Below, piece after piece: positions 1 through 51,173 of a stretch of DNA of 51,173 nt. How positions within the stretch are numbered: the stretch's first letter is position 1; each line of letters starts with the position of its first letter. The notes under the pieces are model-generated. The model ran no database searches. It was given only the letters and a program-made list of their open reading frames with translations, and was not told the DNA's origin. The translations under genes were made by a program, and so were the position numbers. Source of the DNA: Micromonospora sp. CPCC 205371 (lineage in GTDB: Bacteria; Actinomycetota; Actinomycetes; Mycobacteriales; Micromonosporaceae). The stretch spans positions 1 through 51,173 of the forward strand of contig NZ_JAIBNX010000036.1 in NCBI RefSeq assembly GCF_026130045.1, given 5' to 3'.

Positions 1-90
1 CCCGCGTCCGCCGCCCGCGCACCCCGCTGCGCCCCCGCGGCCCACGCCGCCGCGGCCCGCGCCGCTGCGGTCCGTGCGGGGCGCTTCCTT

Positions 91-213
91 GCGTCGATCA
101 AGGGCGAATGCTCGTGGTTGGATCTCTTTTCCGCGTGCGTTTGCCCTTGATCGATGGGATTGCCCTTGATCGGCGGGCGCTGCGCGCTATGCCGCTGCCG
201 CTTGCGGCGGCGC
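91..213 (-). repeat. Interspersed inverted-repeat element, copy A (inverted)
   Basis: On the minus strand this matches copy C (1384-1500) across about 117-123 bp with few differences, and matches copy B over about 86 bp. It contains the terminal arm GATCAAGGGC, a second direct copy of that motif, and the closing arm GCCCTTGATC. It lies just downstream of the stop of the 256-855 gene. The flanks (1-90) are C/G-rich low-complexity sequence with no convincing gene. Confidence 0.85.
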
Positions 214-255
214 GGCGCGCTCGGTCTCGGTCTCGGTCTCGGTCAGGGTGCGAGG

Positions 256-855
256 TTAGCGGCGGTAGCAGCGCCAGGCGAAGGGATCGCGCCGGTTGGA
301 GGTCTCGGCGAAGGCGCCGCGGCCGTACGTGGCGCGGCACGCCGCGGTCATGTCGGCGACCTCGGGTGAGCGGTTCCACCGCAGGCACCACCAGTTTCCG
401 TCGCCGTTCTCGCCCGGCTTCGCCCAGGCCTCGTCGCGCTGGCAGTAGCCGCCGTCGAGCTGCCACAGCCCGTCGGAGGACTGGGGGGCGGGCACGGTCG
501 GCGCGGCGGGGGTCGAGGGGGACCGGCGCGGGGCCGCCGTCGTCGGCGCGTTGGTGGCGCGTTTGCGCGGAGCCTGGGTGGTCCGGCTCGGGGAGGGCTT
601 CGGTGTCGCGGACGGTGGCGGCGCCGCCGTGGGCGTGGTCGAATCGGGCGTCGCGGTGGGCGCGCTGCTCGCGGCCGCCACCGGCTCGGCGGAGTTCCAC
701 GTGAGTCCGGTACCCGACACGAACGGCACAGAGCAGAGAAGTACCACGACACCGAGCCCGACCGCGGCGGCCAACCAGGCGTAGTCGCGCACCATCCGTG
801 GGAGCCGGACTCGGGTCACCAGACGATCGGATGGTGCGGTGACGTCGTCGGGCAC
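256..855 (-). CDS. Membrane-anchored Cys-containing hypothetical protein (199 aa)
   Basis: I do not recognise the family. The protein has a short basic N-terminus, one transmembrane segment at about residues 26-47, a long Pro/Thr/Ala-rich linker at about 55-125, and a compact C-terminal domain (about 128-199) rich in Trp and with four Cys that could form disulfides outside the cell. The layout fits a type II membrane protein presenting a small extracytoplasmic domain. The GTG start is chosen because AAGGAGG lies about 9 nt upstream. It is monocistronic, with repeat copy A beyond its stop. The coding call is supported by coherent membrane topology; several overlapping open frames in other phases give only low-complexity Arg/Pro peptides. 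Function is unknown. Confidence 0.75.
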   Translation of the reverse strand: MPDDVTAPSDRLVTRVRLPRMVRDYAWLAAAVGLGVVVLLCSVPFVSGTGLTWNSAEPVAAASSAPTATPDSTTPTAAPPPSATPKPSPSRTTQAPRKRATNAPTTAAPRRSPSTPAAPTVPAPQSSDGLWQLDGGYCQRDEAWAKPGENGDGNWWCLRWNRSPEVADMTAACRATYGRGAFAETSNRRDPFAWRCYRR

Positions 856-1245
856 GGGCGCGGGCCTCCTTCAGGCGATCAAGTGGACCGGCCGTCACTC
901 TAGTCACTGCCGTTCCACGATGGGCCGCCCGACCGGCTGCAAGGACAGAGACTCACAGCGCTCTCCCGCGAACGTGAATTTGGGAGTACCGTGATGAGTG
1001 GAGAGGCCGCTTCCCCCGTGGCGGCCTCTCCCGCTATGTACGGCCGCGACCAAGCGGCGCTCGCGCCGCCGGTACGTCGACGCGGCAGAATGCGGCATCC
1101 AGAGCGCTCGAGTCGGGTGCGCAGTTCCCCGATGTCGTGACAACGCCACCTCACCCAGGCCTCCGCCCCGCCCGCCTGCGCCCCGACGGCGCCGTGCCCT
1201 GTGCGCTCCGCGCGCTTGGTGACGTGCGCCGAGGCCGCTTCGGCG
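856..1245. other. Intergenic region without a convincing gene
   Basis: Open frames here give only Arg/Pro/Ala-rich peptides without recognisable domains. The region holds the hairpin at 1000-1031. Repeats and a tandem array fill the rest of the gap up to 1729. Confidence 0.6.
1000..1031. terminator. Hairpin, possible terminator
   Basis: GGAGAGGCCGC at 1000-1010 pairs perfectly with GCGGCCTCTCC at 1021-1031 across a 10-nt loop. There is no U-tract, as is common in high-GC actinomycetes. No obvious gene ends just before it, so it could be a structured RNA or terminate an unseen transcript. Confidence 0.45.
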
Positions 1246-1331
1246 GCGTCGATCAAGGGCATTCCCATCGATCAAGGCCAAACGCACGCGGAAAAGAGAT
1301 CCAAGCACGTGCATTCGCCCTTGATCGACGC
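1246..1331 (+). repeat. Interspersed inverted-repeat element, copy B
   Basis: The 15-bp ends GCGTCGATCAAGGGC and GCCCTTGATCGACGC are perfect inverted repeats enclosing about 56 bp. An internal second GATCAAGG motif sits near 1269, and the loop contains CACGTG. The internal part matches copies A and C almost base for base, but the upstream extension shared by A and C is absent. Confidence 0.88.
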
Positions 1332-1383
1332 AAGGAGGCGCCGCGGCCGGCAGCGGGCGCGGACGGCGGGCGCGGACGGCGGC

Positions 1384-1500
1384 GCCGCAAGCCGGGGCGG
1401 CATAGCGCGCAGCGCTCGTCGATCAAGGGCATTCCCATGGATCAAGGCCGAATGCACGCGGAAAAGAGATCCAAGCACGTGCATTCGCCCTTGATCGGCG
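1384..1500 (+). repeat. Interspersed inverted-repeat element, copy C
   Basis: This is the same element as copy B, with about 33 bp of extra 5' sequence that is shared with inverted copy A. The ends GATCAAGGGC and GCCCTTGATC are inverted. Together the three copies define an element of 86-120 bp. Confidence 0.88.
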
Positions 1501-1526
1501 GAGGAGCACGCGGCGGGCGCCGGGTG

Positions 1527-1690
1527 GCGCGGCGGGCGCGGCGGGCGGAGGGGCGCTGGGGTGGCGCGGAGGGGGGCGGCGGGCGGAGGGGCACGCGGCG
1601 GGCGCTGGGTGGCGCGGAGGGGGGCGGCGGGCGGAGGGGCACGCGGCGGCGCTGGGTGGTGCGGAGGGGGCGGCGGGCGCTGGGTGGTGC
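1527..1690 (+). repeat. GC-rich tandem array, ~48-bp unit
   Basis: A purine-rich unit beginning GTGGCGCGGAGGGG repeats at 1561 (48 bp) and 1609 (47 bp). Shortened units follow at 1656 and 1684, and a diverged one precedes at about 1527. The G-rich strand is the plus strand. It lies immediately upstream of the acyltransferase gene. Open frames through it encode only low-complexity Arg/Gly peptides. Confidence 0.75.
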
Positions 1691-1729
1691 GGCGCGCGTC
1701 AGGAGGTGTCGGTCTAGGCTGGACGGCGT

Positions 1730-2851
1730 TTGTGCCGCCGCCAGACCGGGAGAGACATCCTGTCCGAGCCATCAGCCGCCGTCCGGCTGCCCTCGCTGAC
1801 CGGATTGCGGTTCGCTGCCGCGCTCGGCGTGTTCGGCCTGCACGCGTACTCGTTTGTGCCGCTGGTCGATCCGGCTGGCCGATGGGCCGCGAAGCTGCTC
1901 TTCGACGCCGGTGACCTGGGCGTCTCGTTCTTCTTCGTGCTGTCGGGCTTCGTGCTGACCTGGTCGGTGGGGATGCGCGGGCCGCTGCGATTTTGGCGGG
2001 GCCGGGTGGCGCGGGTCTATCCGGCGCATCTGGTGGCGATGGCGCTCGCGGTTGGCTCGCTGGTGGTGACCGACCGGATACCGCCGGTGTTCTGGGAGCC
2101 GCTGTTTGCCGGTGCCGCGCTGGTCAACGCCTGGTACACCAAGGATTTTTACTACCTTGGCATCAACCCGGTGGCCTGGTCGCTGTCGTGCGAGATGTTC
2201 TTCTACCTGTGCTTTCCGCTGCTGCACGCGGGACTGCGCCGCCTGCGCCCCGCTGGCCTGTACGCGATTGGCGCCGCCGTCATGGTCGTCACCTGGCTGA
2301 TGCCCGTGCTCGCGACGGTGGCGGTGACGCCGGACCGCGAGCGCTGGTTCGTGTACATCTTCCCGGTGGCCCGGATGGCCGAGTTCGTCCTCGGCATCGT
2401 GCTGGCCCGCCTGGTCATGGCTGGCGCGTGGCGCGGCCCCGGGCTGCGGCTGGCGATGGTGCTCTTCGCCGCCAACTACCTGACGGTCGGACTGATGCCG
2501 GCGCAGATCCGCGACACCGCCGCGACGATCGTCGGGACGGCGCTGCTCGTCCCGGCGGCAGCGCTGGCGGATCTGAGCGGGGATCGGTCGTTTTGGCGGC
2601 ACCGGGTCGCGGTGCACCTGGGCGAGATCTCGTACGCCTTCTTTCTGGTGCACTTGACCGTCATCGTGACCGCCGTGGAGCTTTTCGAACTGCGCGGGCC
2701 GTGGCGTGCGTGGCCGGCGGTCGGGCTGACCGCCGGCCTGCTGCTCACGTCTTACGCGCTGGCGTGGCTGCTGCACCGCCTCGTCGAGGTGCCTGGCATG
2801 CGCCTGCTCAGCCCGCGCCGCCGCGCGCCAGCGGCAGCGTCACCCGGCTGA
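1730..2851 (+). CDS. Acyltransferase 3 family membrane protein (OafA/YrhL-like)
   Basis: This is a polytopic membrane protein of about 370 aa, usual for acyltransferase-3 enzymes that transfer acyl groups to extracytoplasmic sugars, glycopeptidolipids or secondary metabolites. Visible family motifs are the conserved His in the first helix (H38, in LTGLRFAAALGVFGLHAY), FFFVLSGFVLTW, the R-x-x-R-V-Y-P stretch at residues 92-98 and WSLSCEMFFYL with E155. The substrate cannot be inferred. The listed TTG start has no good RBS. A GGGAGAGA at 1748-1755 suggests initiation slightly downstream, with only a CTG at 1760 close by. The 3' end overlaps the convergent CocE gene by 44 bp. Confidence 0.88.
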   Translation: MCRRQTGRDILSEPSAAVRLPSLTGLRFAAALGVFGLHAYSFVPLVDPAGRWAAKLLFDAGDLGVSFFFVLSGFVLTWSVGMRGPLRFWRGRVARVYPAHLVAMALAVGSLVVTDRIPPVFWEPLFAGAALVNAWYTKDFYYLGINPVAWSLSCEMFFYLCFPLLHAGLRRLRPAGLYAIGAAVMVVTWLMPVLATVAVTPDRERWFVYIFPVARMAEFVLGIVLARLVMAGAWRGPGLRLAMVLFAANYLTVGLMPAQIRDTAATIVGTALLVPAAALADLSGDRSFWRHRVAVHLGEISYAFFLVHLTVIVTAVELFELRGPWRAWPAVGLTAGLLLTSYALAWLLHRLVEVPGMRLLSPRRRAPAAASPG

Positions 2852-4676
2852 CGCCGAGGGCCACATCGACCTCGGTGCCCGCCCGGTAGCGCAGCGTGTA
2901 GTCGCGGTCGGTCGAGATCAGGACGATGCCGATCCGGTGCCCGGCGGGGAAGACGTGGTCCTGCGGTTGCATCCCCCACTCGAACGTGTACTGCTTGCCC
3001 GGCGTGATCGGCTCGCTACGCCAGATCGACTTTCGGTTGCGCACGTCGAGCCAGCCGCGGCTGACGATCTGGTACGGCGTCACCTCGGTGTTGTGCACGT
3101 ACCGCGCGAAGCAGCCCGGGTCTCCGGGGATGCCCGGGCCGAGGCAGTCGACGTCGCCGGTGGGGCGGCTACCGAACACGCGCTCGCCGTCGCCGTAGTC
3201 GACGAGCAGCGCGGTCAGGTACGGCGAGCGCCCGTCGAGGCCGGCCCGCACGCTGAGCTCGGGGGTGCCGGACAGGTGCACCGGTGCCGCGAGCGGCTCG
3301 GTCAGGAACGCCAGCCGGTTGGTGCCGGACGGGTCTTCGACCAGTTCCTCGGCGGTGCGGCTGGGCGCGTCGACGAACGTGGCCGTCTGCCCGATGCCGG
3401 TGGGCCTGCGGGTCAGTGCGTCTGGCCCCAGGAAGTACGACGCCGGCTTGCTGCCTGGCACCGGCCAGTTGCGGTAGGTCTGCCACTGGTTCGGCGCGAG
3501 CTCGACGTCGGCCATCGGCTCGGACATGACGCCGTTCTGGACGCGGTGCAGCCAGTAGTCGAACCAGCGGTGCAGGGTCTCGACCCACTCCGCGCGCCGG
3601 AAGTAGAACGGGGTGGTGTGCCCGCCCTGGTGCAGCCAGATCTTGCGCGGCACGCCGCGCGCCGCCAGCGCGTCCCACCACTGCCCGAAGTGCTGCGTCT
3701 TGACGTTCCAGTCGGTGAGGCCGTGCACGAGCAGCACGCTCGCCTTCACCTTGTGGGCGTCGGGCAGGTAGTTGCGTTCGTGCCAGAACCGGCTGTAGTC
3801 GCCGGTCTCCCGGTCTTGCTCGCGCTCGAGGTCGGCCATGACGCCGGCGCACACCTCCGGGTTCTGCCGGGTCAGCACCGCCTTGGCGAGGATGTCGGTG
3901 TCTTCACCCTGGTAGCCGCCCGGGGCGACCACGCCACCGTTGGCGCGGTAGTAGTCGTACCAGGAAGAGATGGCCGCGATGGGCACGATGGTCTCCAAGC
4001 CGCGGACGCCGGTGGAGGCGACCGCGTTGGGCAGCGTGCCGTTGTACGACGCGCCGGTCATCCCGACGCGGCCGCTGGACCACCGGGCGGCTGCCGGCCG
4101 CCCGGCTTCGTCGAAGCCGCGCGCCCGGCCGGTGAGCCAGTCGACGACGGCCTTCATGCCGAGCGTCTCGTTGCGCCCGCCGGAGGTGGGGCAGCCGTCG
4201 GAGCCGCCGCTGCCCACGCTGTCGGCGACGACCACCGCGTACCCGCGGGGCACGAAGTAGTTGTCGAGGAACCCGTAGAAGAGGATGTCTTCTTCGGACC
4301 GGGCGCCCGAGCGCCGCGCGGACGCGCCCGGGTCGTCGCGGTCGATGTCGTCGTGGTTGGGGATGTTGTGGATGCCCGCCCAGTACGGGCTCGGCTCGAA
4401 GATCGTGGGCACCTTCAGGCGTCCTTCGGTCTCCTTCGGCCGGATGATCCGTGCCTCGATCCGGTCACGCCGCCCGTCGAAGTCGCTGTCGACCTCAGTT
4501 TCGATGAAGACTCGCTCGCGGATCGCCTGCTCGTAGTCGAAGACCGGCTGCGTGACGCCTCCGCTGATCACCACGCCCGCCGCCTGTGCCGGTGCGGCCG
4601 GCGCCGCCACGACGAGTGCCGCGCCGACCAGGGCAGTGCTCAATAGCCGCCGGGGGTTGTTCATTAACCGTCGCAC
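2808..4676 (-). CDS. Secreted CocE/NonD family hydrolase (peptidase S15-like)
   Basis: This is a serine alpha/beta-hydrolase related to X-prolyl dipeptidyl aminopeptidases and cocaine esterase. It has a Sec signal peptide (residues 1-33, ending AQAAG), then the S15 domain (about 45-370), then the C-terminal jelly-roll domain (about 390-622). The catalytic triad is visible: Ser210 in GASYNG, Asp322 in HGLTDWN and His353 in HQGGHTT. Length (622 aa) is normal for the family. It is most likely exported and acts on peptides or esters outside the cell; the actual substrate is not predictable. It is 75 bp downstream of clpP on the same strand, so co-transcription is possible, and it converges on the acyltransferase gene. 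Confidence 0.92.
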   Translation of the reverse strand: MRRLMNNPRRLLSTALVGAALVVAAPAAPAQAAGVVISGGVTQPVFDYEQAIRERVFIETEVDSDFDGRRDRIEARIIRPKETEGRLKVPTIFEPSPYWAGIHNIPNHDDIDRDDPGASARRSGARSEEDILFYGFLDNYFVPRGYAVVVADSVGSGGSDGCPTSGGRNETLGMKAVVDWLTGRARGFDEAGRPAAARWSSGRVGMTGASYNGTLPNAVASTGVRGLETIVPIAAISSWYDYYRANGGVVAPGGYQGEDTDILAKAVLTRQNPEVCAGVMADLEREQDRETGDYSRFWHERNYLPDAHKVKASVLLVHGLTDWNVKTQHFGQWWDALAARGVPRKIWLHQGGHTTPFYFRRAEWVETLHRWFDYWLHRVQNGVMSEPMADVELAPNQWQTYRNWPVPGSKPASYFLGPDALTRRPTGIGQTATFVDAPSRTAEELVEDPSGTNRLAFLTEPLAAPVHLSGTPELSVRAGLDGRSPYLTALLVDYGDGERVFGSRPTGDVDCLGPGIPGDPGCFARYVHNTEVTPYQIVSRGWLDVRNRKSIWRSEPITPGKQYTFEWGMQPQDHVFPAGHRIGIVLISTDRDYTLRYRAGTEVDVALGVSRVTLPLARGGAG

Positions 4677-4751
4677 AACGAAACCTCCCCATCCGTCGAT
4701 GTGTCCCGAGGCTATCGGGCCGGTGGCTGAGGGTGCGACCTGTGGAGGGTG

Positions 4752-5351
4752 TCAGGGCAGCGCGGGCACCTGGCGGGCGCCGCTGATCACCTTGTCGATG
4801 AACCCGTAGCGCACGCCCTCTTCGGCGGTGAACCAGCGGTCACGGTCGGCGTCCTCGACGATCTGCTCGTACGTCTGGCCGGTGTGCTGGGCGATCATCT
4901 CCAGCAGCATCCGCTTGGTGTACACCATCTGCTCGGCCTGGATGGCGATGTCGGCCGCGGTGCCGCCCATGCCGCCCGAGGGCTGGTGCATGATGATCCG
5001 CGCGTGCGGCAGCGCGTAGCGCTTGCCGGGCGTGCCGGCGCAGAGCAGGAACTGGCCCATCGAGCCCGCCATGCCCATGGCCACAGTGGACACGTCGTTG
5101 CCGATGAACTGCATCGTGTCGTAGATGGCCATGCCCGCGTACACTGAGCCGCCCGGCGAGTTGATCCAGAGGCTGATGTCGCGCTCGGGGTCTTCGGCGG
5201 CGAGCAGCAGGAGCTGGGCGCAGATCCGGTTGGCCACCTCGTCGGTGACCTCGCTGCCGAGGAAGACGATGCGCTCCTTGAGTAGCCGGTTGTAGACAGA
5301 GTCGTCGAGGGAGGCGGCTGCTGAGGCACCGCCGCGGGCGTGGGTCGTCAT
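4752..5351 (-). CDS. clpP: ATP-dependent Clp protease proteolytic subunit (stand-alone paralogue)
   Basis: ClpP peptidase of 199 aa. The triad is Ser97 (GMAGSMGQ), His122 (IMHQPSGG) and Asp171 (ADRDRWF), the same spacing as classical ClpP. ClpP assembles into tetradecamers that degrade substrates unfolded by ClpX or ClpC. I start it at the ATG giving MTTHARGG; the frame is open further upstream but without family similarity. Actinobacterial housekeeping clpP1-clpP2 normally lie as a pair near tig and clpX. Here there is one copy, no partner and no ATPase, so it is probably an accessory paralogue, as Streptomyces clpP3-clpP5 are. It lies 59 bp downstream of the NB-ARC/TPR gene and may be read from that operon. 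Confidence 0.93.
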
Positions 5352-5410
5352 GTGGGTGACGCTAGCGCCGCATGTGCCGCCAAGTCTCATGCGTTCGCTG
5401 TGAGCGCACC

Positions 5411-7681
5411 TCAGTCGGTCAGGCGATGGTTGGCCTCCGCGGCGCCTTCCTCGTCGCCGACCTCCTCGCAGACGCCTGCGGCGTCCTGCCAGCGGTCGCG
5501 GGCGCGGGTCGGGTGGTCCATGGCGAGCTCGGCATCGCCGAGGTGGAGAAGGGTACGGCCGAGCGCGGCGTCGGGGCGGCGGTGGGCGCGCAGCCGCAGG
5601 GCCTCGGTGAGCAGCTCGCGGGCCGGCTCGCCGCGCGGCGGGTCGGTGTTGACCATGGCCGCTCCGGCGTTGAGGAGGGCCGCCGCTCGCCCCGCTGGGT
5701 CGTCGATCGTCTCGTACACCTCCAGCGCCGCCGCCCACGCGTGCGCGGCGTCCAGGTGCTCACCGAGCCGCCACTGTGCGAGCACCAGGTTGGTCAGCGC
5801 GGCCGCGTACCCGCGCCGGTCGCCGGCCGCCTCGAAGGCGTTCGCCGCCTGCACGAGGTGGTGCCGGGCCTTGGAGGGCTCGCCGCGGGCCAGGTAGGCG
5901 GCGCCGAGCCCGAGATGGGTGAGCGCCTGGCCGGCGCGGTCGCCGGGGGAGCGGTGCTGGCGGGCGCGGTGCAGGTGCTCGATCGCCGTGTCGACCTCGC
6001 CCTGGTCGAGCAGGGCAAGGGCCAGGTTCGTGCGGGCCTGCGCCTGCCCGCGCCGGCCGCGTTCGGTGACAGCCAGCGTCAGTACCGCGGCCGCGCCGTG
6101 CGGGTCGCCCCGGCGGCGCCGGATCACGCCGAGCTCGTTGTGCGCCCAGCCGGCCACGACGCTCCGGTCGCCACCCAGCCGGGTGCCGAGCGCCGCCTGG
6201 CACACCTGCTCCCACTCGTCGGTGCGGTTCTCCGACGCGTACCAGGCACACAACGCGACCGCGAGCCGGAACCACCATCGGCGTACCCGGCGCGGCAGCG
6301 GATCTGCGAAGGTGGCCGGCCCGTCGGGTGAGGAGGTGACCAGCGCGCGCAATAGGTCGTGGTGCAGGACGAGCCAGTCCTGGTCCTGCCGCTCGGCCTG
6401 GCGGGCCAGGTGCCGCATCAGCCGCGCGTACGCCCAGATCCTGCGCCGCGCCGGCTCGTCGTGGCGCAAGTGCAGCCGGGCGTACCCGGACAGCAGCGGC
6501 CGCACCTCGTACCGCCCGCCCTCGGCAGCGGTCACGAACCCGCCGTTGGCGAGCTCCTCCAGCGCCTGGTCGGGATGGCGGCGCAGCGCGGCGATGGCCT
6601 GCCGGTCTAGCGGCCCGGGCGCCAGCGACAGCAGCCGGAACAAGCGGCGGGCCGGCCCGCTGAGCGCGCGGTACGCGATGTCGCGCTCGGCGAGCAGCGG
6701 CAGCGCCTCGGCGTGCGGCACCTTCTGGTGCGCCGGGGCGGTGACGACGTGCCGCAGCGTCGCCAGTACCTCTTCGGCGCGCCAGCCGCGGCGACCGATC
6801 TGCTGCCCGAGGGCGCGGATCGCGTGCGGCTGCCGGCCACACAGCTCCACGAGGTCGCTTGTGGACGGCTCGCTGGGTGCGGTGCGGCGTCCGGCGGCGG
6901 TGCGGGCGTCGGCGAGCAGCTTGACCGCGTCGGTGCGGTCGGGCTCGCCGAGCCACCGCACGGCCACACCGTCGAGAGTGGACAGGCCGGGTGCGCCGGC
7001 CATCAGCAGCCGGGCCTGCGGCGCGGGCGGCAGCAGGTGGCGCACCTGAAGTGGGTCGGCGACGTTGTCCAGTACCAGAAGCACCTTGCGCTCGGCGAGC
7101 CGTGTGCGCAGCTCGGCGCCGGTCGCGGCGAGGTCGGCCGCGCGGGGTGAGCGCGGTGGGCGGGCGCCGAGCTTGCGCGCGACCGCCGCCAGCACCTGCC
7201 GGGGCCGCATCGGCCGGCCGTAGGCGCGCAGGTCCAGGTACATCTGCCCGTCGGGGAAGCGATCCCGCACCGTGTTGGCGGCCTGTACCGCGCACGCCGA
7301 CGTGCCGACGCCGCGTCGCCCCACCAGAGCGACCGCGTGCTCGGCCTCCAGCGCCTCGCGCACCCATTCGACGTCGGCGTCCCGCCCCGCGAATCCGTAC
7401 GTGTACGGCAGGTCGGTGGGCACGCCGGCGCGCTGGCGCGGCACCGGTGGTGGCGGCTCCTCCCACTCGGTGGCCCGGCGCTTGCGGAACTCCAGCGCCA
7501 GCAGCACGATCGCGGCGACCGCCGCGAGCCCGCCGGCGACCAGCCACGTGACCGTGCCGAGGTTGCTGCCCACGGCGTCGGCGATGAGGTCGGTGGCGAT
7601 GCCGCCGCTGAGCGAGCCGATGACGACGGCGGCGGCGCAGGCCCCGTGCCAGCGCGGTGCGGGCTCCCGCGACGCGCTCAT
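5411..7681 (-). CDS. Membrane-anchored NB-ARC/TPR protein with defective P-loop
   Basis: This is a 756-aa STAND-like protein. Residues 11-33 and 43-65 form two membrane helices, and a NB-ARC-type domain follows at about 95-400. Its P-loop reads GRRGVGTS (121-128), so the invariant Lys is Thr127. Walker B is normal (LLVLDN, 201-206). A winged-helix-like region spans about 380-450, and TPR-type helical repeats run from about 520 to 756. NB-ARC proteins normally use nucleotide exchange as a switch; this one probably cannot bind or hydrolyse ATP in the usual way. The start ATG overlaps the permease stop (ATGA), so the two are translationally coupled. The anchor and coupling suggest it works at the membrane with the transporter-like proteins upstream. 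Role unknown. Confidence 0.85.
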
Positions 7682-9423
7682 TTCTGCGCCCCCGACACGA
7701 GACCGCCGACGACCTGGCGGCGGAACGCGATGACCAGTGCCAGGGGCAGCACCGAGGCGACCACCGATCCAGCGGCGACCAGGCCGCTGTTGGACACGAA
7801 CTGCCGCGTCTGCCCGTACAGTGCCAGCCCTAGTGGCACCGCGTCCGGCCCTCCGAAGTGGAGGCCGACGACGAAGTCGTTCCACACCTGCACGAACTCC
7901 AGCACGCACACCGCTACGACCGCCGGTACCGTTGCCGGCGCGAGGCGGGCCAGCACGCTCCACTCTCGACGACCGGCGAGGCGGGCCTGCCGCACCCGGG
8001 CCATCGGCACGTCGGCGAGTGCGTTGCGCAGCACCAGCACCGCGAAGGGCACGCCCAGCGCCACATGTACCAGTGCCAGCCCCACGAAGGTGCCGGCCAG
8101 GCCGGCCCTGTCGAGCACCTCGGTGACCGGCCCGGCGATGACCTGTACCGGCACCACCGCCGCGCCGAGCAGCAGGATGCCGGCGGCCTGCGCGCCCGGC
8201 GGCGACAGCCACGCCAGCGCGTACGCGGCCAGCAGCGCCACGACGAGCACGGTGCCCGTGACGACGGCGGCGAGCGCGGCGGTCAGCGCCAGCGATCGCG
8301 CCAGCCCGCCGCCCTCGAACAGCGCGCGGTACGACGCCAGGCCGATCGGGCCGGTCCACCAGCCGCGGGTGGCCGCGTCACGCGGCGCGTGCAGCGACGT
8401 CGCGACGAGCACGACCAGCGGGATCGCCCACCAGATGGCGGCGGCGGGCGGCAGCAGCCGCCGCACCAGCCGGGGTGCCCGCCACTCGGAGCCGGTTCCG
8501 CGCGCCGGAGCGATGGGTGTGGGCGGGGGCCACGCCTGGCGTGTCCACAGTGCTGCGGCCAGCATTCCCAATAGGACGACCGCGAGCCACAGCACGCCCA
8601 GCGCCGCCGACGGCCCGGTCACCGTGCCGCTGGAGGTCTGCCAGATCCGCACCGGCGCCACCATCGCCTCGTCGATGACCGATCCGGGCGCCATCACCAG
8701 GATCAGGTCGAAGGTGCGCGAGGTCGCCAGCGCTACCAGCGCGAACACGATCGCGACCGTGCGCCGCAGCAGCGGTCGCCAGCGCGCGTCGCGGAAGACG
8801 TCGAGCCGGGTGCCGCCGTACGCGCGGACGGCGTCGGCCAGCGCGAGCGGCAGCGCGTCGAACGCGGCCCGGAACACCAGCACCGCCAGCCCGACCCACG
8901 CCCACACGAACGCGGACATCAGCGCGATCGTGATCAGCTCCGGCCCGAGCCACAGCGCGCCGGTCAGCCAGGTGGCCGTGCCCCGCTCGGGATCGGGGTC
9001 GTAGAGCAGCCGGAACGTCACGCCCGTCACCACGAGTGGCAGCGCGATCGGCGCGACGAGGATCAGCGTCACGATCCGCCCGCTGGAGGAGCGCCGCGAC
9101 GCCGCCGCCAGCACGAAACCCAGCACCGTCACCACGGCCGGCACCACCATCGCCCACAGCAGCGTCCGGCCGAGGACGCTCCAGCCGTCGTCTGACAGCG
9201 CGGTGCGGAAGTGTTCCAGGCCAACGAATTCGCCGTCCGCGGTGGCGCTGGCGTCGCCGGTGCGCCGCACCGGCCAGTGCACGAGGCCGCCGGGCCGCGG
9301 CGCCCCCGGGGGCAGCAGCGCCGTCGTGGTGCCGATGGCCGGGTACGCCCTGCCGCGTCGCGCCGGACCGACGTCGTCGAGGACCACGGTCTCGCCCAGC
9401 AGCACGCCGCGTTCGGGGTTCAT
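7678..9423 (-). CDS. Single-chain fused ABC permease (MalF-MalG-like halves)
   Basis: One 581-aa polypeptide contains two binding-protein-dependent permease domains. The first half spans about residues 66-292 and the second about 325-581, joined by a Pro-rich linker at 295-320. Half one has FVGLEHF and an EAA-like loop at about 194-212 (LADAVRAYGGT). Half two has the degraded loop RVRQARLAGRRE (about 476-487) and the usual VWNDF motif. Such permeases are normally two separate proteins. The first 65 residues are hydrophilic, so the N-terminal helix usual in MalF-type permeases is missing. ATGA overlaps connect it with the binding protein upstream and the NB-ARC/TPR gene downstream. Substrate unknown. 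Confidence 0.85.
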   Translation of the reverse strand: MNPERGVLLGETVVLDDVGPARRGRAYPAIGTTTALLPPGAPRPGGLVHWPVRRTGDASATADGEFVGLEHFRTALSDDGWSVLGRTLLWAMVVPAVVTVLGFVLAAASRRSSSGRIVTLILVAPIALPLVVTGVTFRLLYDPDPERGTATWLTGALWLGPELITIALMSAFVWAWVGLAVLVFRAAFDALPLALADAVRAYGGTRLDVFRDARWRPLLRRTVAIVFALVALATSRTFDLILVMAPGSVIDEAMVAPVRIWQTSSGTVTGPSAALGVLWLAVVLLGMLAAALWTRQAWPPPTPIAPARGTGSEWRAPRLVRRLLPPAAAIWWAIPLVVLVATSLHAPRDAATRGWWTGPIGLASYRALFEGGGLARSLALTAALAAVVTGTVLVVALLAAYALAWLSPPGAQAAGILLLGAAVVPVQVIAGPVTEVLDRAGLAGTFVGLALVHVALGVPFAVLVLRNALADVPMARVRQARLAGRREWSVLARLAPATVPAVVAVCVLEFVQVWNDFVVGLHFGGPDAVPLGLALYGQTRQFVSNSGLVAAGSVVASVLPLALVIAFRRQVVGGLVSGAQK

Positions 9424-10670
9424 GCCGTCGCCTTCTTCGCGGTCGCGTTGAGCTGTGCGACGGTGTCGTCGACGGCGCTCCGCAGGTCGGCCCGCGGTGT
9501 GGTGACCGCCGCGAAGAAGTCCTGCAGGATCTTCCACACGCCCTGACCGTCGAACCCGGTGAAGCTGCCCGGCAGCTGGTCGGACAGGTCGAAGCGCAGC
9601 CCGTCGACGGGTTCCCGGACCTCGGCCGCCAGGTCGCGAGGCTGCCCCGCGGGGTAGAAGCCGAGCGGCACCAGCCGGTTGGGCGACAGGTACCCGCCGC
9701 TGGCGATCCACGGCCGGAACGCGTCGGACCCGGCCAGCCACCGCACCAGGTCGCGCCCGCCGGCCGAACCGCGCAGCACGACCGCGGCGTCGCCGCCCAC
9801 GACCAGCGGCTGCCGGCCGGCGAAGGCGGGGAACCGGAACGTGCGCGGCGCCTCGTCCTGGAACTGCCGTGCGACGCCGGCCACGAAGTCGCCCTCGAAG
9901 ACGGTGCACGCGTCGCGGCTGGCCACGACCTGGATGACCGACTCCTCGTTCTGGGTCAGCAGCGCGCGCCGCCCGCCGCCGGGAAAGGCGCCCGGGACGC
10001 TCCACATGCGAGCGAGGGCGGCCAGCGCGCCGCGCACCTGCGAGGCGTCCCACAGCGGCTTGCCGGCGGCCAGGTCCTGGTACAGCCGCTGGTCGTCGAA
10101 GCTGGCGAGCAGGTTCTCCAGCCAGTCGGTGAGCACCCAGCCGTCGGCGGCCCCGATGGCCAGCGGTGCCGGACCGCCGCCCGCCGCGCGGGACTCCACC
10201 ATCGCGAGCAGGTCGGACCAGCTGCCTGGCGGATCAGTCAGCACGGACGGCAGGTGCCAGAAAAGGGACTTGTGCGCCGCCTTGACCCAGGCGCCGTAGA
10301 GCACACCGTCCACTGTGATCAGCTCTGTCCACGCTGGCGCGTACCGCTCACCCAACTCGCTGTCGAGCGGCTCCAGCCAGCCGTCCCGGGCGTACCCGGC
10401 GACCAGTCCCGGCCGGGGCAGGATGGCGACGTCGGGGCGGGCGCCGGCCCGGTCGCGGGCCCGCAGCAGGGCGTCGATGTTGTCGCCGGCGCTGATGACG
10501 CGCACGGGTTCCGGGTATCCCCGCACGACGTCGCGGAAGCGTGCCAGCTCCCCGCCGCTCCACACGACGGCGACCTCCAGCGCACCACCGCCACGGGTGC
10601 AGCCCGTGGTCGCGGCGGTCGCGGCGCTGGCCGCCGCCGCCGCGCGCAGCAGCGTCCTTCGTTTGATCAC
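9420..10670 (-). CDS. Extracellular solute-binding lipoprotein (Tat-type signal)
   Basis: This 416-aa protein belongs to the family-1 ABC binding proteins that deliver sugars or similar solutes to MalFG-type permeases. The N-terminus has KRRTLLR followed by an Ala-rich stretch and a lipobox-like TTGC with Cys24, indicating Tat export and lipid anchoring. The GTG start overlaps the stop of the ATPase-like gene (GTGA), which fixes the start and shows coupling. The C-terminal part has helical segments typical of the fold. It is the most normal-looking member of the operon, so ligand binding may be retained even if powered import is not. Confidence 0.87.
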   Translation of the reverse strand: MIKRRTLLRAAAAASAATAATTGCTRGGGALEVAVVWSGGELARFRDVVRGYPEPVRVISAGDNIDALLRARDRAGARPDVAILPRPGLVAGYARDGWLEPLDSELGERYAPAWTELITVDGVLYGAWVKAAHKSLFWHLPSVLTDPPGSWSDLLAMVESRAAGGGPAPLAIGAADGWVLTDWLENLLASFDDQRLYQDLAAGKPLWDASQVRGALAALARMWSVPGAFPGGGRRALLTQNEESVIQVVASRDACTVFEGDFVAGVARQFQDEAPRTFRFPAFAGRQPLVVGGDAAVVLRGSAGGRDLVRWLAGSDAFRPWIASGGYLSPNRLVPLGFYPAGQPRDLAAEVREPVDGLRFDLSDQLPGSFTGFDGQGVWKILQDFFAAVTTPRADLRSAVDDTVAQLNATAKKATA

Positions 10671-11290
10671 GCCACCACCGTCATCGTGCGGTCGGCGGCG
10701 GCGGCCACGTCTTCGTCGGCGGTGCAGACCAGGACAGCCATCGCGGGCGCGGTCGGCAGGCAGGCGCGGGCGAACAGGTCGCGCAGCCCCACCGCGGTCT
10801 CGACGCCCGGCGGCAGGTCGACGACCAGCACCTCGGGCAGGCACACCGCCGCACGGGCGACCGCCGCGCGCAGCCGCTGCCCGTCGGAGAGCTGATGGGG
10901 GCGCAGGTTGAGGGTCGGCACCAGTTCGAGGCGGGACGTCAGGGTGGCGGCCCAGTTGCGGGACAGCTCCCGCACGGTCTCCCGGTGCCGCAGCCCGTAC
11001 TCCACATTGGCCCGTACCGTCAGATGCGGCAGCAGGCCGCCGCCCGCCGGCACGTACCCGATCTGCCGCTCGGCGGGCGGCTGGCTGGTTACGTCACGGT
11101 CGCCGACGACGACCCGGCCGGACACAGGCGCGGCGAGGCCGGCGACCGTGCGGGCGACGGCGGTGGCGACCTCCGGATCGGCTGGCACAGCGGCCAGCTC
11201 ACCAGCGCAAACCCGCCCCGAAAGTCTTACCCGCGCAGCGCCATCCGGCACGCCGACGACGACTTCGTGCAGAGCCAGCAGACCGACCAC
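10667..11290 (-). CDS. Degenerate ABC ATPase-like protein (no catalytic motifs)
   Basis: The order and spacing match an ABC nucleotide-binding domain, but the key residues are gone. Where Walker A should be, after GEL, the sequence is PADPEVATA (residues 36-44), with no Gly-rich loop and no Lys. The Q-loop position reads YVPAGG (no Gln). The signature survives as LSDGQ (134-138). Walker B reads VLVVDLP (154-160), lacking the catalytic Glu. The H-loop reads CTADEDV, Ala instead of His. The frame is nevertheless intact and coupled to the next gene. I start it at GTG 11290, which overlaps a GGGGGGAGG stretch; upstream in-frame sequence has no family similarity. It probably has a structural or regulatory rather than ATPase role. 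Confidence 0.78.
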   Translation of the reverse strand: MVGLLALHEVVVGVPDGAARVRLSGRVCAGELAAVPADPEVATAVARTVAGLAAPVSGRVVVGDRDVTSQPPAERQIGYVPAGGGLLPHLTVRANVEYGLRHRETVRELSRNWAATLTSRLELVPTLNLRPHQLSDGQRLRAAVARAAVCLPEVLVVDLPPGVETAVGLRDLFARACLPTAPAMAVLVCTADEDVAAAADRTMTVVA

Positions 11291-11348
11291 CTCCCCCCAG
11301 AGACGGCCAGACGGTAACCGGACCGCAACCGATCCGCAACCCTCCGCG

Positions 11349-12002
11349 CTAGTCCGCTGTGGACAACGCTGGTTCGGGGTCCGTGACGGGGTGGCGTACA
11401 CCCGGATGATCGGTTGGCAGCGTGCGGCGCAGCACCCACCAGCTCACCGCGAGGCACGCGGCGACCAGCGGCCAGGTGAGCGCCGCGCGGGCCACGCCGA
11501 GCGCCACCACCTGGTCCGCGGCGTACAGCGGCAGGAACACCGCCAGCCGCACCGCGTACTGCAGCACCCACACCCAACTCGCCCGGCTGTACGCGCGCAC
11601 GAGCGCCGGGTCGCGCCGCCAGCGGGTGCGCTGGCCGAGCACGGTGCCGACGACCACGCCGAGCAGTGGCCAGCGCAGCACGATGCTGACCGTCCAGGCG
11701 AGCGCGCTGGCCGCGTTCGACACGAGCTGGACCAGGAAGAAGTCGGCGGCCCGTCCGGTGCGTACCGCGATCATGGCGGCGACGCAGACCGCCAGCAGCC
11801 CGACGAGCACCGCGCGCGGCCGGTCACCGCGGCGCAGCCGCCAGCCGGCGACCACCACACCTACGGCGAGCGCGGCGACCACGCCGCCCCACACCGACTG
11901 GCCGGTGACGAGCCACCCGGCCACGAACGCGACCGGCGGCAGCGTGGCGTCGATCGCGCCGCGCCGGCCGCCGAGCAGGTCCGCGAGCGACTCGTCCTTC
12001 AT
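11349..12002 (-). CDS. DUF3159 family membrane protein
   Basis: This 217-aa protein has about six transmembrane helices. It begins MKDESLADLLGGRRGAID, with the LLGGRRGAxDATLPP segment typical of actinobacterial DUF3159 proteins. The biochemical function of the family is not established. The ATG lies 2 bp from an IdeR/DtxR-like box on its upstream side, so iron-dependent repression is plausible. It ends 58 bp before the pseudo-ABC operon in the same orientation, so read-through into that operon is possible. Confidence 0.88.
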   Translation of the reverse strand: MKDESLADLLGGRRGAIDATLPPVAFVAGWLVTGQSVWGGVVAALAVGVVVAGWRLRRGDRPRAVLVGLLAVCVAAMIAVRTGRAADFFLVQLVSNAASALAWTVSIVLRWPLLGVVVGTVLGQRTRWRRDPALVRAYSRASWVWVLQYAVRLAVFLPLYAADQVVALGVARAALTWPLVAACLAVSWWVLRRTLPTDHPGVRHPVTDPEPALSTAD

Positions 12003-12004
12003 GG

Positions 12005-12023
12005 TTAGGCCAGGCTAACTTAG
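12005..12023. promoter_or_regulatory. Putative DtxR/IdeR iron box
   Basis: TTAGGCCAGGCTAACTTAG agrees at 15 of 19 positions with the actinobacterial iron-box consensus TTAGGTTAGGCTAACCTAA. It sits directly upstream of the DUF3159 start codon, where bound repressor would block initiation. The divergent SDR gene starts 97 bp away and might also be affected. Confidence 0.6.
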
Positions 12024-12119
12024 CGCTGCGCCGCCGTCACGCCCACCTCATGTTTGTGATCGCCCTGATCACGGGGTCAGGGGCGCGCGGCGCGGCGATC
12101 TCGTGGAAGGATCGGCCGC

Positions 12120-12917
12120 ATGCGGGTGGCCGGACGGGTCGTGGTGGTCACGGGTGGGGCGGGCGGCATCGGTGCGGCGCTGGCCCGCCGGTTCGCCGCT
12201 GAGGGCGCGGCCGGTGTGGTGGTCGCCGACATCGACGGGGCCGCGGCCGACGCCGTGGCCGGGCCGCTCGGCGAACGCGCCATCGCCGTCGAGGTCGACG
12301 TCGCGGACGAGGATCGGGTACAGGCGCTCGTGGCGGCCGCCCAGTCGCGGTACGGTCGGATCGACCTGTTCTGCGCCAACGCTGGCATCACCGTGGGCAC
12401 CGGCATCGAAGCGTCCGGTGCCGAGTGGGCGCGGGCGTGGGCGGTCAACGTGCTCTCCCACGTGTACGCGGCACGGGCGGTCCTGCCCGCGATGCTGGCG
12501 CGCGGCGAGGGGTACCTGCTGCACACCTGCTCCGCGGCCGGCCTGCTCACCGCGGTCGGCGACGCCCCGTACACGGTCACCAAGCACGCCGCGCTCGGCC
12601 TGGCCGAGTGGCTCGCGATCACGTACGGCGACCGCGGCATCCGGGTCAGCGCCCTGTGCCCGCAGGGTGTGCGCACGCCGATGCTCGACGACGGGCTGGC
12701 CGCCGGCCACGTGGGTGCCCTGGTCACGGCCGCGTCCGGCGCCGTACTGAGCCCCGACGAGGTGGCCGGGGCGGTGATCGACGGTCTGGCGGCCGAACGC
12801 TTCCTGATCCTCCCGCACCCTGAGGTAGCCGCCTACACCCGCAAGAAGGCGGCCGACCCCGACGCCTGGCTGTCGGCGATGCGAGGGCTGGCAGCGCGGG
12901 CGCAGGAGATGCCCTAG
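12120..12917 (+). CDS. Short-chain dehydrogenase/reductase (SDR)
   Basis: Classical SDR of 265 aa, NAD(P)-dependent. The Rossmann motif TGGAGGIG is at residues 11-18, NAG at 87-89, the structural Asn at 110, Ser138 in CSAAG, and Tyr151/Lys155 in YTVTK. An Asp after the second strand (VVVADID) favours NAD(H) over NADP(H). The substrate cannot be told from the sequence. GGAAGG at 12105-12110 supports the ATG. It is a single gene; its stop overlaps the stop of the convergent transglutaminase-like gene by 3 bp. Confidence 0.92.
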   Translation: MRVAGRVVVVTGGAGGIGAALARRFAAEGAAGVVVADIDGAAADAVAGPLGERAIAVEVDVADEDRVQALVAAAQSRYGRIDLFCANAGITVGTGIEASGAEWARAWAVNVLSHVYAARAVLPAMLARGEGYLLHTCSAAGLLTAVGDAPYTVTKHAALGLAEWLAITYGDRGIRVSALCPQGVRTPMLDDGLAAGHVGALVTAASGAVLSPDEVAGAVIDGLAAERFLILPHPEVAAYTRKKAADPDAWLSAMRGLAARAQEMP

Positions 12918-15124
12918 CGGCGGCGGTGCCAGCGCAGCGGGCCGGGGTGCAGTGACCACAGCACCCGGCGCCACCATGAGCGCCTTGCCCGCAGCTCGCT
13001 CGCGTACGCCACCGCTTGCGCGCCGGCCCGCTCGGCCTGCGCCTCGTCGGTGGCGAACGGCGCGAACGTCGCCACGTTGACCGCCTCGGCCAGGTCGACC
13101 AGGGGCGGCGCCGCTGACCGTATCCGCGTCGCCCGCCGGCCCTCGGCGGCGACCGTGGCGTGCGCGGCGACCTCGGTGGCGTCCAGGTGCGAGCCCGCCG
13201 GCCGCCCGGCGAGGCGGAGCGCGTCGTTGACCTCCAGCCAGGCCCCGGCGATCCGCTCGGCCGGCGGACCGTGCTCCAGGCGGCGCCGGCGCAGCGACCG
13301 CCGCATCACCAGCACGACCAGCGCCGCCCCGCCCACGAGGAGCACCGCCAGCCCGGTGACACCACCGGCGACCATCGCGCCGGTGAGGCCGCCACACCTG
13401 GCGCGCCCGGAGGGGGCCGGGGTGGGGGGCGCCCGCGCCGCCGCGGGGGGCCGGGCCCCCGTGGGCGGCTCGGTGGGGTCTTCGGTGGGTGGCTTGAAGT
13501 CTTCCTCGACCGGGCGGGGCGTGGTGTTCGGCTTCGGCATGGGGTCGAACGGCACCCAGCCCACGCCCTCGAAGAGCACCTCGGGCCAGGCGAGCGCGTC
13601 GGCACCGCGTACCGGTCCGGTGCCGGCCGACTCGAAGCCCACCACCACCCGGGTCGGCAGGCCCATCAGCCGAGCCAGCAGCGCGTACGACGCCGCGAAC
13701 TGCTCGGAGGTGCCCTTCTGGCCGCCGCCGTTGCTGGGGCCGAAGAGGAAGAAGTTCAGGTTCGGGTACGCGTGGCCGCTCGGGGAGTCGGCCACCACGC
13801 GGTAGTGCGTGGCGAGGAACTCCTCGATGGCGACCGCCCGCTGGTAGGGCGCGCCGTTTTCGTCGGCGATCTGGTCGGCGAGGCTCTGGATGCGCTCCGG
13901 CACCTCGTCGCCGATCTTCAGCATCCGGGCGACCGCGTCGCCGGACGGCACGTCGGCCGCTGTCAGCAGGCCGCCGTCGGGACGTTCGCGCGTGGACGTG
14001 ACCGTGTACCGCAATCCGGCGGTCAGCCCCTCGGGGCGGATCAGCGTGCCGGTCGCCGGGTCGTATGCCACCCGGGCACCGTCGACGGACGTCGGGGTGG
14101 CCGCCGCGGGCAGCAGCCGGCCGGTGAGATCGGCGATCGTGATCTGCTGCGTGACGGTGTCGACCTGCGAGCCTGGAACGACGCTGGGCGTGGGCAGTAT
14201 CCGGCCGGCGTTGCGGTAGGTCGCGCCGACCCGCCAGGTGATCCCGTCGTAGTCACTGAGCACGGCCAGCCGGATTCGCACGTCGCCGCCGGGCTGCGAG
14301 TCGAGGTCGAACAGGCGCTGGTCGGGGTTGAGCGCCCAGCCGGAGATGCGGATCAGCGGGTTCTCGTCGAGGCTTTCGACCTGCGGCGGCTCCACATATC
14401 GCCGGGGGTCGACCGGCTTGGTGGCCACCTGGGCGGCCACGACCGGACCGACGGCCGCCGCGAGCGCCACGATCACCGCCAGCCCTGCCGCGGCGCCGGC
14501 CGCCACGCGTACCCGGATGGCTGCCTGGACCGGCGCGGCGAGCTCGCCGGACGCGGCGGCCGGCGTGCGACCCGTCGCCGCCAGACCCACAGCGGCGACC
14601 GCGGCGAACGCGAGCGTCGGCCACACCGCGGCCTCCGCGTTGGGGCCTACGACGTAGAGCGCCCCCGCGTAGAGCAGCGCGGCGGGCGCGTATCCGAGCA
14701 GCACCCGGCCGGCGCGGTGGGCGATCTCGGCGCCGGCGAGCCCGGCCAGCCACGCGCCGACGACCGGCACGAGCACGGTGTCTGGCGTCGGCTCGACCGG
14801 GATCATCGCGGTGAGCAGCCGGGGGATGCCGTTGCGGGCCGCGTCGGTGAGCACCTCGGCGAGGCTGCCGGGCAGCTGCGCGCGGCGCGCCGTGACCAGC
14901 ACGGCCAGCAGCGTGTACGCCGCCATGCCGGCCACGGACAGCGGTGCGACCAGCCACGACGGGAGCCTGCGGGTGGCGGCGCTGATGCCGACCGAGCCGA
15001 CGGCCGCACCGGCCACCAACTGGGGGAGCAGCGAGCCGGCGTAGATGCGGCCCAGGGCCACGCCCGTCAGGGCGATGAGCACGGCCAGCGTCACGGGTAC
15101 CGCCGCCGCCTTGACGAACCTCAC
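12914..15124 (-). CDS. TgpA-like transglutaminase-fold membrane protein lacking Cys/His
   Basis: This 736-aa protein has an N-terminal block of membrane helices (about 1-235, DUF3488-like), an extracytoplasmic transglutaminase-like domain (about 405-540), a Pro-rich linker, another membrane helix (about 575-600) and a cytoplasmic tail. In active relatives the core reads G-x-C-E-Q and D-A-H-A-W. Here these are GTSEQ with Ser473 and DALAW with Leu511, while the Asp in WVPFDP (D527) remains, so it is probably not a thiol transglutaminase. I believe similar Cys-less proteins occur in other actinomycetes, but could not check. It overlaps the DUF58 gene by GTGA and is last of a four-gene operon. 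Confidence 0.88.
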   Translation of the reverse strand: MRFVKAAAVPVTLAVLIALTGVALGRIYAGSLLPQLVAGAAVGSVGISAATRRLPSWLVAPLSVAGMAAYTLLAVLVTARRAQLPGSLAEVLTDAARNGIPRLLTAMIPVEPTPDTVLVPVVGAWLAGLAGAEIAHRAGRVLLGYAPAALLYAGALYVVGPNAEAAVWPTLAFAAVAAVGLAATGRTPAAASGELAAPVQAAIRVRVAAGAAAGLAVIVALAAAVGPVVAAQVATKPVDPRRYVEPPQVESLDENPLIRISGWALNPDQRLFDLDSQPGGDVRIRLAVLSDYDGITWRVGATYRNAGRILPTPSVVPGSQVDTVTQQITIADLTGRLLPAAATPTSVDGARVAYDPATGTLIRPEGLTAGLRYTVTSTRERPDGGLLTAADVPSGDAVARMLKIGDEVPERIQSLADQIADENGAPYQRAVAIEEFLATHYRVVADSPSGHAYPNLNFFLFGPSNGGGQKGTSEQFAASYALLARLMGLPTRVVVGFESAGTGPVRGADALAWPEVLFEGVGWVPFDPMPKPNTTPRPVEEDFKPPTEDPTEPPTGARPPAAARAPPTPAPSGRARCGGLTGAMVAGGVTGLAVLLVGGAALVVLVMRRSLRRRRLEHGPPAERIAGAWLEVNDALRLAGRPAGSHLDATEVAAHATVAAEGRRATRIRSAAPPLVDLAEAVNVATFAPFATDEAQAERAGAQAVAYASELRARRSWWRRVLWSLHPGPLRWHRRR

Positions 15125-16269
15125 CAGCGCTGCACCCCCTCCCAGCGCGCGGCGAACTCGGGCCCGTCGGCGGCGTCGAGCACGGCCACGCCCTCGCCCC
15201 CGGGCGCCGTCGGGCCCCGCCCCCCCGACATCCCGACCACGACCGACGGGTACGGCCCGCGCAGCGCCCCGACGAGCCCCAGGTCGGCGCGGCCGCCGGG
15301 ACCAGTCAGGAACACGAGCGTGTCGCCGAGCCGGTCGCGGCGCAGCCGGTCGGTGGTGCCGCGCAGGTCGCCGTCGCCGTGCAGTTCCGCCTCGGCGAGC
15401 CGGTCGAGGAAGTCGCCGCCGCTGGTGCCGCCGCCGCTGGCCATCTGGAGCGTGACCGGCACGTCTTCGCGAACCGCGGCGGCGACGATCGACGCGGCGG
15501 CCTCGCACGCGGACTCGAACGTCTCCGCAGTGCCGCCAGGGCCGCCGGTGACCTTCGGGTGGGCGGTGGCCCGGTCGTCGAGGAGCACGACGATGCGCGG
15601 CAGGCTGGTGTCGAGGTCTTCGCGCACCATCAGCTCGCCGACCTTGGCGCTGGTGCGCCAGTGCACGCGGCGCAGTTCGTCGCCGACCACGTACTCGCGC
15701 AGCGAGTCGAACGTGATCGTGCCGTGAGGCACCTTGTCGACGCGGCCGTCGAGGCTGCGCGCCACACCGGCCGGCACCGCGGTGAGCAGGTGGATGCGCG
15801 GGTGCACCCACACCTTCGCCGTGTCGCCATGCGAACGGGCCAGCGAGACCAGCCCCAGCGCGTCGCGCCGGGTGACCCGCAGCGGGCCGACCGGGATCAC
15901 GCCGCGGCGTTCGGTCGGCACCGGGTAGCTGACCGTCGTGTCGTGGCCGGGCCGCAGCCGCAGCAGCGGGACCGGAACCGGCCGCTGGCCGCACCGGTCT
16001 TCGGCGATCAGGCTCGTCGACCCGACCCGCCCGCTGTTGCGCACGGTCAGCGTCATCTTGGCCGCCTCGCCGCGCGCCACCCGGTCGGGGTCGGCGACCC
16101 GGCCGACGTCGAGCCGGGGCCGCCACGCCGCGTGCGCGAACGCGCAGCCGCCCGCTATCGCCGCCGCGCTGCCCAGCAACGTCAGCTCCGGGTACCCGAA
16201 CCAGAAGCCGGCGACCAGCAGCGCGGCCGCGCTCGCGAGCAGGCCGATACCGCGGCCAGTGAGCCTCAT
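15121..16269 (-). CDS. DUF58 domain protein
   Basis: This 382-aa protein has two N-terminal membrane helices (about 8-46), a beta-rich region, and the DUF58 hallmark LREYVVGDELRRVHW followed by a vWA-like C-terminal part. DUF58 proteins are regularly encoded between MoxR AAA+ ATPases and transglutaminase-like proteins and are thought to form a membrane complex with them. The reaction is not established. Its stop overlaps the GTG of the next gene; MoxR lies 13 bp upstream. Confidence 0.9.
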   Translation of the reverse strand: MRLTGRGIGLLASAAALLVAGFWFGYPELTLLGSAAAIAGGCAFAHAAWRPRLDVGRVADPDRVARGEAAKMTLTVRNSGRVGSTSLIAEDRCGQRPVPVPLLRLRPGHDTTVSYPVPTERRGVIPVGPLRVTRRDALGLVSLARSHGDTAKVWVHPRIHLLTAVPAGVARSLDGRVDKVPHGTITFDSLREYVVGDELRRVHWRTSAKVGELMVREDLDTSLPRIVVLLDDRATAHPKVTGGPGGTAETFESACEAAASIVAAAVREDVPVTLQMASGGGTSGGDFLDRLAEAELHGDGDLRGTTDRLRRDRLGDTLVFLTGPGGRADLGLVGALRGPYPSVVVGMSGGRGPTAPGGEGVAVLDAADGPEFAARWEGVQRW

Positions 16270-16282
16270 CGTGCGGCCCCGG

Positions 16283-17311
16283 TCAGGATGGCGGGACGGC
16301 CTGGTGGTGGCCGGCCGGCAACGGCACCGGCACCGCCTGCACCGCGTCGCGGATCACGTCGGCGGGCGTCACCCCGCGCAGCTGGGCGTCGGAGGTGAGC
16401 ATCAGCCGGTGCGCGAACACCGGCTCCAGCAGCGTTTTGATGTCTTCGGGCAGCACGAAGCCGCGCCCCTCGATCAGCGCGTACGCGCACGCCGCCCGGG
16501 TCAGCGCGATCACGCCACGCGGGCTCACACCGATGCGCGCGTGCGTGTGCTTGCGGGTCGCGGCGGCGAGCCGGACCGCGTACGCGTAGAGCGGCTCGGC
16601 GATGTGCACCCGCTGCGCCATCGCGACCATCTGCCCGATCGTGTTGGTGTCGGCGACCGGTTCCAGGTTTTCGGGGGAGCGCACCGTGGCGCCGCGCAGC
16701 ACCTCGATCTCGACCGCCTCCGACGGGTATCCCACCGACAGCTTGACCAGGAACCGGTCGAGCTGCGCCTCGGGCAGCCGGTAGGTGCCGTCCATCTCCA
16801 CAGGGTTCTGCGTCGCCACCACCAGGAACGGGCGCGGCACCGGGTGCCGGGTGCCGTCGATGGTGACCGTGCGCTCCTCCATCACCTCCAGCAGCGCAGA
16901 CTGCGTCTTGGGGGAGGCGCGGTTGATCTCGTCGGCGATGACGACGTTCGCGAAGACCGGCCCGGGGTGGAACTCGAACCCCCGGGTCGCCTGGTTGAAG
17001 ATCGTCACGCCGGAGACGTCGGAGGGCAGCAGGTCGGGCGTGAACTGGATGCGCCGCCACTGCCCGTGGATGGTCGCCGCCATCGCGCGGGCAAGCGTGG
17101 TCTTGCCGACGCCGGGCACGTCTTCGAGCAGGACGTGGCCCTGCGCGAAGAGCGCGGTCAGCGCCAGCCGCACCACCTCCGGCTTGCCGAGCACCACCGA
17201 ACCGATGTTGTCGGCGAGCCGGGCGGCGAGCTGAGCGAACCCTTGCACGTGCTGTGGCGTGAGCCCTTCCGGCGCGTGCTGGTGGTTGACGTGGTTGACG
17301 GTCGCGGTCAT
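16283..17311 (-). CDS. MoxR family AAA+ ATPase
   Basis: This 342-aa MoxR ATPase, a chaperone-type AAA+ protein, helps assemble or activate partner (often vWA) proteins. Walker A is GVGKTT (67-72), Walker B VVIADE (123-128) and sensor 1 ATQNP (166-170), all intact. I start it at MTATVNH because the upstream FN3 gene stops 1 bp before this ATG; a longer in-frame start would overlap that gene. It is the only clearly active ATPase of this operon and probably acts on the DUF58 and transglutaminase-like proteins. Confidence 0.93.
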   Translation of the reverse strand: MTATVNHVNHQHAPEGLTPQHVQGFAQLAARLADNIGSVVLGKPEVVRLALTALFAQGHVLLEDVPGVGKTTLARAMAATIHGQWRRIQFTPDLLPSDVSGVTIFNQATRGFEFHPGPVFANVVIADEINRASPKTQSALLEVMEERTVTIDGTRHPVPRPFLVVATQNPVEMDGTYRLPEAQLDRFLVKLSVGYPSEAVEIEVLRGATVRSPENLEPVADTNTIGQMVAMAQRVHIAEPLYAYAVRLAAATRKHTHARIGVSPRGVIALTRAACAYALIEGRGFVLPEDIKTLLEPVFAHRLMLTSDAQLRGVTPADVIRDAVQAVPVPLPAGHHQAVPPS

Positions 17312-17312
17312 G

Positions 17313-19949
17313 TCAGCAATTCGGAAGAATGTTGATGTTGTCGCCGCCCTCAAGGTTGAGCCAGGCCCACGGGATGTAGTTCTTACCGCTGTAGTTCACC
17401 TGGACCCACCACGTGCTTTCCTTGTTGTTGTTGTAGATCCACGCGTTGATGCTCTGGCCCGACTTCTTGCAATAAGCCTGGAGACGGCTGCCCGGCTTGG
17501 CCCAGCCGACCTGGTTGCTGGTCTGGCTGGTGCTGGCGAAGATCTCGTTGCCGTTGCGCGCGTTGGGTCGGTCAGAGTCGCAGTACGTGCGCTGATCGCC
17601 GTCGGGCCCGTTGTTGCAGGTGGCGATACCGAAGACGGAGTCCGTCGTCTGGCTGCCTTCCGCGTTGGTCGTTCCGGCGGCGTTCTTCGCCGAGACCGTG
17701 AAGTCGTAGGCCGTGCCAGGGGTCAGGCCGGTGACCGTCAACGACGTGCAGCTGCCGTTGTCGGCCTTACCGCCAGCCGTCAGGCTGCACGTCGCGTTGC
17801 CGCCGCCGTCTTCGACCCTGAAGGTGACGGTCACGGCCGTCGTGGTGGCCGATTTGCCGGTGACGGTGACCCCCGGCTTGGCCACCGTGCGGGCCGTCTC
17901 GGTGGCTACTTCGCCCGCGCCCGCCTCGTTGACGCCGTGCACCTTGACGGTGATCGTCTCGCCCTCGCCGAAGCCGCCGACCTCGACGCTGGTGCCGTCG
18001 GTGACGTCGACCTTCTTGCCGTTGGCGTCCACGACGTACTTGGTGATGGGCCGGCCGTTTTCCACCGCGGCCGCCCACGCGGCCTTCACGGTGCCGGCCT
18101 TGTTCTGCACGGTCGTGACCGTCAGGCTCTCCGGCTTCTCCGGCGTGGTGAAGGGCACCACGCTGTTGCTGATCGGGGACGCCTCGGACGCCCCGCCCTT
18201 CTCGTTCACCGAAACGACCTGGAACGCGTACTGGTTGCCGTATTCCAGCTGCCCGGCCGGCACCACCAGCTCCGTCTTGGTCGACTCGCCGGCCGGCGCG
18301 GTGGCCCCGGCGGCGACGGCCGTCACCGCGTACTTGCGGATGTCGTAGCCCTGCCCGTTGGCCTCCGGCCACTTGACCAGCACGGTGCCGTCGGGCCGGG
18401 CCTCGGCGGTCACGCTGGCCGGCGCGTCCGGGATCTCGGATGTGGGCACGACCGGGTTGCTCTGCTTCTTCGGCCCGGCGCCCTTGGCGTTGACCGCGTG
18501 CACGGAGAACCGGTACTCCTCGCCGTTTGTCAGCCCGGTGACCTCGATGGAGCGCTGGTTGGCGCCCACCGAGAGCTCCTTGCCGGCGCCCTCCACCACG
18601 TATCGCGTGATGGCCGAGCCGTTGGGCGGCGCGGGTGACCAGCTCACCCGCGCGACGGTGTTGCCGGCGGTGGCCGTGACCGTGCGCGGCGCGCCCGGCT
18701 TGCTGACCGGCGGGTCCTCGCGCTTCGGCGGCGGGGGAGCCGGCGGCGGGTCGCCGCCCAGCACGTCGTTGGCGTACTTGTCGACGGTGCGCACCTGGTG
18801 CTTGTCGTCGACGACGGTGGCCATCTGCGAGTTCGGCGCGTTGATGAACAGGTAGTTCTCCCGCACCTCCATCTCCAGCGGGCCGCGCGCGTCTTCGATC
18901 TTGAACTCGCTGATGTGGCGGCCGTTGGTGTCGAACACGTACACCGTGCCGCTGTCGTTGTCGGCCGCGTAGAACCGGCCCGCCCAGGCGACCGCCGGCT
19001 GCAGGCCGGTGCCCTTGCCCGGCACGCCGAAGTCCTTGACCTGGCCCTTGTCGACCGCCCACACGTGCCGCTGCTCGGGCACGGTGACGGGCACCTGCGA
19101 GCCGTTGGTGCGCGGCGGCAGTGAGCCCAGCCCGTCCATGCTCAGCGGGGTGCTGCTTTGGTTGTCGCCGTCGATGGTGGTCAGCGTCTTCATGGTGCGG
19201 TTGAGCACCGCGACGCCATGGTCGAGTGTGGAGATCGTCAGGTCGTGGCTCGGGTTGGCGACGTCGACCGTGCGCACCCGCTTGGGGCTCAGCCCGCCAC
19301 CGCCCTGACCGCCGGCAGCGACCGGCTCGGACGGCAGCGGCGCGGCCGTGACCGCCGAGACGGTGCCCTCGCTGGGCACGGCGAGCCACAGGTTGCCGTC
19401 GCCGTCGAACTGGCCGCCGGTCAGCCCCGGCGGGTAGTTGACCGGCTCACCGATCGGGGCCAGCGTGCGCGGGTCGAGCTGGCGGACGATGCCCTGGACG
19501 GCGTCGATCACGAACGCTGCGTCTTCCTGCAACGCCACGCTCACGCCGACGCCGGCCGTGGTCTTGGTGGTCGCGGTGATCTGGAGCGTGGCCAGGTCGA
19601 GCGAGCTGACCTGCCCGGTGTTGAGGTCGCGCAGGATCAGGAACCGGTCGGTCTGGGCGACCTGCATCGTGTGGTTCTGCCCCTTGGGGATCTGCAGCCG
19701 CGTGTCGACCCGGCCGGTCGTGCCGTTGACCCGCGCCATCTCGCTGCGCAGCGAACTCCACAGCCAGGAGCTCGCGTCGTAGTTGGCCACCGCGTGGTCG
19801 GCCGCTCCGAGGCCGAGAATCGTGAGGCCCATGGCGGCCACGAGCGTCACGACCGTGCCGATCGTGACGAGCCCCCCGCGCCCCCCGCGCCCCAGCGATC
19901 TCCGCTTTGTCGTTGCCACTTCCGCCGTGCCGTTGCCTGTGGTGACCAC
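17313..19949 (-). CDS. Membrane-anchored beta-propeller/fibronectin type III protein
   Basis: This 878-aa cell-surface protein has a basic cytoplasmic N-terminus and one signal-anchor helix (about 27-49). A large domain (about 60-400) with repeated short strands resembles an NHL/YVTN-type propeller. A Pro-rich linker comes next, then about four FN3-like modules (about 425-735) with TGLTNGEEYRFSV-type endings, and a C-terminal Cys/Trp-rich domain (about 745-878). It is first in the MoxR/DUF58/TgpA-like operon, with 1 bp before moxR. FN3 proteins in this position are common in actinomycetes and may be exported partners of the complex; the role is not known. A GTG start is used, with GGGGAGG about 10 nt upstream. 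Confidence 0.87.
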   Translation of the reverse strand: MVTTGNGTAEVATTKRRSLGRGGRGGLVTIGTVVTLVAAMGLTILGLGAADHAVANYDASSWLWSSLRSEMARVNGTTGRVDTRLQIPKGQNHTMQVAQTDRFLILRDLNTGQVSSLDLATLQITATTKTTAGVGVSVALQEDAAFVIDAVQGIVRQLDPRTLAPIGEPVNYPPGLTGGQFDGDGNLWLAVPSEGTVSAVTAAPLPSEPVAAGGQGGGGLSPKRVRTVDVANPSHDLTISTLDHGVAVLNRTMKTLTTIDGDNQSSTPLSMDGLGSLPPRTNGSQVPVTVPEQRHVWAVDKGQVKDFGVPGKGTGLQPAVAWAGRFYAADNDSGTVYVFDTNGRHISEFKIEDARGPLEMEVRENYLFINAPNSQMATVVDDKHQVRTVDKYANDVLGGDPPPAPPPPKREDPPVSKPGAPRTVTATAGNTVARVSWSPAPPNGSAITRYVVEGAGKELSVGANQRSIEVTGLTNGEEYRFSVHAVNAKGAGPKKQSNPVVPTSEIPDAPASVTAEARPDGTVLVKWPEANGQGYDIRKYAVTAVAAGATAPAGESTKTELVVPAGQLEYGNQYAFQVVSVNEKGGASEASPISNSVVPFTTPEKPESLTVTTVQNKAGTVKAAWAAAVENGRPITKYVVDANGKKVDVTDGTSVEVGGFGEGETITVKVHGVNEAGAGEVATETARTVAKPGVTVTGKSATTTAVTVTFRVEDGGGNATCSLTAGGKADNGSCTSLTVTGLTPGTAYDFTVSAKNAAGTTNAEGSQTTDSVFGIATCNNGPDGDQRTYCDSDRPNARNGNEIFASTSQTSNQVGWAKPGSRLQAYCKKSGQSINAWIYNNNKESTWWVQVNYSGKNYIPWAWLNLEGGDNINILPNC

Positions 19950-20105
19950 AGTCGGCCGTCCTCCCCACCCCGTACGCCGGCCCCCCGGCCAGCGCGATTG
20001 TCGTTGGCGTTTCTCCCCCTGGGCCTGCCAGCCAACCGACAGGCCACGAACCGCGTGCCATCATAGGACCTGCTCGTCAATGCCGGTACCCGCCGTTGAC
20101 AACCT

Positions 20106-20119
20106 GTGGATAAATCCAC
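20106..20119. promoter_or_regulatory. Palindrome overlapping a DnaA-box-like 9-mer
   Basis: GTGGATAAATCCAC has perfect 6-bp arms and overlaps TGTGGATAA (20105-20113), the complement of the classical DnaA box. It lies upstream of the FN3 operon. A single box has little weight; it could equally be an operator. Confidence 0.25.
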
Positions 20120-20174
20120 GGGCCGGGCGTCCGCCCAGGTCGGGGTGGTTTTTGGTGATTTTCGCGACGGTGGA

Positions 20175-21224
20175 TTATCGCTTCGGAGTCGGAGAACTCC
20201 GGTCCGTACACACTTGGCCCGACGTCGCGAACGTATCAGTGCTGTAATACGCAACTACGGTGAAGCAATAACCGAGTCGCGCATTGAGACCATTCACTGT
20301 GTACGAGGTTTCGCCCGGACTCACATTGGCCATCGCCCGGTGCGGCTTGCCCGCCTGCGCGCCCGCGACAATGAACGGCACCGTGCCGTCCGACGGGTCC
20401 TTCCACGTGATCGTGATGGCGCTGCCCTCGTCGCGAAGCCGCAGGTCAGTAGGCGGATCGCCGCCCAGCTTCGGCCCCTCGGTGCGCTCGGTCCGCGGGC
20501 TGCCGCCGTTATTGTCGAGGAAGACCTGGATGCCGACGAAGCCGGCGGCCAGCACCGCGGCCGCGGCCGCGATCATGGCCGCGACGGTCGCCGCCCGGAT
20601 CCGCCGTTGCGGTCGCGGGGGTGGTGGGGCGGCGTTCTGGTACTGCGGTTGCGGGACCGGCATCGGCATCGGCATCGGCTGATGCTGGACCGGCTGCGCG
20701 GGTGCTGGCGACTGGAAAAGTTGTAGATGTGTGATCGACGGCGGATTATGGGCGGGCTCAGATGGCACAGTGAACTCGGCCGACTGCGGAGCGTCGCCCA
20801 AATACTCCCGTGCCGCCCGCACCGTCCAGTGATCGTCACCGAGCACCGCGGGCCCGGCGGTGGCGACCCGACCAAACGCCCGCCGCGCCTCGTGCCGGTT
20901 GCCCAACTCCTCCGCGACCCCACCCAGATCGAACGAGATCGCCAGCATCAGCGGGTCGCCGTCCCCGTAGCGCAACTGCCCAGCGGCGTACGCCTCCTCC
21001 AGCACCCGGCGCGCCGCCGCCGGATCACCGGCCTCCCGGTGCAGTCCGGCCAGCACGTGCGCGGTCGCCAGCACCTCGGGATGATCGTCACCGAGCCCCG
21101 GCTTGTACGTTTCGAGCGCGTGATCGAGCATGAGGCGGCCGGTGTTGAGATCGCCGGCGTCGCGCAGCGCAAGGGCCTTCTGCTGCGCCGCGGCGAGGGG
21201 AGACGGCTGGGACACGCCGGACAT
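20175..21224 (-). CDS. TPR-transmembrane-FN3 protein
   Basis: This 349-aa protein has N-terminal TPR-like helical repeats (about 5-145), a Pro/Gln/Met-rich linker, one membrane helix (about 212-235), and a C-terminal FN3-like domain (about 265-340) ending in GLNARLGYCFTVVAYY. TPRs face the cytoplasm and the FN3 module the outside. The stop of the RidA gene is 1 bp before this ATG, so they are co-expressed. With an FN3 protein starting 225 bp downstream, it may belong functionally to the FN3/MoxR/DUF58 set. The function is unknown. Confidence 0.83.
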   Translation of the reverse strand: MSGVSQPSPLAAAQQKALALRDAGDLNTGRLMLDHALETYKPGLGDDHPEVLATAHVLAGLHREAGDPAAARRVLEEAYAAGQLRYGDGDPLMLAISFDLGGVAEELGNRHEARRAFGRVATAGPAVLGDDHWTVRAAREYLGDAPQSAEFTVPSEPAHNPPSITHLQLFQSPAPAQPVQHQPMPMPMPVPQPQYQNAAPPPPRPQRRIRAATVAAMIAAAAAVLAAGFVGIQVFLDNNGGSPRTERTEGPKLGGDPPTDLRLRDEGSAITITWKDPSDGTVPFIVAGAQAGKPHRAMANVSPGETSYTVNGLNARLGYCFTVVAYYSTDTFATSGQVCTDRSSPTPKR

Positions 21225-21225
21225 G

Positions 21226-21648
21226 CTATGTCTCGGCGCTGGTTTTGTCGGGAAGAGCCGCGGTCACATCCAACTCCACGAGCTGTCCCGTGAACCCGAG
21301 CTGGGCCACCCCGAGCAGGGTGCTGGCCGTGGTGAACGCCGGCCCGAGCGGCGAGGCCAAGAACCGAGCCCACACAGCGGACAGCACCGGCTGATCCGAG
21401 CTGACCACGTAGATCACCGTCCGCACCACATGCTCCGGCCCGGCGCCGACAGCGGCCAGAGCGGCGACGGTGTTGGCCGCGACCTGATCGACCTGGGCGT
21501 GGACATCCCCGACCCCGACGATCGCGCCACCGGGGTCCAGCGGGCACTGCCCGGCCAGGTACGCCGTGCGGCCCGCGGAGACCACCGTGACGTGGTGATA
21601 TCCGGGAGTATGGTGCAATCCGTCCGGATTGAGCCGGCTGATCGTCAT
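21226..21648 (-). CDS. RidA/YjgF family protein
   Basis: This 140-aa protein of the RidA fold includes AYLAGQCPLDPGG near the N-terminus and VELDVTAAL at the C-terminus. RidA proteins hydrolyse reactive enamine/imine intermediates. In deaminase-active RidA a conserved Arg precedes the final strand; the corresponding stretch here (TTASTLLGVAQL) lacks it, so this looks like a paralogous Rid subgroup without proven deaminase activity. It is the first gene of a two-gene operon with the TPR-FN3 gene. Confidence 0.88.
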   Translation of the reverse strand: MTISRLNPDGLHHTPGYHHVTVVSAGRTAYLAGQCPLDPGGAIVGVGDVHAQVDQVAANTVAALAAVGAGPEHVVRTVIYVVSSDQPVLSAVWARFLASPLGPAFTTASTLLGVAQLGFTGQLVELDVTAALPDKTSAET

Positions 21649-21856
21649 GCCCGCCAGTCTGCCGCCCGGCCTCTTCCCGCATTCCGCGGGTCACTCCGCT
21701 CCGCCAGTCCCTCTACGAGCCGAGCCCGGGCGCGCCGGCCGGGGGCTTGCTGTGCGAGGCCCCGAACGGGCGTGTACAGTGATGCCCCGTGCGGCCCGCC
21801 GGGCAGCTACCGGGCGGTGTGCCGCCGCGGGGCATCCCGGTAGAGTGGACGCACAA

Positions 21857-21940
21857 GTCCGGGTGGCGGAATGGCAGACGCGCTAGCTTGAGGTGCTAGT
21901 GCCCGTATAGGGCGTGGGGGTTCAAGTCCCCCCTCGGACA
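21857..21940 (+). tRNA. tRNA-Leu (anticodon GAG)
   Basis: The acceptor stem GTCCGGG pairs with CTCGGAC (one G-U). The anticodon stem CTAGC/GCTAG encloses loop TTGAGGT (21888-21894), anticodon GAG at 21890-21892. There is a long type-II variable arm and a T-arm with loop TTCAAGT. CCA is not encoded. A TAGAGT at 21841-21846 is a possible -10. The tRNA remains intact although a serine recombinase gene reads into it from the 3' side. Confidence 0.95.
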
Positions 21941-23593
21941 CGAACCTTCGTACATGATCGCCGGTGGCTTCGCCTCGGCGATCACTTTGTTTTGGCCGGG
22001 CTGGTATGTCAGTCGGAGCCCGACGTCGCTGTAGATCTTGGCTTTGTCTGCTGGGTCGGCGTCGCGGAGGACATCGAGGATGGAGCCGAGTGCCGCGACG
22101 AGGGTACGGATCTCGTCTGGGGTCATGCGTGCGGGTTTGCCGCCGGTGGCGGTGCGGAGTTGGGCTTGGGCGGCGGCGCGGGTGGTGTTGACGTCGGCGG
22201 TCCACCTGGCGATGAGGGCTGGGTCGGTGCCGGCTTCGAGGGCGGCGCGGTAGCGGGCCAGGCGCTGGTCGCAGTCGGCGATGATCCGCTTGGCCTCGGT
22301 GACGCGTGCGAGTGCATCCTCGTCGTGATCTTCGTCTTGGGCGTCGGTGAGGGCTTGGATGGTGTCGGGGAGTGCGGCTGGGGAGAAGGCGCGTAGCAGC
22401 CATCGGTCCAGGGTCGGCACGATGAGTTCCTCGCGCACGTAGACGCTGCGCGGGTGTTCGGTGTGGTTGGCTAGCCCGTATTCGGTGGGGTAGACGCACC
22501 GGTAGTGGGGTTTGTCGTTGTTCCAGCTGCCTTGCATGCGGCGGTGGCAGAGGCCGCAGAACAGTAGCCCGCGCAGTTGGTAGGGGTGGCGGGTGCGCTT
22601 GATGGTCGTGACGGTTGCCTGCCGGTGGCGCCGGCCTGCGAGTTGCGCCTGGACCTTGCGGAAGTCGTCGTCGCTGATCAGGGGCTCGTGGACGACCTGG
22701 GCGGACCAGATCCAGGAGTCGGGGTTGTTCCAGCGCATCTTGGTTTCGTGGCCGAGTGCGACGTCCTCGACGTCGATGAGGACCTCGTCCTTGCGTTGCT
22801 TGTTCCAGACCTGCCGGCCGGTGTAGCGGGGGTTGGTCAGGATGACCCGGACGGCGGTCTTGGACCAGGCGATGGTGGTGCGGTGCGGGTTGCGGGCCCG
22901 GTCGTGGGCGGATGGGCTGAGGATGCCGTCGGCGGTGAGGGCCTCGGCGATGGCGAACAGGCCGCGGCCGGCCAGGTAGTCGCGGTAGATCCGCTTGACC
23001 ACGAGCGAGGTTACGGGGTCGGGTTCGAGTTGGTGTAGCCGGCGGCCGTCGAGGGCTTTGGTCGGGTTGGGGTGAGGGCCGGCGTCGGCCAGTCGGTAGC
23101 CGTAGGGTGGCCGGCCGCCGAGGTAGCGGCCTTCGGTGGCGGCTTGGGCGGCCATGGCGGACCGGACGCGAATCTTGATGCGGTTGCGTTCGCCCTTGCT
23201 CATGCCGCCGTACAACGCCATGACTAGGTCGTGGGCGTCGCTGCCGGGGTCGATGGCGCCGCCGACCTCGGGCACCCAGAGCGCGACGCCGTAGTGCTCG
23301 AAAAGCGGGAACGTGAGCCCGAACTGGTTGCCGTAGAAGGCGCGCTGTGGTTCGCCGATCACGACGGCGTCGAAGCCCCGGTTTGAGTCGCGCAGCGCGG
23401 CGAGCAGCCGGCTGGCCTGCGGTCGGCGTTTCCAGGGGAGCGAGCGGGACAGGCCGATGTCGAAGAACTCGGCGGCAATCTGGCCACCGGCCGGTTCGAT
23501 CAAGGCGCGCGATCGGGATACCTGCCAGGCCCGTGACGCTTCCGGGTCTTGCTGGTCCTCGGTCGATACACGACCGTAGAAGGCAAACTTCAT
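21896..23593 (-). CDS. Large serine recombinase (site-specific integrase)
   Basis: This 565-aa large serine recombinase begins MKFAFYGRVSTEDQ, with the nucleophile Ser10. A resolvase catalytic domain spans about 1-150, a recombinase DNA-binding domain about 165-290 (GGRPPYGYR), a zinc-ribbon region about 335-390 with CGLC and a later Cys, and a C-terminal coiled coil about 410-500. The enzyme family integrates and excises elements. Its last 14 codons and stop lie inside tRNA-Leu, so the present C-terminus (CPRGDLNPHALYGH) is created by integration. In the reconstructed circle the frame would instead continue for about 18 residues from the right end and stop. It probably catalysed insertion of this element. 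Confidence 0.93.
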   Translation of the reverse strand: MKFAFYGRVSTEDQQDPEASRAWQVSRSRALIEPAGGQIAAEFFDIGLSRSLPWKRRPQASRLLAALRDSNRGFDAVVIGEPQRAFYGNQFGLTFPLFEHYGVALWVPEVGGAIDPGSDAHDLVMALYGGMSKGERNRIKIRVRSAMAAQAATEGRYLGGRPPYGYRLADAGPHPNPTKALDGRRLHQLEPDPVTSLVVKRIYRDYLAGRGLFAIAEALTADGILSPSAHDRARNPHRTTIAWSKTAVRVILTNPRYTGRQVWNKQRKDEVLIDVEDVALGHETKMRWNNPDSWIWSAQVVHEPLISDDDFRKVQAQLAGRRHRQATVTTIKRTRHPYQLRGLLFCGLCHRRMQGSWNNDKPHYRCVYPTEYGLANHTEHPRSVYVREELIVPTLDRWLLRAFSPAALPDTIQALTDAQDEDHDEDALARVTEAKRIIADCDQRLARYRAALEAGTDPALIARWTADVNTTRAAAQAQLRTATGGKPARMTPDEIRTLVAALGSILDVLRDADPADKAKIYSDVGLRLTYQPGQNKVIAEAKPPAIMYEGSCPRGDLNPHALYGH

Positions 23594-23714
23594 GTTCCAT
23601 CCTCGATGTCTGGCGGCGGCGGAGCCGAGGGTTCGGCCGCGGGAGGATACGGCGACTCGCCGTCTTGGCGCAGCCCTTGCCGGACCCGCGCGTCCGGCTC
23701 GTGGGCCTCGCTGC

Positions 23715-24213
23715 TCATGCAAGATGTGCGCGTCGTCGATCCAGGACGACAGCTCGGGCCATCCTTGCCGTGGCCACGGCGGTCTCGGCCGGGCGACTGA
23801 GAGGCGGTGTAGGAGCCATCCCCCAGAACAGCTCCATCATGATCCTGTCGTGTTCGGCGTTGCCCGAGGCGACGCGTCCGTCGATCTCCGGCAGCCACAG
23901 CTGGACGCTGTGCCGGGTGCACAGCGACAGGACCAGGTCGTACTGATAGGGACTGAACGCCGCTTCGCGTGTCGCTGACGACAACGGCGTCGAAGCCACG
24001 GCCCGGGTCCGTGGATGCGGCCAACAGTCGCGTCGCCTGCCGGCGGTGCCGCCACGCCCGATGACGATCGGGGTAGGTGCCGAGGAACTCGCGGACGATG
24101 CGTCCGCCGAGGGACGCGACGCGGGCGGCGGCGTCCGCGACTTGCCTGGCCTGGATGGTGCGAGCGTGCTGGCGGTCCGTGGTGACCGCTTGTCCGTAGA
24201 AGGGCAAGTTCAT
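23715..24213 (-). pseudogene. Decayed serine recombinase N-terminal domain
   Basis: Starting with MNLPFYGQAVTTDRQ, the frame aligns with the intact recombinase next door through GRGFDAVVVSDT. It then shifts frame near 23975; the continuation in another phase (EAAFSPYQYDLVLSL through HDRIMMELFWGMAP) again matches. The catalytic Ser position reads Val, and the DNA-binding and zinc parts are absent. It is a truncated, frameshifted relic, coupled by ATGA to the small upstream ORF and 121 bp before the intact recombinase start. Confidence 0.8.
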
Positions 24214-24500
24214 TGCTGTACCCCCGGTGGAGTTGGTGATGTGGTGTCGCTGGGTGCTCGAAGGCCGCGGGAGCGTGCAACGGCGAGCAGGATCCGTAGA
24301 AGGGCGGCGGCTGCCGCAGGCGTGATGGCCGGTGGGTCGGGCGGCGCGACGACCGTCACCGCGCCGCTGAGATCGGCGACGGGGTCCGCGCCCCCGGGCA
24401 ACGGCCGGTCGTCGGCACGCCCAGGGCCGGCGTCAGCGTCATGACTGGGTGGGGGCGCCGAGGCGATGTGCGGCTCGCCGCCCATGTTGGGTGTGTCCAC
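24210..24500 (-). CDS. Small hypothetical protein coupled to recombinase relic
   Basis: This is a 96-aa protein, with a hydrophilic Pro/Asp-rich N-terminal half and a short helical segment (about 58-78, ITPAAAAALLRILLAVARSR). The stop overlaps the relic recombinase start (ATGA). In my memory, small proteins with a similar Ala/Leu helix often precede serine recombinases in actinomycete elements, which would suggest a helper role; this is inference. GTG start at 24500 or ATG at 24485. It lies just downstream of the iteron-like cluster. Confidence 0.55.
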   Translation of the reverse strand: MDTPNMGGEPHIASAPPPSHDADAGPGRADDRPLPGGADPVADLSGAVTVVAPPDPPAITPAAAAALLRILLAVARSRGLRAPSDTTSPTPPGVQQ

Positions 24501-24512
24501 GCCAACCCATGG

Positions 24513-24687
24513 CCCAACTGACAGGTCCTATGTAGCGGGTAGGGGCGCGCTGCGACCCAACTGGCACCCAACTGGGAATGAATGCCCAGATCAGAAGGCT
24601 GCCTGCCCGACAGGCCAACCGACCCAACCGACCCAACGGGCAGCGACGCACCACCTACCTGAGGTGGCCCCGCCCACCCAACTGGGT
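24513..24687. repeat. Iteron-like cluster upstream of recombinase genes
   Basis: CCCAACTG(G) occurs at 24513, 24556, 24567 and 24677, the last within ACCCAACTGGGT. Between them is a tandem CCAACCGAC x2 plus CCAACGGG (24615-24640) and the small inverted repeat GCCTG/CAGGC (24601-24615). It lies upstream of the minus-strand recombinase genes and could be an operator array, a replication iteron set or accessory recombination sites. Confidence 0.55.
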
Positions 24688-24724
24688 GCCACCACGGGCG
24701 CCATGATCTTGGTTCACGGATAGC

Positions 24725-24746
24725 GGTTCGAGTCCCCCTCGGCCCA
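24725..24746 (+). other. tRNA 3'-end fragment, relic att site
   Basis: GGTTCGAGTCCCCC then TCGGCCCA resembles a tRNA T-loop plus acceptor 3' strand and resembles the 3' end of tRNA-Leu at 21919-21940. No anticodon arm or 5' acceptor strand precedes it. It is probably a relic attachment site from an earlier or nested insertion. Confidence 0.5.
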
Positions 24747-25386
24747 GAAATTGATCTTGGAATCTTGATCGAGAGCTGTCGATCGAACGTCATACGTAGC
24801 GTAAGATTGCTGGCGCATCTGACGCCATTCGCACCGATAATGGCGCGCTCTCGGCTACCGTAGGTGATCGGCGGACGTGGTTCGCGCGGCGTGCATCGTC
24901 GGCTTGGCCGCAGACGCCTCGGCAGAGGTTTGAGCTGCGGTTATTCGCCCCGGCACGAGGGGCGTGCCCGGCACCCCGCACCGTCGTCGAACCGGCCGGC
25001 ACCCGGACGAGTCGGCAAGCGCGGTCGGCTTGGCGACGCTGCCAGCCGATCGGCCGTCGTGCTGCTCGCCCGGGATGGCGCCCAACTCATGTCGAGCTGG
25101 GATCGACAAGGTCGGACTAGCCTTCTCGCGTTGCCTCCGGGTGTTCCGGACTGGCTGGTGCGCGACACAAGGCGGTTACCGCACGCTTGTAGATCACCCC
25201 ATCCGGCATGCCGGCGGTGTCCACAGTGGTCAAGACGCGGCCGGTGTCGGCCCTACGGTGAGGCTGGTACCGGCGAGCAGGATCGGCCGGATTTATCCGG
25301 CGGCCGGTCGCACATGCTGTAGCCAGTCGCGGTAGTCCGGTCGAGTCGTGCGGGCCAGGCCTGAAGCCGTGTGTTGAACTGGAAGG
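24747..25386. other. Region without a recognisable gene
   Basis: Open frames on both strands give compositionally odd peptides without domains. I see no RNA gene or clear repeats. Confidence 0.5.
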
Positions 25387-25887
25387 GTGGATACCCTTCG
25401 CATCGAGTTCTTGGAGGAAGCCGATCGCCCGGCGATGTGTCGGATGCTCGAGGACTCCGGCGACGTAGCGCCCGACGTGTTGTTGCGCTACAAGCGTCCG
25501 AGCAGCCTCTACACGACGTTCGTGGCAGTGCGTGGTAACGCGATTGAGGGAATGCTGACCGGATCGTTTGATTCCAATGTCGCCGAGAGCGGGGCGTTCG
25601 AGTCGTACGAGTTGCCAGTCGCACCGCACGCCTTCCTTGATCGGATTCACGTGCACTCGGCGGTGCGGCACGCGGGTGTCGGCGGTGCCTTGATCTCGGC
25701 CTACGCCGCAGAAGCGGCCGAGCGGGGCTGCACCTTCGTCGCGGGCACGATTGACATCAGATCGGATCCGACGGCGAGGACCATGTTCTTCAAGCAGTGC
25801 GGCTTCCGCGTCGTAGGTCAGGAGAACTTCGGTGCTCGGCCGGCCGATCTTCTCGGTGGGACGCCTGGACGGAGGCGTCCTGTCTAG
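25387..25887 (+). CDS. GNAT family N-acetyltransferase
   Basis: GNAT acetyltransferase of 166 aa. It has the usual central strand FLDRIHVHSAVRHAGVGGAL, with the acetyl-CoA-binding R/Q-x-x-G-x-G/A element read here as RHAGVGG (about residues 97-103), and a C-terminal MFFKQCGFRVVG typical of the fold. The substrate is unknown. The GTG start immediately follows GGAAGG, so initiation may be leaderless or slightly downstream. It is a single plus-strand gene inside the element and may be cargo. Confidence 0.82.
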   Translation: MDTLRIEFLEEADRPAMCRMLEDSGDVAPDVLLRYKRPSSLYTTFVAVRGNAIEGMLTGSFDSNVAESGAFESYELPVAPHAFLDRIHVHSAVRHAGVGGALISAYAAEAAERGCTFVAGTIDIRSDPTARTMFFKQCGFRVVGQENFGARPADLLGGTPGRRRPV

Positions 25888-25939
25888 GAATGCCTAGTCC
25901 TGAGCCAGGCGACTCCGACAGCGGCCTCCGCGCGGCACC

Positions 25940-26179
25940 ATGCAAAGCCTGATCTTCGCCGCGATCGGGGCGAAGCCCGAAATCGTACTGGTCGACGCGG
26001 TCAACAACGACATACGCATAACCCGCAACACGCAAAACTGCCTGGTGTACGACCGGCCGCTGGCCGCGCACGGGTTAACCCCTGGGCCGAACTAACCGCC
26101 TGGTGGGCCGAGCGCGAGGGTATGACCGGCGCCCCGCAGCGGAAGGTCTTCCTGAACCTGTGCCAGCCGCACCGATCGA
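25940..26179 (+). pseudogene. Frameshifted gene remnant
   Basis: Starting at ATG 25940, a coherent frame encodes about 48 residues including EIVLVDAVNNDIRITRN and CLVYDRPLAAHG, then stops. A one-base shift restores sequence (WAELTAWWAEREG and onwards) that reads into the 3' end of jetD. The two halves together look like the C-terminal part of one protein, a family I cannot name. Probably debris from an earlier insertion or deletion. Confidence 0.45.
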
Positions 26180-27235
26180 TCATGCCGGCCGATCTTGGCT
26201 CGGAGGCGCCAGCACCTCCACGAGAAACTCCAAGCGCAGGGCCTCTTGAGGGACTCTGCGGCCTGAGGTGAGCAGCGCCTGTGCGTCGTTGCGGATCGAC
26301 GCTGGTAGCCATTCGACCAGTCGGCGAGCCTCGGCTTCGGCCACCGTGGGACCCGGGCGATGAGGTTGCCGGACGAGTAGTTCCCAGAGCCGCTCGGCCG
26401 GTTGTGCAGGCGTACCAACGCGTTCGGCGACGGCGCAGGCGGTGGCGGCGATGGCCAAACCGGCGGGATCGAGGTCGCCGAGGTAGTCGAAGCGGGTGAC
26501 GGTGAACGGGAGGGTTCGCAGTGCCTCCAGCGGGGCGGTGTTGCGCCCCTGGACCCACGCGACAGCGGCCCACTGGGGATGGTTGTCCGTACGTAGGACG
26601 CGCAGCAGGGTGCGGAATGTGGCGTGGTTCTCCACGCAGACAATCGGCCCCGGCGTCCCCACGACAGCAGTGGTGGGCTCCCATGTCAACGGGGTGGGAG
26701 TCCGGTGGCACCGCAGGAGGTCGAAGGTTAGCCGGCCGGGCCCCCATAGCGCGGCTCCACCGCGGGGTGGTGTCGAGTCGAAGGCTTTCTCGTCGCCGAG
26801 TAGTTCGTAGGCGCGCTCTGCGGCTTCGGCGGCGGGGACGTCGCCGCCGTTGGTACGGCGTAACCAGTCGTTGACGGCGAGCAGCACCTGGCGTTGGGCC
26901 GTGGACAACAGGAGATTCGCGGCCCAGGAGGCGAGCTCGTCCCGTAGCGGAACGCCGGCAGGGCGTAGCCGGTCGGCTGAGGCTGCTCTACGGGGAAGCG
27001 TGATCGTCTTGGGCAGGACGATGCGGCCGCGTTGCACGGTCGTGGTGCGGGCCGCGGTCCAGAGCCCTTGTCGCTGTCCCTGATCGATCGTCTCGCGGAC
27101 CAGTTCGGGTACGTCGGCGCCATCGGTGTGCGGTGGGGCCTCCCGGACGGCGACGGCGACGTCGTCGATATGGCGGCGCCCGCCGCGGCCACCCGGGTCG
27201 AGGCGGACGAGTAGCTGATCCAGGTCGATGCTCAC
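26180..27235 (-). CDS. jetD: Wadjet-like JetD, Toprim nuclease subunit
   Basis: This 351-aa protein has a helical N-terminal domain (about 1-185) and a C-terminal Toprim domain with Glu202 in CVENHATF and Asp254/Asp256 in YLGDLDPAGLA, the metal-binding pattern of JetD (DUF2220/DUF2399-type). In Wadjet systems an SMC complex (JetABC) extrudes small circular DNA and JetD cleaves it, limiting plasmids. The GTG overlaps the jetC stop (GTGA), as expected for the jetC-jetD order. Sequence and catalytic residues appear intact, but without JetA and JetB the system is probably inactive. Confidence 0.8.
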   Translation of the reverse strand: MSIDLDQLLVRLDPGGRGGRRHIDDVAVAVREAPPHTDGADVPELVRETIDQGQRQGLWTAARTTTVQRGRIVLPKTITLPRRAASADRLRPAGVPLRDELASWAANLLLSTAQRQVLLAVNDWLRRTNGGDVPAAEAAERAYELLGDEKAFDSTPPRGGAALWGPGRLTFDLLRCHRTPTPLTWEPTTAVVGTPGPIVCVENHATFRTLLRVLRTDNHPQWAAVAWVQGRNTAPLEALRTLPFTVTRFDYLGDLDPAGLAIAATACAVAERVGTPAQPAERLWELLVRQPHRPGPTVAEAEARRLVEWLPASIRNDAQALLTSGRRVPQEALRLEFLVEVLAPPSQDRPA

Positions 27236-30200
27236 TGCCCCAGGACCGCCGCGACGTCGTGCTGCACAAGCGTGAGGTCGACGATCTCCTTGGAGCCGTC
27301 GTCAATGACAACCACCTTCTCCTTCGAGGATGGGCGTGACCGGCGGGCGAGCATGATCGTCCGGTCGAACATCGACAATGCCCCTTTGTCCTTCGGCGCC
27401 GCGGTGAAGAGCAGCTGTAACCCGAGCTGATCGGCCGCGCGCCGCATGGTGCGGACAAACTGGTCAGCGGAGGCCTGTCCGAAGGGGTTGTCCAGCCAAA
27501 GCCAGCCGATTGAGGTGGTGTCGCCGCTGGCGCGGACGCGGGTCATGGTCGCGTATAGGAGGACACCTGCGGTGACCCGCTGTCCCCCGGAGAAGTTCTT
27601 TAGCTCGGCCACGTCGACGCGATCGAGTGACAGGTCGGTGTGCGGCTTGAGAATGCGCACCCGGAACGGTGACTCGGTCAGTGCGCGGGCGGCGGCGAAC
27701 AGCAGAGATTGCGCGTCGGAGCGGCCCGCCTGCGGGGTGAGCAGGGAATGGACGACGCGGGCGACTCGGTCGACGGCAACCGACTCGTCGTCGGGCAGCC
27801 GGTCATGCTCGATCATGACGAACTGTCGCTGTGACCAGTCGCCGAGTCCGTCGGGCAGGCGGGACTGATTCTGGTAGGCACGGAGCCGGTCGATGGCGGT
27901 CGCCGCTTGAATCTGCAGCATGGTCGCGCTGGTGCGCACCTTCTTGTCATGGCTTTCCAGGTCGTCGCGTAGTGTCGCCGCCCGTTCCTCTAGTTGCAGA
28001 GCGAGGCGTTCGGCCTCCGCAGCGAGCCGTTCGTCGGTCCGCAACCGTGCGAGTAGGTCGAGCACCCGCGGGTCGTTAGCGTCCTCCACCTTGCGGGCCC
28101 GCGGTCCATTGGCGTGCTCGCGAACGCGGCTCGCTGCTGACTGCTGTGCCGTCTTGGCAGCGCTGAACTTGTCACCGCTCTTTCGAAGTCTCTCGGCGAC
28201 ATCCGTGATACGGGCCGTCAGCTGGTCGATGTCCGGCCATCGTTGTCCGGTGATCGCCTTGTCGCTGAGGTGGCGCAGAGGATTGATCGATGCTTCAACG
28301 AGCCGTCGGGACTGCTCGGCGGCCCGCGACTTGTTCTCTTCGCTGGTTGCCAAGCGCTCCTCGGCGCGTTGGGTGGCGAGGAGCTCAGCGGTCAGCTCGT
28401 CGAGTTGCTCGGCGTATCGGTCGGCGTCCGCCGCCTCCACGACCGTCATGGCGGCAGGGAAGCCGTCGACGTCCGGGGACGATTTGTCCGCGGTGTTTTG
28501 ATCGCGGCGGCGGTGTTCCTCCACTGCTTGATCGGCTGTAGCCTTCGCCTCCGCGAATGCCTCTCGGGCGGTTGCCTCCGCCTTAGTGGCCTCCTCGATG
28601 GCCGACTGAACGGCGACCGGGTGGCGGGCGGTGTCGGTATCGGCCAGTTGCTCGGCGAGTCGTCGACGTTGGCGGTCGGCGTCCAGCTTCGCGTCGAGAT
28701 CGGCGACCTTTTCCCGGCCTGTCCGCACTTCTTCGTGCAACATAGGGTCAACGGCTGCGCCTTTGATGGCGTCCCGGACGCTGCTGAGCCGGGCGCGGAT
28801 CGTCGGTTCGTCATCGGCGGGAACCGGACCCTCGGTGGTCGCGGTGAGGGCCGATTCGCGGAGCCTTTCGGCAGCGTCGTCGACCCGCCGCTTCGCTTCG
28901 CGTACGGCCGTAGCTGCCGCCTCTTCCTCAGCGACGAGCCCAGGCCGGCGGTTGATGAGTTCGTCTCGGCGCAGGCGACTGTCGGTGACAGCGCCGCGCA
29001 GCCCAGGTAGCCGCTGTCTGGCCTGCGCAAGTGTGGCCGCGGCGGCAATGACTGGTACGAGCAGGCGTCGCCGCTCGCCGCAGGTCTCCACCTCCTGCTG
29101 AGCCGTCGTTAGGTCGGCCTCGCGAAGCTCCTGGAGCCGGGTTAGTTCGGCGAGCTTGGCGGCGGCCTCGGCCTGCTGGTTCTCGGCCGCCTCACGCCGT
29201 GCGTTCGCCGCCTGCAAACGCTGAGCCAGCTCGGGCCGTGGATCGTCCGGCAGGTCCTTCCACAGGCTCGACAGGTCGGCCTGCAGGTCCCGAAGATCGG
29301 TTGCCGTCGTGGTCGCCACGGCGAGTCGCTCGCCGGCCGTGGAGAGGGACGTGCGTGCGGCGTCGAGCATGTCCTGCGCGGCCTGCCGGTCGTAGATACC
29401 CGGATGCGGGAGTAGGACGTGCGCTTGGGTTCCCGCACCGGCGTGTCCGGTGAGCGCCATGTCGACGCTGGTGACGGCGCCGACCCACAAAGCGACATCG
29501 AGGTCCAGCTCACCGATTGCCGTGATCGCTGCATCGACGAGGTCCGGGTGGGCGATCACCACCCCGGACGCGATCTCGGGACGGGACTCGGCGAAGGCCG
29601 CCGCTACCTCGGGATTCATAGTGTCGGCCAGCCAACGCCAGCCCGGCCAGGCCGGGATCTCCGCAATCTCCTGACAACGACGCGCGGCTTCCTCGACGAT
29701 CGCGGAGGACGGCAACAGGCCGTCAGAACCCACCGAATCGAGCATCCGTTGTGCCGCCGCTACCTCCCCACGAGCCGACTCCGCGTCTGCGTCCGCGGCG
29801 GCGATTCCGGTGCGGATCAAGTCGGTAAGCGGGGTCCGCTGAGCCCACAGGTCGACAGTGGCGGTGTCGCCGAGGATCCCGACGAGCCGGTCATCGTGAG
29901 TCAAGGTGTCGATCCGCCGCGTCACCTCACGTAGCTGACGATCCACGCCGTTCGCGTCGTTGAGCGCGATGCCTGCCCGTCGCCGCGCGTCAGACTCGGC
30001 CTGTTGCTCGGTGCGGGCTGATGCCCGCAGACCGCGTAGGTCGTCTTCGGCGCGCTTGCGGGCGTCCCGGGCGGCCTTGGCCTGAAGGTCGAGGGCCTTG
30101 TCAACCTCAGCTGGATCCGCACCCTCGTCGATCAAGCCCACTTGGGTCGCGTCGTCGATCAGGCGCTCGGCGGCGGTGACATCGGCTTCGGCCTGCCGGA

Positions 30201-31611
30201 CCTGCTCGGTGGCTTTGGCATGGTCCGCGACCGCCTCCTGAAGGTCGCTATCGAGCTGCCCAATCGCTTCTTTGGCCTGGTGCTGCAGCTGTTCGGACTC
30301 GGTTCGGTCGCTCGTTGCTCGGTCACGACGCTCGGTCAGCAGTCGCGCGAGATCCCGGCGGTGGCTGCCTTCCAACCTTCGTAGCTCGGCGGTCTCCTGC
30401 TCGGCCGCATTCAGACGTTCGGTCAGACCGGCCACGTTGCTGGATGCCGTGCGGAATTCCAGGACGGTGGGGACGAGTTGCCAGGCAGCAAGCGCAGCGG
30501 CAGCTTTGTTGCGTTCCCGTTCCAGGGCGCCCGCCCGAGTCCGGGCCTGCTCGGCTTTGATGTGCGCTGCTCGTAACTGCATACGCAACCGGTGAGCCTG
30601 GGCTCGGCGCAGCGTGGCCGTCGCGTCCCTACGTCGCTGATCGTGGTAGCCCTGTCGTTCCGCTGCCGACCTCTGTTCCAGTGTGAGCGCGGCTGCCGTC
30701 ACGTCCGCATCGGCCACGATCGCGCTGGCGTTCGCCTCTGCCGTGGCGACCGCTTGCCGATGGCCGGTGACCTCCTCAAATGCAACGGCCAGACTCAGCA
30801 GCGGATCGGTGAGCCGCTCCCAGAGGTCCATCTCGTCGGCCCAGCGAGGTCGTGCGGCGGCGTTCGTCCGGAGAACGTCGATGCTCTTGGCGATCTGGTC
30901 GACTGTCGAGTCTGGAGTGATGGCGCCGATGAGCCACCGGACGAAGTCGTCCGAGTCGTGGAACCGCATGACCCGGTCGACGCCGCCCTCCGACGCGTTC
31001 ATGACCGTCTGGAAGTGAATCTGTTCCAGGTCGATCCCGCTCGTGCTCAACCATCTACGCCACTCCCTGTGGCGTTCCGAAGGCTCATGTGGGGGCAGCA
31101 CCCCACCGCGCGGCAGCATCGCACGCACCGCCTCGACAAACTGGCCCCGTGTAGTCCAGCGTCCCGCTTCAGTGCGGAAGGGCAGGTTTTCGATAGAAAG
31201 GCCACGTTCGTCGGTGACCCACCCGTAGTAGAAGCGCAGCAGGCGCGAGGGGTTGTCGAGATCCTGAACTCCGTCGCGCCACTGCGCGACGAATCCGACG
31301 ACGATGCGTTGTTGTTCACCGCTGACCACCCGGGTGGCCTGCTCCACCACATGGCAGACATCGCCGCCGTTCACCAACTTTGCCAGAGACCTGTCTGACC
31401 CGCCGCGGATAAAGTCCCGCGTGTCCGGCAGATAAAGGGCGAACCGGAGCGCCGTGATCGTGGTCTTGCCCGTGCCGTTGTCGGCCCACAACGCGGCATG
31501 GCCGGTCGGCTCCAACGGATCGGACCAATTGATGTCCAGCCCCTCCAGACGTGACTCCCGAAAGCCGGCCCCGGAGAGGAAGGTGCGCTCGAGCCGCCAT
31601 CCTGTCTGCAT
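27232..31611 (-). CDS. jetC: Wadjet-like JetC, SMC/MukB-type ATPase
   Basis: This 1,459-aa SMC-like protein has Walker A ADNGTGKT at residues 43-50. Long coiled-coil arms occupy roughly 320-560 and 800-1,200, with a hinge-like region between them (about 600-760). The signature FSGGQRV starts at about 1340 and Walker B reads WLWLDNP (about 1370-1376). The Asp is followed by Asn where most SMC ATPases have Glu; this may be a subfamily trait (DNPxGxAS) rather than damage. It is a DNA-loop-extruding motor in the Wadjet model, and longer than the roughly 1,100-aa classical JetC. ATG chosen for GGGGAGG upstream and the overlap with the jetB stop. Confidence 0.82.
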   Translation of the reverse strand: MQTGWRLERTFLSGAGFRESRLEGLDINWSDPLEPTGHAALWADNGTGKTTITALRFALYLPDTRDFIRGGSDRSLAKLVNGGDVCHVVEQATRVVSGEQQRIVVGFVAQWRDGVQDLDNPSRLLRFYYGWVTDERGLSIENLPFRTEAGRWTTRGQFVEAVRAMLPRGGVLPPHEPSERHREWRRWLSTSGIDLEQIHFQTVMNASEGGVDRVMRFHDSDDFVRWLIGAITPDSTVDQIAKSIDVLRTNAAARPRWADEMDLWERLTDPLLSLAVAFEEVTGHRQAVATAEANASAIVADADVTAAALTLEQRSAAERQGYHDQRRRDATATLRRAQAHRLRMQLRAAHIKAEQARTRAGALERERNKAAAALAAWQLVPTVLEFRTASSNVAGLTERLNAAEQETAELRRLEGSHRRDLARLLTERRDRATSDRTESEQLQHQAKEAIGQLDSDLQEAVADHAKATEQVRQAEADVTAAERLIDDATQVGLIDEGADPAEVDKALDLQAKAARDARKRAEDDLRGLRASARTEQQAESDARRRAGIALNDANGVDRQLREVTRRIDTLTHDDRLVGILGDTATVDLWAQRTPLTDLIRTGIAAADADAESARGEVAAAQRMLDSVGSDGLLPSSAIVEEAARRCQEIAEIPAWPGWRWLADTMNPEVAAAFAESRPEIASGVVIAHPDLVDAAITAIGELDLDVALWVGAVTSVDMALTGHAGAGTQAHVLLPHPGIYDRQAAQDMLDAARTSLSTAGERLAVATTTATDLRDLQADLSSLWKDLPDDPRPELAQRLQAANARREAAENQQAEAAAKLAELTRLQELREADLTTAQQEVETCGERRRLLVPVIAAAATLAQARQRLPGLRGAVTDSRLRRDELINRRPGLVAEEEAAATAVREAKRRVDDAAERLRESALTATTEGPVPADDEPTIRARLSSVRDAIKGAAVDPMLHEEVRTGREKVADLDAKLDADRQRRRLAEQLADTDTARHPVAVQSAIEEATKAEATAREAFAEAKATADQAVEEHRRRDQNTADKSSPDVDGFPAAMTVVEAADADRYAEQLDELTAELLATQRAEERLATSEENKSRAAEQSRRLVEASINPLRHLSDKAITGQRWPDIDQLTARITDVAERLRKSGDKFSAAKTAQQSAASRVREHANGPRARKVEDANDPRVLDLLARLRTDERLAAEAERLALQLEERAATLRDDLESHDKKVRTSATMLQIQAATAIDRLRAYQNQSRLPDGLGDWSQRQFVMIEHDRLPDDESVAVDRVARVVHSLLTPQAGRSDAQSLLFAAARALTESPFRVRILKPHTDLSLDRVDVAELKNFSGGQRVTAGVLLYATMTRVRASGDTTSIGWLWLDNPFGQASADQFVRTMRRAADQLGLQLLFTAAPKDKGALSMFDRTIMLARRSRPSSKEKVVVIDDGSKEIVDLTLVQHDVAAVLGQ

Positions 31612-31836
31612 CAGTCCTCCCCATCGGCCGGCGTGGAGGCGGTTGCGCTGCCGTACAGCCGATCCGGGATACCGGAAGCAGTGATCGTCTGCCACACCAG
31701 GGGGCCGCCGCCGGCCGCCACGTGCGCGCGGAATCGGTCCGTCGAACGCCACACCTTCAAGTCGGGGCGCGGTGCAGGCGCCGTCCGATCCGGCACCAGC
31801 AGACGGAACGCGGCGAGCATCGTCAACGAGTCGCGG
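31611..31836 (-). pseudogene. 3' fragment of jetB-like gene
   Basis: About 75 codons reading IRDSLTMLAAFRLLVP through TASTPADGED end in a TGA that overlaps the jetC ATG by one base, the position jetB occupies in Wadjet operons. Identification rests mainly on position. Upstream (higher coordinates) the frame enters antisense of the RHS gene and loses coherence, so the 5' three-quarters of the gene and all of jetA are missing. Confidence 0.6.
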
Positions 31837-34800
31837 ATCTGGTTTTGACTGCTACGGCTTTCGGCGTTAGTGAAAAGCTGGTGCTCAAGTCGCTCGCGGC
31901 CCCGACGGAGTGGACGTTCCCGTTGCGGTTGAAGGGTCTCACGCCCATGTTGAAGGGCGGCGGCGTGGAGCTGAGGGACGCGTCGGGTAAGGCGCGCGCC
32001 GCTATCCCGCCGGGTTTCATGTACGACTCGACACCCGACCCGAAGACCGGCACCGGCACCCGGTCCAACGGCGTCATGTATGCGCTGATCCGTGACGGCG
32101 ACGCGTGGGCGTTGAGGATGACGCTCGATGGTGACTGGCTAGGCAGTTCCGCTCGCCTGTTCCCAGTGGTCGTCGACCCGCCGATCACGGTGCGCGACGA
32201 CACCTACATTGATTCCTTCGTCTCCAGCTCGGCCTTCGCCAATCGGGACAACAGTGCGGAGCCGTTCCTGAAGGTCGGCACCCACAATGGCGGCGGTGAG
32301 AAGTCGGCGGCGTACGTGCGGTTCTACGACACGGAGGCAATGTTCAACAAGTACGTGATAGCCGCTGAGCTGAACGTGCATCAGACGTGGGCTCGTTCCT
32401 GTACGCCGTCCAAGCTGACCGTCTACCGGGTAACCGAGTCCTGGTGGAACCAGGATGTGTTCAGGTGGCCGGGGCCTGCCTACGACTCGGCGAATCCGGT
32501 CGCCTCGAAGTCGTTCTCCCGTGGTGGCAATTGCACGTCGCCTGGCGCTTATTGGGAGCCCATCACTCTTCCTGACGAAGATCGGGTGACCCGTTGGTTG
32601 AACGGTTCCGAGCGGTGGGACGGGTTTACGCTGCGTGCCTCCAACACTGACAACAACGCGGAAAAGTTTTTCCACTCCAGCGAGGTCCCGGGCGGGGCGC
32701 CGTACCTCGACCTCATGTATGCAGATGAGGGTGCCAAGTACTCGCTTCCCAGCAACAGGTTCGATCCGCCAGCGACGCCGTCGACAATGGGCTTCCTGGA
32801 CGTGGACGTGACCAACCTCGGCACGACCACGTGGCTGGATCACATCGACGCGCCGTCCTTCACGCTCATAGGCTACTTCCGCAACAGCTCGGGCCAACTC
32901 GTCTACACCAGCTATTTCGGGATAGGTGACGTGCCCGTGCCGAACAGGGCAACGGTGCGTCTAGCGGTCTATGCCAACAACTTACCCGCCGGCACGTACA
33001 CCGTCACGATCACCATGCAGGATGCGCAGGAGCGGGACTTCCATACATACTATGGGGTGCCGCCCGCGGTGGTGTCTTTTACGGTGTTGCCGGATGCGAC
33101 ACCGGAGGTGGTGTCGTTCCATCCGCCCAATAACGCGCGGGTGGACCGGTTGCGTCCAGCGCTGTGGGCGCAGTACTTCGATGCTGACAACGCGCCGGGC
33201 ACGCCGAGCTACTGGTTCCGGGTGTGCAACGGTACTGAGGCGGCGCCGGTGGGTTGCCAGGAATCGCAATGGATTACATCCGCGACCTGGACTGTGCCCG
33301 CTGGAGTGTTGTCGTGGGGTAAGACGTCGTTCTGGTATGTGGCCGTCTACGACGGCCAGAACATGAGTCACCTCACTGGGCCGTACTACATGACGCCAGT
33401 CCCGGCCCAACCCGAGATAACGCATCATCTCGCCGGCGCCCTCGATACCGCCGATGTACCAGGGCTGAACGTGCAGGTCGGCAACTATTCCACCGAGGCG
33501 GTTGACGCGTCGGTGACCGTCCCGGGTCCTCAGCTTCGGGTCAGCCGCACCTACAACTCGCAGGACCCGCGCGCCTCAGGGGCCTTCGGTGTGGGGTGGT
33601 CGACGCCGTGGGATCAGCGGTTGACCGTCGACCCGGACGGCAATGTGGTTGTCACCCTCGCCTCGGGCCGGCAGGTCCGCTTCGGTCGCAACACGGACGG
33701 TAGCTTCGCGCCGCCGCCGGGCGAGGCGTTGACGTTGGTACGCGGCACATCGTCGTGGACGTTGCGGGATTCCAGCGAGCGGCGGGATTTCGACGACGGC
33801 GGGAAGCTGGCGACGGTGACCGACGCGTACGGCCGGCAGCAGCAGTACATCTATACCTCCGGTGTGTTGTCTCAGGTGAAGGACGTGGTCAGCGGCCGGT
33901 CGCTGTACCCGACCTGGACGAGCGGGCGGGTCACGGCCGTGAAGGCCGACGCGCCGGTCGCTGGCGGCGCTCAGCCGACTTGGACCTATACCTACACCGG
34001 CAACCAGCTCAGGAGTGTGTGCTCGCCCTTGAGTAGCCAGTCCTGTGTCAGCTACGAGTACACGACCGGCTCGCACTACCGCTCGATCGTCACTGACGAC
34101 AATCCGACGGCGTACTGGCCGCTCGGTGAGGCGTCCGGCGGCACTGCCGCCAACGTCGTCGCCCGCAAGCCCGGTGAGCACGCCGCGAACTTCAGGTCGG
34201 TGACGCTGGGCCAGGCGGGTGCCCTGGCGGGTACGACGGACACCGCCGCCACGTTCGGGGGGGCAGGCAATGGTGGGCTCACGCTGCCGACCAATTTGAC
34301 CAACACGACACTGTCCTTGTCGGTCGAGATGTGGTTCAAGGCGGCCACCGGGCAGCGAGGCGTGCTCTACTCGCACCAGAACACCGCGGTCACCAGCGAG
34401 CCGGTCCGTTACTCGCCTTCTTTGTACATCGACACCACAGGCAAGCTGCGCGGCTACCACTGGACACCGTCGGGCATGGGAAGCCAGATGGTGTCCGCCG
34501 GCCGGGTCGACAATGGACAGTGGCATCACGTGGTGCTGACCGGCTCTGTGACCAGCCAGGAACTTTACCTCGACGGTGTCCGCATCGGCGCGGTCACCAC
34601 CGCGCAGCCCATCTCGTTCCTTGACATGCGCAACGCGTACATCGGCAACGGGCGCACGACCGGATGGCCGGCGGCGGTGGACGGGAACTTCCCGTTCAAC
34701 GGCCAGATCGACGACGTGGCTTTCTACAAGCATTCCCTTGCAGCCACCCAGGTGTCCGCTCACTACGCCGCCCGCAACGCCACATCCCGGATGGCGAAGA

Positions 34801-37800
34801 CGATCGAGCCAGGCTCGTTCACCTCTATGCAGGCCACGTACGACGGCGCCTCCGGCCGGGTGGCGACAATGCAGGACCGGCACGGTGCGGCATGGACGGT
34901 CACCCAGCCCGCTGTTGGCGATGGCGTCCGGACGGTGGCGGTCTCCACCAGCGGCCGCGAGCCGGTCTCATACACCTTCGACGCACTGCGCGGGGGGCGG
35001 CTGGTCTCCCGGTCCACGGAATCGGGCACCGAGAAGTGGGACTACGACGCGAACGGCTTCGTCAACTCCCACATCGATGCCAACGGTCGCACGCGGTTCT
35101 TCTACCGCGACGACCGCGGCAACCTGGCCTGGGAGGTGACCTACCGCGGCGGGTGGGTGTTCAAAGGCTACGGCTACTACTACAACAGCGCCGACAAGCT
35201 GGACCCACGCAACGACCGGCTGGTGTCGCGGTCCGGCACCCGCAACGCATCGGACGGCGACGGGAACCTCTGGATTTTCTATGGCCTCGACACCACAGGC
35301 CGGCCAACAACAGTCTCCTATCCGGCGCCGGCCGGGGCATCGAGTAGGCCAACCGAATCCTTCATCTACACCGCTGGCACCGAGGCGGCGATCGGTGGCG
35401 GCGTGATCCCGGCCGGGTTGCTGAGACAGGTCACCAACCGCCTCGGTGGCGCCACCACGTACGGGTACAACTCGCGCGGTGACCTGGTGCGCGCCACAGA
35501 CCCGGCGGGCTTGGTAACTGAGTACGGCTATGACCTGCTCGGCCGAAACACCAGCCGCACCACCAAGGCCGTCGTCAACGGGCAGAACGTCACCTACGGG
35601 ACGTGGAGCATTGAGTACAACGCCGCATCGCTGGTGACCGTAGAGACCGAACCCGCAGTCACCAACTCGGTCAGCGGAGCCGTCCACACTGCTCGCACGG
35701 CATACACGTATGACGATTCGGGCCGGGTGACCGAGAAGACGGTGTCCGACACCACCGGCGGCGACCCGGCGCGCACCTGGATCTCGGGCTTTGACGGGGC
35801 GGGGCGGCTGATCCGATCCGTGACGCCCGACGGCGCCGTCACCACGCAGACCTGGGACAGCACCGGCGATCTGATCAGCGTGACCAAGCCCAACGGACTC
35901 ACCATCGCGTATCAATACGACGACGCCGGGAAGGTCATCCAGACGGTCGCCGGTGGCGTCAACGTCGACCCGTTCGACCGCAACGCCAGACGGCTGGTCC
36001 TGGAGTCGCGCGCCTACGACCCGGCGGGCCAGCTCGCCTCCGTCGTCGACGCCATGGGCCGCGAGACAACCTACACCTATTACAACGACGGCCTGATCGA
36101 GACCGAAAAGCGAGTACGCCGCGATAGCACGGGTGAGGTCACCTCCAGCGTCGAACTCGCACGCTACGAATACGACTACGCCAACAACCTGACCAGGGTG
36201 ACCGAGGCCGGCGGCGTGGTCCGCGACTACGACTACGACGACGCCGGAAACCGCAGCCGGGAAACCCTCGACGCCGGGAGCCTTGGCAGGCTGAGCCTCC
36301 ACACCTTCACCCCGGATGGCCAGGTCGCCTCGACGAAACAGACGAACGGGTTCACCTTCCTGCCCGGGCGTGCCGCGGAGGCGCCTCACATGTACGCGGC
36401 GGGAACCTCCTATGTCGACGAGGTCGGCAACCGGCACGCCGACGGCTCGGCCGCGTTCACGTACAAGTTGAGCCTGCCCGCCGACACCACCCAAGCCGTC
36501 GTCCACATGGACATCGAAAACCAGTACCTGGTGCGTGCCGGCCCGACACCGACACCCCAAACCATGCGGGACGTGGCGATCGAGACCCGCGACATCCAAG
36601 ACGGTTCCAACCGCACGCAGAAGGTCGTCGACGTCACCTCATGGCTGGGCCAGGCCAAGATTGTCTACCTCCGCTTCGGCGACAGCCAGCCCGCCAACGC
36701 CTGGGGTGCCTCACTCGCGCGACTGACAGTGGAATACACGCGCGCGAACGGGACCGCCGCCAGCACCACTCATGGATACGACCTCAACGGCCGGCTCACG
36801 AACACCACTGTGGACAACCGCGGCGGCACGCCCACTGCCCTAGCCACCACCGTCAACCGCGATCCGCGAGGGCTGGCCATTTCGGTGACGGACCCCGCTG
36901 GCGCGGTCACCACCAACACCTACGACGCGGTCGGGCGGCCGAGCACGGTGACCCAACCGGCCCGCACTATCTGGGACAACGGCGTCCGCACCGACAACGT
37001 CGCCCCGCGCGCCACGCTCGGCTACAACACATTCGGCGACAGCACCCACATCCGCGACGCTGCCTTCGGCGTGACGACGACCGGATACGACGCGATGGGC
37101 CGCGCCACGTCGGTGACGCTGCCGCCCTACACACCGCCGGGTGGGACGGCCATAACGTCGGTCAGCCGTGCGACCTACACCACCGACGGGCAACCGGAGA
37201 CGACGACCGATCCCCTCGGCAGGGTCACCACCTATGGCTACGACCTCTACGGTCATCTGAAGTCCAAAACTCTGCCGCCACCGGACGGCAGCAGCAGCGG
37301 TGGTCCACGGTGGAGCTACGAGTACGACCGCGCGGGCCAGTTGCTACTGACCCGCGACCCCGCCGGTGCCACAACGTCGGCGACATACAACGACCTCGGC
37401 CACCAGATCACCGAGACCGTCTCCGAGCGCGACGCGACGGGCACGGTGTACTACACCTCGACGCTCGGCCGTGACGACGCCGGAAACCTAACCAGCCGGA
37501 CGACGCCGCTCAACCACACCGCGAGCATCGAATACAACAAGGCAGGCGAGGTCACCAAAGGCACCGACCCGTCCGGCCGGACCGCGGAGACCCGGTACAA
37601 CGCACAAGGGCGGGTCACCGCCGAGTTCCTCGCCGGTGCCCTGGCCACCAGCTACAGCTACGACACCGCCGGCCGCCGAGTCCAGGAGGCGGACCACACC
37701 GTCTCCGGTGGCGTGCTCTCCGCGCCGGTGCGCACGACCACGACGACATACGATGCGCTCGATCGACCCACCCAGGTCACCAGCGGAGAAGGCCGCATCA

Positions 37801-40439
37801 CCCGGCACACCTACGACGCCGGCGGAAACCGCACCGCGATCACCCAACTGCTGAATCCCAGCGACACGAACTCCGCGATCACGGTCACGCTCGGCTACGA
37901 CGCCTCGGGTCGGCACACCCGCACCGTCGACGGCAGAGGCAAGGCCACCGACGTGGCCTACAACGCCTGGAACCTGCCGACGACGGTCCGCGAACCGGGC
38001 CCGGCTACCTGGACCACCGTGTACGACGCGGCCGGCCGGCCCATCCGCGAGGAGGCCCCGGGCGGTGTCACCCGCACCCGGGAGTACGACGAACACGGCC
38101 AGGTGACGACCGAAACCGGCACCGGAGCCGGCGGTGCGACGCTGGGCCGCTCCTTCAGGTACGACGGGCTGGGTCGGATCACCCGCGTCGGCGGCCCACA
38201 GGTCACCGACTACACCTGGAACGACCGGGGTCTGCTAACCCGCTCCAGCGGTCCCGGCGGCGTCGCAGAGTTCGGCTACGACGCAGAGGGCAACCTCACC
38301 AGCCGCACCGACGCGGCCGGCACCGGCACCTTCACCTACGACGCGGCGGGACGCGTCCAAACCGTAACCGACGCCCTCACCGCCGCGACCGCCACACTCA
38401 GCTACGCGGCGACCGGTGAACTCGCCGGCGTCAGCCACGGCGCCGCCCGCCCCAGCCGCACGCTGACGTACGACAACCTGGGCCGCCTCGCATCCGACAC
38501 GAGCACCCGTTCCGACGGCGTTACGGCGCTCTCCACTACCTACACCTACGACCGCGACGATCTGATCACGGGCAAGACCACCGCCGGCTTCACAGGCGCC
38601 GGCACCAACGCCTACGGGTACGACGGCCTGGGCCGGCTCACCTCCTGGACCAGGCCCGACACCACCGTCGTGAGCTACGGCTACGACGCGGCCTCCAACC
38701 GCACCTCGCTCGCTTCTGCGGGCGGCACCCGCACCTACACGTACGACGACCGCAACCGGCTTCTCACCGCCTCCGGCGGCGGACAGCCAGCGATCGTCAA
38801 CACATGGTCCGCCCGCGGCACGCTCGACGTCAGCACCGTCGACGGTGTCGCGACGACCTTCCACAACGACGCATTCGACAAACCCGTACAGGTGGAGGGG
38901 CCCGGCCACACCACGAGCTACGCGTACGACTCGCTCGATCGGCTGGTCCAACGCAACGGCGCCACCCTGGCCTACCCGGATCTGACGAACAACCCGGCCA
39001 AGGTACCCACCGCGACGGGCGACGCCCTCGTGTTCCGGGACCCGAACGGCATCCCGATGTCGGACAAGCACGGCACCAGCGTGAGCCGCCAGGTCGTGAC
39101 CGACCGGCTACACGGCGACATGGTGGGCGCGCTGGACGGCACCTCCGGAGCCGTAGCCGCATCCCGCAGCTACGCGCCCTACGGTGAGGTGGCAGCCGGC
39201 ACCGGGGCCTTCTCCCTGGGATACCAGGGCGGCTTTACCGAGCCGAACACCGGCCTGGTCAACGCCCACGCCCGCTGGTACGACCCCGGACAGGCCACCT
39301 TCACCAGCCGCGACTCCTGGACGATCGAACCCGACCCGGTCGCCGCCGCCAACCGGTACGCCTACGGCAACGCCAGCCCGGTCACCTACTCAGACCCGAC
39401 CGGTCACGTTGCCATCGCGCTGGGACTAGGCATAGCCGCCTCTGTCGCGTGGGGAGTGACGTTTGCGACCGTCACGCTGCTCGCGGGCGCTTACGTCTAC
39501 GACGCGTACCAAGGCTCCTGCTACGCCTCAGGGTCCGGCTGCGGCTACGGCCGATCAGACCCGTACATGTCGCCGGAACTGGGCCAGGTGCGGGCGCTGG
39601 TCAGCGCGATCGGCAGCACCGAACTCTACGCGGAGATCTACCGACGGGCCGCCGCCGGAGCATCAGCCCAGGCGTTGGCAGCCCACATCCAAGCCACCTA
39701 CGGATGGCACCCAGCCGTCCAGCAGTACACGGCAGCATCCGCCGCGGCGGGAGCGGCATCCGCCGCCGCGGCAGGCGCCACGGCCGCGGCCCCCTCCGGT
39801 GCGGTCACCATCTGGCGGCCGCCAGCGGTCGCGCCTAGGCCGCCGATCGGGCAGACGCTGAACAGCTCCCGGCCGCCAATCACGTACCTCCTACCAGCCG
39901 GCGAGCAGGCCCGCAACACCGTCGCGACCTCCATCGCCCTCGCCATCCCCACCATCCTGCAAGCCAACGCCGACGGCGGCGACGCCGCAAACCAGGCGAT
40001 CGGCCCCTCCGCTGCCGCTGGGGCGGTTGCCGAGTTCGCCGGGACCGGCGACCCTTCAGGTGATGATGACGAGTTCTGCGGCCCAACGTACAGGGACCTT
40101 GCTGGACAGGGGCTTGGGGATTCCCATCACATCTACCAGCATGCGGCAATGCGAGATCTGCCTGGGGTTACCCACGGCGACTCCCCGGCGATAGCGCTGC
40201 AGGGCCCTTCAACGAAGCGTGGAACCCCGCACTACCACGCGACCCAGGTTCAGCGTCAACATGGTGGCGGCACCTTGGGAGCGGAGACCCAGATAGCGCT
40301 CCAGGCATTGGTGGCCGCGGGCCTGGATCCCCAGACCGCCTTGGAGAAGGTTTACGAGGCCAGAAAGTACTTCTACGGACTGGGGATGTGCGACGATACG
40401 CCGACGCGGATCCCAGGCAACCGGAAGAAGGGCCCATGA
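31836..40439 (+). CDS. 5'-truncated RHS/YD-repeat polymorphic toxin
   Basis: About 2,867 codons remain open. In order they encode a pre-DNRLRE region (from DLVLTATAFG), a DNRLRE domain (about 32165-32720), further beta-rich modules, and YD/RHS repeats (about 33460-39300) interrupted by a LamG-like domain (about 34075-34800). The RHS core ends PVTYSDPTGH (about 39379-39408), followed by a variable C-terminal toxin. The toxin contains DSHH (40119-40130) and resembles the Tox-SHH HNH/EndoVII nuclease class. Intact relatives start with a signal peptide and N-terminal domain; here the frame runs back into antisense jetB, so that part is lost. No good start or RBS is visible. Probably silent, though its immunity gene is kept. 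Confidence 0.82.
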   Translation, partial: DLVLTATAFGVSEKLVLKSLAAPTEWTFPLRLKGLTPMLKGGGVELRDASGKARAAIPPGFMYDSTPDPKTGTGTRSNGVMYALIRDGDAWALRMTLDGDWLGSSARLFPVVVDPPITVRDDTYIDSFVSSSAFANRDNSAEPFLKVGTHNGGGEKSAAYVRFYDTEAMFNKYVIAAELNVHQTWARSCTPSKLTVYRVTESWWNQDVFRWPGPAYDSANPVASKSFSRGGNCTSPGAYWEPITLPDEDRVTRWLNGSERWDGFTLRASNTDNNAEKFFHSSEVPGGAPYLDLMYADEGAKYSLPSNRFDPPATPSTMGFLDVDVTNLGTTTWLDHIDAPSFTLIGYFRNSSGQLVYTSYFGIGDVPVPNRATVRLAVYANNLPAGTYTVTITMQDAQERDFHTYYGVPPAVVSFTVLPDATPEVVSFHPPNNARVDRLRPALWAQYFDADNAPGTPSYWFRVCNGTEAAPVGCQESQWITSATWTVPAGVLSWGKTSFWYVAVYDGQNMSHLTGPYYMTPVPAQPEITHHLAGALDTADVPGLNVQVGNYSTEAVDASVTVPGPQLRVSRTYNSQDPRASGAFGVGWSTPWDQRLTVDPDGNVVVTLASGRQVRFGRNTDGSFAPPPGEALTLVRGTSSWTLRDSSERRDFDDGGKLATVTDAYGRQQQYIYTSGVLSQVKDVVSGRSLYPTWTSGRVTAVKADAPVAGGAQPTWTYTYTGNQLRSVCSPLSSQSCVSYEYTTGSHYRSIVTDDNPTAYWPLGEASGGTAANVVARKPGEHAANFRSVTLGQAGALAGTTDTAATFGGAGNGGLTLPTNLTNTTLSLSVEMWFKAATGQRGVLYSHQNTAVTSEPVRYSPSLYIDTTGKLRGYHWTPSGMGSQMVSAGRVDNGQWHHVVLTGSVTSQELYLDGVRIGAVTTAQPISFLDMRNAYIGNGRTTGWPAAVDGNFPFNGQIDDVAFYKHSLAATQVSAHYAARNATSRMAKTIEPGSFTSMQATYDGASGRVATMQDRHGAAWTVTQPAVGDGVRTVAVSTSGREPVSYTFDALRGGRLVSRSTESGTEKWDYDANGFVNSHIDANGRTRFFYRDDRGNLAWEVTYRGGWVFKGYGYYYNSADKLDPRNDRLVSRSGTRNASDGDGNLWIFYGLDTTGRPTTVSYPAPAGASSRPTESFIYTAGTEAAIGGGVIPAGLLRQVTNRLGGATTYGYNSRGDLVRATDPAGLVTEYGYDLLGRNTSRTTKAVVNGQNVTYGTWSIEYNAASLVTVETEPAVTNSVSGAVHTARTAYTYDDSGRVTEKTVSDTTGGDPARTWISGFDGAGRLIRSVTPDGAVTTQTWDSTGDLISVTKPNGLTIAYQYDDAGKVIQTVAGGVNVDPFDRNARRLVLESRAYDPAGQLASVVDAMGRETTYTYYNDGLIETEKRVRRDSTGEVTSSVELARYEYDYANNLTRVTEAGGVVRDYDYDDAGNRSRETLDAGSLGRLSLHTFTPDGQVASTKQTNGFTFLPGRAAEAPHMYAAGTSYVDEVGNRHADGSAAFTYKLSLPADTTQAVVHMDIENQYLVRAGPTPTPQTMRDVAIETRDIQDGSNRTQKVVDVTSWLGQAKIVYLRFGDSQPANAWGASLARLTVEYTRANGTAASTTHGYDLNGRLTNTTVDNRGGTPTALATTVNRDPRGLAISVTDPAGAVTTNTYDAVGRPSTVTQPARTIWDNGVRTDNVAPRATLGYNTFGDSTHIRDAAFGVTTTGYDAMGRATSVTLPPYTPPGGTAITSVSRATYTTDGQPETTTDPLGRVTTYGYDLYGHLKSKTLPPPDGSSSGGPRWSYEYDRAGQLLLTRDPAGATTSATYNDLGHQITETVSERDATGTVYYTSTLGRDDAGNLTSRTTPLNHTASIEYNKAGEVTKGTDPSGRTAETRYNAQGRVTAEFLAGALATSYSYDTAGRRVQEADHTVSGGVLSAPVRTTTTTYDALDRPTQVTSGEGRITRHTYDAGGNRTAITQLLNPSDTNSAITVTLGYDASGRHTRTVDGRGKATDVAYNAWNLPTTVREPGPATWTTVYDAAGRPIREEAPGGVTRTREYDEHGQVTTETGTGAGGATLGRSFRYDGLGRITRVGGPQVTDYTWNDRGLLTRSSGPGGVAEFGYDAEGNLTSRTDAAGTGTFTYDAAGRVQTVTDALTAATATLSYAATGELAGVSHGAARPSRTLTYDNLGRLASDTSTRSDGVTALSTTYTYDRDDLITGKTTAGFTGAGTNAYGYDGLGRLTSWTRPDTTVVSYGYDAASNRTSLASAGGTRTYTYDDRNRLLTASGGGQPAIVNTWSARGTLDVSTVDGVATTFHNDAFDKPVQVEGPGHTTSYAYDSLDRLVQRNGATLAYPDLTNNPAKVPTATGDALVFRDPNGIPMSDKHGTSVSRQVVTDRLHGDMVGALDGTSGAVAASRSYAPYGEVAAGTGAFSLGYQGGFTEPNTGLVNAHARWYDPGQATFTSRDSWTIEPDPVAAANRYAYGNASPVTYSDPTGHVAIALGLGIAASVAWGVTFATVTLLAGAYVYDAYQGSCYASGSGCGYGRSDPYMSPELGQVRALVSAIGSTELYAEIYRRAAAGASAQALAAHIQATYGWHPAVQQYTAASAAAGAASAAAAGATAAAPSGAVTIWRPPAVAPRPPIGQTLNSSRPPITYLLPAGEQARNTVATSIALAIPTILQANADGGDAANQAIGPSAAAGAVAEFAGTGDPSGDDDEFCGPTYRDLAGQGLGDSHHIYQHAAMRDLPGVTHGDSPAIALQGPSTKRGTPHYHATQVQRQHGGGTLGAETQIALQALVAAGLDPQTALEKVYEARKYFYGLGMCDDTPTRIPGNRKKGP

Positions 40440-40786
40440 TTTCCGAGCCGACCGTGCAAGCAGCGCTGCACGCCGTCCTTGGCCTGCTCGTTGACGGCGA
40501 GTATGAGACCCTTGAGGCGATGACCCAGGGCAAGCACCTCTCCGCCACGGAGATGCGCGAGGCGATCGAGTCCTACGGACGCACGCTGATCCAGCCGCCT
40601 GCGGGTGAATTGCCGCCTGACACGGACGTGTTCCTCGTAGAGGGCAGCAGCCCACGGCGCCTAGTGGCTGTCATGCCGCTGATGACGAAGGAGGAGGGCG
40701 TCTCCGACCTGACTGTGGAGATGACCCTTAACGAACTTGCCCCACGGATCTGGCTCACCGAGATCGACAACATTCACGTGATGTAG
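40436..40786 (+). CDS. Probable immunity protein for the RHS toxin
   Basis: This 116-aa acidic cytoplasmic protein starts at an ATG overlapping the RHS stop (ATGA), the classical position of a polymorphic-toxin immunity gene. It has a helical N-terminus (LVDGEYETLEAMTQG, then a conserved-looking EAIESYGRTL) and a strand-rich C-terminus ending IWLTEIDNIHVM, resembling the DUF7668-type immunity-like proteins as I remember them. It should bind and neutralise the SHH-type nuclease. Because the toxin gene has lost its start region, this protein may be poorly translated or expressed from an internal RHS promoter. Confidence 0.75.
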   Translation: MISEPTVQAALHAVLGLLVDGEYETLEAMTQGKHLSATEMREAIESYGRTLIQPPAGELPPDTDVFLVEGSSPRRLVAVMPLMTKEEGVSDLTVEMTLNELAPRIWLTEIDNIHVM

Positions 40787-40807
40787 TCATCGCCATTCCT
40801 AACGACC

Positions 40808-41278
40808 ATGAGCGCTTGGCTTCTTCATCGTCACGCTGGACGTCACGCCTTCGAGATGATCGACTGCACGTTTTCTGGGCGGCTGAAGAAGGTCGTCTTC
40901 TACGGCCGTCTGGGTGGTATCTACACGATGGAGTCGGGGCAGCGGCTCAATGAGTTCCGCGGCAACGACTTCTCTGGCGCGGACTTGGCCCAGGTGGAGT
41001 TTCGTTGGGGGATCGACCTGTCGCGGCAGGTGCTGCCGACCGGATCGGACTATGTGTACCTTCCCGACTCGGCGGCGACGCTGGCCCGCTTGCGGTTGGT
41101 CGTCGACGGTTGGCCCGAGGCGGACCGACGGCGCCGCGCCGTCATGATGATCGAGATCTTTGAACGGGAGGTCACGCTCGGCCAGACGCAGGCATTGCTT
41201 CGCGTCAGTGAGTGGGTGCGTAACGAGGTCGACGCCGAGGTTGTCGACTTGCTTCGATCGGACGCCGCGAACGGGTAG
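40808..41278 (+). CDS. Orphan immunity-like protein, probably N-terminally shortened
   Basis: This is a 156-aa protein. From MIDCTFSGRLKKVVFYG onwards it resembles cytoplasmic immunity-like proteins with pentapeptide-type strands (NEFRGNDFSGADLAQV). The first 15 residues (MSAWLLHRHAGRHAF) look unlike the rest, suggesting loss of the original N-terminus. There is no separate toxin gene; orphan immunities commonly trail RHS toxin genes. It ends 269 bp before the element's right end. Confidence 0.55.
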   Translation: MSAWLLHRHAGRHAFEMIDCTFSGRLKKVVFYGRLGGIYTMESGQRLNEFRGNDFSGADLAQVEFRWGIDLSRQVLPTGSDYVYLPDSAATLARLRLVVDGWPEADRRRRAVMMIEIFEREVTLGQTQALLRVSEWVRNEVDAEVVDLLRSDAANG

Positions 41279-41546
41279 CGCGCCAAGCTTCGGCTCACGT
41301 TGCCGGCGGGTGCTGACAGGTTGTGGTCGACGTAGCTCGACGCCGTCAGTGATCGCCGGTCGCCGCTGCGGCGCCGCGTGTGGCTGTGATGCGCGCCGGA
41401 ATGCCGTACCGATTTTGTCCGCCAAGGAGATCCACGTGAATTCAAGGGCAAAGCTTGTGGAGGGACGACGCAGTCGTGGGCGGTGGATGTCACGGCAGGG
41501 TCAGTTCCTGGTATAGCACGATCATGTAGTCACGGTGAAACTCGGG
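41279..41546. other. Right end of element, no gene seen
   Basis: Only compositionally odd frames occur. The left arm of the predicted attP (CGATCATGTA) is at 41519-41528. On excision the recombinase frame would continue into 41546-41493 and stop there. Confidence 0.5.
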
Positions 41547-41557
41547 CCTCGGACACG
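41547..41557 (+). other. attR core (predicted)
   Basis: CCTCGGACACG repeats the tRNA-Leu 3' end plus its first two flanking bases (21932-21942). It is followed directly by a strong terminator hairpin, as would be expected for the original downstream flank of the tRNA. Confidence 0.65.
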
Positions 41558-41560
41558 TTA

Positions 41561-41607
41561 AACCCCACCAAAGCTATTCACGTTTCCGTGATAGCGGCGG
41601 TGGGGTT
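41561..41607. terminator. Strong two-part hairpin, probably the tRNA-Leu terminator
   Basis: The outer arms AACCCCACC (41561-41569) and GGTGGGGTT (41599-41607) are perfect. An inner stem GCTAT-CACG/CGTG-ATAGC continues it with one bulged base. After removal of the element it would lie about 20 bp from the tRNA end. Confidence 0.75.
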
Positions 41608-41817
41608 CGCTGTTTCGGTCGCGCTGCTGCTGCGGATCTTACGGGTCGAGCGTTGACGGCCGTGGGCATTGAGGGCGGTCGGCGGGGCTCGTGTTGCTGG
41701 ATCGCGGTGATGGCGCCGGTGTGACCGTCGCGGGCGGCTGTGGCACGGTTGATGGTGCGGCAGATCGCGGCGGCCGAGCATATGGGGCGTGTCAGAGCCG
41801 TTGTTTTGCAGTCCCGC
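41608..41817. other. Intergenic, no gene seen
   Basis: A 68-codon minus-strand frame exists but encodes only Arg/His/Pro-rich sequence with no recognisable domain. Confidence 0.5.
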
Positions 41818-41842
41818 GGGGAGCCTGACGCTCAGGCTCCCC
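41818..41842. terminator. Hairpin terminator (distal)
   Basis: GGGGAGCCTGA (41818-41828) and TCAGGCTCCCC (41832-41842) form a perfect 11-bp stem with a 3-nt loop. It is downstream of the secreted GH32 gene (minus) and may act in both directions. Confidence 0.7.
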
Positions 41843-41877
41843 GACCAGGCGATGATCGCCGGCGAAGAGCTTGCCCG

Positions 41878-41918
41878 GGAGGGACCGTCGGATGGGATGG
41901 TGGGTTGACGGTCCCTCC
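41878..41918 (-). terminator. Hairpin terminator of the GH32 operon
   Basis: GGAGGGACCGTC (41878-41889) and GACGGTCCCTCC (41907-41918) are a perfect 12-bp inverted repeat with a 17-nt loop, starting 16 bp beyond the stop of the GH32 gene. Confidence 0.7.
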
Positions 41919-41933
41919 GGTTCGTGGCTGGGG

Positions 41934-43940
41934 TTAGGCCGTTGCTGTCAAGGTGAAGTGGTCGGCGTTGATGTGTCCCCAGCCGCCGGTGTTGTTGTCG
42001 ACGATTTGGATTTGTGCGGTGCGTCCGTTGAGGTTGCTCAGGTCCCAGGTGGTCCAGCGAAGGTATTCCTCGTTGCGTCCGGTGGCGGTGCGGACGACTT
42101 GCCCGCCGACGACGAGGTTTACTGTGGTGGGTGTGCCGGTGGTGTTGGGGTGGTTGCCTCCGCCGAGTAGGAATTTGAGGTAGCGCTGGTTGATGGTGAA
42201 GGTGGGTGAGGTCAGGGTTCCTGTGGTGGCGTCGCCGTTGAGGTAGGTGTTGACCAGGCCGTCGCCGAGGTATCCGCTGACGTGCTGCTGGTTGGGCAGG
42301 GTGCCGGTGGCCGGGGCGGTGCCGAATGCGGTTCCGGTGCGGGTCCAGGATCCGTAGGTGTTGTTTTCGAAGTTGGCCAGCACGGTCCCGGACGGAATGG
42401 GTAGCGCGTTGATGTTGCGCAGGGTGCGGATGGTGAGGTTGGCGAAGGTGGCGGCGCCGCCGTCGGTGTAGAGGGCGATGCCGTTGTCGCCGGGGGCGCC
42501 GAACACCTGGCTGGAGTGCACGTACTTGCCGTCGTCGACGAACATCTCGATGGTGGTGCGGTCCACCAGGATGCGCAGCCGGACGTTTTTGCGTGCGGGG
42601 TCGTAAGGGCTTTTGCTTTCCAGGAAGCGGTTGGTGTGGTCGGGGTGGTTGGTGTATCCGCGGTTGAGGTAGGCGTAGTCGCCATAGACACCGACGTCGG
42701 CGTGGCGGGTGCCGTCGGCGGACTTGCGTAGCTGCAAACCGACGTTGTTGAGCTGGCTCCAGCTGATGTCGGTGGTGAGCTCGTATGCCTCGCCGGTGAA
42801 CGTGAGCGGGACGATTCCGTTGACCTGTACGGTGCCGAGGTTGGTGGTGCCGGCGACGATGTTGTTGAGGCCGTTGACCGGTTGTGACACCAGGCTGTAT
42901 CCGCCGGTGCTTTGCCGCTTGAGTCTTATCTCACGCACGATGGAGTTGGTGCCGTTGAAGCCGTCGTTGGCCCAGGTCGGTGTGTTGGCTGAGTAGTCCC
43001 AGTTGTTCATCCAGCCGATGCCGTAGCGGCTGCCCTGCGGGTTGGTGGGGTTTTCCCAGGTCACCGCGGCGTACCAGTCCCAGCCGTAGTCGAGCCATTG
43101 GTGCGTTGTGTCTTGCTGGAAGCCGGCGCCGGTGAAGGTGCCGGTCCAGTAGGCGTAGGTGTTCGGCTGGCCGATGGCCTTGCCGTTTGCTGATGCGCCG
43201 ATGACCCATTTGGTGGTGCCGTCGTCGGCCACCATCCTGAACAGGTCGGGGCATTCAAGCACGCCGAGGCCGGGCATGCGCCATTCGCCGGCCCGCTGCC
43301 AGGTCCGGAGGTTGGTGGAGGTGTAGAAGCTGAGTTGGTCGTTTTCGGCGAGCACGGTGACCCACCGGTTCCGGTCGGCGTCCCAGATGGTTTTCGGGTC
43401 GCGGAAGTCGACCCGGCCGGGGTTGGGGATGACCGGCGTGGAGCTGTAGTTGCGGAAGGTGGCGCCACCGTCGGTGGAGTACCACAAGAATTGGGCTTGG
43501 GCGTTGTTGTTCGTGGCGTGTGCCTGGGTGGCCAGGACGACCACGGCGTTGGCGCCGAAGCCGGCGGTGTTGTTGGCGTCGATGACCGGTGAGCCAGACC
43601 AGATGCTGCCGTTGGGGGTGGTGTCTTTGGGGACGGCATCACCGCGGTCGGTGAACTGGACGAGGTCGGTGCTGGTGGAGCGCCGCCACGCGGTGTGGTT
43701 GGTGTTCGGGTAGTCGCTGTTGTAGAGGTAGTAGTAGTGGAACTGCCCGTTGAGGTAGATCGGGCGTTGAGGGTCGTTCATCCACCGGTCTGGGACGATG
43801 TGGTGGTACTGCGGGCGGTAGGTGGTTGCCGCGACCGGCGTCGCGTCGATACGCGGGGGCGGGATGGTGGATACGAGCAGCAGTGCCAGCACACCGAGAA
43901 GCGCGCTGTTGCGAGCGATGGTGGTGGGGGTTGGTTTCAC
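41934..43940 (-). CDS. Secreted GH32 levanase/inulinase with C-terminal jelly-roll domain
   Basis: Exported GH32 fructan hydrolase of 668 aa. It has a signal peptide of about 35 residues and a five-bladed propeller. The nucleophile Asp56 is in WMNDPQ, the transition-state Asp181 in FRDPKT and the acid/base Glu229 in LECPD. A GH32 C-terminal beta-sandwich (about 355-505) and an extra C-terminal domain (about 515-668, ending WGHINADHFTL) follow; the latter often accompanies GH32 enzymes and probably binds carbohydrate. It would release fructose or fructo-oligosaccharides from levan or inulin outside the cell. GTG start with AGGAGGGG upstream. Last gene of the operon, 40 bp after the cytoplasmic GH32. 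Confidence 0.93.
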   Translation of the reverse strand: MKPTPTTIARNSALLGVLALLLVSTIPPPRIDATPVAATTYRPQYHHIVPDRWMNDPQRPIYLNGQFHYYYLYNSDYPNTNHTAWRRSTSTDLVQFTDRGDAVPKDTTPNGSIWSGSPVIDANNTAGFGANAVVVLATQAHATNNNAQAQFLWYSTDGGATFRNYSSTPVIPNPGRVDFRDPKTIWDADRNRWVTVLAENDQLSFYTSTNLRTWQRAGEWRMPGLGVLECPDLFRMVADDGTTKWVIGASANGKAIGQPNTYAYWTGTFTGAGFQQDTTHQWLDYGWDWYAAVTWENPTNPQGSRYGIGWMNNWDYSANTPTWANDGFNGTNSIVREIRLKRQSTGGYSLVSQPVNGLNNIVAGTTNLGTVQVNGIVPLTFTGEAYELTTDISWSQLNNVGLQLRKSADGTRHADVGVYGDYAYLNRGYTNHPDHTNRFLESKSPYDPARKNVRLRILVDRTTIEMFVDDGKYVHSSQVFGAPGDNGIALYTDGGAATFANLTIRTLRNINALPIPSGTVLANFENNTYGSWTRTGTAFGTAPATGTLPNQQHVSGYLGDGLVNTYLNGDATTGTLTSPTFTINQRYLKFLLGGGNHPNTTGTPTTVNLVVGGQVVRTATGRNEEYLRWTTWDLSNLNGRTAQIQIVDNNTGGWGHINADHFTLTATA

Positions 43941-43980
43941 AGGGGTGCCCCTCCTGTTCTGGTGACCCCCGGCGTCTCAT

Positions 43981-45411
43981 CTAGCAGGCGTCGGGGGTCT
44001 GCAACTGCCAGACGGTGATCACCGCCTGGGTTCCTTCCGGGCCACGCAGGTGCAGCGACGCGTGCCCGGTCGGGGTGGTGGGGTAGAGCCGTTCGGTGAA
44101 GACGACGCCGTCGGGCAGGAACACCTCCGCGACGGATCCGTCCAGCAGCAGCCGCACGTCAAGGGCGTCGGCGCTGCCGGTTGTGTGTGCGGTGGCGTTG
44201 CGGGCGGCTCGTTCTGGGTGCTGTACCTGTCGGTGTAGTTCTGCGTGTCCGGTTGCGGGGTCGATCGTGACGGTTAGCCATTTGTCGTCCAGGGAGAGGG
44301 CGAGCGTTGTCGGGTGCCGCTGCGGGCTGTGCAGGCGGATCTCGATGTCGAGCGGACCTGGTGGCAGGTCCAGGGTTTGCGGTTTGTCCCGCACGGCCAG
44401 GACGTGTGGGGTGGCTGTGCCGCGCAGGGTGTGCAGTTCCGGTGCCGGGGACGAGATGAGGCGGCCGGCTGGGTTGAGGGTCAGGACGCGGGGCAGGGTC
44501 AGTAGGCCGGCCCAGCCGGCTGCCCGCACCTCGGCGTCGGTGCGGTCCTCCCAGGACCAGCCCCACAGCAGCGTGCGCTCCGGCGACGCCAGGACGGCGG
44601 GGGCGTAGAAGTCGCGGCCGGCGTCGACGAGTCCGCCGTGGGCGGGGGTGAAGCGGGGCGCGCCGCCGGTCATGTCGAGGTCTCCGACGAGGTAGGCGAC
44701 GCGGCCGAGGACCTCGCCGGCCCACAGGGAAACGATCAGGACCCATCGGTCGCCTAGACGGACCAGCTGGGGGCATTCCCAGATGTCCGCCGGGGCGCAC
44801 CGCGCGGCCACCGGGTCCTGTGTGGACAGCAGCGGTCCCAGGTAGGTCCACTGGTACAGGTCGTCGCACGCGTAGAGCAGCACGGTGGCGGCGCCGCCGC
44901 CGGCCAGGCCAGCGCCGACGAGCCCGTAGCGGCGCCCGCCGACGGTGAACACGAACGGGTCGCGGTAGCCGACCAGGTCGAGGCCTTGCGGGGCGCGGGC
45001 GGCGGCGTATGGATGCTTGCGCCATGACCGAAGCTGCTCCTCCTGGGACGTGGCCAGGCCGATGCTCGCATCCAGGACGCTGTCGCCGATCGCGGTGTAC
45101 ACAGCCGTGGGGGTCCCGTCGTCGTCGACGACGCAGCCGGACCAGCAGCCACCGGCGTCCAGGTGTCCGGGTGTCGGGGTGAGCGCGATGGGTTCGGGGT
45201 GCCAGTGCACGAGGTCAGGACTGCTGGCATGTCCCCAATGAATGTCCGCGTGTACCGGGGCGGACGGATTGTGTTGGTAGAACAGGTGGTAACGGCCGTT
45301 CCACCAGAATGGACCGTTGGGGTCGTTGACCCATCCGGTGGCGGGTCGCACGTGCAGGGCGGGGAACGCGCGGTCCTGGGTCCGGTTCTCCACGGGGTCG
45401 GCGATGGTCAT
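43981..45411 (-). CDS. Cytoplasmic GH32 beta-fructosidase (sucrose/fructo-oligosaccharide hydrolase)
   Basis: This 476-aa GH32 enzyme has no signal peptide. Catalytic residues are Asp30 (WVNDPNGP), Asp151 (YRDPF) and Glu212 (WECP). Size and motifs fit intracellular sucrose or sucrose-6-phosphate hydrolases. Because the operon encodes an ABC importer rather than a PTS, the likely substrate is unphosphorylated sucrose or short fructans. It lies 55 bp downstream of the second permease gene. Confidence 0.93.
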   Translation of the reverse strand: MTIADPVENRTQDRAFPALHVRPATGWVNDPNGPFWWNGRYHLFYQHNPSAPVHADIHWGHASSPDLVHWHPEPIALTPTPGHLDAGGCWSGCVVDDDGTPTAVYTAIGDSVLDASIGLATSQEEQLRSWRKHPYAAARAPQGLDLVGYRDPFVFTVGGRRYGLVGAGLAGGGAATVLLYACDDLYQWTYLGPLLSTQDPVAARCAPADIWECPQLVRLGDRWVLIVSLWAGEVLGRVAYLVGDLDMTGGAPRFTPAHGGLVDAGRDFYAPAVLASPERTLLWGWSWEDRTDAEVRAAGWAGLLTLPRVLTLNPAGRLISSPAPELHTLRGTATPHVLAVRDKPQTLDLPPGPLDIEIRLHSPQRHPTTLALSLDDKWLTVTIDPATGHAELHRQVQHPERAARNATAHTTGSADALDVRLLLDGSVAEVFLPDGVVFTERLYPTTPTGHASLHLRGPEGTQAVITVWQLQTPDAC

Positions 45412-45466
45412 CGGCTACCGCTTTCGGTTGAAGGCCTGCGGAGCGGGCTGTGCCGGGCAGCGGGGG

Positions 45467-46375
45467 TCATCCCTTGACGCCGGTGGAGGCGATGCTGTTG
45501 ACGAAGGCTCGCTGGAAGGCCAGGAACAGCACCAGGACGGGCAGGGTGATGAGCGTGGAGTACGCCATGATCTCGCCCCAGTGGACCCTGAGCTGGAAGA
45601 AGTAGGAGACGCCGACCATGACCGGCCGCAGGTCCTGGGTCTGTACCACCATGAGGGGCCACAGGTAGGAATTCCACGCCGGCAGGAAGGTCAGGATCGA
45701 GACGGTGGCCACGGCGGGTCCGGACAGTGGCATGACAACGGTTCGGTAGATCCGGAACCAGCCCGCGCCGTCGACCCGCGCCGCTTCGTCGAGCTCACGG
45801 GGGATGCTCTGGAAGTAGGAGTAGAACAGGTAGATGGAGAAGGCGTTGGCGACAAAGGGCAGGATCTGCACCCGGTAGGTGTCCAGCCAGCCTTCGCTCA
45901 TCGTCAGCTGCAGGCCGTGCATGGTGAGCCAGGGCAGCTTGTTCACCCACCACACCAGTGGCAGCGCGAACGTCTCGAAGGGCACCACCAGGGTGGCGAT
46001 CACCACGCTCAGCGCGGCGCGACGCCCCGGCCAGGCCAGGCGAGACAGCGCGAAGGCCGCCATGCTGTTCACCAGCACACCGAGCGCCACCGTCACCAGC
46101 GAGACGAACAGTGAGTTGAGCAGAAACCGGGCGGCCGGCACCGTCTCGAACACGCCGGCATAGTTGCTCAGGGAGATGTCACCGACCGGCAGGAAGGCAC
46201 GCACCGAGCCCATGTCCTTGAAGATGTCAGTGTCGGACTTCAGCGAGGAGACGAACATGAACAGCATGGGCGCGGCGAACACGGCGACACACAGCAGGCG
46301 GGCGGCCAGCACGGCAGCCCGCGCGGCGTGGGGTCGGCGGCGGTGCTGGGCACCGCGGATGGCGGGCATCGCCAT
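45467..46375 (-). CDS. Sugar ABC transporter permease (MalG type)
   Basis: This is a 302-aa inner-membrane permease with about six helices. The EAA loop is present (ELDEAARVDGAGWFRIYRTV), which docks the shared ATPase. The C-terminus FVNSIASTGVKG is typical of MalG-type permeases. The start MAMPAIRG is chosen because the upstream permease stops 2 bp before this ATG. It pairs with the following permease and probably imports fructans or sucrose. Confidence 0.95.
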   Translation of the reverse strand: MAMPAIRGAQHRRRPHAARAAVLAARLLCVAVFAAPMLFMFVSSLKSDTDIFKDMGSVRAFLPVGDISLSNYAGVFETVPAARFLLNSLFVSLVTVALGVLVNSMAAFALSRLAWPGRRAALSVVIATLVVPFETFALPLVWWVNKLPWLTMHGLQLTMSEGWLDTYRVQILPFVANAFSIYLFYSYFQSIPRELDEAARVDGAGWFRIYRTVVMPLSGPAVATVSILTFLPAWNSYLWPLMVVQTQDLRPVMVGVSYFFQLRVHWGEIMAYSTLITLPVLVLFLAFQRAFVNSIASTGVKG

Positions 46376-46377
46376 GG

Positions 46378-47322
46378 CTAGGCCTTCCTTTCTCGGGTCA
46401 GCCACCGCTGGATCAGCGAGACGGTGAGCACCAGCAGGAAGAAGACCACCGAGATGGCCGAGGCGTAGGCGGTCTGCTGCTGCTGGTAGCCGACCCGCAC
46501 GGCCTGGTAGACCATCGTCGACGTCGCGTCCAGCGGGCCACCGGCGGTCATGACGTGGACCTGGGTGAACAGGCTCAACGCGGCGATAGTGATCGTCACA
46601 AGGATGAACGTGCGGGTGTTTCGCAGGCCGGGCCAGGTGATGTAACGGAACTTCTGCCACGTGCCCGCACCGTCCAGGTCCGCGGCCTCATACAGTTCCC
46701 CCGGGATGGTCTGCAGCCCGGACAACCAGATCACCATGTGGAACCCGACCGCCTGCCACACCGACATGAGCATGATCGCAGGAAGGGCGGTGCTGGTGTC
46801 GTTGAGCCAGTCGATCCGCACCACGTTGCCGGTCGTCCAATGCAGCATGCTGTTGACCAGCCCGTCCTGCTGGTACATAAACCGCCACAGGATCGACACC
46901 ACCACAATGGACGTGACCACCGGGATGAAGTACAGCGTCCGGAAGATGTTGGTGCCGCGCATCTTCACGTTCACCAGCAGCGCCAGCAGCAGAGCGAACC
47001 CCGATTGGACCGGCACGATGACGGCGGCGAAGAACAGCGTATTGCGCAACGACTTCCAGAACACCGGATCGTGCAGCAGCCTTTGGAAGTTGTCCAGGCC
47101 GATGAACTCCAGCGGCTTGGGACTGATCAGGCGCGCGTCGGTGAAGGCCAGCGCGAACCCGAGCGCGACCGGCACGAAGAAGAACAGGATGAGCAGGACA
47201 CCGGAAGGGGCGATCATAAGCAGCCCGGTTCGTCGCTGATCCCGTCGCTGTCCGCGATCGTGGCGCCGCGGCGCCGGCTTCGGCTCGGCGACGACCGGGG
47301 CCGGTGAGATGCTGACGGCCAT
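46378..47322 (-). CDS. Sugar ABC transporter permease (MalF type)
   Basis: This is a 314-aa permease with six helices after a basic N-terminus. FIGLDNFQRLL and the EAA loop (ELYEAADLDGAGTWQKFRYI) are canonical, in contrast to the fused permease at 7678-9423. The ATG at 47322 has GGAGAG 8 nt upstream. It follows the binding-protein gene by 62 bp. Confidence 0.95.
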   Translation of the reverse strand: MAVSISPAPVVAEPKPAPRRHDRGQRRDQRRTGLLMIAPSGVLLILFFFVPVALGFALAFTDARLISPKPLEFIGLDNFQRLLHDPVFWKSLRNTLFFAAVIVPVQSGFALLLALLVNVKMRGTNIFRTLYFIPVVTSIVVVSILWRFMYQQDGLVNSMLHWTTGNVVRIDWLNDTSTALPAIMLMSVWQAVGFHMVIWLSGLQTIPGELYEAADLDGAGTWQKFRYITWPGLRNTRTFILVTITIAALSLFTQVHVMTAGGPLDATSTMVYQAVRVGYQQQQTAYASAISVVFFLLVLTVSLIQRWLTRERKA

Positions 47323-47384
47323 TGTTTGTCTCTCCAAAGGCGGTGCGCGCGGGGTGCGGACTGGCGCCCGCACCCCGCGAACGA

Positions 47385-48671
47385 TCAGAAGCCGTAGTAG
47401 TTGTTGGACTTCAGGTCCCGGTCGATCTCGTTCGCCGCGCGGTCCAGGATCTGCTTGGGGTCACCGCCAGCGATGATGTCCTGCGTCGCCTTCGCGAACG
47501 TGGTCGTCAGGTACGGATATCCCGGTGTCGGCGGACGCACCATGGCCAGCTTCCTGGACTCCTCCAGAAAGAACCGCTTCTCCCCGCCGGGCTGCCAGCC
47601 AGGAGCCAGCGCCGCCGCTTCCTCCGTAGCCGGGATCACGTTCTGCTTTTCGGCGAACGCAGCGATGCTCTTGGCCGTCAAAGAGGACCGCAGGTACTCC
47701 ATCGCGGTCGCCTTGTCCGCGCAGCTGCTGCTGACCGCCCACTGCCACGATCCGCCACCGATCTTGGGACCGTTACCGAAGTCCGGTGGCGGCAGCACCA
47801 CCCCGTCCTCGACCTTGCTCAACGAGCCTGAGTTCCAGATCCCGGACCAGACCATCGCCGACTTGCCGTTGACGAAATCGGCGAACGCGTCCTGGCTCGA
47901 CCTCTGCGGCGAGTAGCCCTGCTTCACCAAACCCTGCAACCATCTCGCCCAGGCCAACGCCTTGTCCCCGTTGAGCACACCGCTGGACGTCTTGTACGTG
48001 TCACGGTCGATCAGGTCCCCGCCGAAACTCTGCAGGAACGGCGAGTAGGCGTACGTCCACCACTCGGTCGTCGTGTCGCCGGTGCCCAAATCGAAAGTGA
48101 TCGGGTACTTGCCACTCGACTTGATCGCCCGTAGGGCCCGATCGAACTCGGTAGCAGTCCATGGCTGCTCGAGAGTGGGGATACGCACGCCGGCCGCGTT
48201 CAGCGCGGACTTACGGGCGAACAGCCCCAGCGCCGCCTCGTAGTACCCGACCGAATACGTCTTTCCCTGGTACGTGCCCACCGTGCTTGGCAGTTGCTTG
48301 GCCAGCAGATCAGCGGGAATCTCCAGCGGGACCAGGTAGCCGGCGTACGCCCAGTTGGGCACGGTGGGCGCGTCGGTGTCCAGGATGCACGGCAGCTTCT
48401 TCGCGGTCGCTGCCGCCACGACCGCCTCGTTGTACGCCGCCTGCGGGAACGCCTGCACCGTAATCTTCTTCTCCGGGTGCGCGGCGTTCCAGTCGGCCAC
48501 GATCTGCTCGACGACCGCCAACTCCTCCGGGTTGCCCGCGTTGTGCGTCCACAGTGTCAGGCCACCATCGGCCGACGTACCCGTGCCCTCGCCTGACCCA
48601 CACGCCGCCGAACCGGCCAACACGGCGGCCGCGAGAGCGGATGCCAACAGCCGTCTTTTCAAGGGTTTCAT
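47385..48671 (-). CDS. Sugar ABC solute-binding lipoprotein
   Basis: Family-1 extracellular binding protein of 428 aa. The signal peptide ends with a lipobox SAAC (Cys24). LWTHNAGNPEEL, KITVQAFPQAAYNEAV and later GGSWQWAVSSSC fit carbohydrate-binding proteins of this family. GAGGAGAAA precedes the ATG. It captures the sugar for the two permeases downstream; with two GH32 genes alongside, sucrose or fructo-oligosaccharides are likely. No ATPase gene is present in the operon, so a shared MsiK-type ATPase elsewhere probably powers transport. Confidence 0.94.
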   Translation of the reverse strand: MKPLKRRLLASALAAAVLAGSAACGSGEGTGTSADGGLTLWTHNAGNPEELAVVEQIVADWNAAHPEKKITVQAFPQAAYNEAVVAAATAKKLPCILDTDAPTVPNWAYAGYLVPLEIPADLLAKQLPSTVGTYQGKTYSVGYYEAALGLFARKSALNAAGVRIPTLEQPWTATEFDRALRAIKSSGKYPITFDLGTGDTTTEWWTYAYSPFLQSFGGDLIDRDTYKTSSGVLNGDKALAWARWLQGLVKQGYSPQRSSQDAFADFVNGKSAMVWSGIWNSGSLSKVEDGVVLPPPDFGNGPKIGGGSWQWAVSSSCADKATAMEYLRSSLTAKSIAAFAEKQNVIPATEEAAALAPGWQPGGEKRFFLEESRKLAMVRPPTPGYPYLTTTFAKATQDIIAGGDPKQILDRAANEIDRDLKSNNYYGF

Positions 48672-48840
48672 CCGTGATTTCTCCTCAACTACAGCGCCCC
48701 GTCACGGGCGTCGCCTGCTTCAGACATCGAATTCGGCATGGCTACGCCCGCCTTCGCGGTACGAGCGCGACGGCCATGGCCAACCGGAAGTGGTCCCGCC
48801 GCCCCGGATCCACGTCGCCGGGCAGCGACAGATTCAGGTA

Positions 48841-49869
48841 TCAGAGCGCCGGCGGAGGCCCCACCGACTCGCGTCGAACGATCGGGCAGGGCAGCAGTAC
48901 ACGCTCCACCGGGACTTGCGGATCGGTGATCCGGGCGATGAGCGCGTCGACCGCCCACGCACCCATCGCGTAGTGCGGCAACGCGACCGTGGTCAGCCCC
49001 GGCAGCAAACCCTCGCTGATCTCTTCCTGGTCATCGAAGCCGACAATCGACACGTCGGCGGGGATGCGCAGCCCGAGCGCCGCAGCGGCCTGGTAGGCGC
49101 CCATCGCGACGCGGTCGTTAAAGCAAAACAACGCGGTCGGGCGCCGCTCGCTGCCCAGCATCTGCAACGTGGCGGCATAGCCCTCCCGGGCCACCGGCGG
49201 AACCGACACCACCAGCCCGGGGTCGAACGGGACACCGGCCTCCCGTAGGCCACGCTGAAAACCGGCCAGCCGGCCCCAGGTAGCCGGGATATCGCCGCTG
49301 TGGTTGATAAAACCCACCCTGCGGTGCCCATGATCGAGCAACTCCTTCGTCGCCAGATACGCCCCGTCCTGCTCGTCAGGCACCACCGAGGGCAACTCCG
49401 CGGTGTCGTCCTCAGCATCCAGCAGCACCGTCGGCACCGTCCGCAGCTGCTCCGGCACCCGCACCACCCGGTGGTACATGGTCGTATAGAGCACACCGTC
49501 CACCCGCCCCCGAATCAGCGCGCTGATCTCCTTGCGCTCCAGCTCCGGGTCCAGGCCACTGTTGAGCAGCATCAGCAACCAGCCATGCTTGCTCGCCGCC
49601 TCCTGCGCTCCCAACACCATCCGCCCGGCGAACGGCGTCGTCGTCACCTCGTCACCCAGCAGCCCCAACGTCTTGGTGCGCTGCGCGCGCAACTGCCGGG
49701 CGACCTCGTTGGGCACGTAGCCAAGACGCCGCGCGACCTCGTGGATCCGCTGCCGCGTCTCGGCGCTCACCCGCGCCCCGGCCACCTCGTTGAGCACCAA
49801 CGACACGGTCGTCACCGACACACCGGCCGCCTCGGCCACCGTGCGGATCTTCACCCTCGGTCTCGCCAT
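48841..49869 (-). CDS. LacI family transcriptional regulator
   Basis: This 342-aa LacI repressor has an N-terminal HTH (TVAEAAGVSVTTVSLVLN, about residues 10-27), a hinge helix (YVPNEVARQL) and a periplasmic-binding-protein-like effector domain. It probably represses its own gene and the fructan operon until a fructose or sucrose-type inducer binds. Two operator-like palindromes lie just upstream (49879-49896 and 49921-49938). I start it at MARPRV; an in-frame TTG 15 bp upstream is less likely. The binding-protein gene begins 169 bp downstream. Confidence 0.94.
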   Translation of the reverse strand: MARPRVKIRTVAEAAGVSVTTVSLVLNEVAGARVSAETRQRIHEVARRLGYVPNEVARQLRAQRTKTLGLLGDEVTTTPFAGRMVLGAQEAASKHGWLLMLLNSGLDPELERKEISALIRGRVDGVLYTTMYHRVVRVPEQLRTVPTVLLDAEDDTAELPSVVPDEQDGAYLATKELLDHGHRRVGFINHSGDIPATWGRLAGFQRGLREAGVPFDPGLVVSVPPVAREGYAATLQMLGSERRPTALFCFNDRVAMGAYQAAAALGLRIPADVSIVGFDDQEEISEGLLPGLTTVALPHYAMGAWAVDALIARITDPQVPVERVLLPCPIVRRESVGPPPAL

Positions 49870-49878
49870 CTCAGCACC

Positions 49879-49896
49879 TGCCAAACCCTTTTATCA
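49879..49896. promoter_or_regulatory. LacI-type operator 1 (proximal)
   Basis: TGCCAAACCCTTTTATCA matches the complement of operator 2 at 16 of 18 positions. It begins 10 bp upstream of the lacI start codon, overlapping its ribosome-binding region. Confidence 0.7.
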
Positions 49897-49920
49897 CTGG
49901 GATGAAGAACACTCTGTGTC

Positions 49921-49938
49921 TGATAAAACGGTTTGTCA
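49921..49938. promoter_or_regulatory. LacI-type operator 2 (distal), overlapping -35
   Basis: TGATAAAACGGTTTGTCA is an imperfect palindrome with the central CG typical of LacI-family operators. It overlaps a minus-strand TTGACA (49939-49934) that could be the -35 of lacI. Its centre is 42 bp from that of operator 1. Confidence 0.75.
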
Positions 49939-49944
49939 ACGAAG

Positions 49945-50180
49945 CTAAACCGACGTTACATGACCGAAACATTCGCCGGCCCACCCAGCAGATTCCGCAC
50001 CGTCGACTCGCTGCCTGCGGACCGGGTCGGGTTTGTCGGTTCCACGACTGTCTCGGGAGGGGTCGGCCGTCGTGATGACGATCCGGGTGATGTCGTTCGC
50101 CGCCGCAGAAATGGCGGCGGGTTCGGCCACACCACCCGCGCCCTCTGCCAGCGCGGTCGGTACTCGTTGACCGGTCCGCG
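49945..50180. other. Intergenic, no gene seen
   Basis: Between the lacI promoter and the 3' end of the amidohydrolase. The minus strand contains a short coherent-looking frame (AAANDITRIVITTADP) that may be gene debris; I cannot identify it. Confidence 0.4.
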
Positions 50181-51173
50181 TCAGGTGGGGTCGCTGCTGT
50201 AGGTCGGGTGGCCCGCCATGAGTGTGGCGGTGATCGGGATGTCTCGCAGGTCGTGGGGCGCTACGTAACTGGGGTCGATCGCGGTCACGACGAGGTCCGC
50301 TGGGTCGCCGACGCGTATGCCGGCTCGCCCGCCGCTGGCCGCCCGCAACGCCGTGGCGAGTGGGATCGCCTGCTCGGTGTGCCACGGGGGTCGGTCGTCG
50401 TCGGTGCGGGTGACCGCGGACGCGATGCCGTCCCATGGGTCCAGGGGGGCCACTGGGGCGTCGGATCCGATCTCCAGCTTGGCGGCGGCGGCGTGCAGGT
50501 CGGCGTACGGGAAGGCGCGGCCGGTGCGCCCGGCCCAGTGGCGGTCGGCGACGTCCCGGTCGTCTGGGGCGTGGGCCGGCTGGACGCTGGCGGTGACGCC
50601 GAGCGCGGCGAACCTGGGCAGGTCGTCGGGGTGGACGAGTTGGGCGTGCTCGATCCGGCCGGGGCAGCCGAGCTTGGCGAACGCGTCGAGGGCGATGGTG
50701 ACGGCGTGGTCGCCGATGGCGTGTACTGCCGGGGTGATTCCGTGCCGGTGTGCCCGCTGCATCAGCGGGACGAGTTCCTCGTAGAGCAGTGCTAGTTGCC
50801 CGTGGGATCCGGTGCCGGGGTACGGCTCGTGGCAGTACGCCGTGCGGGTGTTGAGGGACCCGTCGACGAAGAGCTTGTACGGCCCGACCGTGAGCAGCCC
50901 GTTCGAGTCGGCAACCGGGTCCCCGGTGCGGTGCCCGCAGGCGATGGCGGCGTCCAGCAGGTGGCGGGCGATCACGCACTCCACCCGTACCGAGGATGTG
51001 CCTGTGGCAAGCCGGCGGGTCCAGTCGGCGATGGTGTCGGTGTACTCGAAGTCGCGGATGCCTGTGACGCCTCGTGCCGCGGCGGCGTTTGCCGCCTCCA
51101 GTTCCCCCCCGGCCAGCATGGGCGCCGGCGCGGGTGGCTGGGCGGGGGGCGCGCGGGGGCGGTCGGGCTCGGC
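50181..51173 (-). CDS. Amidohydrolase 3 family protein (YtcJ-like), 5' end outside window
   Basis: At least 331 C-terminal residues of a metal-dependent amidohydrolase. Visible are GPYKLFVDGSLNTRTA, the metal-ligand His in AVHAIGDHA, RIEHAQLV, a conserved Asp in GSDAPV, and GDPADLVV near the end. All are typical of YtcJ-type hydrolases, which cleave amide or cyclic bonds of unknown small molecules. The frame stays open to the window edge and internal Met codons are not the true start. Its orientation away from lacI gives no clear link to the sugar operon. Confidence 0.9.
   Translation of the reverse strand, partial: AEPDRPRAPPAQPPAPAPMLAGGELEAANAAAARGVTGIRDFEYTDTIADWTRRLATGTSSVRVECVIARHLLDAAIACGHRTGDPVADSNGLLTVGPYKLFVDGSLNTRTAYCHEPYPGTGSHGQLALLYEELVPLMQRAHRHGITPAVHAIGDHAVTIALDAFAKLGCPGRIEHAQLVHPDDLPRFAALGVTASVQPAHAPDDRDVADRHWAGRTGRAFPYADLHAAAAKLEIGSDAPVAPLDPWDGIASAVTRTDDDRPPWHTEQAIPLATALRAASGGRAGIRVGDPADLVVTAIDPSYVAPHDLRDIPITATLMAGHPTYSSDPT

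Follow-up and report, generated by a model that had tools for sequence, protein, structure and literature searches.

What defines an ABC importer is that it pumps at the expense of ATP. In the genome of Micromonospora sp. CPCC 205371 an operon, here designated A-B-C-D, combines the binding lipoprotein and the permeases of such an importer with two proteins whose nucleotide-binding sites lack key residues, and this raises the question of what a complex of this composition does if it does not pump. The operon is situated within a stretch of 51,173 nucleotides (contig NZ_JAIBNX010000036.1) which is referred to as the window. An earlier note on this DNA had proposed a ligand-sensing membrane complex rather than a transporter, and it is this proposal which the present analysis follows up.

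Organisation of the operon

The four genes (Table 1) are open reading frames without frame breaks in the window, and each junction is a four-base overlap (GTGA, ATGA and ATGA), so that the earlier description of four overlapping minus-strand genes is confirmed exactly, coordinates and overlaps included. The start codon of gene A is GTG, with GGGGGGAG immediately upstream of it; scans for repeats, promoters and terminators yielded nothing useful. Across the 29 complete loci (window included), in which start codons were picked automatically, four-base overlaps occur at the A/B junction in 20, at B/C in 25 and at C/D in 20 cases, i.e. they are frequent without being universal.

Table 1. Position of the A-B-C-D genes and of the downstream neighbour within the window.
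Feature	Position	Strand	Description
A-B-C-D operon	5411..11290	-	
Gene A	10667..11290	-	207 aa, MalK-type pseudo-ATPase
Gene B	9420..10670	-	416 aa, Tat-type sugar-binding lipoprotein
Gene C	7678..9423	-	581 aa, fused SugA-SugB-like permeases
Gene D	5411..7681	-	756 aa, two N-terminal hydrophobic helices, NB-ARC and TPR superhelix, STAND-like fold
ClpP gene	4752..5351	-	next gene downstream, separated from D by 59 bases; considered to be outside the system

Gene A encodes an ABC-ATPase-like protein devoid of catalytic residues

Both by sequence and by fold A resembles MalK-type ATPases including SugC. It matches the Pfam profile ABC_tran at 4e-12 with an alignment which begins only at profile position 26, indicating that the P-loop part is missing. 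The predicted structure shows an ABC ATPase fold (mean pLDDT 91.7), the best structural matches of the model being of the CysA, FbpC, alginate, PotA and MalK types. We compared 32 A proteins, 30 from Micromonosporaceae-type loci (L031 omitted) plus those of Umezawaea L121 and Lentzea L122, with 24 control ATPases, 23 of which are from the own genome and one from L062. The Walker A lysine, the Q-loop glutamine, the Walker B catalytic glutamate and the H-loop histidine are each present in 0/32 homologues, and the second glycine of the LSGGQ signature is found in four of them; in the controls, each of these five residues is present in 24/24. A is thus predicted to have retained the ABC-ATPase fold with none of the four tested catalytic residues, as the earlier note had read it, and lacks the NBD motifs of a type I importer.

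Remnants of the ancestral sequence are visible. The window protein retains an LLPHL segment and, as LSDGQ, a vestige of the signature, while the ALYPHL segment of the control L062 persists in the A family as, for instance, ALLPHL or ALLPQL. The A proteins of L055-L058 possess a nearly complete P-loop in which glycine replaces the lysine (GETGFGGTR, GPSGFGGTT); from its sequence, this looks like an early stage of loss. Most A proteins comprise about 200 amino acids, those of L055-L057 372 to 387. In L031, a relative from the same genus, gene A is broken into two frames near codon 88 (L031:9975-10530), which suggests that A may be dispensable.

The binding lipoprotein B retains the residues of canonical binding proteins

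B matches Pfam SBP_bac_1 at 6.5e-9, and in sequence comparisons NagB2 is its best match, followed more weakly by LpqY. In an alignment of 30 B proteins (L039 omitted) the twin arginines of the Tat signal (R4, R5) are nearly invariant and the lipobox cysteine, C24, is invariant in 30/30. The earlier assignment of B as a Tat-type binding lipoprotein therefore holds, and B corresponds to the extracytoplasmic sugar-binding lipoprotein of a type I importer. Invariant residues were computed over 31 B proteins with one exception tolerated. Of these, 43 are also invariant in 4/4 canonical binding proteins (L061, L062, L065 and L066), among them K..KS..W, DGW.LTD..EN, DF and GD, whereas 15 are family-invariant yet missing from the four canonical proteins. 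The shared residues may line the ligand pocket.

The fused permease C has lost the docking signature for an ATPase

The Pfam profile BPD_transp_1 matches C in two stretches of one chain, the first half of which resembles SugA (4e-12) and the second SugB (1.5e-28). Accordingly, C is the one-chain double permease that had been claimed, and the two permease domains of a type I importer are both present. Its QVWNDF motif is retained. In a tree of second permease halves, 26 fused rows separate from 30 other permeases with a support of 100/100.

The EAA loops of C deviate from those of canonical permeases. The EAA glutamate is missing from both halves in 37/37 members (29/29 of the family and 8/8 more divergent ones), while control permeases of the own genome possess it at position 1 in 13/14 first and 15/21 second halves, four of the six exceptions carrying aspartate. 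In the first half, 26 of the 29 family members have Asp at this position and three have Ser; in the second half, 28 have Arg and one has Asp. The eight members of Pseudonocardiaceae, G412 and Nocardia type carry Arg in the first half and either Ala or Ile in the second. The alignment of the eroded loop is uncertain, most of all for Nocardia. Likewise, the aspartate of the DG pair, strictly conserved in the controls (14/14 and 21/21), is found in 0/29 first and 1/29 second halves, the glycine being mostly retained (26/29 in each half). The EAA loop with Glu and DG, which characterises type I importers and also forms the docking loops of MsiK-dependent ones, is hence absent, and this erosion argues against the docking of an MsiK-type ATPase.

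We would like to mention a peculiarity of the window itself. Where L031 has LLLPAALLLGGLVLWPVLR in the first hydrophobic helix of C, the window has LLPPGAPRPGGLVHWPVRR. Ten clustered amino-acid changes compared with L031 (9244-9312, at the start of C) break this helix; eight of them remove a T base relative to L031, and the cluster occurs in none of 28 aligned relatives. Either a sequencing error at this site or recent damage may explain these changes, which leave the family-level result unaffected.

Gene D encodes a STAND-like protein without the P-loop lysine

In the Pfam search TPR matches of D are above threshold, while NB-ARC remains below it (E 0.004). Residues 77-423, however, match the STAND region of AfsR at 6e-40, and the best PDB sequence matches of D are the solved AfsR chains. 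The P-loop reads GRRGVGTS, i.e. its lysine is replaced by threonine, with the Walker B motif LLVLDN intact in D and conserved in its relatives. Loss of the lysine extends to 29/29 aligned members (28 with GTS, one with GSS) and to 3/3 more divergent ones (L121, L122 and L154), hence to 32/32 altogether, while 28/28 NB-ARC paralogues of the own genome retain it. Even so, the altered P-loop may still bind nucleotide.

Hydropathy reveals two hydrophobic segments at the N-terminus of D followed by RKRR. Since the first 41 residues are poorly modelled in the predicted structure (mean pLDDT 87.3), the assignment of membrane helices is drawn from hydropathy. Among the structural matches listed, 6mfv, whose title names a STAND protein with a TPR sensor, ranks best and is followed by Apaf-1, with Avs3 also listed; normalised to the query, the TM-scores of the 50 listed matches are low for the full-length protein (0.21 to 0.35), so the similarity covers parts of D only. 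With this reservation, D possesses a Walker B motif, a STAND core and a repeat sensor, and the view of D as a membrane-anchored NB-ARC/TPR protein with a Lys-to-Thr P-loop is upheld. Pfam found no DNA-binding domain in D and revealed no effector domain.

Distribution, gene order and selection

A search with C in 200 Micromonosporaceae genomes (E 1e-30 or better) matched 54 genomes. An orthologue of the fused C (rows above 250 bits) is present in 31 of the 200, the own genome included, and is interrupted by contig ends in two of these; the other 23 matching genomes show only weaker matches to other permeases. For comparison we used the 30 other orthologous loci and six additional ones. In 28/28 complete relatives the genes follow the order A-B-C-D on a single strand (two of the 30 loci end inside C at a contig end), which makes 29/29 complete loci if the window is counted. 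Among named loci the order recurs in 47/54 of the Micromonosporaceae type, one of them being L086 of the laboratory strain M. lupini Lupac 08, the remaining seven stopping at contig ends; since the 73 named loci overlap largely with the first genome set, the two counts are not additive.

The distribution is patchy, and within the own genus two of the six genomes listed (G000, G031) carry the operon. Named genomes matching C belong to Micromonospora, Actinoplanes/Amorphoplanes, Rugosimonospora, Actinocatenispora, a Dactylosporangium MAG, Umezawaea, Lentzea and Nocardia. In the order outside the family, full-length, stop-free matches of C were obtained in five genomes (G412, G305, G561, G576 and G625). 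A search of the class with the Lentzea D protein (E 1e-25, 197 genomes) returned the own genome only. A search of the phylum with C (E 1e-35, 296 genomes, at most four candidates scored per genome) returned the own genome and otherwise second-half matches only; as its cut-off missed the Nocardia-type G305 seen in the order, it does not bound the distribution. No match of C was obtained by tblastn in a plasmid collection at E 1e-30, and a plasmid-borne module was rejected on this ground.

Values of dN/dS were calculated according to NG86, which is rough at high GC and was applied to pairs that are not independent. In 15 close pairs outside the window they amount to 0.13-0.42 for A, 0.22-0.70 for B and 0.07-0.26 for C, and in 14 such pairs to 0.11-0.42 for D. 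Comparison of the window with L031 gives 0.38 for B, 0.23 for C, 0.38 for D and, distorted by the frame break, 0.36 for A. Overall the values range from 0.07 to 0.70, mostly below 0.4, and are below 1 for every gene and pair. The motif losses are common to clades in which protein identity to the window is no more than about 30-45%. Fixed across the family and accompanied by purifying selection, they do not result from local decay. The earlier note had already argued that both nucleotide-binding folds are defective in open frames and hence not simply decaying, and had named conserved order, dN/dS and fixation of the losses as points to be tested; all three turned out in its favour, and relatives with intact Walker A motifs and separate permeases, which would have spoken for decay, did not emerge among the 28 complete loci and the 32 proteins compared.

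Nocardia and other divergent members

In Nocardia, B, C and a protein D' are present in 17/17 loci, collinear with the family by tblastn, and A was found near 0/17 of these operons (for L133, the upstream sequence ends 264 bases before B). Pfam recognises TPR in 11/11 scanned D' proteins and NB-ARC in 0/11, so that what is essential in the protein may be its TPR surface. In the tree of second permease halves Nocardia clusters with the A-bearing Pseudonocardiaceae (98/87); A is therefore most simply regarded as lost in Nocardia. The Nocardia B and C proteins have diverged beyond Pfam recognition, as no match was obtained at E 0.1 in 5/5 loci scanned (L124, L130, L133, L134 and L138). In Lentzea (L122:2787-14419) the four-gene operon is flanked by an RNase E/G gene and obg, a neighbourhood which is usually conserved.

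Neighbouring genes

The earlier note had considered the adjacent ClpP as a possible recipient of the signal. Among 36 loci with flanks of some kilobases ClpP occurs in L031 only, where it is located about 3.3 kb beyond D and thus not adjacent. As a neighbour it is unconserved, and the idea of a ClpP partnership fails. Clustering of the flanking ORFs, performed with a crude ORF picker and with one cluster (cluster 2) lumping gene A together with ordinary ABC ATPases, yielded a WYL regulator in nine loci, a 159-aa protein in eight and an FMO-like protein in 16, nearly all from Micromonospora, as well as an SDR in scattered loci. Neighbours are common only within genera or close groups, and no catabolic or signalling gene shared by the operon flanks across genera was found by this clustering. 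PADLOC assigned a generic TPR match to D and a weak mad3 match to A; no defence-specific model was hit, and a known anti-phage defence system is thus unsupported.

Several other loci of the window deserve mention. Two GH32 glycosidases near an ordinary SBP_bac_1 binding protein (41934-48671) look like a normal fructan uptake locus and provide a useful contrast to A-B-C-D. A minus-strand ORF of 1506 codons (27232-31752) without Pfam match at 1e-4 is located beside a plus-strand ORF of 2962 codons (31551-40439), and a TgpA/transglutaminase-type protein adjoins a DUF58 protein (12914-16269).

Relation to known systems

LpqY-SugABC, a trehalose importer of type I (CUT1), is close in that the halves of C are similar to SugA and SugB, B weakly to LpqY and A to SugC. 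In A-B-C-D, however, the permeases are fused, A has about 200 amino acids and no catalytic residues, the EAA glutamates are lost and D is added. AfsR, a SARP-STAND-TPR regulator whose N-terminal part is DNA-binding, shares its STAND region with D, which in contrast has N-terminal hydrophobic helices in place of the DNA-binding part and lacks the P-loop lysine.

A precedent for contact between an importer and a STAND protein is provided by E. coli where, according to PMC10427625 and PMC6468293, MalK in its idle state keeps the STAND regulator MalT at the membrane and lets it go once transport takes place. PMC6468293 also describes the solved structure of PH0952 on which MalT was modelled; 6mfv, the best fold match of D, is presumably this structure. 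As in MalFGK2-MalT, an importer ATPase stands alongside a STAND protein with a TPR-type sensor. Yet MalK works as an ATPase and the STAND protein MalT is soluble and binds DNA, while the sites of A and D lack key residues, and D has membrane helices and, by Pfam, no DNA-binding domain. CebEFG (PMC4890002), an MsiK-dependent actinobacterial importer, resembles A-B-C-D in that no functional ATPase gene accompanies its binding protein and permeases. Its permeases CebF and CebG, however, are encoded separately, and the system is an importer. A-B-C-D has eroded EAA loops and, in 28/28 complete family loci, a gene for a pseudo-ATPase, so that it differs from an MsiK-dependent importer without any NBD-like gene. 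Finally, PMC11109136 describes the S-component fold as common to ECF transporters and to 5TMR sensor kinases (bacterial transceptors), an example of a transporter architecture that occurs in receptors too. Compared with these transceptors, A-B-C-D has a different fold and would be a converted type I importer with a binding protein and a pseudo-ATPase.

Interpretation

Taken together, the retention of binding-protein residues in B and the loss of catalytic and docking residues suggest that A-B-C-D senses something extracellular instead of importing it. We consider it somewhat probable that the operon encodes a conserved actinobacterial membrane receptor complex which is derived from an LpqY-SugABC-like CUT1 importer and does not pump. 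More tentatively, with a probability that we put slightly short of even, B-C-(A)-D may constitute a receptor class that arose from a motor-less ABC importer and signals by ligand-driven conformational change with dead nucleotide sites, Nocardia having discarded both NBDs. Of the earlier receptor reading, the idea of a complex that binds a ligand, does not pump and has D as its cytoplasmic arm agrees best with the data, while a link to ClpP is unsupported. B would bind a carbohydrate-like ligand outside the cell and dock on C, which would relay a conformational change through the membrane without ATP. Where present, A may serve as an adaptor beneath C, and D would be kept beside C by its own membrane helices. 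Much as MalK in its idle state acts on MalT, the complex could then retain the TPR surface of D or set it free, and this surface would bind an output protein. As neither A nor D is expected to turn over ATP, such a switch would be mechanical.

The membrane part could alternatively be a non-signalling scaffold or a passive channel that holds D, whose TPR surface would organise another membrane process with or without control by a ligand. The Nocardia D' proteins with their TPR matches and without NB-ARC agree with this explanation, as does the failure to find a conserved output gene. We nevertheless regard it as unlikely, since it is difficult to account for the canonical residues retained in B without the binding of a ligand.

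Slightly less probable still is that the operon continues to encode an importer powered by an MsiK/SugC-type ATPase from elsewhere in the genome, with A vestigial or regulatory and D accessory. Such sharing exists in Streptomyces, where CebEFG uses MsiK according to PMC4890002; moreover, the canonical binding-protein/permease locus L065 shows no A-type match within its 14,870 bases, and B retains its binding-protein motifs. Against it stand the EAA glutamate (0/37) and the DG aspartate, lost from 29/29 first and 28/29 second halves, both of which are retained by canonical permeases of the same genome. In addition, competition for the same site is to be expected from a pseudo-NBD that is under constraint, as A is. 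The docking loops as they read thus disfavour a shared MsiK-type motor.

That the operon is a decaying importer heading for loss, as the helix-breaking cluster in the window, the broken gene A of L031 and the patchy distribution might indicate, is highly improbable and for the family largely refuted, since the losses are shared by distant clades, A has dN/dS values of 0.13-0.42 in 15 pairs and the gene order is preserved in 29/29 complete loci. Equally far-fetched is a defence or cell-death STAND system with the importer co-opted as its sensor, for although the combination of NB-ARC with repeats in D resembles that of bacterial NLR-like proteins and the list of its structural matches includes Avs3, PADLOC recognises only generic TPR and weak mad3 similarity, an effector domain is absent from the Pfam results and the flanking genes vary between genera.

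Returning to the receptor complex, transporter-derived receptors and contacts between importers and STAND proteins are already known. No account of this operon, or of an ABC importer that depends on a binding protein and whose lack of an ATPase is fixed throughout a clade, was found in the literature searched, which is weak evidence of absence as subscription journals were thinly covered. There is a real chance that A-B-C-D represents a new receptor class. If this is true, the family would show the conversion of an importer into a receptor with apparent natural intermediates: a P-loop with glycine in place of lysine in Actinocatenispora and an actinomycete MAG, the full loss of the motifs in other Micromonosporaceae, and no ATPase-like gene near the operons of Nocardia. 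It makes testable whether the fold of a type I importer passes a signal inward without ATP, and it warns against annotating such genes as sugar uptake systems.
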